A stretch of 64,000 bases of DNA from Porphyra umbilicalis. Its lineage: Eukaryota; Rhodophyta; Bangiophyceae; Bangiales; Bangiaceae. A model generated the notes under the pieces. That model did no database searches, was not told the origin of the DNA, and saw nothing but the letters and a program-made list of their open reading frames with translations. A program made the position numbers and the translations under genes. Shown one piece after another: positions 1-64,000 of this stretch (its first letter is position 1; every line of letters starts with the position of its first letter). The stretch lies in assembly GCA_002049455.2 (NCBI GenBank), contig KV918788.1, forward strand, positions 186,001 to 250,000, read 5' to 3'.

Positions 1-1
1 G

Positions 2-121
2 GAAAAGCCACGCGTCTTCCTCTTCAACATGTTTGGCATTGAGTCGTACTCGCAGGATGTTGAGGCAGCCTTCGGTCTACGATTGATTGGTTTTGTAGAG
101 CCCCGAAGCAGGTCACAATGA
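2..121 (+). CDS. possible 3' end of an upstream gene (39 codons)
   Basis: A frame open from the left window edge reads 39 codons to a TGA at 119-121, with a varied composition (several Phe, Leu, Gly and acidic residues) unlike the Ala/Pro/Arg low-complexity frames common here. No domain is recognisable in so short a piece. It could be the C-terminus of a gene or transposon protein lying to the left, or chance. Confidence 0.2.
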   Translation, partial: EKPRVFLFNMFGIESYSQDVEAAFGLRLIGFVEPRSRSQ

Positions 122-212
122 TCGCCGCCCGTATGGAAGGGGTGCTACAAGATCACGGAGTAAGTAGATTCGCTAACTATGGGTGCTACCCTTGCGTGTT
201 CAGGCCTCCATA

Positions 213-252
213 AGGGCGTGGTTAGGGCGTGATCGGGCGTGATCGGGCGTGA
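213..252. repeat. short tandem repeat, GGGCGTGATC unit
   Basis: About four copies of a 10-11 bp unit GGGCGTGATC, followed at once by its partial reverse complement (CACGCCC), so the array can fold back. Confidence 0.8.
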
Positions 253-574
253 CACGCCCACGCGCCCCGGGTTTGAGGGCGTGAAATACAAGCCTACCTT
301 GCACGATATAATTGGAGTCTCGTGACCCATCTTCTGTTGTAAGCGAAGCTCTTATGTCCAGAACACTCTGTATGTGACGAGAACAAAAAGAATAAGGTCT
401 ACGCCACAGTCGCATTGCGAATGGTCCACTCGTGTTTGATTTGACTTGCCCGTGGGACGATGAACCAGCCCCATTGTGACGTGGCCAGCACGGCCGCTAC
501 GGCGGCTGTGGCTGCCGTGGCGGTGTCCGCAGCTGCTGCAGCAGGGGCGGCATGTGTCGGGAGGAGGGTGTGGG

Positions 575-637
575 GGCTGAGTCAGCAGCGATCTGGGCTG
601 AGTCAGCGGCGATCTGGGCTGAGTCGGCAGAAGTCCA
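575..637. repeat. 21-bp tandem repeat, 3 copies
   Basis: Three copies of a 21-bp unit starting GGCTGAGTCAGC. The third copy has diverged in its last third. Confidence 0.85.
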
Positions 638-855
638 GACTGGAAGCCCCCTGTGAGGCCGGTGTCTGCTACAAGTGGCCAAGAGCGAGATGATTGCCAC
701 CTAACCGCGTTCTCGCGCCCCCCCCGCCGTCCAAGGAAGAAACAAAGGGATATGGCACACACTGCAGCTGCAGCACAGCGCATACGGTAGCATTCCTGTT
801 TTTGTTACAAACGTCCGTTGGAGGTGGAGCCCATCCCACCGCGGCGGTGCCGTTG

Positions 856-966
856 TGGCGGCGGCAGTTGCAGCCACAGCGGCAGCGGCAGTGGTACCGG
901 CAGCGGCAGTGGTAGCGGCAGCGGCAGTGGTAGCGGCAGCGGCAGCGGCAGCGGCAGCGGCGGCAA
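856..966. repeat. CGGCAG microsatellite
   Basis: Array of CGGCAG/TGGTAG hexamers. It makes Gly-Ser and poly-Ala frames on both strands that should not be taken for genes. Confidence 0.85.
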
Positions 967-1241
967 CGGCGGCCGCATCTGCCGCGGGTCGTGCGGTACG
1001 GTGGGTTTGGAGGGCGGTGCAGGTTCGGTTCCCTGCTCGGAAGAGCTTAAGAGGCCCGCCGCCGGCGCTCGCCGCCACACCGAAGAGCCGCAAACCCAGC
1101 CGCCCACCCGCCGACCCGACCGCCCTCACCTCGCATCGCCGGCAAGATCCCACCTTGCACCCCGCCCCCACGCTCCCGCTAGCGGGCGCCCCCCTTTGCG
1201 GCCTTGTTCGCGTCCGCAGGCACCCCCCCCCGCCCGGCATA

Positions 1242-1814
1242 ATGTATCGCCTCGACGGCCGCGTTCACGGGATGTCGACCAAGGCCGCCGTCCGCCAGGG
1301 GGCTGCCCGCGGGTGGCTCGCGGCGGCGTTGGCCGCCACCGTCGCCGCCGCCGTCATTGCCATTGCCGCAGCGGCGTCGCCGTCGCGGGCGGCGGTGGCT
1401 GCGCTTGCGGGGGGTCCGCCCCCTGCCGCTGCCGCGGGCGCGCCGGCGGGGCTGGCAGAGGTTGCCGCCAGCCGCGCGGCGGGCGGCGCGCGCCCATCGG
1501 GGGGTCTCCTCCCCACGGCGGTGCGTCGCCCGGCCGCCGCCGCCGCTGCCGGTGGCCCCACCGACGGCGTCGCCGCCGCCGCCAAGGAAGATGCTGCCGC
1601 CACAGACGCCCTCGCCGCCGTCGATCGGCAGTCGAGCAGGTGCGTGCGGCTGTACCGGCGGTGCGAACGCCTCTTTATTTGCGTCGTGAGTGGTGGGGGG
1701 TGTACGCGGGCTCAAGCGCGCCGCGTTTGCTGCCGCTGCTCCACCGTGTGCCAGCGCGCGCCCTTTGGGCGCATCTGCCAACTCCGCGCTCGCTTCTTTG
1801 GCCGCGTCTGTTGA
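1242..1814 (+). CDS. small membrane or secreted Cys-rich protein, unknown function
   Basis: The ATG at 1242 opens 190 codons to a TGA at 1812-1814. Codons end almost always in G or C, as in the recognised genes of the window. Residues about 25-46 form an Ala/Val/Ile-rich hydrophobic stretch after a short Arg/Lys-containing N-terminus, which fits a signal anchor. The middle is Ala/Pro/Gly-rich and probably disordered. The last ~60 residues hold ten cysteines (including a CCRC cluster) among many arginines, an even number that would suit a disulfide-bonded or metal-binding module. I do not recognise the family. A second in-frame Met lies 10 codons downstream. The next gene, on the other strand, ends about 0.8 kb away. 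The main doubt is that GC-rich DNA opens long frames by chance; the hydrophobic segment and Cys cluster argue for a real gene. Confidence 0.45.
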   Translation: MYRLDGRVHGMSTKAAVRQGAARGWLAAALAATVAAAVIAIAAAASPSRAAVAALAGGPPPAAAAGAPAGLAEVAASRAAGGARPSGGLLPTAVRRPAAAAAAGGPTDGVAAAAKEDAAATDALAAVDRQSSRCVRLYRRCERLFICVVSGGGCTRAQARRVCCRCSTVCQRAPFGRICQLRARFFGRVC

Positions 1815-2599
1815 GGCGTGGGGGGCGGGGGGGGGCACCTGGTCGCACGCCCGCGGCCGCCGCCGCTGCGATGCAACCGGTGGCGCGGCGGGCGGCGGCG
1901 GCGGTGGCGGCGGCGGCCGCGGGCCGCTCGGGCCGGGGGCGGGCGCGAGCCGGGGCCCCCACTCCCCACCGCCGGCCGGGGGTCGGCGGTGTCGTCTCGG
2001 AGGGCAGACGCCACGCCGTGGGCGTACTGCCATGGTAGCGGATAGCGATAGTTTTAGTTTTGGCGCGTGGCCTGCCCCGCTCGCCACCACGACGGGCCAT
2101 TGACGGCGGCGCTCCGCGCCATTTAAAAGGTCCAGAGTTGGTACCCGCCGCGCAGGGGACGGACATGGAGGGGACGCAACCGGCGCTCCCCGGCCCCCCG
2201 CGTCGGCCGCGGGGCGGGCGGCGGCGGTGGTGGTGGGGGGTGCGCGCCCTGCCGCCGCCGCCGCCGACGGGCGGTCGGCGGCTGGCGGCGGCGGCGGCGG
2301 CGGGGGGACGGCCGACGCCAGACGCCGGGCGGCAACGGCGGCGGCACGCCCGACGGGCGGCACCGGGAGCCGCGGCGCCAAAGCGCCCCGCACCGGCCGG
2401 CCCCCCACCGCCGCCGCCGCCGCCGGCCGCCACGCGCACGTGCCACGCGGCCGCCGCCACGCGCCGCCGTCGGGGAAAATACGCGGAAATGGACGCTTGT
2501 CCTTTGCTGGCTGGAACGTACGCTTGAACCCGACCTCTCGCCCTCAATACACGTGGACGCTTGCCATGAATCATCAATACTGTACCAAATGCGCAGACG
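1815..2599. other. GC-rich intergenic region between convergent genes
   Basis: Frames are open on both strands but all are Arg/Pro/Ala low complexity. A TATA-like TTTAAAAG lies at about 2122-2130, with an ATG at 2165 opening a short Pro/Arg-rich frame that ends at 2527. I could not support it as a gene. Confidence 0.4.
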
Positions 2600-5500
2600 C
2601 TACACTGAATGGGTACTGTACGCTTCAAGACCCCCGGCCCAGACCCACCCCGTGCAGAGACGTCTGGGGCGCGAGAGACCCGCTCGGTGGGTGTCTCCCG
2701 CGCATGGCATTGTCCCAGAGCACGGGCGTGCTCTGCGCGTCAAAGGCCCATCGTTTGCCACAAGCGTTGGCCAAAGGCGGACCCTTCCCCTCGCAAAGCC
2801 TTGGTTGCCCAGCCGCTCGTATGATTGTCGGCCTCGGTCCTTTGGACAAAGGTCCGTTGCATTCAAAAAACATCTCGCCTGTGGGGGCAGGCGCGGCGGG
2901 CTTCCCCCCCCCCCCCCCCCCCGCTCAGGCCCCCCCCCCGGCGGCGGCGCCGAGCGCTTCGGCGGCGGCGCGTTCCCCCCCGACAGCCCCCCCCACCAGG
3001 CGGGCTCCCCCCGGGCGGCCACCGCCCGCACGGCCTGCCCAAACAGCGCCGCCTCGTCGAGGTCGTCGAGCGGGGACTCATAGTCGCCCTCGTCCTCCTC
3101 CGAGTCGTCGCCCCAAAACCCTTCGAGCAGCGCCGCCGCCGCGTCGGCGTCGCCGCCACCGCCGCCCCCGCCGCCGCCGGTGCGGAACGCCGCGGCGGGG
3201 CCGCCGACTTCGGCGACGAGGCTCGCAATCATGCGCTCCTCCAACCCGTCCTTGGCGTCCTCCCCGTCGGCCAAGTCGCCGTCGCTGTCCCCGCCGCTGC
3301 CGGCAGCAGAGGCGCCAAACAGTTTGGCGGCTTCGAGAAAGGGCGACCGCCCGCGCGCCGCCTCGTCGGCCGCCGTGGAGCGCTGCCGCGACAGCGCGTT
3401 GACCAGCACGAGGCCGAGGCGCACGACGGCCAAGTCGTGGGTGCCCCCCCCCCCCGACGCGGCGAGCAGCGACCCGAGGCCGACGACCGCCATCTTTTTG
3501 TCGAGCACCCGCGCCACCCCCGCGCCCGACGGCCCCGCGAGCGTCGCATAGGCGGCGAGCAGCCGCCCGAGCGCCGCCTCCCCGCCGAGCGCCGTCGCCG
3601 CCAGCCGCGTGTCGTACCACAGCGTCGCCCAGACGATGCTAAAGAGGGCAGACGCGAGCTTGCGCGCGGCCCCCCCATCCTCCTCGTCGCCCGCGTCGTC
3701 GGCGGGCACGTCGGCCATGGCGGCGGGGAGGCGCGCGGCGACGGCGGGGACGAGGGCGCCCGTGACGGCGCCGTCGAGTGCGCCGTCGCCGGCGCGCTTG
3801 CCGTGGAGGAGGAGCGACTGGGCGACTTTGCACCCGCACGTGGCGTCGTCCTCGTCGCGCCCGGCGCCCGTCCAAAAGTCAACGACCAAGCCGACGACGA
3901 CGTCGAGGTAGCGGCCAGAGGTGGGGGGGGGCACCCCGCCGCCGCCGCTGCCATTGCCGACGCCGCCGCCGCCCGCCGCGGCCGCCGCCGCAATCGCGCC
4001 GAGGGGCGGCGAAAAGGGGCGCCCCGGCGCGACGAGCCCCCCCCAATCAAACGTAATCCAATTGTCCAACGGCGCGACCGCGTGGTGCACGTAATCCGCC
4101 GACCAGCCGGCGCACAGGGCGACGGCGAGGCGCGGGAAGAGGCTCCACAGCGCCGCCGACGGCGGCGCGCCGAGCACCCCCACGTGGTACAGCAGCTGCG
4201 ACAGCACGTCGAGGGACTCTTCAAACATCTCTTGGCGGGCGGCCGCAAACATGCCGTCGAGGGCGGGCAGCAGCGACGCCTCTGTGGCCGCAAACGCGGC
4301 CCGCTTTTGGGCGCCACTAAGCGCGTCGCTGCTCGCGAGGGCGGCGAGCCCCGCATTGACGGCGGTGAGGGCTTGGAGGGCCATGGCCACCGCCGCCATC
4401 TCATCGTCGTCGTCCTCCTCATCGTCGTCACCGTCGACGGCGCCAATGCCGCCGCCGAGCGGGGCGGCGAGCGTGCGGCCGCCGTCCCCGGCCGCCGCAG
4501 ACGGGGCGGCGCGGAGGAAAGCGCCGACGAGGCGCTGCGTCAGCGCCGGCACCAGCGGCGCGACTTCGTCGGCAAAGCGCCCCATGTAGCGCTCCATCGT
4601 TTCCATAACCATGGCGCCGTCCGACCCCGCCCCCGCCATGGTGTCGATGAGGAGGATGAGGCGCTCGAGCAGCGCCGGCACCGTCGACCGCAGGTGCGCA
4701 ATCACCGCCTCAGCGTCGACGGTTGCATACGGCAGCAGCGCCGCCGCCGCCGTCGCGCGCACGGCGACAGACGGGTGGTCGAGACACCCGAGCAGGCCGA
4801 CGACCGCATCGACGCCGACCGCGTCGGTAAAGGCCGACCACTCGGGCGCGGCGAATTGGCCAATGAGCCACGCCGCGCGGGCGACGAGGAAGGGCGGGTC
4901 CCCGCCGCCCGGCGCCACCACGGGCAGCACGTGGTCCCGCACGGCGGCGAGGAGGCTCCCCGCCGTCCCGTCCGACTGGATGAGCCGCCCGTGTACGCTC
5001 CCGAGCGCCATGAGCGCGCCGTCCTTTAACCGCGCACCCGCCGCCGCCGCTGGCGTGCCCGGCGTCGCCGCCGCCGCGGGCACGAGCACCTGCCCCAAGA
5101 GGCGGGAGAGGAAGGGCAGCACCACCGCCTTGACGCGCAACGCGGCGAGCGTGTGGAGGAGCGCCGCGGCGGCGAGGCGCGGGCTGTACCGGTCTTCCGA
5201 GCGGAGCTCATCCTGCTGCCGCACGTACTCGAGGGGGTCCTCCTCGAGCGTCGCCGCGTCCTCGTCGGAAAAACACAGGAGCGGAAACACGACCGTGTCA
5301 ACGACCGCGTCGGCGGCGGGGCGCAGCTCTGCCCACATGGCCGCCACGCCGACGGCGGCTTCGAGAAAGGCGAGGGCGAGGGAGACGACCCGCGGGGACA
5401 TGGTCGCCGTCGGCGACGGCGCCGACGCACCCGCACCCGCCCCCCCCGCGCCCGCCGCGCCGCCGCCACCGGGCACAACCGACGCGAGCAGCATATCCCG

Positions 5501-6704
5501 CACGGCAGCGGTCGCGGCGGGCGCATAGTCGCCCTTGAAGAGCGTGGCCATGGCCCGCGCCGCCGGCTGCTCGTCGGGCGTGCGCGTCGGATCCCCATAC
5601 CGCCGCGCAAAGCGGAGGAGGATGTGGAGGAGCCACTTGCGGCTCTTCCACGACGGCGCGTCGACGCCATCATTGTCGCCGTCGACGCCGTCGGCGCCGC
5701 CCGGCGGCGGCAGCCGCCGGCGCAGCGCGTGGAGCACCAAGTCGAGCCACCCCCGCCCGAGCCGCCCGTCCTCGGCGAGGGCGGGCGGTATCGCGTACTG
5801 GGTGGCCGACCAAAAGCACTTGAGGGCGAGCTTGTGCAACTCGTGCAGCGGCTCGGCGGCGGGGGCGGTCGTGAGGGCCACCTCCAGGCGCCCCGCGAGG
5901 GCGAGGAGCGCGGGGAAGGTCGCCGCGACGGCCACGTCGAGGGGCTGGCGGGGGTAGGCCAAGCCCGCCTGCGCGGGCGTCTTGACCGCGTCGAGGCGAC
6001 TCGCGTCGGGGGAGGAAAACTCATACACCTTGGTCAACGCGCGGAGCGTCGTGAGCGCCGCCCACGTCGACGCCATGGACGCGTCGGTGGCGCCGGCCGC
6101 GGCGGCGGCGCCAGCGTCCCCCCCCCCCCCCCCTCCCCCCCGACCCCCGCCGACAGCCCCGCCACAATCGCCGGCAGGAGGGCCGGGTAGCGGCCCGGAA
6201 AGTCGGTCGCAATCACCACCTTGACCGCCTCTGACAGCTGCACGGCGAGGCGCGGGGAGCCGCTCGTCGCCACGAGCGCCGCCGGCAGGCCGTCGCGGAT
6301 CGCCGCCGTCGCCGCACGCAGCGCCGATAGCGCCGACGCGGCGGCGGCCTCGCCCCCGTCGGCCGAAGCGGCAGTCGCGGCGGCGAGGGCGGAGCGGCGG
6401 GAGAGGGCCCGCAACAAGTTTTTGAGGCGGATAACCGCCGCTTGGCGCACCGCCGACGCGGCGGGGGGGGACCCCTCCGTGCCGGGTGGGGCCCCCGACG
6501 AAGCGCCGAGCGTGAGGAGCGTCGCCGCGTGGTGGGCCGCGACGGCGGGGGGGGGGGGGGGGGGGGGGTGGCGGCCCCCGCGCCGGGGGGGGGGGGCACC
6601 CCAACCGACGCCAGCAGCGCCTCGGCGTGCGTGCGCGTCGCCGCGTCGGCGTTGAGGGTGGCGAGGAGGAGGGAGGAGGTGTCGGCGAGGCTTAGGGACG
6701 CCAT
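2600..6704 (-). CDS. importin-beta family nuclear import receptor (importin-7/8, Sxm1/Nmd5-like), frame broken at homopolymers
   Basis: Karyopherin that would carry cargo through nuclear pores under Ran control. The ATG at 6704 begins MASLSLADTSSLLLATLN, the usual start of the importin N-terminal helix. The next block includes AVRQAAVIRLKNLLR, equivalent to the family's QLKN motif, then helical HEAT-type repeats. Typical importin-7/8 stretches follow: KCFWSATQYAIPP, DPLEYVRQQDE, ARAAWLIGQFA, then an acidic insert (DGDDDEEDDDDE) and an acidic tail ending YESPLDDLDE. The reading passes through three frames. It switches at G22 (6547-6568) with G12 (6585-6596), and again at C16 (6118-6133). A C19 run at 2904-2922 lies in the tail, so the stop could be 2600 or about 2863. 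Corrected length is about 1270-1350 aa against about 1040 in animals. Conservation outside the runs argues for a functional gene with homopolymer length errors or polymorphism rather than a pseudogene. Confidence 0.85.
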
Positions 6705-7761
6705 GATGGCACCGTCGGGGGGGGGGGCGGGGGGGGGGGGGTCGGCCGCCGACGCCGCCGGAAGGGGGGGGGGGGGGGGGAGCGGCGACGGGCAGGGACG
6801 ACGACGACGAGGGCGGTCAGCGCCGCGAGGGAGGTGGAGAGGAACAAGGGAGGGGGGATGGGGGGGCCAACCCCGCAGCCCCAAGGGTGAAGGACTGACG
6901 CCGGGAGGGGGTCGAAGCGGCAGAGGCGGACGTGGCGGCGCAGTGGCAGTCACCGCGGTCGCAGGGCAACGACTCGGGGACGGGCGCGTCCGTGCCGACG
7001 CACCGCAGCGCGTCGCCGGCGGCGGCCAAAAACCGGCTTTTTGCCTTGGTCCCCCACACGACCACCGCGAGGCGGCACTCTACCGTTGATCCGCAGGAAT
7101 TACATACACGAGTAATTAACAACGCTTCACACACTGAATATGTGTCAGGTATTAAATGGCACACGCGTCTGATTCAGTTTGTGCAACTGACACAGCTGCA
7201 TGCCTACTCTTTTTTAGTGGGGTTTTTGCAATACCTTTTCTTTTGTGAGACGAGCACCAGCGCATGGCGTGGCTCGGCAGTCCTCCCCTGCACGCGTATG
7301 GTCCGTGTGCAAGCCCTTCAGAGTACCGTCCTTGCCTCCGCACCGTCTCCGTTTCGCTGCGTGGCTCTCGCCTCGCTCGTGCAACCCACCGGCCGTGCGT
7401 CCAAGTGCCGCTGCGGATGCAGAGCCACGGACGCTGCGGCCACGCGCGTGGCCGCAGCGTCCTGGGCGCTCCCTCCACAAGCCCACGAGACGCCACCGTG
7501 GGCAACCGCGCGTGCGGGGGCCCACACAGAAGAAGAAAAGCTTTTTGGTCTTCAGCGGTCGAGGCAGTACTGCCGAACCCACCGAGTCAGTCCCCCCCCC
7601 GCCCCCCCCACCCCCACCCCCCACCCCTCACCTATCTGCCGACTGCCCGCCCCACGCATATACACGCCGCAAAAGGACCCGCTCCGCCGCCCGCTCCCCG
7701 TCGCCGTACCCCCCCCCCCCCCTCGGCCGCGCCGCCGACGGCGGGCGCCACCCCCCCCGCT
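6705..7761. other. intergenic: upstream of importin gene, downstream of RING gene
   Basis: Both neighbours are on the minus strand, so this stretch holds the importin promoter side (6705-7150, G-rich runs) and the 3' side of the RING gene. The 34-bp palindrome at 7429 lies here. No gene seen. Confidence 0.5.
7429..7462. repeat. perfect 34-bp palindrome
   Basis: The sequence equals its own reverse complement over 34 bases, centred on GCGCGC. It could extrude as a cruciform or mark a dyad binding site. Confidence 0.9.
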
Positions 7762-10055
7762 CTACACGCCCACGCTGCCATACTCGGCGGCGCTGCCCCA
7801 TGCGCACGGCGGGAGCCCCCCCACGACGCGCTTGCACACGGGGCACACGGAGGAGGTGAGGAGCCACGGGCTGATGCAGCCCGCGTGGTAGACGTGCCCG
7901 CACGGGAGGGGGGTGACGAGGACGCCCGCCACAAACGCGTCGAGGCAGACGGCACACACCTCATCGTCGCTGTCGCCATCGCCATCGCCGTCGGTGCCGC
8001 CGCCGTCGGCGGCCGCGCAGGCGCAGGCAGCGGCAGACGAGGACGGTACAGAGGAGGAGGAGGACGCTGCCGCCGCGGACGCGCCGGCCGCGCCGGCCAC
8101 CAGCGCGGCCCGCTGCGGCAGCAGCGCGGCCGTATCCGACGGCTCGGCGTCGTCGGCGGCGTCGGCGCCATCGCCGGCCGCGCCACCCTTGGCTGCCGAC
8201 GGTCCCGGCGCAGCCGCACTGGCGGCGCCGTCGCCCCCACCCCCGCCGCCGCCGCTACTACCACTGCTCGCACCGGCATCGGCGACCGGGCGCCCACCCG
8301 GCGACGCGGCGCCCCCCCAGCCGCCCGCCACCCCCCCCGCACCCACGGGACGACGGTCATGCTCTCCACCGCCGCCGCGCGGGCGCGGGCGACCCCCCCC
8401 CGGCGGCGTGCGCGGAGGACGTTGAGGCCGCACTGGCAGAGGATCCACGCGGCCATCCCCCGCACGAGCGCCCCGTTGAGCGCGTCCCGCCCATAGTCCA
8501 CGTCGAGCGTCGCTTCCCCCTCCCCCGTAAAGGACGCGTTGACGCCCCCGCCGAGGCACGGCACCAGCGACGCCCAGTCCGCCGCCGAAATCATGACCGC
8601 GGGGATGCGCACGCCCGCATCGTCGGCGGCCGACGGGGCGTCGGCAGCGGCCGCTGCTGCCGCCGCCGTCGTTGCGGGGGCGGCGGCCGCCGCCGCCGTC
8701 GCCTCGGCGCCCGCGCCTGACGCCGACGGTAGCGCCTGCGACTCGTTGTGCGCGCGCTCCATGTTGGCGAGGTGGTTCCCCTCGGCGGGCGCGTTGATGA
8801 CGACCACGCCCGCGGCGCCGGCGGCCTGCGCGGCGAGCACCTTGGCGTAAAAGGGGCAGCCGCCCCGCGCAATGGCCACGGCGGCGCCGGCGAGCGACGG
8901 CGACGGGTCCATGGCGCCGCACCCGTCGCCGGGGAGCGACGCCTCCACCGACGGCGCGGCCGCCGGCGCGCCGCTGCGGGGACCGCCCGCGGCCGACGCC
9001 GGGGGCGGGGGGGCATCCGCGTCGGCGCCGGCCAGCGCCAACGTGGCGCCCGCCACGGCGCCCGGTGACAGGCGTGAAGCGGGGCGTGCGGCGCGGCCGA
9101 CCGCCACCGACGGCGCCGTCGCGCTGCCGCAATCCGTATCCAGCGGGGGCGGGGGTACCCCCTCCCGACTCGCAACGGGGGCGGCACTGGCGGCGGCGGC
9201 CGCCGCGGGGCCGGGTGCAGACAGAGAGGGTGCCGACAGCCGTAGCGCGGCGGGCAGGTGCAGCCGGCGCGGGCGGGAGAGGCTGGCCAGGCGCGACAAG
9301 GGCGCCGCGGGGGGGGGCGCAGGGTCGCCGCTCCCGGGCCGTGGCAGCGCGACGAGGGGCACGGAGAGGACCAGCCCGTCGGCCGCGGCGGGGCCAAACA
9401 TGGCGCCCGCGTGCGGAAGCACCCGGTGGCTGCCACCACAACTGTGGGGGCAGGGACGCACGACGAGGGGGTCCGTGGAGCGCGGGCACGGCGACAAGCA
9501 AAGGAAACCAAAGAAAGTCGGGGTGAAGAGGGAGGCGGAGAAGCAACAGGGCGTCACGGCAGAGCGCATGGGTGTAAGGCGACGAAACCAGACATGGCCG
9601 CATGCGGCTCGAGCGGTCGCTGCTCCACGACCCCAACCGCGCCCGTGGTGCGCGGCGCAAAACACAAAAAAAAACAGAGGCAGCACAACGGCCTTGCTCG
9701 CGCTCACCCGCTTGATACGACAGAGCTACCCGCGCCCAATTCGCCTCCACACACGCCGTATAGGCCCACCGTCACACCCCACGCCGTCCCGCACCCAGCG
9801 CGCCGCGCGGGGCACCCACCATCCCCCGCGGGCCGCGCGGGGCACCCACCATCCCCCGCGGGCCGCCACCCCTGCCCCTACCCCCAGGCCACAAGAAACA
9901 TCAACGTACCGTGCAGGCGCATCGACAACCAGCCCATCCGTCAGACGCCCGCCCAGCACCAGCAGCACCACCGCCGCCGTCACGGCCGCCGCCGTCGTTG
10001 CCGCCGCCGCCCCCCGCTGCCGCCGCCGCACGACCGGGGCGGCGGCGCCCGCCAT
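7762..10055 (-). CDS. PA-TM-RING type E3 ubiquitin ligase (RNF13/GRAIL-like), two exons
   Basis: Membrane-anchored ubiquitin ligase of the endomembrane system. Exon 1 (10055-9910) starts MAGAAAPVVRRRQRG and carries an Ala/Val/Leu signal sequence. It ends in phase 2 at donor GTACGT. The acceptor CCCCCACAG places exon 2 at 9441; an alternative AG gives 9429, also in frame. This intron is my inference from phase and splice consensus. Exon 2 reads a lumenal segment, then a protease-associated domain with the characteristic ARGGCPFYAKV, AGVVVINAP and IPAVMISAAD, then a moderately hydrophobic segment (ALVRGMAAWILCQCG). A frame change follows between about 8400 and 8300, beside a C9 run (8393-8401). 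The C-terminus is a full RING-H2 (C-x2-C-x14-C-x-H-x2-H-x2-C-x10-C-x2-C) starting CAVCLDAF, with the acidic run GDGDSDDE before it. The stop is at 7762. Domain order PA, TM, RING is that of the family. Confidence 0.8.
9802..9861. repeat. 30-bp direct repeat, 2 copies, in an intron
   Basis: Two exact adjacent 30-bp copies beginning GCCGCGCGGGGCACCC. They fall inside the proposed intron of the PA-RING gene, which fits that stretch not being coding. Confidence 0.85.
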
Positions 10056-10330
10056 GGTCCCACCGCCCGTGTGCACCCCGCTCCAGCGGCGCGTCGCCGC
10101 CACCATCCACACCCGCGGCGGGAAGGCCACCGCGGGGACGGTGCAGGGACGTCGGGGTGGGGGGGGGGGGGGGGCGCACGTACCGCCCGCTGCAGCGCGC
10201 CGCAGCGCAGACAGGGCGTGTGGGCGGCGCGCCGCGGCACGAGGGAGAGGGTGCGACGCTGGGCAACGAGTGCTGGGGTGGGGGGGGGGGGTGGTGCCCA
10301 CGCCACGCCCAGTTAAGACACCCCTGAGGC

Positions 10331-11689
10331 CACGCCCAGTTAAGGGCGGACATTAGGATGCGGACACGTTGCATCATTACAGCGTACACGTGAAACTCGT
10401 ACCGTCTCCACGGTACCGAGAGGCGTACACATAAGAAGCGTAAAAAAGCAGGTAAAAAGCAGATACTTCTGTTGCTGATCGTGACCTACAATGATAGAGA
10501 AGCTCGTGGTGAACAATGCTACGTGGTTTGCAACCCACTTTTGACGTCCTCGTTTTTTCGTAGCTGCTGCTCTTCTCACGCTACCTCTGATGAAAAGATT
10601 GTCCCACCTTGACGCGTTGATGTCACCTCGTTCCCCATTCGTATCATAGAACTCAAGCTACTACCCCCCCCGTCCTTCGATCATAGGCTCATCCAAAAAA
10701 AATAGACCATCCAGAGTCATCATAGTGCTCAACATGGCCCGGTCTGCAACGAGCGTGATGGCGATCCGGCTTGCTCCAGATCGACGCGATTCGCATGGTT
10801 CAGCAGGTAGACTTTCGGTTTGTCACATATTGGAAGAAACACGTGTGCAGTGAATGCCCCGAGACGCCCTGATGCGCCTGCTGCCAGCTACGGTTAGGAC
10901 ACGTCTTCAGAAAGCTGGTTCCAACCGCTGGACAAGTGAAAAGCGTCCGACACCTACCAATCTGGCCAATGAATGGCCGGCAATCCTGATGTCCGCCTCA
11001 CGCCCAGTTAAGACACCCCTGAGGCGGACATTAGGATTGCCGGCCATTCATTGGCCAGATTGGTAGGTGTCGGACGCTTTTCACTTGTCCAGCGGTTGGA
11101 ACCAGCTTTCTGAAGACGTGTCCTAACCGTAGCTGGCAGCAGGCGCATCAGGGCGTCTCGGGGCATTCACTGCACACGTGTTTCTTCCAATATGTGACAA
11201 ACCGAAAGTCTACCTGCTGAACCATGCGAATCGCGTCGATCTGGAGCAAGCCGGATCGCCATCACGCTCGTTGCAGACCGGGCCATGTTGAGCACTATGA
11301 TGACTCTGGATGGTCTATTTTTTTTGGATGAGCCTATGATCGAAGGACGGGGGGGGTAGTAGCTTGAGTTCTATGATACGAATGGGGAACGAGGTGACAT
11401 CAACGCGTCAAGGTGGGACAATCTTTTCATCAGAGGTAGCGTGAGAAGAGCAGCAGCTACGAAAAAACGAGGACGTCAAAAGTGGGTTGCAAACCACGTA
11501 GCATTGTTCACCACGAGCTTCTCTATCATTGTAGGTCACGATCAGCAACAGAAGTATCTGCTTTTTACCTGCTTTTTTACGCTTCTTATGTGTACGCCTC
11601 TCGGTACCGTGGAGACGGTACGAGTTTCACGTGTACGCTGTAATGATGCAACGTGTCCGCATCCTAATGTCCGCCCTTAACTGGGCGTG
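10331..11689. repeat. large inverted repeat: two ~670-bp arms, 19-bp spacer
   Basis: Arms 10331-11000 and 11020-11689 are near-identical reverse complements (for example TGATG against CATTA near 10988-10992). A 27-bp sequence starting CACGCCCAGTTAAGACACCC lies just outside the left arm (10304-10330) and again across the spacer (10999-11025). Each arm contains the same 79-codon frame (10340-10579 minus, 11441-11680 plus), of unknown meaning. The arms are less GC-rich than the flanks. It resembles a foldback transposon or a palindromic duplication, but long-read or assembly foldback must be excluded. Confidence 0.9.
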
Positions 11690-12733
11690 ACGCGTGTCCT
11701 CAGAAACAGAGAAACGCGAAAGTGCCCTTCCTTTGATCACGCGGGGTGTTACTTTTGGCTGCTAGGCCCTGCCGCAGCACGATCCCCCGATACACACAGT
11801 ATGAAATGACATGCGGTGTCGCGCAGATTTGTTCCGACCTCGAGTGCCGCCCGCCCGCTGCGGGCGCTTAAGCGCCCGCACCAAGCGCTTGGTGCCGTTG
11901 CAACGCGCACCAGTGGGGGCAGTGCGCCGTCGCCGGCCGCGCCGGGGCTCGTCTGCCCACGTCACCGCGGCGGCCGGTGCCCGGTGCTGGTCGCGGTGGG
12001 CCAGACGGTCCTCGGCGCGACCGCGAACGCGAGAACGGTCCTCGCTGCCGGCGACGCGGACCGCGGCTCGCGTCGCTGGCAGCGCACTGCCGTCGCTGCC
12101 CGCCTTCGGCTGTCGGCATTTTCTTCTTGTCTGGGTTTTGCCGGTTCCGCCCTCCTGTCACCGCTCATTGTTCCCCATCCCCTGCAGTTGGACTGCTTCG
12201 ATCACCAGCCGCTTGTGTGCGGCACGGGGGCGTCACACTGCGTTGCGGCGGCAACAGAGGGCGCGAGGCTAAAACGGTGCTGCTAACTGGGGCTGAAGCA
12301 GAGAAGTGCCCTCGTCGTTGACGTCTTGACCAGCCAGCTATTTGTACAAATGTTGCCCGTCCCGGAAAGCTGATGACGACAGACCCCAGAGCGTGTGTAG
12401 CGTGGTCAGACAGCCTGATTGCACAGCCGCTGACACGCAGATCGCTGTGAGTACACTCGCATGGTTCATTGGTGTCTTGGGTCACGCGCCATGCGTGAGC
12501 GCATCCGACCTGGCAAAACGGTTGGTGCGTATTGTATCTTCAGACTCCACAGCCCCATTGCTAACAGCTTGAATGCAAACTAAGCCAAGCAGACGGCGCC
12601 TGCATCGGGCGCCCTACTCACACGTTCCGCTGCCGTCCACGCAAGTTGCTCCCCACAGTCAGTGCCGGCCACACACGGCCGGCGACCCCCACTCGGGACC
12701 CCCTGTCACGACCACCCCGCGCGTGCCACCCGC
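11690..12733. other. intergenic, no gene recognised
   Basis: Moderately GC-rich. Frames of up to about 150 codons on both strands at 11811-12290 are mutually overlapping and Arg/Ala-rich. The only structured feature is the double palindrome at 11859. Confidence 0.4.
11859..11894. repeat. two abutting perfect palindromes (22 bp and 16 bp)
   Basis: 11859-11880 (core GCGCTTAAGCGC) and 11879-11894 (CACCAAGCGCTTGGTG) are each self-complementary and share two bases, giving two adjacent potential hairpins. Confidence 0.85.
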
Positions 12734-13489
12734 TCAGGCGCGCACCGGCTCGCCATACACAAAGTCGTCGGCGACGACAACGTCCCGCCCGTCGCGCTTG
12801 GCAATCTCGGTGTTGCCCAGCGTCATGCGCACGGATGCGACGATCGGGCGGTCAAAGATGACGCCGACAAAGCTCAGCCCGCCCCCCGCCGCCGGGGCGG
12901 CGACCTTGGCCAACTCCCGCCCGCGCTCGTCAAAGTACTCGAGCGTCGTCAGGCGCTCCCGGTCGACGTCGAGCAGGACCGCCCCAAAGCCCTTCGTCGT
13001 CGCCTTGCGGCCGCGCTTGCCGGGCACCTCAAAGCGCACCTCCATCACATTGTCCCGCAGCGGCGTGAACAGGCGGGGCGCCGAAAACGGCAGCAGCTGC
13101 AGGGACAGCGCCTTGTTCAGCGACGAGAACCGGTTGTCCACAATGCGCTGCACCGGGGGGGGGTTGGACACCCGGAACTCCCCGCCCTTGGCGTGGAAGA
13201 CCGCCCCACGGGGGACGTTGGTGTTGAAAAAGTCGCCGGGCATGTCAAACGGCACGCCGTCGGCGTCCCAGTTGATGCTGCGCCGCCCGCGGCGGGCGGG
13301 CGGGCCCGACCCATTGTCGTCGCCGAGGAGCTCGGAGAAGCGATCAAAATCGTCCTTGATGTCAGCCGCCGCCCGGCCGCTGGCGCGGATGGTCTTGAAG
13401 CGGGCGCGCCGGTCGTCAGTGGCGGCCGCGGCGGTGGCGGCCACGGCGACGAGGGTGGCGAGCACCGCCGCGCGGGCGAGGAAGCCCAT
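12734..13489 (-). CDS. secreted protein of unknown function, 251 aa
   Basis: The ATG at 13489 begins MGFLARAAVLATLVAVAATA, a clear signal peptide with likely cleavage near Ala-Ala-Ala about residue 22. It is followed by a charged linker (FKTIRASGRAAADIKDDFD) and then a globular domain to the stop at 12734. The stretch INWDADGVPFDMPGDFFNTN followed by PRGAVFHAKGGEFRVSNP recalls an uncharacterised bacterial exported family with an INWDGV..FPxDFFN..SPRG pattern. That comparison is from memory and should be checked. The domain ends in beta-type segments such as FGAVLLDVDRE and LSFVGVIFDRP. No catalytic motif, membrane segment or anchor signal is visible. The upstream frame extension to 13846 is rejected because the signal peptide fixes the start. 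A dibasic RRGRR before the domain could be a processing site. Bacterial-like similarity, if confirmed, would suggest lateral transfer. Confidence 0.75.
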   Translation of the reverse strand: MGFLARAAVLATLVAVAATAAAATDDRRARFKTIRASGRAAADIKDDFDRFSELLGDDNGSGPPARRGRRSINWDADGVPFDMPGDFFNTNVPRGAVFHAKGGEFRVSNPPPVQRIVDNRFSSLNKALSLQLLPFSAPRLFTPLRDNVMEVRFEVPGKRGRKATTKGFGAVLLDVDRERLTTLEYFDERGRELAKVAAPAAGGGLSFVGVIFDRPIVASVRMTLGNTEIAKRDGRDVVVADDFVYGEPVRA

Positions 13490-16400
13490 GGTGGGGAGAG
13501 CGGTGGATACGATGAAGCGCGTGGTGTGAGGTGCTGGCGGTGAGCGGCAGGAGCGGTACGGTGTTCGGGCTGTGAGTGGTGGCGAGATGGGAGCAGGGAG
13601 GGACAAGACAACGGACGCAAGGTAGAAGCTGCTTATGTAGGCTTGGGGCTCCCTCGTCGGGCACCAAGTGCGTCTGCTGAGGGCCCTCCCTCGTACAACG
13701 CAGCGACCTTCGTTGGCTCCACCAGGCATCTCCCGTTCACAGCCTCCAACCGAGATGCCCCCAGCGGATCCGTTAGGGTGCCCCCCTGCGCATCGTTCCA
13801 GATAGCGCCTGGGCACGGCTGCCTCGGCTCGTGCGCCAACGGACAACCACGGTAGATGCCTGACAAACCGGACGGCTCAAACGACTCTGCAAGCTGGAGA
13901 AGAGCCCTCGCACGCTGGTGACCCCACGCAGGGCGGGGACAACCGCACCACCGTACCGAATGACTTGGGGCGGGAGGCCAACGCACGGGACAGGACACGG
14001 CTCACAGCTGGTCGGCCAGCAGCGCACGGCGTCAGCCGCAATTGCTTGACACCCGACCACGAACATCTGACGTCCAGGTAGAGCTCGACTTCGCCCTGCC
14101 GCGCCTGCCCGCATTGTACCGTGCCGAACGCGCCGTGAAACGCAGGGGCTCTGATTTGGCGAAACGGACGCGCCCTCTGACTCATTACGAGGTGGCAGCT
14201 CCCAGCAGCTGAGCCGACCTCCACGATTGCGCATGGTCACAGCACGTTGTCAAATTGGGTCACGGAGAACTTAAAATATATGCGAACCGTGAGAGGTCGT
14301 GAGAGAAATGTTTTTCCATGCAGCAAACCTCGTGACACCATCCTCGCAAATGTCGCTGTGTCGATCTCTAAAAGGCTCTGTCTGAGAAGGCTTTCTGACA
14401 CCCCCAGAGACCTTCTTACCCCACCCACCTGGTCACCCCTACCCATGTGCGTACTCGTCTACTCCCAATAGCTGCGGGCACCGCCCAACCACGGACACTT
14501 GTGCTTGCCTCCTTTCCTGTCCTCTCCCACTCCTTTCTCCTGCTGGCAGGGGGGGGGGGGCGAGGGGGGCTGCACATACATGCCGAGGGGGTCGGGGAGG
14601 ATGGGGGCGCAAACGGTGTCGCTAGAGTGGGACGGCTGCTGGCATTGCCGTGCAGAGCTCTGGCAGGGTCATGGGGCAGGTCCTCCTTGCGCGATCAAAC
14701 GGCACCCTTCACACCCAGTTCAAGGCAGACTTGGCGTACACAGTATGCATTCTTGCGGGCACATGGAGACCTCTGCTCGGACGCCTCACCGTCGTAGCTT
14801 GTGTCAGCCAGACTTTGTTCAGTACCTGTTGGCATGATAGTCTGCTACCAATGGGGACCCAGGATGCGCCCCCGGTCAACCGGGCAGCCAACCAGCGGGC
14901 TGGAAAACGTCAAGCCTTGTGCTTGGGGATAGCGGGGCGATTAATAATAATTCGAAGTGCTGGGCGGCGCCAATGCGCGCCCTCGGCATGTGTGCAGGTG
15001 ACTACCATGCTGCCCCCAGCCCCGCTCCTGGCTGCCGCCCAAGTGCACAAGTGCTGCCAACATCCCCGCTCGCTCTCCTGGCCGACCGCTCGGCCCACCC
15101 TCCTGGCGGACCGCCCCGCCCACCCTCTGGTCGACCGCCCCACCCACCCTCCTGGCCGGAAGCCCCGGCCACCCTCTGTTCGATCGCCCCGCCCACCCTC
15201 CTGCCGACCGCCCTCGTTCCTGTCGTATTCTTATCTGCATCCCCTCCATCCCACGCATTCTCTCCAGCTCGCACGGGGGCGGGGGGGAGTCACTCTACGA
15301 CGGGCCGGACGACGTTTGCAGTCGCTGGACTAGTGGTGGTGGCGATTGGGTGGGGATCCACACTGGCGCAGTGTGGATAGTGTGACGCGCGCGGTGGGTG
15401 GGTGGTGGATGGGTTGGATGAACTGACCACGTACTTCTTTTTCGTGTTCGCTCGCCCGTCCCCCATGTATCCTTACCATGCATATGTGCGATGGCTTCCT
15501 CTTTCTTGGCTTCTGTTTCTTTGCAAACCAATGGGTGTTGCTGACATCGAAGTCGAGTAACTTGTGTCATACGCACATGCATGCGTGGTGTCCGCGAGTC
15601 GCTGACATGGTGAGCTTGCTGTTGTCCGGTGGCCTGTAGCTCTGTCAGAGTTTGCGGCTGTGTGCAGTTAGCTACATGTCTGCGTGACTCTGTAGCACAC
15701 CGTGGCTTTCTTATCGATTTCGTGTCTGCTCTGCCACCCGTGCCCGCGCCGAGCAACAATAAAGCGACCGTGTCTTTCAATGCATCTTTGGCATGTATCC
15801 TCAATGCTGGCCGGTGTCACATCCTTTCCTCCGTCAGGGTCTTGCTCCACTTCTTCCCCGAGACCTCCGAGGGATCATTGCGGCGAGTCTCGCAACATAT
15901 GTCTCGAAGGATGTGAACTTCTCCTTAAAGATTGGGCAAAGAGGAGTTATGTACTCATTTTCGATCTCTCTCTGAACGCAAAGGGGTCGAGCAGCAATAC
16001 GGTTCGGCCTTGTTGCAGATACCTTGGAACCTGACACGAGATTTCATCAACGCGCTGTGGTGCCGCGCGGGCGGTCGACGACGCGGCCAGCCGCCAGCGC
16101 ATCGGTCCGTTGAGATGCAAAGCAGTTGGCGCGAAAGAGAGACCCAACGGCAGCCGGCTGGGCCGTGCACCACCGCCACGCTGTCGCGGACACCACAGGA
16201 GTGACATGACTGGCCAACCTGGGAGGTGTGTCCAATCAGTTGTCAATGGTGTCAGATTTCAATTGAATCACTGACATTCACAGCAAGCCACTCCGTCGGA
16301 GTGCGCCAGAGCACCAACCCAGCGGTTGGGGAACAGCAAAGACACAGGAAACACCGCACGCACCACCACCCACGGACAAGAGGAACCGCCATGCAGCCTC

Positions 16401-16873
16401 CTACTCTGGCACACCTGACAGCTGAGATGACAGCTGGCTTGCCATGCCACCTGCCCTACACGAGCCGTGTGCCCAGCGAGGAGCGGTGTGCAACTCTTGA
16501 GTCCTGCCCCGAGGCTGCAGCTGTTCTCCCAAAAAATCCTCACTCCAACTGTTGCAAAAGAGTTCCCAACCGGCCTCTACGACCCCGCAGAGGCCGATTT
16601 GGAACACTTTTGGGACAATTCGCAGAGAGTGGTTTTTAGGAGAATGGCTGTATGCGCCAATGGAACACCTTCCACCGAGGTGTCCCTGGCACCATCACCA
16701 ACTGCCGACAAGCAGCTCGAGGCCAACTCATGCGAAGGGGGCCACTCGCAGAGTGTCTGCGCTGCGCCTGTTAGAGCTGTCAGCCCACCATCAGGCCTTC
16801 GCTCGCCGCTTGGGAGCGCCCCAACCAGACTTGCAACTCTTCTGCGTTTTCAAAGCCGACTGATGGGTCATCC
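13490..16873. other. gene-poor region, no gene recognised
   Basis: GC content falls toward 50-60 per cent and frames are short and shadow each other. The stretch 13500-13640 is the likely promoter side of the secreted-protein gene. A degenerate C-rich tandem repeat lies at 15074-15215. Nothing else could be supported as coding or as RNA. Confidence 0.4.
15074..15215. repeat. degenerate ~24-28-bp tandem repeat, about 6 copies
   Basis: Repeated CTCCTGGCCGACCGCNCNGCCCAC-like units. The copies differ by substitutions and small indels, so the array is old. Confidence 0.75.
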
Positions 16874-16874
16874 C

Positions 16875-17601
16875 TAGTGTCTATTCTACCGACCGCATCA
16901 TTTGATGCGATTCGCATCAATTGATGCGGTTTTTCTGTCTTCTGCTACGAGAGAATGGCTGCTCCGTTGCTCATTCTGACGGCAGGAACGGGTCCTGCGT
17001 AGGCTTTTTATCCTTGGGGTAGAAGGAGGCCGCCCAGAATATATTTCTTCCTTCCCATAGAGGCGATGCCGCAGAAGCACCCAGCAGACCATCCTGCCAT
17101 GTCCCCCCCGCCCCCCGCCCCATACGAAGCAGAGCTCTTCATGGGTTGTCCGGCTCCAGGAGACTCCACGTACCCTTTCTATTAGACACAGAGGTGTCCC
17201 TAGGCAGAAACAACATGTTCGGACAGCCTCCGCACGTCGAACAAGACGAGTACGCGGGGCCCCCACAGTGGCTGTTGCAAGTCCAAATCGACGTATTTGG
17301 GGGTTCTGGAGGGGGGGGGGGGGGGAGGGCGATGCTCGGCCCCGCCGTCAGATGCCCTCTGAGTGGGCTTTCATCCTTTTTTTCATATGAGGGACATCCT
17401 CAACGGGTCTTCTTTATGCTGGGCTGACAAGGCGACCACCCAGCTCCATACTGCCGACGAGAACAGCAACAACGTGGGTTTATAGGTGCCAACAGGGCCG
17501 ATTTCCCACTCAGATGCCCCGGAAACCGCGATTCCGACACCGCATCATTTGATGCGCAGCACCGCATCATCTGATGCGATTTTGCGGTAGAATAGACACT
17601 A
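16875..17601. mobile_element. MITE-like element, 18-bp inverted termini, TA target duplication
   Basis: The left end CTAGTGTCTATTCTACCG (from 16874) is matched exactly by its reverse complement ending at 17602. The outermost TA dinucleotides (16875-16876 and 17600-17601) fit a TA target duplication as in Tc1/mariner elements. Both ends carry inverted GCATCAAATGATGC-type motifs just inside the termini. The ~0.7-kb interior has no transposase frame, so it would be non-autonomous. Confidence 0.8.
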
Positions 17602-17602
17602 G

Positions 17603-19145
17603 CTTCTATCGCTTCTTGACATCCGCGCCGCCGGCCGCTAAATGGAGATCGTTTCTCTGCCTCGCTGGTGGATCACGTCTAGGGGGTCATACATACTTGA
17701 GCCGCGTAGTGCGCCTCCAGCATTCTGCACGTGCCGCTGCGGCGGCTCACGGGGAGCCAGCCACAGCGCCGGCCAAGAAAAGGTGTGAATCTTGGGGGTA
17801 CATCGAAAGTCCTGGCATCTGTTCCATCCATGTTCACCCCTCACAACACCGCTGATCACCACAAACAGATGTCTGCCTGGAAAGAGCGTGCATGTGAATG
17901 GGTGCCAGGCAAGCGCCGCCGTCGCCAACGCCAGCCGGCTGACCAGTGGCGAGCAGGGTCCTTCCTCGTACACTGGCCTCCACTCCAATCGTTCGGCCTT
18001 GTGGTGCCTGTACGATGTCTTGCCTTGGGCTTGGTCTTTGCATGCAAACGATTCTTTGTCCGGTGCTGAGTTGTGCACACGCATTGAGTGGTCTTTCCGT
18101 CCGGCCTGGCAGTCACCAAACACGTGGTCAGTGCAGACATGTATGGCTCCAGACATTGGCGGTGGTGGTGCTGCCGTGAATGTGGCCGCCCAGAGGTGGC
18201 ACTCCTTGCTTTCTATTGCTATTCATAGGGGCCGTTCGTGTCCAGGCCACCCCCCACCACAGCCTCCTTGTCGCCACTCCTCTCACCCGTCGGGAGCTTG
18301 ACGATGCGAGTTCCTTTTTGTCAATCTGACAGTTTTCGTCGACACCTTCCCTCCCGCACTCAGAGCAAAGCCAGCAATGTCGGGACTATATTGTTAAATT
18401 CTCAATTGGGCATGCGACGTGGCGCCCTCCCAGAGGTCGCCTAACGGCGAGGCCTGAAATGGACGATATACGCAATAGACTTACTCATGAGTAGGCTACT
18501 TTCTCGCCGATAGTCACGTTCATCGGTGGGTGGTTCGTGGTCTATTCCAATGGACTATATCTCAGTGGAATCAGAGAGGCGCCAGCACCGCGAGATCCCC
18601 GTGATCCGCCCGAGATTTCTGTGCTCAGGCTGGAAGAAGGTGGCGATCGTCTGCCACGACGCAGACACGAAGCACATACACGACGCGAAGTGGCCGATCG
18701 TGCCGATATAGGACAATCATCTGACACATGGCAGCACCCCAGGCTGCCACCGTGCCAGTGTTGACAGCCTCGGCTCACTCCCTTGAGCCACTCATACTCG
18801 ACCACAAGAAAGGAGGCAAAGAAGCACAGAGAGGTGCTCTACGTCTGTCCCTTGACGTACATGCTACGGCAGCGTGGGAGGCTCAGAAGGTTCGCACAAG
18901 ACACGGGGGCCCTCGAAGTGGCCGCAAGCGACTCGTGTGTGTCGCCTTGATACGTCACGGCGTCTCGCGTCGATTGCGTCTACGTCCGTCGAGGCAGGAA
19001 GTGTCGACTCTTGGGTCACCTGTCGTTCCCAGCCTTTGAGTGAAGCGGCGATCGTTTCGCCGTCGTCGTTTGGCGTGGTCGTTTGTCAACAGACACGTTT
19101 TATGTTGCAACGATTTGGTGTCCAGCCAATGAGTGAGCCCGTAGC
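17603..19145. other. gene-poor region, no gene recognised
   Basis: Several frames of 60-170 codons on both strands, none with recognisable motifs. A 54-codon frame from an ATG at 18550 has a protein-like mix (CSGWKKVAIVCHDADTKHIH) and may be a decayed fragment. I could not assign it. Confidence 0.35.
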
Positions 19146-19231
19146 ATAGTCCGAGTGTCCTGAATAGGGTGCGCGTGCCGTATTTCGGCTTCGAATAGGC
19201 CATGCGCGACCTATTGTGACACTCGGACTAT
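19146..19231. repeat. inverted repeat, 14-bp arms
   Basis: ATAGTCCGAGTGTC at 19146-19159 is matched by GACACTCGGACTAT at 19218-19231, with further imperfect pairing inside (GAATAGG with CCTATT). It may be a tiny MITE or a hairpin. Confidence 0.7.
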
Positions 19232-19249
19232 CGAACCGAGCTGGACTTA

Positions 19250-19335
19250 TCTAAATTCGAGGAGGTCGTTCGACGTTCAATAGGGCACGTTCACATTGAC
19301 ACACAGCTGTTCGTGGCCTATTAAGCGAATTTAGA
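19250..19335. repeat. inverted repeat, 10-bp arms
   Basis: TCTAAATTCG (19250-19259) and CGAATTTAGA (19326-19335) enclose a second imperfect pair (AATAGGGCACG with CGTGGCCTATT). Size and design match the neighbouring hairpin at 19146. Confidence 0.6.
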
Positions 19336-19555
19336 CACGTTTCACCAATAATTGAGACACGTTGTGATAGACCGACATTGCTGGCTTTGCTCTCACCTCC
19401 AGCTGTGGCGCTGGCGGACGTCAGTTCGTCGGCTGTTGCGCGCCCGACTACGGTTACTTCGACGACCAAAAACAGCAGCCGAACCACCGTGTGGCAGTGC
19501 GCCGTTGTCGTCGTAAAAACTACTACATGTCATTCCGAAATGACAAAAATCGGTG

Positions 19556-19640
19556 TGGATCAGCGGGGGATCGATCCCCGGACCTCTCGCAGGCTTGCGT
19601 TCGATGCTAAGCGAGCACTCTACCACTGAGCTACAAACCC
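19556..19640 (-). tRNA. tRNA-Ala (anticodon AGC) with a 13-nt intron
   Basis: Read on the minus strand from 19640: acceptor GGGTTTG, D arm GCTC-AGTGGTA-GAGT, anticodon arm CTCGC-TTAGCA, a 13-nt intron at the canonical position after base 37, then T-GCGAG, variable AGGTC, T arm CGGGG-ATCGATC-CCCCG, acceptor CTGATCC and discriminator A. Mature length is 72 nt. The alanine identity pair G3:U70 is present. A box (TAGCTCAGTGG) and B box (GATCGATCC) fit RNA polymerase III promoters. Oddities are a U6-U67 mismatch in the acceptor stem and A rather than T at position 54, so it may be a diverged or weak copy. There is no encoded CCA. Confidence 0.87.
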
Positions 19641-20418
19641 ACTTGCTCGTGTCTGCAGCGGAGTTTAAATAATTTTATATTCAATAAGCCCAGCAAAAGA
19701 ATGTACTGTACCAACCAGGGGTAGCTGGGCGACCGCACTGCACTGCTACCTCTGACGTCCCATCCATGGTCACGGTGTACAGTATACCTCTTTTCTCGTG
19801 TACTGGTACAGAGACGAGGAAGTCGCAATATCCAAGTGATACCCGTGACCCGCTACATTTCAAACGCAGCTCCCAAGAGCAGAGCGCCGGTCCAGACAAC
19901 GATCAAGCAGGCCGTACGTACTCCCCGGAGACACTTGTGGCCGACCACTTTGGCATCCAGCAGAGGGCCAGGGCCCGCGGTGCGGCGGGTACGGCCGCCA
20001 CGGTGGCGCCGCCGCCGCGCCAACCACCCACGACCCGCTCTCAGCCGCCACACGGGCGCTGCCACAGCGCCCCGCGGCGGCCGCTCCACGCGATCCCCGC
20101 CCGAGGGCGCCCACCCCGCGGCGCGGCGGCGGCAGCGCGGCGGGCACCCCCGACTGTACACCCGTCGAGCGGCGGCGCCCGCGCGCAGCCGACGACAGCC
20201 CCGAGGCGCGGGCGCCCGCCGCCCCGCCACGTCGCACGGCGCCCCCGCCGCGCACGCACCAGCGGGCCGGCCCCAACCGGCCCGCCCCCGCCGCCCCCCG
20301 CGCGGCGCCGCGTCATGGCAGTCCCACGCCACGGCGCGGCGGCGGCGCCGCCGCCGCGCCCGCCGCGCCCGACCGACCGCATCCAGTGGCGCCCACTTTT
20401 GCCAATGCGCCGCCGCCG

Positions 20419-20456
<38 letters not shown>

Positions 20457-20914
20457 GTCACGGGGGCGGCACGGGCGGCCGCGGCACGCCGCCGCGGGCG
20501 GCCCGCCGGCGTCGCGGGGGCGGCCGCCCCGCCGCGTCACGTCACGGCAGCGTCGGACGGTGGACGGGCGGGCGCTGGCGGCGCGGCGCCGCGGGTGCTG
20601 CCAACCCCCCGCCCCCCCGGCCGGCGGCGCGGCGCGGCCGCCGCCGCCCGACCCGGTGGCACCCGCCCGCGGCGCGCGCGCGGCGCGCGGGGGCGCGCCC
20701 CCCCCCCCGCGGCGGTCGGGGCAACCACAAGCCTTGCCCGCGTGCCCGGGGATCGCGCCGGCGCGGCGCACTCGCGACCCGCAGCGTGCCTTGTCACACA
20801 CACCCGGCCCCGTGGGGCTCCCCCCCCCCCCCCACCCCCCCCTACCGCCCCCCCCGGTCCCCCGCCGCGACGGGCCGCTCGTCCACGTTGCCGAGCGGCG
20901 ACGCTGCCGCCCCT
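19641..20914. other. intergenic, very GC-rich from about 19970, no gene supported
   Basis: Frames over 200 codons are open on both strands at once between 19850 and 21100, all Arg/Pro/Ala-rich, as expected of more than 75 per cent GC. No motif supports any of them. Confidence 0.4.
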
Positions 20915-22196
20915 CGTCGCTGCAGGCGGCAGCCCTACAGAACGCCGAACAGAATCGCTGTTGGGCAACAGCCGAACAGAAGGCCATCTGTTGGGCCCGT
21001 CTGTTCGGGAACAGACGCCGAACAGAACGCCATTCTGTTCGGCGCTGCTGTTGGTCTGTCTCGTGGGTCGGTTACTCCACTGCCAGAAACTGGATCGAGT
21101 AACGGCTCTCTTTATGATGGTTAGTGAGTTTTTGAATGCCTAAGTCTGTTTCAGTCTTCAAAGAAGGTATGTCTGCTATCCTGTCATGGACTGCCGCGGA
21201 AGGAAGTGCCACATCGTCGCTACTTCATGTTAAATAGGACTCAGCCAGCCCTGTCCTTATGTGTAGCTCGTTGGAGAAGGGCTGGTGCAATGTGTCCACT
21301 GGCCTTCCAGCGTGCAGGCAGCCTTCCACCTCAACCACCCACGTGCCATTGGCCGATGGCTTCCCAGCTGGGCAACCGCTACCTTCGTCCGACTGCCACG
21401 AACACCACTCGTTCCACGAACTGCCCAGCTCCACTGCCTCCCCCCTGACGTCAAAGCCCTCCGTCAACCTTTTCACTTTCTCTGTGGGTGCATGGCCTCT
21501 GGGCGCGCTTCTCACTCGCCTGTGGTGCGTTACATGACGTTCTCCTTGCGCGCGGTTCCCCTGCCCCCAAGCCCCCCCCTCCCCCCCCCACGACTTGCTG
21601 CGGACTGTTTCTGTGGCACGACCTCGGCTCTGCAGCGCTAGTGGCTCTGTCGGTGATCATGATCTGCATGCGCTTTCCCTCACGCGGTCGTTTTGGGAAC
21701 AGGCGCACTCACCTTCTCTGTCTTGGGCGTGTGCTTCACCGTTTTACTGGGTCACTCTACTTCTCGTGGGGCTTCTCTGTCCTTGTTCGCACCAGGTTGG
21801 ATTGGTGGTGCGTTGAGGCTCGTGTTTGCAGAAGCGAGTAAAGGAGTAGCTCCGTGTCTTGTGGGCATGACGCAAGAGCCTAGCTCAGTCCGTCAGACCA
21901 GCTAGCTCAGTCCGTCAGACCAGGAATTGTGCAGTTAACATGTAATGGAAAAGCAGCTGCGGTCTGCCCACGTTGGACTGCAACTTGTATTCGCAAGCCT
22001 TTTCTCCCAATAGCCCTAATCTGGAGCTCCTGATCCCGTTCTCGATCACATGTGCTGCACGGTCCTGCCAACAATCCCGAGATCCAGCGCCTAGCACCGA
22101 ACAGGTTCGCAACAGAATCGCATCTGTTGGGCGTCTGTTCGGCAACAGACGCCCGAACAGAATGGCGTTCTGTTGAGGCTGCCGCCTGCAGCGACG
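20915..22196. mobile_element. possible inverted-terminal element of ~1.28 kb with CTGTTCGG-rich ends
   Basis: CGTCGCTGCAGGCGGCAGCC (20915-20934) is matched exactly in reverse complement at 22177-22196. Just inside, both ends hold clusters of GAACAGA/TCTGTTC motifs with related order (20936-21050 and 22096-22175). The interior is lower in GC and has no transposase frame. Ends of this kind suggest a non-autonomous DNA element, but no target duplication was found. Confidence 0.5.
21881..21924. repeat. 22-bp tandem duplication
   Basis: Two adjacent copies starting TAGCTCAGTCCGTCAGACCA, differing only in the last base. Confidence 0.85.
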
Positions 22197-23763
22197 CTGC
22201 GTCGGCCACGTGCGGCGCGGGCAACGCGCGCGCGCGTCGCGTCGAGCGCGCACGCCGGCGCGCCCGTGCCGCGCCTCGCCCCTGCGGGCGGCGCTGGATG
22301 CGGCGGCGGTACGGTAGCTGCGCTCCCCTCCTCCCGCCCCCCGTTGTCCGTTTTCCCCCTTTCAGATAACGCTTGCGCGGGACCGCATTGGCCGCCCGGT
22401 CGCACCCCCCCCCCCCCCCTCCCCCCCTCCCCCCCCACACGCGCGCGCCGGCCGGCGACCGACCCGCGTGGCGCGCTCATGCACAGCGCGCGCGCGCGCG
22501 CGCGTGCAGGCGCCGTCCGCCCCGCCCGCCCGCCGCCGCGCCACGGCGGCGGGTGCGCGGACGCGGCGGCGGCAGCGGCGGCCGCGGCCGCCACGCCCAC
22601 CCCCCCCCCCCCCCCCCCCCTGCGCTGGAGTCGTTGCCGGCGACGGCACCGGCGCCGCCGGCCGCGCCGCGGCCGCCACGCGCCCGTGGGCGGCCGCCAC
22701 GGCGGTGGCGGCACGTCTGGGGTGTCCCCGCCGCCACGGCCGCCGCCGCTGCCGCCGCCGGCGGGCGTCGCCTCCCTCGAGTGCACGTCTTGGGGAGGGG
22801 CGGCCGACGCGGCGGCGCCGCACGTCTCCCCGCCGCTGCCGTCCCCCGCGGCGCCGTCGACGCGCGGCCGCCGGCGTGACGAGGCGCCGTCGCGGCGCGG
22901 CGGGGGGCGGGGCACGCCGCCCACGCGTCTGCCGGCGGCCGACAGGCGCGGCGGCGAGCGCGTCGGGGGGGGGAGGGGGGGGGTGGGGGTGGCGCTGGAA
23001 AAAAGGGCCAACGTGGCGGCGCCCCCGCCCCGCGCGTGGTCGCGCCCGTTGCGTGGCGCTGCGTCGGCGGGTCGGCGGGGGGGGCGGGGCTCCTGGCTCG
23101 CCGCCGCCGCCTCCCACCTACGTGGCGCGTCGGGGGGGGGGGGGCTGGGCGACGCGGTGTGCTGGTTGCGGGCTGGGGCAGGAGTGAGGGGGGGGTTGGG
23201 TGGCGCACGCCGGGGGGTGGGCGCACGGCCGCGTGGCGGCCGCTCGCCTGGTCGGCGCCGCCGCGACGGGCGGCGGGTGGCGGTGGCGCCCGTCGCCACG
23301 GGGAGGGGGCGCCCCGCCTCGGTCGCCGCCTCGTGCGCGGCGGGCGGCGCCGCGGGCGCCCCGTGGTGGCCCGCCCATTGGTCACCGCGCCGGCCAGAGG
23401 GGGGCGGGGGGCGGACGGACTGCTGGCGGGGCGGGTCCCCCCCCCCCCCCCCCCCCCCCCACCACCAGCCCGGGTGCCGGCCGCCGCCCCTGCCTTTTTC
23501 CGTCGCCGCCCGCCGCCCCGTGGGCACCAGTCCGCCCGTGTAGGCGTCGTGTGTGCGCACCGCCGCGGCGCCATGGCGTGTGCCCGACCGCCGCCGTGGC
23601 CGCGTGGGTGTCTGTGTCGCCGTGGGGGGGCGGGTGCCCCCCGTCGTTGCCCGCCCCGACGGGGCGGCCGAGTGGGCGGTGGCGGCCTCGGCGGAGCGCT
23701 GCCGCTGCGGCGAGTGCCGCGGAGGGGGGGTGGCCGAGCCGCCGGCGGCGACCACGGGGCGGT
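22197..23763. other. extremely GC-rich region upstream of carboxypeptidase copy 1
   Basis: Frames run open in all directions with Arg/Pro/Ala content, and several C runs exceed 15 bases. An alternating GC tract of 19 bases sits at 22486-22504. The proximal part should contain the promoter and perhaps the 5' end of the carboxypeptidase gene. The tandem duplication starts at 23424, inside this stretch. Confidence 0.4.
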
Positions 23764-23887
23764 GGCGCGCTGCTCGTCGCCACCGCCGCCGCTGCCGTTG
23801 CTGCCGTGGCGGCGGCGGCGGTGGCGGCGGTGGCCACCGCCGCGACGGTGCCGTCGGTTCCCCCCGCGTCGGTGGCGGGCGTGCGCC

Positions 23888-25690
23888 ATGCGCCTCTTCG
23901 TGCTCTTTCCCTCTCCCCTGCTCCCCCCCCCCCCCCCCCACGCTGGCTCCCCACCCGCGGGGCACGCCTCCTCCCCCCACACCCGGTGATGCATCTGGCA
24001 ACGCCACCCCCCCGCCGCTGTCGCCACCGGTGGCCCCCCCCTCCCCAGTCACGACGGGGTGCACCATTGGCCCCCCGTACGCGGGCATCCGCGTCGGCGC
24101 CATTGACGCGGCAACGCCCGCGGCGCTGGCGGCCATCCTCACCACCCTCCGCGCCGTGTGCGACGTGCGGCTGCTCGAGTCGGGCGTCGGCGAGCCGCGG
24201 CCGGGCGGCTTGACGACCTACCTGCTGACGGCGGCGCAGATTGACGCCCTGTGGTCTGACCTCGGCGTGCGCGTGCGGGTGTACGTGCCGGACCTCGGCG
24301 CCACGCTCGCCGCCGCGGAGAGTGTGGTGGACGATGGGGTGGCGGAGCAACCGCCCTCGCGTCCCGTGCCCGCGCCATTGACGGGGGGGGGGGCGGGCGG
24401 GGGGCTCCCGCCGGGCATGCTCGGCTTGGCCACGTCCCCGCGGGCCAACACCTCAACGGCGGCCGACGGGTTGGCGGCGGCGGCAGCGTCGACGCCGGCG
24501 CCCGTCTTGAGCGCGGCGGCCGCCACCGAGTTTTACACGGCCTACCGGTCGCTGACGGCCGTCAACCGGCGGATGGATTTGTTGGCGGCCGACTACCCGG
24601 GGGTGGCAGCGACCATCCCGATTGGCAAATCCGTCCTCGGGCGGCAGCTGACCGCGTTGGCGGTCGGCCACACGCCCGCCGACGCGCCGGTGCGGTTGGT
24701 GGTGCTCGGCTTGCAGCACGCGCGGGAGTGGGTGGCGGGCCTCGTGCCGCTCTACACTGGCGAAATGCTGGTGCGGGGCGCCGCCGAGCACCCGGACTTG
24801 GCCGCCTTTCTCACCCGCGTGCAGCTGCTGTTTGTGCCCATGGTCAACCCCGACGGCTTTGTGTACACGGTCACGACCGACCGGATGTGGCGCAAGAACC
24901 GATCCGACGATGGCAGCACCTGCCCGGGCGTCGACCTCAACCGCAACTGGGGGGTGGACTGGGGCGGCCCGCACGCCACGTCGACCGTCGAGCCGTGTCG
25001 GGAGACGTACACGGGCGCGGCGCCCTTTTCCGAGCCGGAAACCACCGCCATCCGCGACCTCATCGACGCCCACCCGGGCATCGTTGGCTTTATCGACTTT
25101 CACGCGTACGGGGAGTTGGTGCTCGGCGCGTGGGCGCACGCGGAGGAGCCCCCCGCGGACCGCCCCAACGACAAGGCGTACGGCATGGCCGTCACGGACG
25201 GCGTCAACCGGGTGCACGCGTCGGGCTACCGCTACGGCACGGGCGGTGAGTTTATCTACTTGGCGAGTGGGGTGGCGTCGGACTGGGCGACGGCCGCCAA
25301 CATGAGCGCCGTGACCATTGAGTTGCGGCCCAACAATGCGCCGGGCGCGGGGCTGTCGCTCGGCACGGAGTTTCTGCTGCCCGCCTCAGAGGTGCTGCCG
25401 ACGTGCGAGGAGGGCATGGGGGGGGTCATTGGCGCCGCGCGGTTTTTGGAGCGCGCCGCCCGGGGGGGGGACGACGACCTCGAGCCCGTCGACTGGGTGC
25501 CGCTGCGGGGGGGGTGACGGACGAGGGCACGCCGGGGGGGGGCGGTGACGACGGGGGGGGGGGGGACGCCGACGACAATGAAGCCGGCCTCGCCGTGGGA
25601 ACCATCGTTGGCATCTCGGTGGGGGCGGGGCTTGCCGCCCTGGCCATCCTGGTGCTGGCAGTGTGGATGGTGCGGAACCGGACGCACTAA
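23888..25690 (+). CDS. M14A zinc carboxypeptidase, membrane-anchored, copy 1
   Basis: Secretory-pathway exopeptidase removing C-terminal residues. The main frame (about 23940-25517) encodes an M14 propeptide (GIRVGAIDAATPAALAAIL onward) and a complete catalytic domain: Zn ligands in LGLQHAREW (His, Glu) and FHAYGEL (His), substrate Arg in MWRKNRS, DLNRNWGVDWGG (Asn-Arg pair), the Tyr in FIYLASG, and catalytic Glu in AVTIELRPN. In bovine numbering residue 255 is Ser, not Asp, so B-type (Lys/Arg) specificity is unlikely. After G runs at 25507-25565 another frame supplies a C-terminal membrane helix (GTIVGISVGAGLAALAILVL) and tail MVRNRTH, stopping at 25690. The start is unsettled. I place it at ATG 23888, before a C17 tract. 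An Ala/Val-rich signal-like stretch (23764-23850, another frame) may be the true N-terminus. The frame breaks coincide with homopolymers. Confidence 0.88.
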
Positions 25691-26630
25691 CTGGGAGGGG
25701 GGGGGGGGGGGGGGTGGGGGGTGGGGAGCCGAGGGGGTTGGGAAGGAAGGGTAGGGAGACGAACTCGCCATAGGCGCCGACACAACACAAAGAGCAACAA
25801 AAAGTTCCTTCTGCACCGTGGGGAAAACCGCCGACGTCGCACACACACGCTGTCTGGGAGAGAGGGCGCGGAGGGACGGCGGGAAGGCAACACGACACTG
25901 CAAGTTTGCACGACGACGGGCGCGGACCAAAGGAGCGACACGTCTCCTCCGAGGACCACCGCTTCCCGCACTGGTACTTCCGTTGCGCTCGAGCAACGGC
26001 AGCAGCGGTGCCCGATCAGCGCCGTACGTATCGGCGGCCGAGCAGGTGGCCGCCCCCGCTTGCACCATTGGCCGTCAATGGCGAGCCGCGGCGCTTCCTC
26101 AGACGGGTGTCAGCGAGACGCGCCGGCCGCCGTCGGCGGCCGCCGACCAACGCCACGTGCCAGATGCCGGTGTCTAGAGGCGGGAGGGCGGGCTCGCTTG
26201 TTGGGCCTTTGGTCGTTCAATCATTCTCGCAGCACGACCGCCGAAGACCATGGGAACGCAAGAGCCTCCCGCTTGTTCGCGACGTTTCTCGCCGTCGGGG
26301 CAGTGACGTTGGGTTGCGCAACGTGTTGACCACTGGAGAGGGCCTCCCCGTATGGCGTGCGACTCAAAGGACGGGGTGTCATGTAGTCAAGCGATGGATG
26401 CGCACAGTTGGTACACGTGTATTGGAAAAAAGATATCTGGACGGCTGACGCGAGTACGTAGCAAGCACAGGCTCGACGTCCAAACATCAATAATAGAAGA
26501 AAAATCTCACAGCCACAGGACTGAACTCCAGTCTGGCAAAGTCACACAAACGGCTGCCCGCATCCACGGCAGATGTCCATCCACGCATCAGACGTAGGAT
26601 ATCGCAGTCCGACATCACATCCCATCCACC
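25691..26630. other. 3' flank of carboxypeptidase copy 1
   Basis: Shared with unit 2 (44023-44582 plus 45363-45736). It begins with a long G run and holds no recognisable gene. The site at 26250-26251 (AT before GGGAACGCAAG) is the empty site for the element at 44583 in unit 2. Confidence 0.5.
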
Positions 26631-26899
26631 ATCGTCTCCTTAGACAATCAGGGCCATCGGCGGTCATCGGGGCTCATCATGGGCCATCGGCCGATTCCAA
26701 AAAACCGGTATAATGACGTCGTCGATGCGGCCAACCGATGAAGTCGAACCATCGGCGAAGGGCTCCCACGATGACCTGCCATCTTCGAATTGTGTGTATA
26801 TAAATCTAGAAGTCCAACTCACAACGAGAAGGAGACAAAAACTTCATTTTCAGAATGAAGAACACGAGATCCAGGATGGACAGGGCACGAGCGCCACGC

Positions 26900-27720
26900 C
26901 ACGCCCCGGCCGCCCCGGCCGCTGCGCCGCGCCACCGCACCATCCGCGCCGCTGCGCCCCCACCGCCACGGCACGCCTGCCGCCGCCGCGCCGCGCCGCG
27001 CCCGCGCCGCCCCCGCCGCGCCGCCGCGCGCCGGCCCCCGCCGAGGCGGCGCGCCCCCGCCGCCGCCGCCCCGCCGCGCCCCCGCCCCGGCCGTGGCGCC
27101 GCGCCCCCGCCCCCGCCGCGCCGCCGCGCGCCGGCCCCCGTCGTGGCGGCGCGCCCCCGCCGCCGCCGCCCCGCCGCGCCCCCGCCCCGGCCGTGGCGCC
27201 GCGCCCCCGCCCCCGCCGTGCCGCCATGCGCCGGCCCCGGCCGTGGCGGCGCGCCCCCGCCCCGGCTGCGCCGCTGCTCCCCCACCGCCGCGGCGCCCTC
27301 GCCGCCGCCGCCCCGCCGCGCCCCCGCCCCGGCCGTGGCGCCGCGCCCCCGCCCCCGCCGTGCCGCCATGCGCCGGCCCCGGCCGTGGCGGCGCGCCCCC
27401 GCCCCGGCTGCGCCGCTGCTCCCCCACCGCCGCGGCGCCCTCGCCGCCGCCGCCCCGCCGCGCCCCCGCCCCGGCCGTGGCGCCGCGCCCCCGCCCCGGC
27501 CGTGGCGCCGCGCCCCCGCTCCCGCCGTGCCGCCACGCGCCGGCCCCGGCCGTGGCGGCGGGCCCCCGCCCCGGCCGCGCCCCCGCGCCTCGGTCCCCGT
27601 CACGCCACCATGCCCCCGCGGCCGCCTCGCCGCCGTGCCCCCGACCCGGCCGCGCCGTCGCGCCTCCGCGGCCGCCGCGTAGCCTCACTCTCGCCCCGGC
27701 CGTGCTACCGCGCCTGCTAG
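26900..27720. repeat. GC-rich minisatellite, ~142-bp higher-order unit
   Basis: CCCCGCCGCGCCCCC recurs at 27169, 27311 and 27453 (period 142), with shorter related units before and after. The array opens Arg/Pro/Ala frames on both strands, which I do not call as genes. It lies just inside the left end of the 11.7-kb element. Confidence 0.85.
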
Positions 27721-28286
27721 CCCACCGCGTCGCCTCGGTCCCCCCGCGGTGCCCGCCGCGCGCTCTGAGGCGCCGGGGTGACGCTGCACCCTGGCACCCC
27801 CGCTCCCCACGCGGTAGCGCCGGTGCGCGCGGGACCCGCTCCACCGTCACATTGGAGTCGCGGCACCCTGGCGCACCGCCGTGCGCCCGCGTGCCCATGC
27901 CTTCGCGCGCCAGCGCCCTGGCGCGCCAAACCCCGCACGACGCAGCACGCCCGCGTCGCGGTGCCACAGCACCCCCATACCCCAGTCTCGTCAGAGCCCC
28001 TGTGTCCACTTGCCCCTCCGTCCACGTGCCGCAGGCCGCCTGCCGATCCACTCCCCACGACGCAGTACACCCACGCCTGGTATCCCACTGCTTCTTGCGT
28101 CGTATGCCACCCTACAAAAATGCCGGATGTCCACTACCACCGGCACTGCGCTCAGCTCTACTCTATGACTCCCGCCGGACGCGCAACCCCCTCTCCAACT
28201 CACACCCGCGCGCCCACAATCAACACAGGACCTCGCTGGATGCACAAGAGGCACATATCACGCATGAGCATCTTGCAGGGAGTCAC

Positions 28287-30929
28287 CTACACCACCAGCA
28301 CAGGCGCCACGACAGGCGCCCCGGCCGGGTTGTTGGCATCTTCGTCAGGTACCGGCATGTACTCGTCGGGAAACTTGGCGCGGTCGGGGTCGGAGCCGTC
28401 GACAATGTCGAGGCCGTTGTGCACCGTGCTGTCTTTCGGAAGGTACTTGTCCAGGCTGACCATCTCGGCCACGTACCGCTTGAACCGGTCTCCGTCCGGA
28501 CCACCAACCTTAACACCCGTCACGACCGCCTCCAGGGCCTCAGCGACAAAGGTGCAAACGAGGCCGTAGTGGCCTGCCGTCTCATGCACAACAACAACCT
28601 GGCCAGACTCTGTCGGCTCCTTGATGCGTTGGCGGGCATTAAGGTGGATGAACATCTGCTTTGACGCCGCAATGATGCCAACCCGCCCGCCGTCCGACTG
28701 GCCGTAGCGGCGGTTCAACTTCCACTGCGCGGCCGTGGTGATAGACATGGTGCTCGTAGAAGAGCCGACGGCGTCGAACCACGCCGCAACGACCACCGCC
28801 TTGATCGCCCACATCGCGTGCGAAAACACCATACCCAGTGGCGCGCCCGCCCGCACAGTCTTGGGCTTAGCGCCGCCACGGACGCGCTTCTTGGTCGGCT
28901 GGTCGATCATCTCGAGCAAGAAGACGTTGGCCTCGTCGGCGCTGACGCCCATGTACTCCATGGCGCTTGCAACGATCATCTCAAACTTCGTCTCTGGGTC
29001 CAGGTAGACGTGGCGCGAGACCGTGGCCAGGGCAATCATCTTGGTCACCCGCGGGTTGAGGAGGTCGCGGATGCACTGCATGATGACTGAGCCCTCTGCC
29101 TGTCGCGTAGCTTGAGCCTCAATGCGCGCCACCGCGTCACAGACGCGAGGAGCAGGGCGACGGAGCCGGGAGCGCGGTGCCGGAGTTGATGCGCGTAGCT
29201 CACTGGCCCAAGAATTGAGCTGTGCCGGCTGCACAGGGGGGACGTCGTCGAGCGGCGGTACGCCGTTGGTGGCCCGAGGCGGCAGCGGCGAAAGCATTGC
29301 AGTGGTCGGCGGCCGCGCCGCACCGTCCGTCGGAAGGGGCAGCGGAGGCACCTCATCGTCGGCAGGCGCCGGTGGTGGAGGTGACTGAGCACGTCCCGAA
29401 GAAATCGACACCGCTTGCGAAGGCGGCAATGTCGTCGTTGTGGCCGCGAACCTTACACGCTTCGGCTTGGGAGCCGGCGGCTCCTCGTCATCCTCCTCGT
29501 CGACGTCGCTCCCGGGGGATCGGACCGGCGCTGGCTTGCAAGCGGTGCGGAGCTGTCGCTTGAGCTCAGCAAAGCCAGCCGCGAGCACCTCAATCGAGTG
29601 GCCGTGGGTGCCTAGCTGCTCCGTGTTCAGGCTCACCGACGCGATCAGGTTCATCAGGGTATCCTTGAGCCTTAGAAGCTCCGACACCTCGCGCTTGAGC
29701 TTCGCTACGTCCGCCTCCAATCCTGTAATCTCATCCGCCGACCTCCCGCCGATATCCTTGTTTCCACGTACGGTCTTGCTCCCGACGACGACCTTGGCGC
29801 CACCACCCGCCGCTCTTTCTCCACGAGTCGCCTTGGCCGCTTTGACCTGCATCGCCGCCTTCGTGGCCGCCGTGGTCCTGGCACTGCCTGGAACCTTGGC
29901 GGCGGCCACGAAGGCGGTCTCATTTGCCGAGGCCGACGCATTGTCGGCGGCCATCCGCATGGGAGCGGCCGCCGAAGCCGCGGCGGCGGGCGTCGTGTTA
30001 ACGGCGCACGCGGAGCGTGCACCGTCGGGGGAGCGTGAGCTCAAAGCAATCAGGCCAGCAGTCGCGGCTGCCTCACATCCGCGAGCCGATCCGCCGGCCG
30101 TGGACGATCCACCCACCGTCGAAGAACAAGCAGCCGCGGACGATACGCCCGCCGAGGACCCGGCCGCCGTAGAGGTCCCGCGCTCCGCCGAGGGCGCAGC
30201 AGCGCCGGCCAAAGAAGCAAGGGACGGAACACCCTTTGCGCGACGGCGCGCGGCGGCAGCGCTCCAGCGCTTGGCAGCTGCCGCGCGAGCGCGCTCAGGT
30301 GTAAAGGTCTGGGTGCCGCTCCCCGGATTGATGACGGGGCGCTTCGAGCCGGCCCGAGCAGACAGCGCACGGGCCGGCTTCATTGGCACGCTAGCCTCGG
30401 CCTGTAGACCTCCTGCGCGGCTGGAAGCACAACCATGCACGTCCGCCTCGGTCGAGGCGATGGCAGCCGCGGAATGAAGAGGAACGGCCGGTGGAGTGGC
30501 ACCAACGGCAGGAATCTGCAACAGCTGCGCGTGGCCTCCAGACGCCGCCAATGGAGACGCGGCGGCCGGCGTCGACCCACGCAACATCTGCGTGGCCGAC
30601 TGCGTCAGGAAAGAAGGGAACGGCAGAGTGCTGGGCTCCGGCGAGGGCGGCCGGTCAGCCTCCAGCTGCGCCTGCGCGTGCCCGCGCGCAACAGCAGCGT
30701 GGTGATACATGCTGTCGTGGGCCATGTAGTCTGGGAAGCTCTGCTCTTGCGTGTTGACCGCCCAATGCGTCTCAAAACGCGCGCCAGACCCGTCGCTGGC
30801 ATCGGCGCCACGGGCCGCACCGAGGGCGACAGACGCAGCAGCAATCACCTCCCGCATGTCCTCCTTGTTGTCCTTGTCGGCAGTCGACGGCATTGGCGTC
30901 CGAGCGTCCGAGCCTCCGCGGCCGGCCAT
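28287..30929 (-). CDS. transposon-encoded accessory protein, 880 aa, unknown function
   Basis: Divergent partner of the transposase in the 11.7-kb element. The ATG at 30929 begins MAGRGGSDARTPMPSTADKD and a single uninterrupted frame runs to TAG at 28287. Residues 1-200 are Ala/Ser/Pro-rich. About 200-226 is a basic motif (FTPERARAAAAKRWSAAAA) that could contact DNA. About 230-390 is Ala/Ser/Thr low complexity. About 398-460 is a likely coiled coil (GLEADVAKLKREVSELLRL). An acidic-proline linker follows (DVDEEDDEEPPAPKPKRVRF), then a folded C-terminal domain from about 606 with LNPRVTKMIALATVSRHVY and AMWAIKAVVVAAWFDAVG. I recognise no catalytic domain. Unbroken coding over 2.6 kb with ordinary composition shows it is a real gene. 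Its place beside a DDE transposase suggests a role in DNA binding or complex assembly, which is inference. Confidence 0.85.
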   Translation of the reverse strand: MAGRGGSDARTPMPSTADKDNKEDMREVIAAASVALGAARGADASDGSGARFETHWAVNTQEQSFPDYMAHDSMYHHAAVARGHAQAQLEADRPPSPEPSTLPFPSFLTQSATQMLRGSTPAAASPLAASGGHAQLLQIPAVGATPPAVPLHSAAAIASTEADVHGCASSRAGGLQAEASVPMKPARALSARAGSKRPVINPGSGTQTFTPERARAAAAKRWSAAAARRRAKGVPSLASLAGAAAPSAERGTSTAAGSSAGVSSAAACSSTVGGSSTAGGSARGCEAAATAGLIALSSRSPDGARSACAVNTTPAAAASAAAPMRMAADNASASANETAFVAAAKVPGSARTTAATKAAMQVKAAKATRGERAAGGGAKVVVGSKTVRGNKDIGGRSADEITGLEADVAKLKREVSELLRLKDTLMNLIASVSLNTEQLGTHGHSIEVLAAGFAELKRQLRTACKPAPVRSPGSDVDEEDDEEPPAPKPKRVRFAATTTTLPPSQAVSISSGRAQSPPPPAPADDEVPPLPLPTDGAARPPTTAMLSPLPPRATNGVPPLDDVPPVQPAQLNSWASELRASTPAPRSRLRRPAPRVCDAVARIEAQATRQAEGSVIMQCIRDLLNPRVTKMIALATVSRHVYLDPETKFEMIVASAMEYMGVSADEANVFLLEMIDQPTKKRVRGGAKPKTVRAGAPLGMVFSHAMWAIKAVVVAAWFDAVGSSTSTMSITTAAQWKLNRRYGQSDGGRVGIIAASKQMFIHLNARQRIKEPTESGQVVVVHETAGHYGLVCTFVAEALEAVVTGVKVGGPDGDRFKRYVAEMVSLDKYLPKDSTVHNGLDIVDGSDPDRAKFPDEYMPVPDEDANNPAGAPVVAPVLVV

Positions 30930-32744
30930 AGTGGTGGTGTTGGTGGAAAAGCTCGAGAGAGGGGGGAGGGAGAGATGGGGGAAGGAGGTACGTCGGGCTC
31001 GATGTCGGTAGCGCTCTGGGTGGGGATTGCTTCGACTGGTGCGCGGTGGGGAGGTGTTGCACTCGAAGCGAACGCGCAGCGCTGTGGCCGCGCTCAAGTA
31101 CCCGAGGGTGCGCACACAGAAGGGTGGGTCGCATACATCAACACAGTAGCCACAGGCAGCCAGGGCACGGAGCAGCTCGTGTGCAGGGCGTCAGGACGAA
31201 GGGACTTGGTGCACGAAGTCAACTCAACGGGGCAGGATCCTCACCAGACACCTCTCGCACGCCACCCTGCTGTCCACTCTCGGGCAGCCTCCCACTCCGC
31301 CCGCAATTCACCGAGGAAACCGATACGCACGTCGCCTCACGACGCCCTGCCCCAGTAACGGGCGCCAACAGATCGATCCACTGCGCGGATGCCAGTAACC
31401 ACGCAGAGCGTAGGCTATCGGTGTGACGTACTCTCTTCGCAGCGCATCGGATCCTGGCAGAAAGAAAAGGCTCACAGTGTGGTCGAGACCGCCTGGTGGG
31501 CAGCTGTGTACCTGTGCACGGGTACGCCGGACAGCACGACAGTGGGTGTCACGCAGCACCACTCACCGGCACTCACCGGCGTGACCGAGTGGTTGCGTCG
31601 GTCTGCCGGTACGAGCTGACCGCCAGTCGTAAGGTGAGAAAACAGACGGGGGCACCACGCTAGGCGCCATCGACGCTGCTCGTCTGATTGGGCTGTCCGG
31701 GGTCGGACACGCCCAGGCAGCACGAGGGTGAACAGGAAACGGCCGGGTGACGCAGAGGGACAAGGCTCGCGCGTCGAGCAAAGACGGCGACGACGCAGAC
31801 GCCGCCGCTTGTCCAGTTACCGGGGTGAACTGATCGAGTGCCAAAGCTGCCCTCGTCGATCAAGTTTCGCTGGCCCCCGTAAGAACACTGGCTGTACGCG
31901 GTGGAAGCTCCAGTGTATTCAATTTTTTTAATTTAAAGAGTTAATATTGTGTTATTCGATCGTTCACCGGCTGCGCGTGTGAAGAAGAAAACCCCGCCTG
32001 GACTGCAACTGCTACAGCCACCTCCGTGTCTTCCGACGCGTCCCGCTCCTGTGCCGACTCACCACACCTGTGCTGCCTGCTTACCGCCTCGCCCTCGTGG
32101 CATCGGCCTCGAGCCGTGCCTCCCTTTCCATCAAACCTGGCCTTGCATCCGCGGCTGGCAGTGCCGCCCTGCCCTTGTTTCGCGCCACGGCCAGCAAGCG
32201 TTGGGGCCGTTCACTGCATGGATGCGCTGTATGTGTGGACGTGGGGCTTCTAACACCATGACACACTCGCTCAGCGCGCCTCGTTGACAGAGCGCGACAT
32301 GGCCGTGTTTCCGTCACGCCTTTTCCGCCAAGTCTGGTGCGCCTGCGCCGCAGTTTGAGGATTTTAGCCACGCCGTGTCCAACAGCGCAGCACTGTCTGC
32401 AGACTGGGCGACGCGGCGCACGGCTGCATAGGTACGTTGGCGTCTGTTTCCGTTGCTCTTGGTTCTCTGACAAGGGTGCATGAGCTGATGGCAGGTGGAC
32501 GTGATGACCACGGTTGGAGGTGCTGATGAGCGCTACGTGAGGGGTTGGCCAAGGAGAGAGCGTGTCTGGACACGCAGTCAGGTGTGTCGGGGGGGACTGG
32601 TGGGGGGTTTGAACGGTGACGGGCGTCTCAGCCGGCAGGCGATGGGCAATCGTAGAAGTACCCGGACGTCCGGCTCACCACAACAGACTCGCTCTGGCAT
32701 TGTGCTTTGTGCGACATCGGCTGGGACACTCAACTGACTGCACC
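30930..32744. other. divergent intergenic region of the 11.7-kb element
   Basis: Lies between the start codons of the two oppositely directed transposon genes and should hold both promoters. AT-rich patch at about 31918-31960. A short direct repeat CACTCACCGG occurs twice at 31560-31579. No gene of its own seen. Confidence 0.5.
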
Positions 32745-35700
32745 ATGTCAGACGTCCCGCCCACGTCTGCCCATCTACGCTGCTGGATATGCCTTCGTAC
32801 CTTCAATGCTTACCGTAACCTTGTTTGCCACCGCATTCGTAAGCACAGGACCCGTCTGGCTGGGAACGGGGCGACGAGCCCCGTCGCCAGAGCTGGTGTT
32901 GGGGTGGGGAGCAATGGAGCGGCCATGGGTGGTGGGCTGGGTGATGGGAGAGCTGGTGTGGGGGGCGCTGGCGGGGATGCCGCCGGGGGAGGACTTCTGG
33001 CTGGCAATTCTGTAGGCGTGCCCAACGCCTGTGCCGGGGAAGGAGCCTCTGAGGGCGGTGGAGATGGGGGTGGTGGTGAGGGCAGTGAGGCCGACGCGGG
33101 TGACCTCCATGATGTCGGCGCAGGTAATGGCGTGGGACCTGCCCACGACGGCGGGGCGGCCCCAACCTCTGGCCGCATCAACGTGACCTTCAAGCAGACT
33201 GTCATTGAGGACGCAATGGCGTCAATGGACGCGATGGTGCAGCTGACCAGGCAGCCGGTGGTGCCACCGTCGCGAGGCAAGCGCAAGGTCGGCAGCGTCA
33301 ACGGCAGACGCACCGATGACAACGACGCCCCCACGCCGCAGCAGTACAAGTACACCACCGTGACGACCGAGGTGCGCTCTTTTTACGAGGAGAAACAAGA
33401 CTGGAGGCGTGCCGAGCCGCTCCTGAAGCGGAGAAAGACGTGCAAACCGGGGCGGTTCAACTCTGTGCGCCTGCGGGCGCTGCAATCGTATGCGCTGACA
33501 GGGCGACCTGGCGGGTTTTCGTTGTCGGAGCAGGAGCGATTGTTCGACTTGCTCGACACATGGGACCGGACCAGGCCAGGCATGGCGGTGGACGATGGGC
33601 ATGATCAGACCGTGCGTGACGCCTTTAAGACGGTGAACGGCTTCAAGGACGCGCTGCGCGACGACATCGACGCCGCCGTGTTACAGGAGGGGTGGTCAAA
33701 GTGCAGCTTGGAGGAAGGTGGTGTTGTCTACGAGGCATACTTTCGGTCCGTGCTTGAGGTGGCGCTCAAGATGCTGCAAGACTGCAAGGACGTCAAGCTT
33801 TGGAGCGGAGGTGACAGACCGGCGCCGCCGACCAACAACCGCGAGTCTCCCCTGGACGGGGATGCCTTTCGGCTATGTGAAATGACGGTCATGGATGAGC
33901 ATGGGCCGGACAGCTTCGTGCTGGCCTTCCACGTCTTCAGTGACGCAAGCCAGCTAGCGTGGTCCGGTGGTAAGTCTACCTACTTTTGAGGGGCAATCAG
34001 AGAGGTCTGGTGGCGTGCGGTTTGCATTGGATGACGATGACAACCTGGAGACGGGCGTGCATTGTATCCTCTTCGTCGCCTCTGTTGTAGCCTGTCGCTT
34101 GCAGCTTGCTGACTCCTCTGTCTCTTCTTATTCGTTGTGCTTTTCTTGCTTTTGGGCCTTGTCCGTCTGTCTACCAGCTCACCAACTGTACCCGCTTCGC
34201 GTGCGTGTCCTCAACGTGGACACCAGCGATGCAGTTTGGGTGACAGTTGCGTACATCCCGATCGTGCGCAAGATGAAGGAGCCGGGTGCCACCAACCGGG
34301 CTCGTAAGAGGCGGTGCGGCTTGCTGCAGCGCGTGCTGTTCCTGGTTTTCCGCTCTGCTGTTTCCGCCAGCAACACGGGCGCCGAGGTCCAATGGGGCAA
34401 GCGTAAGCTCAAGCTCTTCGCACGCATTCTCCTGTACATTTGTGACTTGCCTGAGGAGAAGGCGGTCCTATGCCTCAAGGGCGGCAAGTGCGCGTTCCCG
34501 TGCTCTATGTGCGACGTTCCCGTGCACCACACCGGCTCGGTGGAGGCGCTGATCTCCAAGAGCCGAAACGCCCTTGTCCTCGTGCGTCGTCAGCTGGAGG
34601 CCGCTGGGCACCGAAGGTGGCAGCGGGACGCCCAGAGGCGCCTACACCTGGAGGCCAGCAGCAGCGCGCACAGCGAGGTGCCAATGTTGGCTGCCATGGG
34701 CGGCCTGACGTCGCCGCCATTCTTGATGTACAAGATGGTGGGATTTGATGCGCTCCACGTACGTGTCCTGGTCTACTTAAAGCCGTGGAGAGCTGTTCTT
34801 TATTGGACGACGAACTTGCACGCGGTGTGGTGGCGTCTGACACAGGGGCGCCCATTTTTCTGACGTCATTGCTCTCATTCTCAGTCCCTTTACTTTGTTG
34901 TGCATCCCGTGGCCTTCTTCGATCACCAGGTTTTGGACTTGGGTGTCACCCGGATGTTGGCCCATCGTCTAGTCCGCGTGTACCCCTACATGTGCTTGGT
35001 CAGGCTGCCCAAGTGTGGGACCTGCAAGGGGGCTTCCCGCGTGGCGAACCGTCACTTTGACTTCATGGGCCGTCGCAGCCAGGCGAGTACGGCTCCCCCT
35101 GGGTATGTTGTACACTTATCCACATACGTTTGATAGCGAGCAGAGTCCCATTCTTGGTGAGCGTCCTCATCGGCCACAGCCCGTTCTCTATCTGACGTGC
35201 CTGAATGCATCCTTGCGCGGCTCTCGTGCTCGCGGCTCACGGCTTTTGTGTTTTTGCTGGTCATTGACGCAGGTATCTCGTGGCGCTTGATGAGAAGCAG
35301 GCGACCTTCACGGCCTCCCAGCAGCGCAAGGGCGTGTACATTGTCCCTCACGCCGTTGCGGGTGTTTTTGGGCTTGGTGACGAGCGACCGGTGCCCCTGA
35401 ACCCGTCGGCGCTGCAGAAGGGACGGGCCGGTGGACGGCGTGGCGCTGGAGGCGGCAGCGGTGGTGCTAGCGCTACGACGGAAGCAGAGAATGCGACAGC
35501 AGACAGCCTCTTTGACGCTGGCGAGGGCGAAGACGATTTGCCGAACGGTTTCATGTTTGACTGGGACCTGTATCACAAGACGTTTGGTGACCTGCCCCTC
35601 GAGGACGCCGTTACGGCGATGTTTGCAGAGTACGCAACCCTCTACGCCCGCATCGCCGGGTGGGCGACCTCGTCGGTGGCCGTGCCCATGACGTTGGAAG

Positions 35701-36638
35701 TGGCTGAGGTACTGGCCAACGACGCGGCCGAGTTTGTTCTCGGCTTCGTCAAGCCTCTGCTTGGGGAGGTGCACACGTCGAAAGTGCACAAGCTCTTGCG
35801 GCACCTTCTAGATGCTATCCGCATGCACGGCAACCTGCGCAACGGCAACACCAGCTCCAACGAGGCCGGCCACAAGGTCGACAAGGTCTTCTACAACCGC
35901 ACGAACAAGGTCATGAAGACCTTCACGCAGCAGATTGTGAGGCAGTCGCAGGGCTCCCAGGCCATCGTGGCCCGCAATGCCAAGCTCGACGAGGCGGCAA
36001 CACGCTCAGGACCCCGTGTGCGCAGCGAGCCCGCGCGCCCCTTCCGCGGGGTGCCACGATTGTCGGTGGGCACGTTGTCGCTCCGACCTGGGCTCAAGAA
36101 CCTCGGCGCCCTTTTGGGTCAGCCCGAACACGCCAAGATGATAGTTGTGGGCCAGGTGGAGCTCGCGGCGCGTCTGGAGTGCGGCGCCCCTTTGAAGCAG
36201 ACGCTACGTGGCTCGCCCAGCTTCCGCACCGGGCAGGCCTGGTTCGACGCTGTGCAGTACGAGGTCTCTGCGACGGGCACCGACGCCCAATCTCGGGGTC
36301 AAGTGGAGCTCCAATATGGGGAGACGCGCGCCATACTCCGTTACAAGGAAGATGACGTTGTCGTTCTTTGCAAGCTCAAGGCCGTGACTCCCGCGCACAA
36401 GTGCCCTCTGGCCGAGCGTTTATGCACGCGGGTTGCATGGGCTTTTGACGAGCGCGGCGAGTGGGAGCTGGTTGCGGTGCCGCTATCGCGCGTGCGCCGT
36501 GTCGTGCACGTCGTCCCGGACTTTTCTGATTTGATGACGCGCCGCGGTGTGATGGCGACGCCGCCGTCCTATGTTTCGCCGCTAGACGACCTACGGGAGA
36601 TGCGGTATATGGTGAATGACTTTTATCCCTGGAAATAG
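32745..36638 (+). CDS. Plavaka/KDZ-like DDE transposase with N-terminal C2H2 zinc finger, four exons
   Basis: Would cut and join the ends of the 11.7-kb element. Exons: 32745-33969, 34178-34758, 34930-35102, 35273-36638. The introns of 208, 171 and 170 bp start GTAAGT, GTACGT and GTATGT and end in AG. The joined length is exactly 1115 codons (1114 aa), which supports the model. A C2H2 finger uses Cys13, Cys16, His29 and His34 (C-x2-C-x12-H-x4-H). Candidate catalytic acids are Asp400 in HVFSDASQLAWSG, Asp605 in FDALHVLDLGVTRML (formed only after splicing, with Asp599 nearby), and Glu857 in NEAGHKVDKVFYNRTNK. CSMCDVP between them resembles the Cys-rich knuckle of Plavaka-type transposases. The C-terminus ends VNDFYPWK and has a relative at 61019-61213. 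Family placement is by motif recognition only; assignment to another CACTA/KDZ branch is possible. Confidence 0.8.
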
Positions 36639-37320
36639 TGAGGGTTACGAGTGTTTTCTCCTCTGTGTGCCGACGTAAAGCCGACTCCGTCCTCGTCAGC
36701 TGGCGGCCGAAGGGTTGACAGCTACAGTGTCACGTGCGCCTTGAAGCGAGGTGGCCAGGGCGGCGGTGCCGCCCGCGTTACCCTCCTCTGCCGTCGACAC
36801 TCCCCACTCGATCAGTTGTCAGCCACGGCGGATGCAGAGGCGGGGGCGGCGGCGGCAGCAGCCGCAACCACACATTGACAGCGACGCTACTGCTTCTTGG
36901 AAGGGACGGCCGCGGCGATGGAGGGTGGCGGCGGAGGTTGCAGAGGCGACGGCTCCCGCCACGCGCCCTTGCCGACAATCCCCCTCCCCGCAGTCGCCAA
37001 GGGCGGCCGCCGCCGTGGCGGCGGCGCCAGCGCCCGCCAAGCCGACCCGCGAGCACTGCCCGTGACCCTAGTCGGCTGGCGCCGCGGTGAGTAGGTCACA
37101 GTGGTGGCGGCCGCGGCTCCTGCCGCGCCCCCCCCCAACGGCACCGTGGAAATGGTCAACGGCGACCGACGTGTCGGAGGCGGTGATGATTTCAGCGGCG
37201 AACGGCGGGGACCGGAGCGGCAGAGACGAGCGCGATGGGGACTACACCAGCGGCCACGTGGACGCCCAGGACGAGGCCCACAGCCACGGCGGCGGCGGAA
37301 ACGGGGCCAGCCGCCACGAC

Positions 37321-37900
37321 GCTGGCCGGAACGATGGGGGCGAGAAGCGGGGCCTCAGACACGGCGGCGACGGCCACGCGGGTGTCGAGGACGGGGGCCC
37401 CGGCCACGGCGGCGGCGGTCACGCGGGCGGCGGGGAGGGGGGCCGCGGCCACGTCGGCGGCCGGCGCGATGGGAGCGGGGACGGGGGCCGCGGCCACGGC
37501 GGCGGCGGCCACGAGGGCGGCGGGGAGGGGAGCCGCGGCCACGTCGGCGGCCGGCACGATGGGGGCGGGGACGGGGGCCGCGGCAACGGCGGCGGCGGCC
37601 ACGAGGGCGGCGGGGAGGGGAGCCGCGGCCACGTCGGCGGCCGGCACGATGGGGGCGGGGACGGGGGCCGCGGCCACGGCGGCGGCGGCCACGAGGGCGG
37701 CAGGGAGGGGAGCCGCGGCCACGTCGGCGGCCGGCACGATGGGAGCGGGGATGGGGGCCGCGGCCACGGCGGCGGCGGCCACGAGGGCGGCGGGGAGGGG
37801 AGCCGCGGCCACGTCGGCGGCCGGCACGATGGAAGCGGGGACGGGGGCCGCGGCCACGGCAGCGGTGGTCACGCGGGCGGCGGGGAGGGGGGACGGGGCC
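37321..37900. repeat. 90-bp minisatellite, about 6 copies
   Basis: GGCGGCGGNCACGNGGGCGG recurs at 37411, 37501, 37591, 37681, 37771 and (variant) 37861, an exact 90-bp period. As 90 is a multiple of three, every frame on both strands becomes a 30-residue repeat: Gly/His-rich on plus, Ala/Val/Pro-rich on minus. It lies inside the right end of the 11.7-kb element, mirroring the array at 26900. Confidence 0.9.
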
Positions 37901-38346
37901 AAGGGGGCGGCGCGGACGAGGTCCGTGGCACGGGGGCGGCGGCTACGGAGGCGGCGGACGCGGGTGCGGGGGGCTCAGAGGTGGTGGTGGGCACGCGGGC
38001 GGTGGTGGCCGCGCCAGGCAAGCGAGTCGCTCGTGTCGCTCGCAGTTGCGTCGGTTCTTGGTGGCCACGCCGCTGGCTGCCGCCACTGCGATCGAGACCA
38101 GGCTCAAGAGCGGGGTCCAGGCCTCAAGAGTTGGATCAGGTATGCTCTGATCATCCATATCGAGGCATTATCGACGAGATCCCTGAAGTTTTCTTTCCGA
38201 GCAACGTTTTCTCTCCGGAATGCTCCGCCTGGATTGCCGATGAGCACTCATCTCAAGATGGGCCAAGATGACCCCTCATCTGTACTCCATCATCCCATCG
38301 GCGATGGCACGATGACCACCGATGGAACTGATTGTCTAAGGAGACG

Positions 38347-39665
38347 ATTGCCGGCCGAGCTGGCCGCGAGGTGGCAGCTTCCACAACCAGCTCCATCGCT
38401 GACACCGCGTGCCGGACGTGGCGCCCGCACGAGGGGCATGACGCCCAAAGTGACACGCCCCGGTCCGGACGCGACTAGTCGCGACTACTATTCGAGGCCT
38501 CGAAGCGAGTCGTCTCACTTCGAGGTGACAAGCTCGCGCAGCGTTGCGGCCCCAGGCGTGGCCGACCGGCAGAGCGGCTCGTCCTTCCAGTCATGGAGGA
38601 AACACTCGAGCGAGGCCCTGGCCCAGTTGATCAGTGGGGTGCTCATTCGACAGGAGCGCGCGGACGCGCCCCAAAGAGGGGCAGCTGGCGTCGTCGTCAC
38701 TTCAGTCTTGGCAACCTGTTCTTTGCGCCTGGCGGAAGGGTGAGTCACGAGCAAATCAGCCAGTTGCCAGAAAGTCCCTTTTCCTCCCTCCCAGCTGTCG
38801 CTGTCACTCCTCCTCCCAGAAGCTCGGCAGCTGGTGATGGACGAAGAAGGATCAGGGTGCCCAGCGCCGTGTTACTATACCTCATACGTAGCCGCGACGC
38901 AGATGAAAGCCACCAGGGCAGTACAGTACGCTCCCGTTGTAAGAGACACTCTGATTCAGCCCAACATGAATTGTAGTCGCCTGCGCGGGGTGGAAGGAGA
39001 GTCTCGTGACCCATTTTCTCTTAATAACGACCCTCTTGGAACGGGAACGCACTGTAAGTATAAAACCGGTCTGAAACGTGTGGGGCATTCTAATGTTGCA
39101 GGACCCACAGAAGTTTGCAAACCCAACCAGGAGAAGGCGCCGGCGCGTACTGCAAACCCACATCTGTGCGTGGAGATCTTCCACATCCACTTCGGGCAGT
39201 CGCTTGATACAGTTCGTAGCCGCGCCTCGCGAGAAGACGGTAATGGACGACCATAGTACCGAAAGGATGCGCAAGAGCGCCTCACGAAGCGTAGAGACCA
39301 ATGCTTCCACGGCGTTGCGCCGGGAATCTCGTAGACCTTCTGCATGCTATCTGCCAAGTCGATCTACACATGAAAAGCCAAACACCAACGCACTCCATCA
39401 GCTGGGCTCTTTTCACTCTCAAGAGGTTTTTCAAGCCATCATAACTCGTTTCCACCAGGGAACAACCCGAAAGCCTTCGTGTGTGACTCGCAAGAACTTG
39501 CGACTGCCAACATTCCTTGGTCAGCAAATCGGGGTCCAGATGGCCTGAAGTGTCGCCTCGGTATTGAGACTGCAGGGCAGTCTGCTTGTCTGCGCCGCCG
39601 CTGTCGTCGGACCAGCGCTAGCTGAGCAGCCTGCCGTTGTGGTGAGTTGGCTGGACGCGCACCAG
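38347..39665. other. duplicated segment, right part of unit 1, no gene recognised
   Basis: Nearly identical to 45737-47066. Several frames of 120-155 codons overlap on both strands and are conserved only because the DNA is. Those at 38837-39256 (plus) and 38882-39310 (minus) have protein-like mixes, but I recognise nothing in them. They might be remnants of a mobile-element gene. Confidence 0.45.
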
Positions 39666-40541
39666 TAGGGTTGCCCAATTGGTTCGCGCGGCCGAACCAG
39701 TTCATCCGATGTTTTCGGTGGCCAATAACCAGTTTTTAAACTAGTTAGTTGGACAAGGGCGAGCGCCAGCCACAAATGAGACTGGGTGTCTGTGGCTCCG
39801 CAGCGAGTCGGTCGCAGCCACCCAAGAGGTGACATGTGCACGGACAGCCCGCACGGCAATCTCAGCCGTGTTGGCCCATCCCGGGCATGGGCAATCCACT
39901 CTCCCAGGCCACGCCGACCCAAGCGCCACACTTGTCCCCGCCCCCACCCTATCCTGTTTCGTTGTCTCTGTTGCTCTCGGTGCCACGCCTAACGAGCCCG
40001 TTGCAAGTCTACCTCCCTCCTCGCGCCCCCGCCGAATGCTCTGTCGTCGGTTGGTCTTCTGTTTTGCTTCTGTGTGCATGATATGTTCTTGGCATGCGCA
40101 TTGGTCCTCCTTGTTTCTTTTCTTTCCCAGATCTACGCGAGGCTGCTAGGTACATGCACCTTCACTCTTCCCGCACGGCGGCGTGATGCGTGCGTGGCGG
40201 TCCTTTCCAGTGCGGGCGTGTGGGGTGTGGTTGCCCGACTTGTGTGCGGGAGCCATGATGGGCTCGCAGCACGGGAAGCGCCGGCGACGGGGCCGGTGTG
40301 AGAGACGAAGACACGAGTCGTCGGATCTGGTCGTGCACGCGTCATCAAGTTGGGACTCGTCATGCACTTAACGCCAAAGAACTAGGACAATTCCGGTCAC
40401 GTGACCGCAACTGTTCCGTATTTAAAAAACAACCAGTTTAACCAATCTTTTGCATCCGAAACTAGTTTGCAAGCGATGTCCGATTTTTACCCAATGTAAA
40501 CCAGTTTTAACCAATTACGATAAACCAGTTGGGCAACCTTA
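39666..40541. mobile_element. hAT-like non-autonomous element, 8-bp target duplication
   Basis: The left end TAGGGTTGCCCAATTGGTT and the reverse complement of the right end TAAGGTTGCCCAACTGGTT match at 17 of 19. Flanks CGCACCAG (39658-39665) and GGCACCAG (40542-40549) form an 8-bp duplication with one change, as for hAT elements. Unit 2 has the uninterrupted site (GCGCACCAGTCGTTCAAGCA at 47056). Many AACCAGTT motifs sit near the ends. No transposase frame inside. Confidence 0.88.
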
Positions 40542-40615
40542 GGCACCAGTCGTTCAAGCAGACTCAGTCCGCTGCACCAGAATTTTTTCTGTCGGCCGCC
40601 GTTGCCACCACAAAT

Positions 40616-41758
40616 TGAGTGCCGGCGGACCGGTCCAGCGGGGCCCGATCAGTGGTCCACTGTCCCGATTTGTTTGGGTGGCGCGTTTGGGATGCGAAAC
40701 GTAGGCCGCGTAGGGCACCCGTCGGTCGCCACGCAGCGTCACACTGCCTGGCCGTTGGGCTACGCGGCAGGGCGCTTGTCTTGTCCTTAGCCGGTCCACG
40801 CCAGCCTGCGCCCGGCGGGGCCAAGCACGAGTGTCGCGCGGGAGCCGATCTGGGTCGCCGCGGCCGTCGCCGCTGCGCAGACGTCTCCGACCATTCGTCA
40901 GCTCCCCGCGACCCCGCGCGCAGCTCCTGATCGGCTACCCTTGCAGAGGCACACCCGATCTGGGCCAAGACCGCGCCTTGACACGGGCAGGACCGTCCTG
41001 CCCTGGTGACCAGGGTCGCGCGGGCCACCCCCCTGAAAAAGGCGTTTTGCGGGTGCCCCCCTCTCGACAATCAAAAAACGACACTGTCGCGCGGGGGCTG
41101 TGGCGATCCCGTTGTTGCACACACCCGCATCATCCGCAGCAGGAGGCCGTCTGGCAGCGCCACGTACTCGCAGGAAGACGGGCGTTGCGGCGTCTCGGCG
41201 AGATGGCGCCAGGGGGCCCGCCACCCAGGGCCTGCCAAATCTCGTCCCTCGTCCGGCCCAACCGCCACCGTCCGCCGTGACGGCGGACACCAGACACCAG
41301 CCGCGGTGGCACGCGCCCAGGCCGGCGGCTGCTGGTGGCCGAAGGCGGATTCGCACGCGGCCCACCGCCGCGTGCCGGGGTTGAGGGCCCCGCGCGCCTG
41401 CCGGTGGAGGGGCGGACCCTCCGCGCTGCCCAAACTGCCCCGGTGGCGGCAACCCCCTTGTTTTTTTGACCTCGCGTCGTGGTCGAGCGCGCGCTCGCAC
41501 TGCCAGCGGCGATAAGAGGCAGCGAGGTCCCGCTGCGGGGCGCAACCGCAGCGGCAGCAACGTACCCGCGCCACTCCTCCGCAGCGTCAACGTCCGCCGG
41601 GCTTGCCCGCCGCTCGCCCCGCTCTCCGTCCCGCAGGACGTTGCCGATCTGCGTCGCCGGTCCCTCCTCCGCGCACGCACCGACGTTACAAGCCAAACGG
41701 TCGTTGCGTCTTGTGCGGCACTGTTTGTCCCCCCCCCCCCTGCTCCGCTCCCCCATCA
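40616..41758. repeat. ~1.14-kb repeated block, copy 1
   Basis: Almost identical to 61930-63074, and the last part of the tandem unit. Frames of 160-260 codons are open on both strands (for example minus 41071-41574 starting MARVRCCRCGCAPQRD) but none shows a known domain. Because the copies are nearly identical at DNA level, shared frames are not evidence of coding. Confidence 0.85.
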
Positions 41759-42221
41759 TGGCGGGGCGGGTCCCCCCCCCCCCCCCCCCCCCCACCACCA
41801 GCCCGGGTGCCGGCCGCCGCCCCTGCCTTTTTCCGTCGCCGCCCGCCGCCCCGTGGGCACCAGTCCGCCCGTGTAGGCGTCGTGTGTGCGCACCGCCGCG
41901 GCGCCATGGCGTGTGCCCGACCGCCGCCGTGGCCGCGTGGGTGTCTGTGTCGCCGTGGGGGGGGCGGGTGCCCCCCGTCGTTGCCCGCCCCGACGGGGCG
42001 GCCGAGTGGGCGGTGGCGGCCTCGGCGGAGTGCTGCCGCTGCGGCGAGTGCTGCGGAGGGGGGGTGGCCGAGCCGCCGGCGGCGACCACGGGGCGGTGGC
42101 GCGCTGCTCGTCGCCACCGCGGCCGCTGCCGTTGCTGCCGTGGCGGCGGCGGCGGTGGCGGCGGTGGCCACCGCCGCGACGGTGCCGTCGGTTCTCCCCG
42201 CGTCGGTGGCGGGCGTGCGCC

Positions 42222-44022
42222 ATGCGCCTCTTCGTGCTCTTTCCCTCCCTCCTGCTCCCCCCCCCCCCCCCCCACGCTGGCTCCCCACCCGCGGGGCACG
42301 CCTCCTCCCCCCACACCCGGTGATGCATCTGGCAACGCCACCCCCCCGCCGCTGTCGCCGCCGGTGGCCCCCCCTCCCCAGTCACGACGGGGTGCACCAT
42401 TGGTCCCCCGTACGCGGGCATCCGCGTCGGCGCCATTGACGCGGCAACGCCCGCGGCGCTGGCGGCCATCCTCACCACCCTCCGCGCCGTGTGCGACGTG
42501 CGGCTGCTCGAGTCGGGCGTCGGCGAGCCGCGGCCGGGCGGCTTGACGACCTACCTGCTGACGGCGGCGCAGATCGACGCCCTGTGGTCTGACCTCGGCG
42601 TGCGCGTGCGGGTGTACGTGCCGGACCTCGGCGCCACGCTCGCCGCCGCGGAGAGTGTGGTGGACGATGGGATGGCGGAGCAACCGCCCTCGCGTCCCGT
42701 GCCCGCGCCATTGACGGGCGGGGGGGCGGGCGGGGGGCTCCCGCCGGGCATGCTCGGCTTGGCCACGTCCCCGCGGGCCAACACCTCGACGGCGGCCGAC
42801 GGGTTGGCGGCGGCGGCAGCGTCGACGCCGGCGCCCGTCTTGAGCGCGGCGGCCGCCACCGAGTTTTACACGGCCTACCGGTCGCTGACGGCCGTCAACC
42901 GGCGGATGGAGTTGTTGGCGGCCGACTACCCGGGGGTGGCGGCGACCATCCCGATTGGCAAATCCGTCCTCGGGCGGCAGCTGACCGCGTTGGCGGTCGG
43001 CCACACGCCCGCCGACGCGCCGGTGCGGTTGGTGGTGCTCGGCTTGCAGCACGCGCGGGAGTGGGTGGCGGGCCTCGTGCCGCTCTACACTGGCGAAATG
43101 CTGGTGCGGGGCGCCGCCGAGCACCCGGACTTGGCCGCCTTTCTCACCCGCGTGCAGCTGCTGTTTGTGCCCATGGTCAACCCCGACGGCTTTGTGTACA
43201 CGGTCACGACCGACCGGATGTGGCGCAAGAACCGATCCGACGATGGCAGCACCTGCCCGGGCGTCGACCTCAACCGCAACTGGGGGGTGGACTGGGGCGG
43301 CCCGCACGCCACGTCGACCGTCGAGCCGTGTCGGGAGACGTACACGGGCGCGGCGCCCTTTTCCGAGCCGGAAACCACCGCCATCCGCGACCTCATCGAC
43401 GCCCACCCGGGCATCGTTGGCTTTATCGACTTTCACGCGTACGGGGAGTTGGTGCTCGGCGCGTGGGCGCACGCGGAGGAGCCCCCCGCGGACCGCCCCA
43501 ACGACAAGGCGTACGGCATGGCCGTCACGGACGGCGTCAACCGGGTGCACGCGTCGGGCTACCGCTACGGCACGGGCGGTGAGTTTATCTACTTGGCGAG
43601 TGGGGTGGCGTCGGACTGGGCGACGGCCGCCAACATGAGCGCCGTGACCATTGAGTTGCGGCCCAACAATGCGCCGGGCGCGGGGCTGTCGCTCGGCACG
43701 GAGTTTCTGCTGCCCGCCTCAGAGGTGCTGCCGACGTGCGAGGAGGGCATGGGGGGGGTCATTGGCGCCGCGCGGTTTTTGGAGCGCGCCGCCCGGGGGG
43801 GGGACGACGACCTCGAGCCCGTCGACTGGGTGCCGCTGCGGGGGGGGGTGACGGACGAGGGCACGCCGGGGGGGGCGGTGACGACGGGGGGGGGGGGACG
43901 CCGACGACAATGAAGCGGGCCTCGCCGTGGGAACCATCGTTGGCATCTCGGTGGGGGCGGGGCTTGCCGCCCTGGCCATCCTGGTGCTGGCAGTGTGGAT
44001 GGTGCGGAACCGGACGCACTAA
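42222..44022 (+). CDS. M14A zinc carboxypeptidase, membrane-anchored, copy 2
   Basis: Near-identical to copy 1. All zinc ligands, the substrate-binding Arg and Asn-Arg pair, the Tyr and the catalytic Glu are kept, and residue 255 is again Ser. Differences seen include Asp to Glu in the MELLAADYPG segment and Val to Met before AEQPPSR. Homopolymers differ: a C run at about 42367 is one base shorter, so the propeptide joins its upstream sequence in another frame than copy 1, and the main frame runs on to 43913 through a short tail. The membrane helix and MVRNRTH tail survive in another frame, ending at the TAA at 44020-44022. The duplication begins only about 0.46 kb upstream of the chosen ATG, so this copy has a different distal promoter region (the block at 40616-41758) and may be expressed differently or not at all. 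Confidence 0.8.
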
Positions 44023-44582
44023 CTGGGAGGGGGGGGGGTGGGGGGTGGGGGGTGGGGAGCCGAGGGGGTTGGGAAGGAAGGGTAGGGAGACGAACTCGCC
44101 ATAGGCGCCGACACAACACAAAGAGCAACAAAAAGTTCCTTCTGCACCGTGAGGAAAACCGCCGACGTCGCACACACACGCTGTCTGGGAGAGAGGGCGC
44201 GGAGGAACGGCGGGAAGGCAACACGACACTGCAAGTTTGCACGACGACGGGCGCGGACCAAAGGAGCGACACGTCTCCTCCGAGGACCACCGCTTCCCGC
44301 ACTGGTACTTCCGTTGCGCTCGAGCAACGGCAGCAGCGGTGCCCGATCAGCGCCGTACGTATCGGCGGCCGAGCAGGTGGCCGCCCCCGCTTGCACCATT
44401 GGCCGTCAATGGCGAGCCGCGGCGCTTCCTCAGACGGGTGTCAGCGAGACGCGCCGGCCGCCGTCGGCGGCCGCCGACCAACGCCACGTGCCAGATGCCG
44501 GCGCTTACAGGCGGGAGGGCGGGCTCGCCTGTTGGGCCTTTGGTCGTTCAATCATTCTCGCAGCACGACCGCCGAAGACCAT
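44023..44582. other. 3' flank of carboxypeptidase copy 2
   Basis: Matches 25691-26251 of unit 1. No gene seen. Confidence 0.5.
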
Positions 44583-45362
44583 CGTCTACTTCGGACTTTT
44601 TCTCCATCGAAGCCTCATCGAGGCTTCGATGCGCCATCGACCCATCGAAATATGGGTCGATGACGGTCATCGAGACTCTCATCGAGCCCATCGAACCGAT
44701 GTGACTTCAGTTTGAGAGCCCGAGCAGGGACCCATCTGATTGGACAACTGGATAATCTTGTGTATGCATCTCAGGGACACTGTCCGTTCAGTATGCCATT
44801 TATATGTATTTGGCACGCCAGAGATCTCAGAGACATCCGTTCCGCCGACGTCGAGACCATCTTCTTCACGAGGACGGGTGCCGCCAATGCATTTGACTTA
44901 GTCTAGGAAAGCATAAAAACCCGCGATGTCGCCGCACGCGGAGCACCGCGAAGCACAACCCGGAGGACTGCGAGCGTCCAAAAAATCCATCGTTTGTGCA
45001 GTCAAGATGTCGAAAGACCGCCTCTCATGCGAAGTGGCCGAAGCCTCATGCATGTGCATATCACGCACGCAGCTTCGCCAAGCTTTGCCCGGACCTCGAC
45101 AAAGCCATGTTGACCTTGCCCGTGTCGAAGGTCCCGATATGATGAGATGTCAGGCAATACCTGCACGCAGATTTATGTAATTCTTGTAAATGTGTCGGCA
45201 CGGATTCTCAGTCTCATCGGCCAAAAACACCACTCTTTTCGAAACGGTTCTCATCGAAGGTCTCATCTATGTCCATCGAAACCCCCTTCCGATGACCAGA
45301 TCCTGTCGGGTCGCGATGTCATCGGAAAAGGGCCTTCGATGGGAAAAAGTCCCAAGTAGACG
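44583..45362. mobile_element. 780-bp non-autonomous element with ends like the 11.7-kb transposon
   Basis: The ends CGTCTACTTCGGACTTTTTC and, reverse-complemented, CGTCTACTTGGGACTTTTTC are inverted over about 30 bp and flanked by AT on both sides (44581-44582 and 45363-45364). Unit 1 has the empty site (GACC-AT-GGGAACGC at 26250). Like the 11.7-kb element it starts CGTCT, uses AT, and is full of CATCGA/TCGATG motifs near its ends. It has no transposase frame. It is probably mobilised by the same or a related transposase. Confidence 0.88.
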
Positions 45363-45364
45363 AT

Positions 45365-47115
45365 GGGAACGCAAGAGCCTCCCGCTTGTATCGCGACGTT
45401 TCTCGCCGTCGGGGCAGTGACGTTGGGTTGCGCAACGTGTTGACCACTGGAGAGGGCCTCCCCGTATGGTGTGCGACTCAAAGGACGGGGTGTCATGTAG
45501 TCAAGCGATGGATGCGCACAGTTGGTACACGTGTATTGGAAAAAAGATATCTGGACGGCTGACGCGAGTACGTAGCAAGGACAGGCTCGACGTCCAAACA
45601 TCAATAATAGAAGAAAAAGCTCACAGCCACAGGATTGAACTCCAGTCTGGCAAAGTCACACAAACGGCTGCCCGCATCCACGGCAGACGTCCATCCACGC
45701 ATCAGACGTAGGATATCGCAGTCCGACATCACATCCCATCCACCGTTGCCGGCCGAGCTGGCCGCGAGGTGGCAGCTTCCACAACCAGATCCATCGCTGA
45801 CACCGCGTGCCGGACGTGGCGCCCGCACGAGGGGCATGACGCCCAAAGTGACCCGCCTCGGTCCGGACGCGACTAGTCGCGACTACTATTCGAGGCCTCG
45901 AAGCGAGTCGACTCGCTTCGAGGTGACAAGCTCGCGCAGCGTTGCGGCCCCAGGCGTGGCCGACCGGCAGAGCGGCTCGTCCTTCCAGTCATGGAGGAAG
46001 CACTCGAGCGAGGCCCTGGCCCAGTTGATCAGTGGGGTGCTCATTCGACAGGAGCGCGCGGACGCGCCCCAAAGAGGGGCAGCTGGCGTCGTCGTCACTT
46101 CAGTCTTGGCAACCTGTTCTTTGCGCCTGGCGGAAGGGTGAGTCACGAGCAAATCAGCCAGTTGCCAGAAAGTCCCTTTTCCTCCCTCCCAGCTGTCGCT
46201 GTCACTCCTCCTCCCAGTACCTCGGCAGCTGGTGGTGGACGAAGAAGGATCAGGGTGCCCAGCGCCGTGTTACTATACCTCATACGTAGCCGCGACGCAG
46301 ATGAAAGCCACCAGGGCAGTACAGTACGCTCCCGTTGTAAGAGACACTCTGATTCAGCCCAACATGAATTGTAGTCGCCTGCGCGGGGTGGAAGGAGAGT
46401 CTCGTGACCCATTTTCTCTCAATGACGACCCTCTTGGAACGGGAACGCACTGTAAGTATAAAACCGGTCTGAAACGTGTGGGGCATTCTAATGTTGCAGG
46501 ACCCACAGAAGTTTGCAAACCCAACCAGGAGAAGGCGCCGGCGCGTACTGCTAACCCACATCTGTGCGTGGAGATCTTCCACATCCACTTCGGGCAGTCG
46601 CTTGATACAGTTCGTAGCCGCGCCTCGCGAGAAGACGGTAATGGACGACCATAGTACCGAAAGGATGCGCAAGAGCGCCTCACGAAGCGTAGAGACCAAT
46701 GCTTCCACGGCGTTGCGCCGGGAATCTCGTAGACCTTCTGCATGCTATCTGCCAAGTCGATCTACACATGAAAAGCCAAACACCAAAGCACTCCATCAGC
46801 GGGCTCTTTTTACTCTCAAGAGGTTTTTCAAGCCATCATAACTTGTTCCCACCAGGGAACAACCCGAAAGCCTTCGTGTGTGACTCGCAAGAACTTGCGA
46901 CTGCCAACATTCCTTGGTCAGCAAATCGGGGTCCAGATGGCCTGAAGTGTCGCCACGGTATTGAGACTGCAGGGCAGTCTGCTTGTCTGCGCCGCCGCTG
47001 TCGTCGGACCAGCGCGAGCTGAGCAGCCTGCCGTTGTGGTGAGTTGGCTGGACGCGCACCAGTCGTTCAAGCAGACTCGGTCCGCTGCACCAGCGTTTTT
47101 TCTGTCGGCCGCCGT
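45365..47115. other. duplicated segment, right part of unit 2, no gene recognised
   Basis: Continuous counterpart of 26252-26630 plus 38349-40597 of unit 1 minus its insertions. It carries the empty sites for both unit-1 elements. No gene recognised. Confidence 0.5.
45896..45923. repeat. perfect 28-bp palindrome (disrupted in the other copy)
   Basis: CCTCGAAGCGAGTC followed by its reverse complement. In unit 1 the same site (about 38503-38530) has two substitutions that break the symmetry. Confidence 0.85.
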
Positions 47116-47290
47116 CGTCAGCTTTGACTAATTTGCCCAACGGATGCCATTTCCGTTGGGGAACCGTCAGAGGTTGGGGCTCAACGCGTCTGCTTTTAGT
47201 TGTGCGTTTTTGGGCGCTGTGGGGCGTTCGTTGAAGCCCTTTCCTTCGTTGAAGAGCGTTGGGAAACCGTTGCGCAATGCCCCAACGGAG

Positions 47291-50200
47291 CCGAGCGCGT
47301 GAGTCTGACGCGATCGTGTGCAAGGACAGAGCTTCCTGGCCACAAAGACGCCATCGACGGGAAGCACGTCTGTAACTACCCGACTTGAGCTCATGTCGTG
47401 GACTGTAGTTCTGCAGTTATGTGGAGCATTGGTCGCACTCTCTTGGTATTCAATTTTGGCAGCCAACCAGTCAACAAGCCCGTCCTGAGAGCAAACCCTG
47501 CAACGTCGATCCCATCTTCCAATTGGGGAATCTAGAGGCGCAACGTGTGGCATGCTGAATGGAGAGCCCATTCTGGGGGCCCTGTTTGGGGCCAGACGCG
47601 ATGTAGTTGGGCATCGAGCTGTCTGAAACGAGCCACGAGACGGTCTGAATGGGGTCGTCATTGCTGGGTTATGTGTAGCCCCATTCTGGTAGTCCAAATC
47701 CGAATGAAAGCGAAGGAGCGCTAAGGGATCTCGATCAGCGCTTAATGAAACGAAACCACCGAAAAGTTGTCCGGAAAGTGTGCCCAACAGTCGCGGTGAG
47801 ATTGCCACGTCCTCGTCAAGCGCCAGATATGCCGCTAATAATCGTCGAAACCGATGACAACGTCGAAGAAAGAGGCATTCAAAGGGACGAACGGGCCGAC
47901 ACCTGGCACGGCCACGACATAAATCGGGCACCTCATTGGAACTAGGCCCCTGGGAAGAATCCGATCTCCTCGTGCGCAGTCCTGTCGATTGTAAACGGAT
48001 TGGATCGGGCCACAGAAGAAGCGGTAAGCGGCTGGGCGGGGAAGCTGGAGAGCGGGCGTCGCCACTGGCACGATCCGCATTGTGCGGAAGGCTCGTCGCG
48101 AGATATCAACAGGTCAGATGTCGTTGCCGTCGACACTCTCGGGAGCTGTTTTGAAACCGCCCAGTTTGGAGGGAAGTGCAGTCATTGGCTGATCCAGTGA
48201 ATCGAACCAATCTGTCGTCCTGGATGGCATCACTTTTCTCAAAAGCTGCACTTTCGGTGACTAGTCGACGCCACAAACTGTCGGTTTCGGTGCCACTTGC
48301 ACAATGCTCGGTTGAAGCTGGGTCGCGTCATCGGATGAGATCGTGCGTGAGTGGGCCACTGGAGGGGTGCGAAGCGCTCTGCGCATTGGGTGGACACGGC
48401 GACGCCTCAGAACGGATGGCCAGCCGGTCACGTGACCAACTGGTCATCCTTTTGACGTTGGAACGGCCGCCGCGCCAACGCCCTCGCTGGCTCAGGAGGC
48501 GTGACGGCATTCAGCGCCGCGACTCGTCAGGGGCCGCCTCGCGGCCCCTCAGCCGTCCGACGTGTGCCGCGCCCGGCGTGTCAGTCTGACGCGTGCTGCT
48601 CGACCCCCCAGCCGTCCAACGTGTGTGGCGTAGGGGCGTATGATTCCCGCCTGTAAACGGGTCTGCGTTGTCAGGCTGCCGTGGCGGGTCTCTCCGGCTC
48701 GTCCCACCCGCTCGTTCATATTTTATCGGGCGGGCACGGCGCCTCTGTGGACGGGCTGCACGTGGGACGACGAGACGCATGCGCGCTGGTCGGTTCTCAA
48801 CCGTGACCAGTTTCTGGGAGCCAGGTCTCCTGCGGGGCGGGCCAGGCTGACGCAGTCCCCCCACACTCGCTCACCCGCCGTCGGACGGCAGGTGGGATTG
48901 GGCGGGCGGCGGGGACGCGTCTCCTCTGTGTGCGCAATCGCGCCGGTGTGGTGGGACGTCTGTGCAGCGCGCGCGCTCCGGCTGCCATCCCGCCCACCCC
49001 TCCCCTCCACCCACCGCGCCCACCCCTCCCCCCCTCTGTAACCGCGCTCATGACGCGTGTGAAGGGCGCCAACGACACGCGACGACGCCGAGCGCAGCGG
49101 CAGCGCAACGGTCGCGCTGCCACCCCGCCCTCTCCGCCTTGCACCTGCGCGGGGCCGTGTGACCACGGCACCACGGACGCCCCCCCCCCCCCCCCCCCAC
49201 CTGCTGAACGGTGCGCTGCACCCTGCCGCCCTTCCCGCCTCGGGTCAACGAGCTTCGCTGGTCCCAGGGAGGACGGCTCCATGTACGCGCCTCCCCCCCC
49301 ACCGCCCCGCGCTTTCGGGCCCTCCCCTCCCCGCAATCACTCCCGCCCCCCTCCTGCCGGCCGGGGTGTTGGCCGGCCGCTTAATCAAGGCGGCCGGCCT
49401 CCGGCACCACACCGGCTGCCCTGCCCTCCTCACCCCCGCCGCCTCGGACCTGACGCCGACCACGCCGATCCTGACGACCGACGTGTTCGTCGACGCGTCG
49501 ACGACGACGGGCGTTATCACCCTCAAGCCGGCGGCGAGTACCCCCGTCGGTGGAGCCCGCCTCGTCGACCAGCGGGCCCGCCACGCGGGCCCCCTTGGCG
49601 CAGCCCCCCTCGACGCCCGGCGGGCCCCCCACAGGGCCCCCCCCCCCCCCGTGGTGGAGCCCGCAGCGAGGACCAGCGGGCGCCCCACGCGGCCCTCGAC
49701 GGTGCAGCCCTCCGCAACGACCGGCGGGCCCCCGACACGGATCCCCTCGCTGGAGCCCCCCGCGACGACCGGCGGGCCCGTCTGACGACCCAAGGTGTTG
49801 GCCACCGGGGCCACCGGTCGACGACCACCGGCGCTCGTACGGCTCTTGGCCGCCGCCACCCCCGTCCTCGTGTGCCCACGGGTACGCCAGCGCGGGCGAG
49901 CCGTGGCCAACCGGTGGGTACGACCCCACCGGTAGCTGGTCTTCCGCGTGGCGGCCGCCGCCGTACCCGGTGTTCCACCGTCCGGCGCTCTGGAGCGGCG
50001 AGTCACCCGCCAAGCCACACGGCGGGCACGCGTACCAGTGGGCGTTGACGACGGCTCAGCCGCAGAGCACGCCTTCGCTGTTGATGTTGTTGCCCGCGCC
50101 GCCGCAGCCCTCGCTGCAGCCGACGCCGCAGGAGCCAGCGCGCCAACCTCTGTACGTGATCGGGAGCCACCCAGCCCCGCAGCCGACGCCGCAGCCGACG

Positions 50201-50373
50201 CCGCAGCCGACGCCGCAGGAGGCAGCTCGCCAGCCTCTGTACGTGGTAGGCGGGCACCAAGCCCCGCCCCCCTCGACGTTTGTGCTGGTGCCTGCTCCCC
50301 CCCAGCCTCCCCAGCAGGCCCCTCTCTACCTGACGCCGCCGTTCCAGCAGTGAACTACAACCTCCCCAAGTCC
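47291..50373. other. left part of the 14.8-kb insertion; no gene firmly supported
   Basis: 47.3-48.5 kb is of moderate GC with no gene seen. From 48.6 kb it is GC-rich. A plus-strand frame of about 49159-49785 (TPTTPILTTDVFVDASTTTG) and another ending at 50353 (GYDPTGSWSSAWRPPPYPVF, then PTPQPTPQPTPQ repeats, ending PFQQ) look protein-like. They may be an N-terminal part of the SANT gene that follows, joined by splicing or a frame correction. A hairpin GGGGCCGCCTCGCGGCCCC sits at 48531-48549. Confidence 0.4.
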
Positions 50374-51606
50374 ATGGGCTCCAGCCTGGGATGGACGGAC
50401 GAGGACCGCGTGCCGCTGTGTAGGGCCTACCTGGAGGTGAGCGAGGACCCTGTGACCGCCACTGGTCGCTCCAAGGACCAGCTGTGGGCGGCTGTGCACG
50501 AGAAGTGGACGGACCTGATGACCAAGAAGGGGCCCCTGCGCGTCAAGCGCAACGTGAGCGCGTTGGAGAAGCAGTTCAAGAAGATCCGGAAGGGGGTGAG
50601 CTCGTTTACCTCTCACTACCTGGCGGTCAAGAATATGCAAACTACCGGGAACCTGACGGAGGAGGACATCATCAGCGGTGCGGTCGCGCGGTACTGCTCG
50701 CTGGACATCTACGAGTCCATTCGCAGCGACCGGGAGAAGGACAAGCGCAAGGGCAAGACGGCCAAACGCAAAGCCAAACTGGCGCACTGCAAGTGGGTGG
50801 GATGCTGGCGAGTTTGGCGCACATCTGACAAGTTCAGCGGCGCGGCCAACACGGCGGACGACGCGAGTGTGGACCTGGACGACTCTTCTGACGAGGACGG
50901 CGAGAGCGGGAGCACGAGCAGCCCGAACTCCCGCAACAAGGGGTATCAGCGCCGACCGGGCGGCATCAAGGCCGCCAAGCTGATGCGGTCGGAGGACTCC
51001 GGCATGGAGAAGCAGGTGAAGGCGAGCACGGCGGCGGTGGACAAGCTGACCGTTGTGCAGCAAGAGCGCACTGCGCTTTGCTTTTTTGACTCTCCCGCGA
51101 TGCGTAACACGCCCGAGGCGGCCCAGTACCGGCAAGCTGTTATGCGCAAGATGATGCAAGCTGCTGGCCTGGCGGCGCCCCCTGCACCGGCTCCCACGCC
51201 TGCGCCGCCGGCACGCAGTGCTGTTAAGGAGATCCATGTTGTGGAAGTTGACGACGGCGTGGCCGCCATGGAAGTCACGACTCTCGCGGCTGATGCGTCG
51301 TCGTCGGCGCCGCCGGCGGGCGGCTCTGCCGCCGGAGCTAACGCGCCGCCGGGGGAGGACCCGCCGGCGGCGCCTGTGGCAGCAGATACTGCTGCTGCAA
51401 CGGCTCTGGCGGCGGAGGCTGAGTCGCCGGCGGCGCCGCCGGCGCGCGGCAGCGGGGGGGGCGACAACCAGCGTGGCCGCAAGTCGCAAGCCGCAAAGCA
51501 GCGGGCCGCTTCTGCGGCTCTCAACAAGCAGCTGGATACAACCCGCGGCCTTGACCAAAGTAGCGAGTCTGACACGACCACCACCACCACCACGGACACT
51601 GAGTAG
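50374..51606 (+). CDS. Myb/SANT-like DNA-binding protein, probable Harbinger partner, 410 aa
   Basis: The ATG at 50374 gives MGSSLGWTDEDRVPLCRAYL followed by EVSEDPVTATGRSKDQLWAA, the SANT-like domain of plant and oomycete Harbinger-type or NAM-associated proteins (Trp-spaced helices, residues ~5-95, including VHEKWTDLM and RNVSALEKQFKKIRKGV). A basic stretch KRKGKTAKRKAKL may be a nuclear signal. An acidic-serine linker (LDDSSDEDGESGS) and the NAM-like C-terminal element GGIKAAKLMRS follow, with KQVKASTAAVDKLTVVQQER as a likely coiled coil, then an Ala/Pro tail. In PIF/Harbinger elements such a protein binds the ends and brings the nuclease, here encoded 6 kb away on the other strand. The frame extends upstream to 49948 without an ATG. 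A Pro/Gln-rich frame just upstream may be part of the gene. Confidence 0.75.
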   Translation: MGSSLGWTDEDRVPLCRAYLEVSEDPVTATGRSKDQLWAAVHEKWTDLMTKKGPLRVKRNVSALEKQFKKIRKGVSSFTSHYLAVKNMQTTGNLTEEDIISGAVARYCSLDIYESIRSDREKDKRKGKTAKRKAKLAHCKWVGCWRVWRTSDKFSGAANTADDASVDLDDSSDEDGESGSTSSPNSRNKGYQRRPGGIKAAKLMRSEDSGMEKQVKASTAAVDKLTVVQQERTALCFFDSPAMRNTPEAAQYRQAVMRKMMQAAGLAAPPAPAPTPAPPARSAVKEIHVVEVDDGVAAMEVTTLAADASSSAPPAGGSAAGANAPPGEDPPAAPVAADTAAATALAAEAESPAAPPARGSGGGDNQRGRKSQAAKQRAASAALNKQLDTTRGLDQSSESDTTTTTTTDTE

Positions 51607-51954
51607 CGTAGCGACTGTGTATTGCTTTGTGCTTTGTGCATGTAGCAGCAGCTCGATGACAACGAAAGGTTTTTTTTTTATCCCTCTTCGGGGTTTTTTT
51701 TTTCCTATACTTATGCCTTTCTCGGTGCACACAGTCGACCTCCGCCTGCGGCAAGCAACCAGCGACGGACCACACGCAGTCGTGCGGCGTCTCCGCTTTG
51801 TGCTGCCGCCCCTCCATCAGCCCAACGCCTCGCGCGTCGCAGAGTCCAACACCAACCCGTCCCCGCCAACGCTCGCCTCCCCCTCCCCCATACGCCCCGC
51901 CTGGTCGGCAGCGTCGCTAAACCCCGGCCCTCGGCACCGCAAAACTCGCAGGCG

Positions 51955-52370
51955 AAGGGAGCGCGGCGCCAGCGCGGGGGCGACGGCGGGGGGCAACAGG
52001 CGGGCAGACGCAGCCGCGGGCGAGGGGAGCGCGGCGCCGGCGCGGCGCCGACGGCGGCGGGCAACAGGCGCGCAGCGGCAGCCGCGGGCGAAGAGAGGGC
52101 GGCGCCAGCGCGGGGGCGACGGCGGGGGGCAACAGGCGGGCAGACGCAGCCGCGGGCGAGGGGAGCGCGGCGCCGGCGCGGCGCCGACGGCGGCGGGCAA
52201 CAGGCGCGCAGCGGCAGCCGCGGGCGAAGAGAGGGCGGCGCCAGCGCGGGGGCGACGGCGGGGGGCAACAGGCGGGCAGACGCAGCCGCGGGCGAGGGGA
52301 GCGCGGCGCCGGCGCGGCGCCGACGGCGGCGGGCAACAGGTGGGCAGACGCAGCCCCGGGCGAGCGGGGC
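51955..52370. repeat. ~135-bp tandem repeat, about 3 copies
   Basis: CAGCGCGGGGGCGACGGCGG recurs at 51970, 52105 and 52241, each copy built from two related halves. Frames on both strands are by-products. Confidence 0.85.
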
Positions 52371-52969
52371 TGCCCGGCGTGGGCCGCCCGTCCGCACTTG
52401 TGCGCAGCCCCGACTTCGGAGCCGGAACTGAACGCATTGCGATCGGTGAGCGCCAATAGAACTCATCGAATGTACATGGCCAGCATGACAGTGCGACAAT
52501 GAAATAAAAATAGGTTTTTGCGAAAACTGAGTGGTATTCGGAGTATGTTGGTATGTTCAAATTTCTGGTCGCGAGATCGACCGTACAGCCCCCCAAAGAC
52601 GCCCGTCTCGCGTTTGCAAATTTTGTGGCGCAAGCATATGTACATGTCCTGCTCTCCGTGCTTCGTAGCTCAACGCCACCGTTCAATTGGGACGGGAGAG
52701 CGCGGGGGATTTTCGCTTCCCCGCGTGCTGATCACCACCGCGCGAGTGCCGCCCCTCCGACGCCGATCCGCCGCACCCCCTCCCCCTCTCCTCCATGAGC
52801 GTCCCTCCGTCCCTGTCGCTTCGCCGCCAGGGTCGCCTGTACCCCCCCCCCCCGCCCCGATGGCGGCGCCCGCCGACGCGGCGGCGCTCTTTGCTGCCGC
52901 GCCGTCGCCGGCCGCCGGCCACTGCTGGTGCCTTCGGCCACCAGCCCGCCGCAGGCGCGATCCGTGTGG

Positions 52970-53230
52970 TGGCGCTGCCGGGCGGCCACGGCGACACGGC
53001 CTTCGGCGCCCCGCTGGCGCGCTCGGCGTCGGCCCTGCCGGGCGACGGCGGCGGCACGGTCGCCAGCCCGCCGCCTATGCCCTCGGCGTCGGCCCCGCCA
53101 GGCGACGGCGGCGGGACGGCCGCCACCCCGACGCGTTTGCGCTCTTCGTCGGCGCCGCGGGGCGGCGCCGACGACACGGCCGCCAGCCCGACGCCGGGGT
53201 GCTCGGCGTCGTCGCTTCCGGGCAGGCACC
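52970..53230. repeat. degenerate ~60-bp tandem repeat, 4 copies
   Basis: Plus-strand reading gives a 20-residue degenerate repeat (LPGDGGGTVASPPPMPSASA type). As the period is a multiple of three it could belong to a low-complexity protein starting at about 52861, but no other support exists. Confidence 0.6.
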
Positions 53231-53507
53231 GACGGCCACGCCGGCCGGCGGCGGCGATCTCGGCGGCGGCGGCGGATGGCGGTGGCGATGGCGACGCGCC
53301 GGACGCCGCTCGTGGGGGGGGGGGGCGACGCTGGCGCCGCCGCGTCCATGTCGCTGGCCGACGTCACCACCGCGGCGGCGGCCGCGGCCGAGGCGGCGGC
53401 GGCCGACGAGGTGGCGCCGCGGTGACCAGCGGGGGCTCGTGGGTGGGGGTAGACCACGCCCCGTCGCCCGCGGCGGCGGCGGCGGCTGCCACCGGTTCGT
53501 CGGCGGC

Positions 53508-53960
53508 GGCGCTGCCGCGGCCGCCGCCGTTGCTGTCGTTTCGGGCAGTGGTGCTCGTCGCGGACATCGCGGCCGCGGCGGCGGCGCTGGCGGCGGCGGC
53601 GGCGTAGGCGGCGGCGGCGGTGTAGGCGGCGGCGGCGGTGTAGGCGGCGGCGGCGGCGCTGGCGGCGGCGGCGGCGTAGGCGGCGGCGGCGGTGTAGGCG
53701 GCGGCGGCGGTGTAGGCGGCGGCGGCGGTGTAGGCGGCGGTGGCGCGCCCGTGGCCACCTCACGGTGTCCCGCGCCGCTGCCCCCCCACCCCAGACGGCG
53801 GCGCTGCCGCGGCCGCCGCCGTTGCTGTCGTTGCGGGTAGTGGTGCCCGTCGCGGACACCGCGGCCGCGGCGGCGGCGGTGCCGGCGGCGGCGGCGCAGG
53901 CGGCGGCGGCGGTGTAGGCGGCGGTGGCGCGCCCGTGGCCACCCCACGGCGCCCCGCGCC
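53508..53960. repeat. GGCGGC-rich minisatellite with ~290-bp higher-order copies
   Basis: Short GTAGGCGGCGGCGG units between two longer copies (53508 and 53802) that start GCTGCCGCGGCCGCCGCCGT. It makes long Gly, Pro and Arg frames that I reject as genes. Confidence 0.8.
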
Positions 53961-54635
53961 GCTGCCCCCGCACCCCAGACGGCGGCCACGCCCACGGCCG
54001 ACGTCGGCCCAGACGTGGGCGGCGCACTCGCAGCGTCGACGAAGCCGCGGGCCATGGCCGCCGCCGCCGCCGCCGGCGGTAGCGGCCGCAGCGTTGCGGG
54101 CGGTGAGGCGGCCGTCGCGCCGTGGGGGGGGTGGGGGGGGGAGGGGGGGCGCCGCCCCAGCATGGTCGCATCGACAGCGTTTCCACCGCCGCGTCGCGGC
54201 CGTTGGCCGGCTGGCCCGGCGGCCGACCGACGGGCCGCCGGCGGCGCCCGCGTCGCCGCCGCCGTCGCCGCCGCCGCAGGTGGACGGGCGCCCCGCCGCC
54301 CGCGTGCGCCGCCCGTGCGGTGGCCGCCGCCGCCACCGCCGCGGCCGCCGCCCGTCGGCCGCCGCCGTCACCGCCGCCGCCGCGGGGCTCCACGCGGCGG
54401 CGGCCGCCGCCGAAGGCGCCGACGGCACGACGCGCCGGCGGTGGCTCGCCCGCTGCTTCCCGTGGGCGGCGACGCGGGTGCGAGAGCCGCGGCTTCGCTC
54501 GACGTTTCTTTTTTTTTTTTTTGGCGCCTATGTCCCACCTCCTACCTCATCTCCATCCCACTCGAGCGCCGCGTCTCTCAAAGAAGTTAATGAATGTAGT
54601 AAACTCAACGCAAGCACATCCCCACAAAGCACGAG

Positions 54636-55049
54636 CTACGCCCGCTCGCCGCGGATGCGGCGAGCAAGCTGGATGTCCTTCGACATGACAGTCACACGCT
54701 TGCCGTGGATGGCGCACAGTTGGGCGTCCTGGAAGAGGCCCACCAGGTAGGCCTCGGACGCCTCCTGCAGCGCCAACACAGCAGACGCCGAAAAGCGAGG
54801 AGAGTTAGTGTACTCCTGCGCAATCTCGCGCACCAGGCGCTGGAAGGGGAGCTTGCTGATAAGCAGCTCCCCCGACCGCTGGAATTTGCGGATGTCCCGC
54901 AGGGCGACCGTCCCAGGCCGGTAACGGCGCTTGACTGCGGCCTTGCCACCGGCCTTGGACTTGGTCGCCCGCCTGGCGGCAGCCCTGGCCAGAGAAGCCG
55001 GGGCCTTGCCGCCAGTGGACCGCCGCGCCGTCTGCTTCGTCCGCGCCAT
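54636..55049 (-). CDS. divergent histone H3 variant, 137 aa
   Basis: The ATG at 55049 gives [18 protein letters not shown] and the frame ends with the invariant RRIRGERA at 54636. The histone fold is complete: [63 protein letters not shown]. The tail is altered. Lys4 and Lys14 are kept, Lys9 is Arg, the Arg17/Lys18 region is replaced by Ala-Ser, and the Lys27 region becomes [20 protein letters not shown], one residue longer than canonical. In the fold Lys56 is Arg and Lys79 is Thr. Loop 1 (EYTNSPRF) is not expanded, so this is not a typical centromeric H3. It lies inside the 14.8-kb insertion with no other histone gene beside it. It could be a captured or lineage-specific variant, possibly unable to carry silencing marks at residue 9. 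Confidence 0.93.
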
Positions 55050-55140
55050 GGCTGGCGGGGCGCAGGTGTAGTAGCCGCCACAGGTGGCAGAGGAGAGGGG
55101 GGGCAGGGGGGGGGGAGTTGAGGCGGGGTGAGGGGGGGGG

Positions 55141-55330
55141 CAGGTCCACGCCAGACCACAGTCGGCGCGGCGGGGGCAGGTCGCACCACCGGTAGAGGTT
55201 GGCGGGGCGGGGGGGGGAGGGCGGCGGGGTGCCGGGGGGGACAGGTCAACCCCAGACCACAGTCGGCGAGGCGGGGGCAGGCCGCACCGCCGGTAGAGGT
55301 AGGCGGGGCGGGGGTGGGGAAGGGGGCGGG
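55141..55330. repeat. ~118-bp tandem duplication
   Basis: Two copies of CCAGACCACAGTCGGCG...GGTAGAGGTNGGCGGGGCGG, upstream of the histone gene. G-rich, on the promoter side of H3. Confidence 0.75.
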
Positions 55331-55864
55331 CAGAAGGGACGATACTGCGGAATGACGCCGCGAGGAGATGGCCGGGATGGGCTCCTCTTTATACCTGGAA
55401 TGGGTCTCCCCTGGGTGCCCTGGGTGACGGGCACGGCCACTGCCTGCCAGAGACCACCTGGGCAGGACCAGAAACCCCTCCGCAACTCATAGTGGATGCA
55501 TCTGTGGGGACATTCCTTCGCCTTTGTATTGGGCTCGCAGAGTCATCCGAATCCGCCGTCTCCATGACTCCGTTCAAGCGTGGAAATGTACATTTCTTCT
55601 CATCTTCGTGAGTTAGTGTCCAAGAAAGTGCGAAAATTATTGCCAGAGAAAGGAATGCTTATCCAAAGAACCGCGCCACCCGGTCGCTGACGCCCCACTC
55701 AATGCGGGATCGATGACCACAGATCGCCCCAGCTGATCGCCCCCCCCCCGGGAGCGATCTTCGGGTGACAACCCGCCTCCCCCCAGCTCCCTGCAGGTCC
55801 CGCTGTCGCCGCCGTAGATCTCATTCGCAGCCATCCACTCGACTACGTCGTTCACACTGCGTCA

Positions 55865-56330
55865 CGGCAACCAATGGGGTGCACGGAAACGCTATTCGCC
55901 AGCGACGCGGTTGAGAGCTGTGCATTGTAAGATAGATGCAAGTGTTCTGATTGGATCTTGGTAAATATACGTTCGGGACCGTGTGATTCTATGTCGTTCG
56001 CCCACTGTGGGCATTGAAACAGCGCCACGACAACCAATGGAATGGCTTAGACATGTTAATCGAGAACGACGAGGGGCCATGTCTTGCAATGTATGGCAGA
56101 TACGAGTGGTCTGATTGGTTCTTGAAGTCATGTAAGGAATCACGTGAGTTTCTGGCGTCCGTCAACTGTGGGACATCATTCTTCGAGAGCCTTGAAAACC
56201 AATGGGATCACTTACATTTGTTAATCATCAAACACACTGTTCAAAGCCTTGCATCATATAATGGATACAAGTGTTTTGATTGGTCGTTGTGGTCATGTGA
56301 GGGATCACATGACTTTCCGCACGTTCGTGA
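55865..56330. repeat. degenerate ~165-180-bp tandem repeat, 3 copies, AT-richer
   Basis: Units beginning near 55868, 56032 and 56200 share ACCAATGG, then TGNAAGTGTTCTGATTGG-like and GTCATGTNAGGNATCAC motifs. Composition differs sharply from the GC-rich arrays either side. No gene seen between 55350 and 56450. Confidence 0.65.
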
Positions 56331-56759
56331 CATGTGTACCTCCTCTGAGTGAAGCCATGTCATTGGACTGTGGCGTCGTCAGGACACGTGTGGCAATGAA
56401 TTGTTTGTGCTTGATTTTCATGGCGAGCGGTGACGACAGAAGCAAGTTAAATAATAATGTCGATCGGCAGTGTATCGAGCCACAAGATCTTGCGAAGCTC
56501 GCACGCGCCACCATCGTGCGGCACTTGGCACGAGTGCCGCCCCCACCGCAGGCCGCCGCCCTGCCCACCGTGCTGCTGCCCGCAATCCTCCCCCCCCGCC
56601 CCCCCGCGAGGCGACCGCCGGCAATCTCCGTGGCTTAGTCGCCTGGTGCCGCTCCGCCGCCGCGGCGCGTGCGCTCCGTACCCTCCCGCCGACGCACGTG
56701 CGCTCGCCGCCAGCCTCTACGCCGCCCAAGCGCAGTGGGCGGCGTCGGTGGCGGGCAAC

Positions 56760-57175
56760 GGCGCCATGAGCGGCGACGGCGGCGGCAGCAGCTGCGGCGG
56801 CGGCTGCACCGGCGGCTGCGACGGCGGCAGCGGCGACGGCGGCGGGGGCGGGGGCGGCGGCGGCGACGGCGGCGGGGGCGGGGGCGGGGGCGGCGGCGGC
56901 GGCAGCGGCGGCGGTGGCGGCGGTGGCGGCGGCGGTGGCGGCGGCGGCGGCGGCGGCGGCCCGCTGCCGCTGCCTGCCACCTCCGTGACGTCCCCCCCGG
57001 TGGCCGCCTCGGCGCAGCCGTCGCGTACCCTCCCGCCGCCGCACGTGCGCTCGCCGCCAGCCTCGACGCCGCCCAAGCGCAGGGGGCGGCGTTGGTCGCG
57101 CTCAACGGCGCCATGAACGGCGACGGCGGCGGCTACGGCCGCGGCTGCGGCAGCAGCGGCGACGGCGGCGGCGGC

Positions 57176-57208
<33 letters not shown>

Positions 57209-57214
57209 GGCGGC

Positions 57215-57265
<51 letters not shown>

Positions 57266-57290
57266 CGGACTACTGCCGCTGCCTGCCGCC
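56760..57290. repeat. GGC trinucleotide-rich arrays, two related copies
   Basis: Long GGC/GGT runs at about 56770-56960 and 57130-57265, each preceded by a similar CTCGCCGCCAGCCTC segment (56708 and 57050). Poly-Gly, poly-Ala and poly-Pro frames here are artefacts of the repeat. Confidence 0.8.
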
Positions 57291-57715
57291 ACCGCGGACG
57301 CCTCGGTCGCGCCCCCCGCCGCCGCCGCAGGCACACAGTTGGCCGTCTGCACGCGCCGGCGGCAACGGCTGCGTGCTGAGTGGCCTCGCCTGTGGCGCGG
57401 GGTCAGCGGCGGCAGCGGCGTCGGCGGCGGAGTCGGCGACCCGCCTTCGGGCGCTGCCGCCGTCGCGGGAGCGTCACCACGGGTCGGCACCGTGTGGAGG
57501 CCGCGGCGGGCCGGCGGGGGCGGCCCTCAGCGACGACCGCGGCTGAAGAAACCCGGGGGATCCCCCGCCGTACCAGTCGGCCAGCCGCTCGGGGCTACCG
57601 GCGCTGGGGGCCTCCCGCCGTGGACACGATCGTTACGAAGGTGTGTAGGAAAAAAAAACCCTGCCCAGCGGGAAAAAAAAACCTTTGTGTCTACTCTACT
57701 ACGCCCTACATCACG

Positions 57716-59302
57716 TCACCCAACGTACGGGGCAAGCAGTTCGCCTCGGTCGCGATAAATGTCCGCAGTCAGGTCGGCTCGCAAGCGCTCGTTCTCCTCC
57801 ACGTTCTGCGTCTCAGCCCAAGCATCAAAAATGGCAGCCATGCCGGCGGCAGGCGGGTGGGCGACAGGATTAAGAGCAGGAGGCGCGTTGCCGACGGCGT
57901 CAATGTTGTCCATTGCCGCAGCGACGCCGCCGACGCCACCGCCAGGTGCTGGAGCCCCGGCGGCAGCAATAACACCGCCGACGCCACCGCCGCTGCCGCC
58001 GCCAGGTGCAAGTGCCCCGGCGGCAGCAGTGCCGCCAGCTGGTGCCCCACCGCTCTGTCCTTCCCCACCATCTGACCCGCCGCCAGCATCGCCACCTACG
58101 CCACAGTTAGTCCCATCATCACCCCCCGCCGCACGTCGACGGCGACTCAAAAAGTTGCTACGTCGACTCTCCACACACATGTTGTGCAGAATGCAAATGG
58201 CCTTGTAGGTCGTCACTAGCTGCGACACAGAGCGGTAGCGCCCAGGGTGGAGCGCAACATGAAAGCGCTTCATCAATACGCCAAACAGCCGCTCCACGTC
58301 CTTCCGGATGGCCTCTTGGAGGCGGTTGAACGTCGTCTGCTCCTCGGTGGACGGCTTGGGGTGCGGCGACATCAGAAAAGCGTAGCGCGGGTAAATCCCG
58401 TCGACAAGGTAGTAGGGTAGCGTGCGGGTGCGGCCATTGATAGTAAAGGGCGTGCCGCGCGGCGGCCACCGGCCGCCAGTGACGTCCAGGTACAGCGGCG
58501 ACTGCTGCATGACGTTGATGTCGTTAAGACTGCCGGGGGCCCCTACAAACAGGTGCCACACCCACAGGTCCTCGTCACACACAGCTTCTACGACGATGCC
58601 CCTCTTGCCCTTGCGACTCTGGTACGCCCCCGCCATCCCCGTCGGGCACTGGTGCCACTCCCAATGGCAACAGTCGAGGGAGCCCATGCACCCCGGCATC
58701 CCGCGCTCCTTGTTGCGCTCCATAATGGTGTTGAGCTCGTCTTGGTTCGGTCGTCGCAGGTAGGTAGGTCCCCATCGCTTGACAATAAACTCCATCAGCA
58801 ACTTGGTCGACTTGGCGATCACCGTCCGGGACAGGCGCACGTACTCGTCCGCTCGGTCGGCCGCCTCGCCGTAGGCGATCACGCGAAAGGCTGCCACCAC
58901 CTTCTGCAGTGGATGCGCTTGCAGCTTGCCCGTCGCATTAATGCGTTGTTGGAAGAAAGGCTCGTCCTTGACAGCCAAATAGATACGCCGAAAGACGGCG
59001 CGGGGGACACGGAACCGCGTCTCAAAGTCCCGGTCATCGTAGATAGGAAGCAGACCGCCAACACCGAAGTAGTCTCGCAAAATGGCGTGCACACCGGCCG
59101 CAAAGTCGCGGCGCTTGTTGCCACGGCGCCCCGCGGTGGAGCCACGATAGAGCCATCGTCGCGCGATGCGCTTGGCGCGCGCGCGTCGGCGCACCGCCAT
59201 GAGCACATTGACGTGCGCCTGCACCACAGCAGCAACATCCGCGCCGTCGTCCTCGGCCAGCAGGGCGGCGGTGGCCGAGACCTCCTCCTCCTCGACGTCC
59301 AT
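57716..59302 (-). CDS. PIF/Harbinger DDE nuclease (transposase), 528 aa, apparently intact
   Basis: Catalyses excision and insertion of Harbinger elements. The ATG at 59302 gives MDVEEEEVSATAALLAED. A helical N-terminal region (FRVPRAVFRRIYLAV, AFRVIAYGEAADRADEYVRL) precedes the RNase H-like core. Catalytic residues are Asp210 in GCMGSLDCCHWEWHQCP, Asp261 in GSLNDINVMQQSPLY and Glu337 in RKDVERLFGVLMKRF, each in the family signature, with YYLVDGIYPRYAFLM between. After KAICILHNMCVESRR there is a Gly/Ala-rich insert and a C-terminal DRGELLAPYVG. No stop or frameshift interrupts the gene. The frame continues upstream to 59827 without a better start. It is convergent toward the SANT gene (50374) and H3 lies between. 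Terminal repeats specific to a Harbinger element were not found. Confidence 0.93.
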   Translation of the reverse strand: MDVEEEEVSATAALLAEDDGADVAAVVQAHVNVLMAVRRRARAKRIARRWLYRGSTAGRRGNKRRDFAAGVHAILRDYFGVGGLLPIYDDRDFETRFRVPRAVFRRIYLAVKDEPFFQQRINATGKLQAHPLQKVVAAFRVIAYGEAADRADEYVRLSRTVIAKSTKLLMEFIVKRWGPTYLRRPNQDELNTIMERNKERGMPGCMGSLDCCHWEWHQCPTGMAGAYQSRKGKRGIVVEAVCDEDLWVWHLFVGAPGSLNDINVMQQSPLYLDVTGGRWPPRGTPFTINGRTRTLPYYLVDGIYPRYAFLMSPHPKPSTEEQTTFNRLQEAIRKDVERLFGVLMKRFHVALHPGRYRSVSQLVTTYKAICILHNMCVESRRSNFLSRRRRAAGGDDGTNCGVGGDAGGGSDGGEGQSGGAPAGGTAAAGALAPGGGSGGGVGGVIAAAGAPAPGGGVGGVAAAMDNIDAVGNAPPALNPVAHPPAAGMAAIFDAWAETQNVEENERLRADLTADIYRDRGELLAPYVG

Positions 59303-61018
59303 ACTGAAGGCAGGGACGCAGACGACCGGACCCCGTGGGGCGCGGGGTGGGAATGGGGAACAACAGCAGGGGCGCCTAGTGCGTCGTGGAAAGGGAGGAG
59401 GGGGGGGGAGGGGGGACGAGCGGTGCGAGCAGCGCGCGTGCCCAGCGAGATCGAGGAGGGGGGGGAGTGGGATGGAGCCCAGCGGTGAGAGCAGAGCGCG
59501 TGGCCGGCGCGATGGAGGAGGGGCCGCGTCGGCCGTGCTCACGGGTGTGGTGGGTGGACAAAAATCGGCGGCGGCGGGATGGGGGTGACGACGGCGGTGG
59601 CAATCAGCGGGCGGCCCGTGCCGTCCTCTGAATGGCGTGTCCGGCCGACCACTGCGGACAGCCACCCCAGCGCACCCCCCCACCGCTGATGCACGCCGGG
59701 ATGCCCCGCCACCACCCCCCCCAGGCAGCGCTCGTGCGGGCGCCCCTGCCACTGATGCACGGTGGCTGGGCGGCCACCCCCCTCCAAACGGTGCCGATCG
59801 CGGCCCCCCCCATCCAGGCGCGACCATTCAGGCTGCAGGACCCCCTCAGGCTCCTGTCAGGGCGCCCCAATAGCTGTGGCACAGCGACCGGCCCGATCTC
59901 GCCCCTCCACGCGGCGCTGTCGACGGCCCGCGCCGCCCTCGCGCCACGACCTCCCTCCACGTGGGCCCCCAGGGAGGCCCTACGCAGGCGCAGCACCCCT
60001 GGGTCGACAGCCCCACCCCTCTCAGATTGCTCTGTGAGCGATGCGTGGGAGCCACGCAGGCGCAAAAAGATCCAACGCGCTTCCCTCTGTGCACGCCGTA
60101 ACCAAAATATCTCGCGAGCCGTGGGTCCGCTTTCGAGAGGAGTGGTCCAGATCGACAATTTCTAGTTTCTGAATGACTGTGAAAAACCGGGGCTGATCGT
60201 GGACCCACACGTTGCTCGCTTAAGCGTGCTATCTTCTATACTATTTCGAATCGTTCGACCAATGAGAGAGCATAGAAGAATGGGGTCGGCTTCGGTCCGA
60301 CCCCATTTCCGGTCGGGAATGGGGTCGGTCCGGCACGGGCCCTATTTCTGAAAGCAACATATGCGTTGTACTTACGTCATTTGCTTTGGGCGAAATGATG
60401 CCTAAATGGGGTCGGAGATGTTGATGCGGGAGCGTTCCGGCCCCATTTCCTTAATAATGAGACACGTTTGCGCCACGTTGCGCCACGTTTCGCAAATATG
60501 ACTTGGGGCCGACGTTGCAGGGTTTGCTCTGAGTGCACAGGGCGCGCGGGCTCAGGAAGTGGACGCACACCGTGGTTCTGTGTGTGTTGTCTGCAGCTAC
60601 GCCGCTTCGTGCTGACCCGCGCTACAGGCCGTGATGCTGCGTTTTTTTAGGCTGGCCTGAACCGGTACCGGCTGGTGGACATTCTGATATGTACAACGAC
60701 GCTTCTGTGTGTCATGAATTATTCAACCACGCTCGACGTGGAAGCGGAAGATGTCGAAAGTAGCGAACGAAAAGATGCGTGCGACTGCTGTGGAGGAAAG
60801 GTCTTCTGTATGGGAAGGGAACAAGAAGGCAGCCGCTGCGACCGCCGCATCCCTGTCAATGGAGGCGCCCACAGCCGACGCGCTTGCCACCGTCGCCGCC
60901 TCGGCGGCGCCGGCACCGGCAGCGCTCTTTTCACCCGCCTCGCCGACCGCATGTACCGGCCTCTCATTGGCTTGGTTGCCGTCGACGCCAACAGTGCGAC
61001 CGCCGCCGGCACAAGCAC
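59303..61018. other. promoter side of the nuclease and moderate-GC region, no gene recognised
   Basis: 59.3-60.1 kb is GC-rich with overlapping low-complexity frames. From 60.17 kb composition drops and no gene is recognised. A frame at about 60930-61010 (RLADRMYRPLIGLVAVDANS) looks protein-like and may belong with the transposase remnant that follows. Confidence 0.4.
60278..60455. repeat. cluster of inverted AATGGGGTCGG motifs
   Basis: AATGGGGTCGG occurs at about 60279, 60319 and 60404, with reverse complements at 60297 and (CGGCCCCATTT) 60440. It could be one end of a further element or a fold-back sequence. Confidence 0.6.
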
Positions 61019-61213
61019 GACGTCCAGACGGACTGCGCACTGCGGGTGGTGCCGTTAGCCCGCGTCCCGCGGGTGATCCATGTCATGCCCGAGCTCGCAC
61101 AGCTGATGGAACGCAAGAACTTCGGGGCTTCCCCTGCCGCGCTGGACAGCCCGCTCGCTGAGCGTCTAGCAATGCATTACATTTTGAACGTCTCTTATCC
61201 ATGGGACGTTTGA
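61019..61213 (+). pseudogene. C-terminal remnant of a second Plavaka/KDZ-like transposase
   Basis: The frame ending at TGA 61211-61213 reads ALRVVPLARVPRVIHVMPEL, then AQLMERK, and ends HYILNVSYPWDV. This aligns over about 60 residues with the C-terminus of the intact transposase at 36638 (ELVAVPLSRVRRVVHVVPDF and RYMVNDFYPWK). The rest of the gene is missing upstream. It is a different, diverged family member, not a copy of the 11.7-kb element. Confidence 0.65.
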
Positions 61214-61929
61214 TTTTCGTCGGTCTCCTGCTCTATTGCTATTGCTGAACTGTAGACACTGTGCTCCTTTGACCGAATGGAGCAACACTATGCCGGTGTT
61301 CGCCGTCCCTTCCACTCTTCTTGCCAGCCGAAGTGCGCCGCGTAGAATAATCCGAGCACCATCTGACCCCGTCAGCATGCCCAAGTGTCGTGCCGCAGCG
61401 ACCAGTGGCCCGAAGTCTCGTGGATAGCTCGGCACACACGAGCTCCCCCCTCGCAGCTTGGACACATGGCTCATCAGAGAGCCGTGCGAGCGGCTATTGG
61501 GCCAGCTGCTACGCTTCCCACTGTGTCTTCGGGTGGGCCCGCGCTCGAAGGACACGCCAAATACCATTGCCACGATCTCTCATTGCAATCGCCTGGGGTC
61601 CTTAGCTCTACTCTAATGCACCAGTCGGGTCCTTAACGCGGCCTTACCGTATCTCTATCGTGTTTGACATGTGACCATCGCGAGTCTTTATTTTGCGACA
61701 TGTGACCATCGCGAGCCCACCCCCCTCCAGGGGCTGGAAACGCCCAACGGAAATGGCGTTCGTTGGGGCTCCGTTGAGCTCCGTTGAGCTTCAACGGAGC
61801 CCAACGGTTTCGCGTTTAGTTGGAGGTTGTCTTCAACGGGCCGTCCGTTGAAGAACCGTTGGGCTCCGTTGGGAAACTTAATTTGTAGTGGCAACCGTCA
61901 GCTTTGTAGTGGCAACCGTCAGCTTTGAC

Positions 61930-63074
61930 TGAGTGCCGGCGGACCGGTCCAGCGGGGCCCGATCAGTGGTCCACTGTCCCGATTTGTTTTGGTGGCTCGT
62001 TTGGGATGCGAAACGTAGGCCGCGTAGGGCACCCGTCGGTCGCCACGCAGCGTCACACTGCCTGGCCGTTGGGCTACGCGGCAGGGCGCTTGTCTTGTCC
62101 TTAGCCGGTCCACGCCAGCCCGCGCCCGGCGGGGCCAAGCACGAGTGTCGCGCGGGAGCCGATCTGGGCCGCCGCGGCCGTCGCCGCTGCGCAGACGTCT
62201 CCGCCCATTCGTCAGCTCCCCGCGACCCCACGCGTAGCTCCTGATCGGATACCCTTGCAGAGGCACACCCGATCTGGGCCAAGACCGCGCCTTGACACGG
62301 GCAGGACCGACCTGCCCTGGTGACCAGGGTCGCGCGGGCCACCCCCCTCAAAAAGGCGTTTTGCGGGTGCCCCCCTCTCGACAATCAAAAAACGACACTG
62401 TCGCGCGGGGGCTGTGGCGATCCCGTTGTTGCACACACCCGCATCATCCGCAGCAGGAGGCCGTCTGGCAGCGCCACGTACTCGCAGGAAGACGGGCGTT
62501 GCGGCGTCTCGGCGAGATGGCGCCAGGGGGCCCGCCACCCAGGGCCTGCCAAATCTCGTCCCTCGTCCGGCCCAACCGCCACCGTCCGCTGTGACGGCGG
62601 ACACCAGACACCAGCCGCGGTGGCACGCGCCCAGGCCGGCGGCTGCTGGTGGCCGAAGGCGGATTCGCACGCGGCCCACCGCCGCGTGCCGGGGTTGAGG
62701 GCCCCGCGCGCCTGCCGGTGGAGGGGCGGACCCTCCGCGCTGCCCAAACTGCCCCGGTGGCGGCAACCCCCTTGTTTTTTTGACCTCGCGTCGTGGTCGA
62801 GCGCGCGCTCGCACTGCCAGCGGCGATAAGAGGCAGCGAGGTCCCGCTGCGGGGCGCAACCGCAGCGGCAGCAACGTACCCGCGCCACTCCTCCGCAGCG
62901 TCAACGTCCGCCGGGCTTGCCCGCCGCTCGCCCCGCTCTCCTTCCCGCAGGACGTTGCCGATCTGCGTCGCCGGTCCCTCCTCCGCGCACGCACCGACGT
63001 TACAAGCCAAACGGTCGTTGCGTCTTGTGCGGCACTGTTTGTCCCCCCCCCCCCCTGCTCCGCTCCCCCATCAT
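61930..63074. repeat. ~1.14-kb repeated block, copy 2
   Basis: Counterpart of 40616-41758 and the right end of unit 2. The few differences seen are mostly single substitutions and a C-run length change. Upstream, GTAGTGGCAACCGTCAGCTT occurs twice in tandem (61885-61926). Confidence 0.85.
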
Positions 63075-63103
63075 CGACGGATCCGCGTTTGCGGTCGGTC
63101 GCC

Positions 63104-64000
63104 ATGCCCGAAGCACCCACCCCCTTCTCGGCCTACAAGGTGCGGTCGCCCGGCGCTCGCTCCGGGGCGTCCCCCGGGTGGCGCCACCCCGCCGCGCCGT
63201 TGGCCAACGCGCCGACGGCGTCGCGGTTTTGCCGGTCGGGCGGCGGCGACGGGGGCCTCCCGTCGGCGCTGCCGGCGTTTTCCGACGCGGGGGTGAGCGG
63301 CCAGCGGGCGGCGCCGCCGCCCGGCCCGGTCGCCCGCCCGCCGCGGGCGGGTGGTGTCGGGCCGAGCCGCTTTTCCGCGTCGTCGGGCTCGTCGGTCACG
63401 TCGGCCTCGTCGCCGCCGTCGTCGCCCAAGCTCGGGCCGGCTGACTTGGCGGCGTCTGAGGAGGGGCCCCACAAGGTCGCCTATTCGCCCGCCAAGCGGC
63501 CGCGGCGGGGCCTCGCGCGCCTCCTCTCGGCGCTCACGTCGAGCAAGGGCGGCGGCGCCGCGACGCCGACCGGTCGCAGGCCGCCACCGCCGCCAACGTC
63601 CCCGCCGTCCAACACGGTCGTGCCGCGGTCACCAAACGACATGCCGTGGTCGCCCAACGCGCGCCTCGCCGCGTCGGCGGGCCTCGTCCAAATGCGGGAG
63701 CGCAAGGCGCGCGGGGGCGGGGGGTTTCCGCCCCCGCCGCCGCCTCCGTCGGACCGCCAGTCGATCGTCGGCGGCCGCCAGTCGGTCGTCGGAGGCCGCC
63801 CGTCGACGGTCGGCCGCACGTCGGTCGCCAGCCGCACGTCGGTCGCCGGCCGCACGTCGGTCGTCGGCCGCCGCCCATCGACGGTCGGCCGCGCGTCGAC
63901 GGCCGCCGCCGACGGCCGCCCGCGAATGTCCGCGGGCGGGCGGCGGCCGCTGCCGACCGCCCCGGCCGCCGCCGCTGGCGTGACGTCGACCGAAGGGCTG
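63104..64000 (+). CDS. N-terminal part of an unknown Ser/Pro/Arg-rich protein, open at the window edge
   Basis: The ATG at 63104 (context GCCATGC) opens 299 codons with no stop to the end of the window. It starts MPEAPTPFSAYKVRSPGARS. Codons end almost wholly in G or C and the composition is disordered, with many SP and TP pairs (SASSPPSSPKLGP, VPRSPNDMPWSPNARL) as in phosphoregulated proteins. Near 63760-63890 a degenerate repeat of the type GRTSVAGRTSVVGRRPSTVG occurs, rich in R-x-S/T motifs. KRPRRGLARLL may be a nuclear localisation signal. No domain is reached before the edge, so function is unknown. It starts 29 bp after the end of the duplicated unit, so its promoter would lie inside the repeated block. 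Confidence 0.65.
   Translation, partial: MPEAPTPFSAYKVRSPGARSGASPGWRHPAAPLANAPTASRFCRSGGGDGGLPSALPAFSDAGVSGQRAAPPPGPVARPPRAGGVGPSRFSASSGSSVTSASSPPSSPKLGPADLAASEEGPHKVAYSPAKRPRRGLARLLSALTSSKGGGAATPTGRRPPPPPTSPPSNTVVPRSPNDMPWSPNARLAASAGLVQMRERKARGGGGFPPPPPPPSDRQSIVGGRQSVVGGRPSTVGRTSVASRTSVAGRTSVVGRRPSTVGRASTAAADGRPRMSAGGRRPLPTAPAAAAGVTSTEGL

What the first reader, a model, noticed from the sequence alone, without database searches (positions are those of the whole stretch)
26633..38346. An 11.7-kb two-gene DNA transposon with a 2-bp AT target site, proven by an empty site in the same window
Exact inverted ends (CGTCTCCTTAGACAATCAG) flanked by AT enclose a spliced DDE transposase with a C2H2 finger and a divergent 880-aa partner. 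The paralogous unit has the unoccupied site at 45738. KDZ and CACTA-type elements are known for 3-8 bp duplications, so the AT-only duplication, the large size and the two-gene divergent layout look like an undescribed lineage.
Basis: partly seen in the sequence, partly recalled or inferred. Interest (0 to 1): 0.85.

Follow-up and report, generated by a model that had tools for sequence, protein, structure and literature searches.

The report
Red-algal Plavaka transposon targeting AT
This is a complete 11.7-kb cut-and-paste transposon of the Plavaka kind in a red alga, one of a large family there that inserts almost only at the two letters AT and carries a second gene of unknown role; it widens a known family rather than founding a new one.

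Summary
Perfect 19-bp inverted ends flanked by AT enclose an uninterrupted four-exon 1114-aa transposase and a divergent 880-aa ORF. The paralogous unit is empty, though it reads GT there. A 780-bp element in the other unit gives the reciprocal empty site with a clean AT, and three more insertions give 14 further comparisons, all with one AT. 35 of 36 tabulated family ends are preceded by AT. The 2-bp AT duplication is real.

The transposase is Plavaka (PF18759), and published Plavaka elements already make 2-3-bp duplications. The host is not a fungus: it encodes phycobilisome linkers and light-harvesting proteins, so it is a red alga, probably Bangiales. The genome holds at least 123 Plavaka matches; members sampled in both main clades share CGTC..GACG ends and AT targets, and a divergent second gene. 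These ends differ from the two published Plavaka types. Verdict: new variant of a known kind. The partner's role is unproven; a terminus-binding accessory protein is my guess. Large EnSpm elements with accessory genes are reported from red algae, cited second-hand.

The parts
26631..26632 (.). target duplication AT, left
   Evidence: sequence; duplication shown by empty sites of relatives
26633..26651 (+). left terminal inverted repeat, 19 bp
   Evidence: exact match
26855..27700 (.). G+C-rich tandem array of about 25-nt units inside the left end
   Evidence: the repeat finder family D1, (end approximate)
28287..30929 (-). partner ORF, 880 aa, divergent from the transposase; no Pfam match
   Evidence: relatives in C71, C213 and, weakly, C323
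32745..33969 (+). transposase exon 1 (C2H2-like finger, D400)
34178..34758 (+). transposase exon 2 (D498, C517-x2-C520); the Plavaka match PF18759 lies here
34930..35102 (+). transposase exon 3
35273..36638 (+). transposase exon 4 (H832-x4-H837, E857)
37195..38004 (.). G+C-rich tandem array (15/45-nt register) inside the right end
   Evidence: the repeat finder family D2
38328..38346 (-). right terminal inverted repeat, 19 bp
   Evidence: exact match
38347..38348 (.). target duplication AT, right
   Evidence: sequence
45745..45746 (.). unoccupied site in the paralogous unit; reads GT
44583..45362 (.). 780-bp non-coding-size relative with ends CGTCTACTT[C/G]GGACTTTTTC, flanked by AT (44581-44582, 45363-45364)
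26250..26251 (.). empty site of the 780-bp element in the left unit: one AT

Best explanation
A full-length cut-and-paste DNA transposon of the Plavaka type (CMC/CMCT group) in a red alga. Shown: exact ends; uninterrupted transposase and partner ORFs; a 2-bp target duplication that is almost always AT; many relatives in the same genome with the same end type and target; a divergent second gene in the same place in every relative whose partner side was read, except the decayed C172 copy. Inferred from family knowledge: the DDE transposase (D400, D498, E857 with C-x2-C and H-x4-H) cuts at CGTC..GACG ends, joins them across a 2-bp stagger at AT (C is favoured before AT, so the preferred target is roughly CATG), and gap repair duplicates AT. 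Inferred with less certainty: the partner, or the C2H2-like N-terminus of the transposase, binds repeated TCATC-type words near the ends and helps to pair them, as TnpA does in plant En/Spm (recalled). Small elements with this end type, like the 780-bp one, would be moved in trans.
For: Pfam Plavaka E 8.9e-8, above its cut-off. Catalytic and zinc-site residues conserved in the 60 best-scoring loci, window included. Exact TIR. Second full element C71 with the same TIR but for 1 base at each end, AT flanks and divergent partner. Two full elements of a sister subfamily, C57 and C213. Empty sites: 5 insertions, 16 comparisons, each with one copy of the dinucleotide, AT in 15. AT before 35 of 36 tabulated ends against 2.7% AT dinucleotides in the window. 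A clade-II element with CT on both sides (C43). TCATC is 5- to 8-fold denser in the end 400 bp than inside.
Against: The window's own empty site reads GT. C29 has TG, not AT, before its end; in clade II three elements (C99, C133, C505) have AT at one end and AC or GT at the other. The pair C3/C106, close in transposase, ended without a recognisable terminus. C172 has only a right end and no partner in the roughly 7 kb upstream that I fetched. CATCGG is not enriched at the left end of C71. No Repbase sequences were at hand, so no tree with named Plavaka families. The partner's role has no direct evidence; its structure prediction did not finish.
Confidence: 0.87

Rival explanations
1. AT belongs to the element: ends are (A)TCGTC..GACGA(T), and insertion makes no duplication.
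For: AT precedes 35 of 36 ends, as an element-borne sequence would; a self-complementary dinucleotide can be read either way at AT sites.
Against: A whole element-borne AT is excluded by empty sites that hold one AT. Insertion between A and T with element-borne T..A fits those sites too, but not the clade-II element with CT on both sides (C43).
Confidence: 0.04
2. An undescribed superfamily.
For: Ends and target match neither published Plavaka type; two large in-genome clades.
Against: Significant Plavaka match and the CMCT residue arrangement.
Confidence: 0.06
3. The partner is a passenger: a captured gene carried along, with no role in transposition.
For: No known domain; accessory genes of unknown function are common in large algal transposons (PMC12477816); partner diverges faster (43.5%) than most of the transposase (70-84% after the first exon) between the window and C71.
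Against: Same position and orientation in C71, C213 and, weakly, C323 of the other main clade, which suggests retention over a long time.
Confidence: 0.35
4. The empty unit in the window is an excision scar, not a pre-insertion site.
For: It reads GT where the duplication reads AT.
Against: One substitution is unsurprising in flanks that differ by 1-2%; no extra bases remain.
Confidence: 0.1

Closest known systems
PlavakaA (fungal; Kojima 2025, PMC12730594)
   Same: Plavaka-type transposase; 2-bp duplication
   Different: Published ends TGT..ACA; here CGTC..GACG; fungal host
PlavakaB (fungal; Kojima 2025, PMC12730594)
   Same: Plavaka-type transposase; 2-3-bp duplication; some members carry an additional gene (TET/JBP)
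   Different: Published ends CATCA..TGATG; here CGTC..GACG; the partner here has no Pfam match, so no TET/JBP domain was recognised by sequence
ESTA, EnSpm/CACTA and Transib (CMCT group, PMC12730594)
   Same: D, D, C(2)C, H(3-4)H, E arrangement; ESTA has a fixed dinucleotide duplication (TA)
   Different: Transposase here matches Plavaka in Pfam; duplication AT, not TA; ends not CAC..GTG
Giant EnSpm elements of red algae (Petroll et al. 2025, not held; known here only through PMC12477816)
   Same: Host group, group of transposons, large size, additional genes
   Different: Could not be compared; may include the elements described here

Membership tests
Plavaka | Plavaka transposase domain (PF18759) | tested here: met
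   E 8.9e-8, 32.2 bits against a cut-off of 26.3, positions 150-270 of 325
[quoted passage not shown]
   D498, C517-x2-C520, H832-x4-H837, E857; conserved in 59/60, 60/60, 59/60, 56/58, 58/58 and 56/57 loci; definition from PMC12730594
Plavaka | 2- or 3-bp target duplication | tested here: met
   2 bp in 5 insertions with empty sites
PlavakaA | termini TGT..ACA | tested here: not met
   CGTC..GACG
PlavakaB | termini CATCA..TGATG | tested here: not met
   CGTC..GACG; the base before AT is C in only 24 of 36 ends
Plavaka | position in a tree with named Plavaka sequences | not testable with these tools
   No Repbase or supplement sequences available; only an in-genome tree was made
EnSpm/CACTA | termini CAC..GTG with 3-bp duplication (fungal EnSpm, PMC12730594) | tested here: not met
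   ends and duplication as above
KDZ | KDZ transposase; duplications of 7-8 bp (Kyakuja 7, Zisupton 8; PMC12730594) | tested here: not met
   no KDZ match at E up to 1 for the exon and partner translations; 2-bp duplication

The most novel reading that the evidence does not exclude
Red algae carry their own large branch of Plavaka with a third end type (CGTC..GACG) and a near-strict AT (CATG-like) target, in which an ancient divergent second gene with no known family is a standing part of the transposition machinery, comparable in role to TnpA of plant En/Spm but of separate origin.
Probability: 0.35. Interest if true: 0.55.

Novelty: new variant of a known kind. Interest (0 to 1): 0.42.

Why it matters
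It documents a Plavaka lineage outside fungi with ends and duplications shown by empty sites of five insertions, a near-strict dinucleotide target that is unusual for its group in what I read, and a recurring partner gene whose role can be tested. The end motif (AT-CGTC...) offers a handle for annotating related repeats in red-algal genomes.

Tried and rejected
KDZ and strict CACTA membership were considered and rejected (domain, ends, duplication length). A fungal host was my first assumption; it was rejected. An element-borne AT was rejected.

Led nowhere or counted against: C3/C106 homology ends without a recognisable terminus. The C122 flank matches C239 from one side only, with AC at the homologous place: inconclusive. 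The C69 insertion lies at the border of another repeat whose 10 fetched copies all begin CATGTAG there; one-sided, not counted. C172 has only a right end, and no partner in the part fetched. Partner C-terminus against PDB sequences: nothing credible, best E 0.06. PMC5547612 and PubMed 40345196 are not held.

Rows dropped before counts. One search gave 63 hits; 22 were examined: all 14 with up to 2 mismatches and 8 of 49 with 3. Of the 14, 13 show family sequence inside the end and all 13 have AT; C38 and the 8 three-mismatch hits show none, and none of those 9 has AT. One search gave 26 hits; 22 were examined: 20 have AT, C29 has TG, C116 has no family sequence. One search uses 36 ends: 13, plus 21 (C116 dropped), plus 2 of the 780-bp element. 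Conservation covered only 28 of 60 loci because minus-strand matches were skipped; redone on all 60. One search lists 100 of 249 hits and its pattern contains AT, so its count leans towards AT. Empty sites: for C213, 7 copies fetched of more listed; for C57, 5 of 9 listed, sharing only about 15 bp left of the junction.

Full report
Observation. The two ends are exact: 19 of 19 bases at 26633-26651 and 38328-38346, the only two hits in the window with up to 3 mismatches; 0 of 100 shuffles had two. Both are flanked by AT. The 11,714-bp element encodes on + a four-exon transposase of 1114 aa without stops and on - an 880-aa ORF, transcribed away from each other. Two G+C-rich tandem arrays lie near the ends. 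The flanks recur at 98.2-98.9% in 41759-47063, where the site is empty: CCACC-GT-TGCC against CCACC-AT-[element]-AT-TGCC.

What it is. Exon 2 matches Pfam Plavaka (PF18759), E 8.9e-8, above its cut-off. In the 60 loci held (the 30 best to the Pfam model and the 30 best to exon 2, the window included) the residues that fit the published CMCT arrangement (D, D, C(2)C, H(3-4)H, E; PMC12730594, passages) are conserved: D400 57/60, D498 59/60, C517 60/60, C520 59/60, H832 56/58, H837 58/58, E857 56/57. The assignment of the triad is mine. As I recall, the spacings D-C of 19 and H-E of 20 equal those of RAG1; no call shows this.

Host. The genome (83.8 Mb, 665 contigs; 67.5% GC in the window) has 10 light-harvesting matches and 12 phycobilisome-linker matches, four of them on contig C665 of 185,000 bp, probably the plastid. 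In both searches 1 of 14 control genomes rang, Synechococcus. The best solved relatives of one light-harvesting protein include 7y5e, recalled as a red-algal complex, and chains named ACPI/ACPII and CAC. GC of 64-68% is reported for Bangiales and 37-57% for other red algae (PMC7423979, passages). So: a red alga, probably Bangiales; species unknown.

Family. At least 123 Plavaka matches exist in this genome (0 of 14 control genomes rang) and 131 to our exon 2; both are lower bounds. In the in-genome tree of 60 loci (midpoint root, no outgroup) the window element sits with C71 and C172 (support 0.999) inside an 8-member group with C57, C213, C14, C143 and L053 (0.994); the other main group holds most loci of the Pfam search. 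C71:76348-87425 is a second full element: same TIR with 1 mismatch at each end, AT flanks, transposase 56% alike in the first exon and 70-84% in the rest with one in-frame stop, divergent partner 43.5%. C57:199649-209274 and C213:28500-38143 are full elements with a related 21-bp TIR. C323 and C91 of the other group end in CCCGACG-AT; paired ends there lie about 10.4 kb apart, for example C323:60936-71409 and C230:105674-116164.

Target duplication. Five insertions have empty homologous sites: the window element (1 comparison, GT), the 780-bp element at 44583-45362 (1, AT at 26250-26251), C71 (2 of 2 AT; 82% and 77% identity), C213 (7 of 7 fetched repeat copies, one AT each) and C57 (5 of 5 fetched, target ATAT, net gain 2 bp). 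That is 16 comparisons, one copy of the dinucleotide each, AT in 15. Of 36 tabulated ends 35 are preceded by AT, against 2.7% AT dinucleotides in the window; C stands before that in 24 of 36. In clade II, 95 of the 100 listed ends (249 found, 5 by the reversed control pattern) carry AT (biased, because AT is in the pattern). The five exceptions are both ends of C43:173180-175197, which has CT on both sides, and one end each of C99, C133 and C505, where the other end has AT. C43 fits a real 2-bp duplication and not an element-borne AT.

Second gene. The partner has no Pfam match at E up to 10. Relatives lie in the same place, divergent from the transposase, in C71, in C213 (35.5% over partner residues 612-874, E 4e-35, plus a similar start, E 0.006) and, weakly, in C323 of the other main group (E 5e-6 and 4e-6; C213 against C323 E 1e-5; these E-values are for single small comparisons). 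No partner turned up in the stretch fetched upstream of the decayed C172. I infer that the two-gene layout predates the split of the two groups. The genome-wide partner search did not complete, so the share of copies with a partner is unknown. TCATC, both strands, counts 4 and 7 (window) and 7 and 6 (C71) in the two end 400-bp stretches, against 0.84 and 0.86 per 400 bp inside; CATCGG counts 5 and 3 in the window ends (mean of simple shuffles about 0.26) but 0 and 3 in C71. Such clusters would suit a terminus-binding protein; that is inference.

Known and new. Plavaka elements with 2-3-bp duplications and complete ends are published for fungi, some with a TET/JBP gene (PMC12730594: abstract, section 3.2 and passages seen; its Figure S2 and sequences not seen). 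Plavaka elements are named in a green alga (PMC12633428, one passage) and in an ichthyosporean (PMC11244446, passages). Giant EnSpm elements with accessory genes are said to be reported in red algae (PMC12477816, passages, citing Petroll et al. 2025, not held). In the library 11 papers hold the word Plavaka, 4 of them also alga. In the passages I saw there was no mention of CGTC..GACG ends or an AT target; most listed papers were not opened. Hence: new variant of a known kind, moderate interest.

Noticed in passing
window 44583-45362: 780-bp element with ends CGTCTACTT[C/G]GGACTTTTTC and AT on both sides, present in only one of the two duplicated units; the other unit has a single AT at 26250-26251.
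   Followed up: yes
window 50374-51606 (+) and 57716-59827 (-): A Plant_tran/DDE_Tnp_4 transposase ORF and, about 6 kb away facing it, an ORF with a sub-threshold Myb/SANT-like match: possibly a tail-to-tail PIF/Harbinger element. Its ends were not sought.
   Followed up: partly
window 24417-25517 and 42672-43913: The duplicated units each carry a zinc carboxypeptidase (Peptidase_M14) ORF.
   Followed up: no
window 40616-41759 and 61930-63074: A further direct repeat of about 1.14 kb, 98.9% identical, abutting the duplicated unit.
   Followed up: no
L068 and L086-L089, L091-L096 (C69, C142, C138, C190, C6, C500, C104, C368, C245, C95, C129): A repeat whose 10 fetched copies all begin CATGTAGTATCTGGGG with unrelated sequence before it; in C69 a member of the window family abuts exactly this border.
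   Followed up: partly
L099 (C57, right flank of the C57 element): About 14 bp outside the C57 element lies another end of the same kind, CGTCGCTTTCGGGGATG next to AT, absent from the five empty copies: a neighbouring insertion of a further subfamily.
   Followed up: partly
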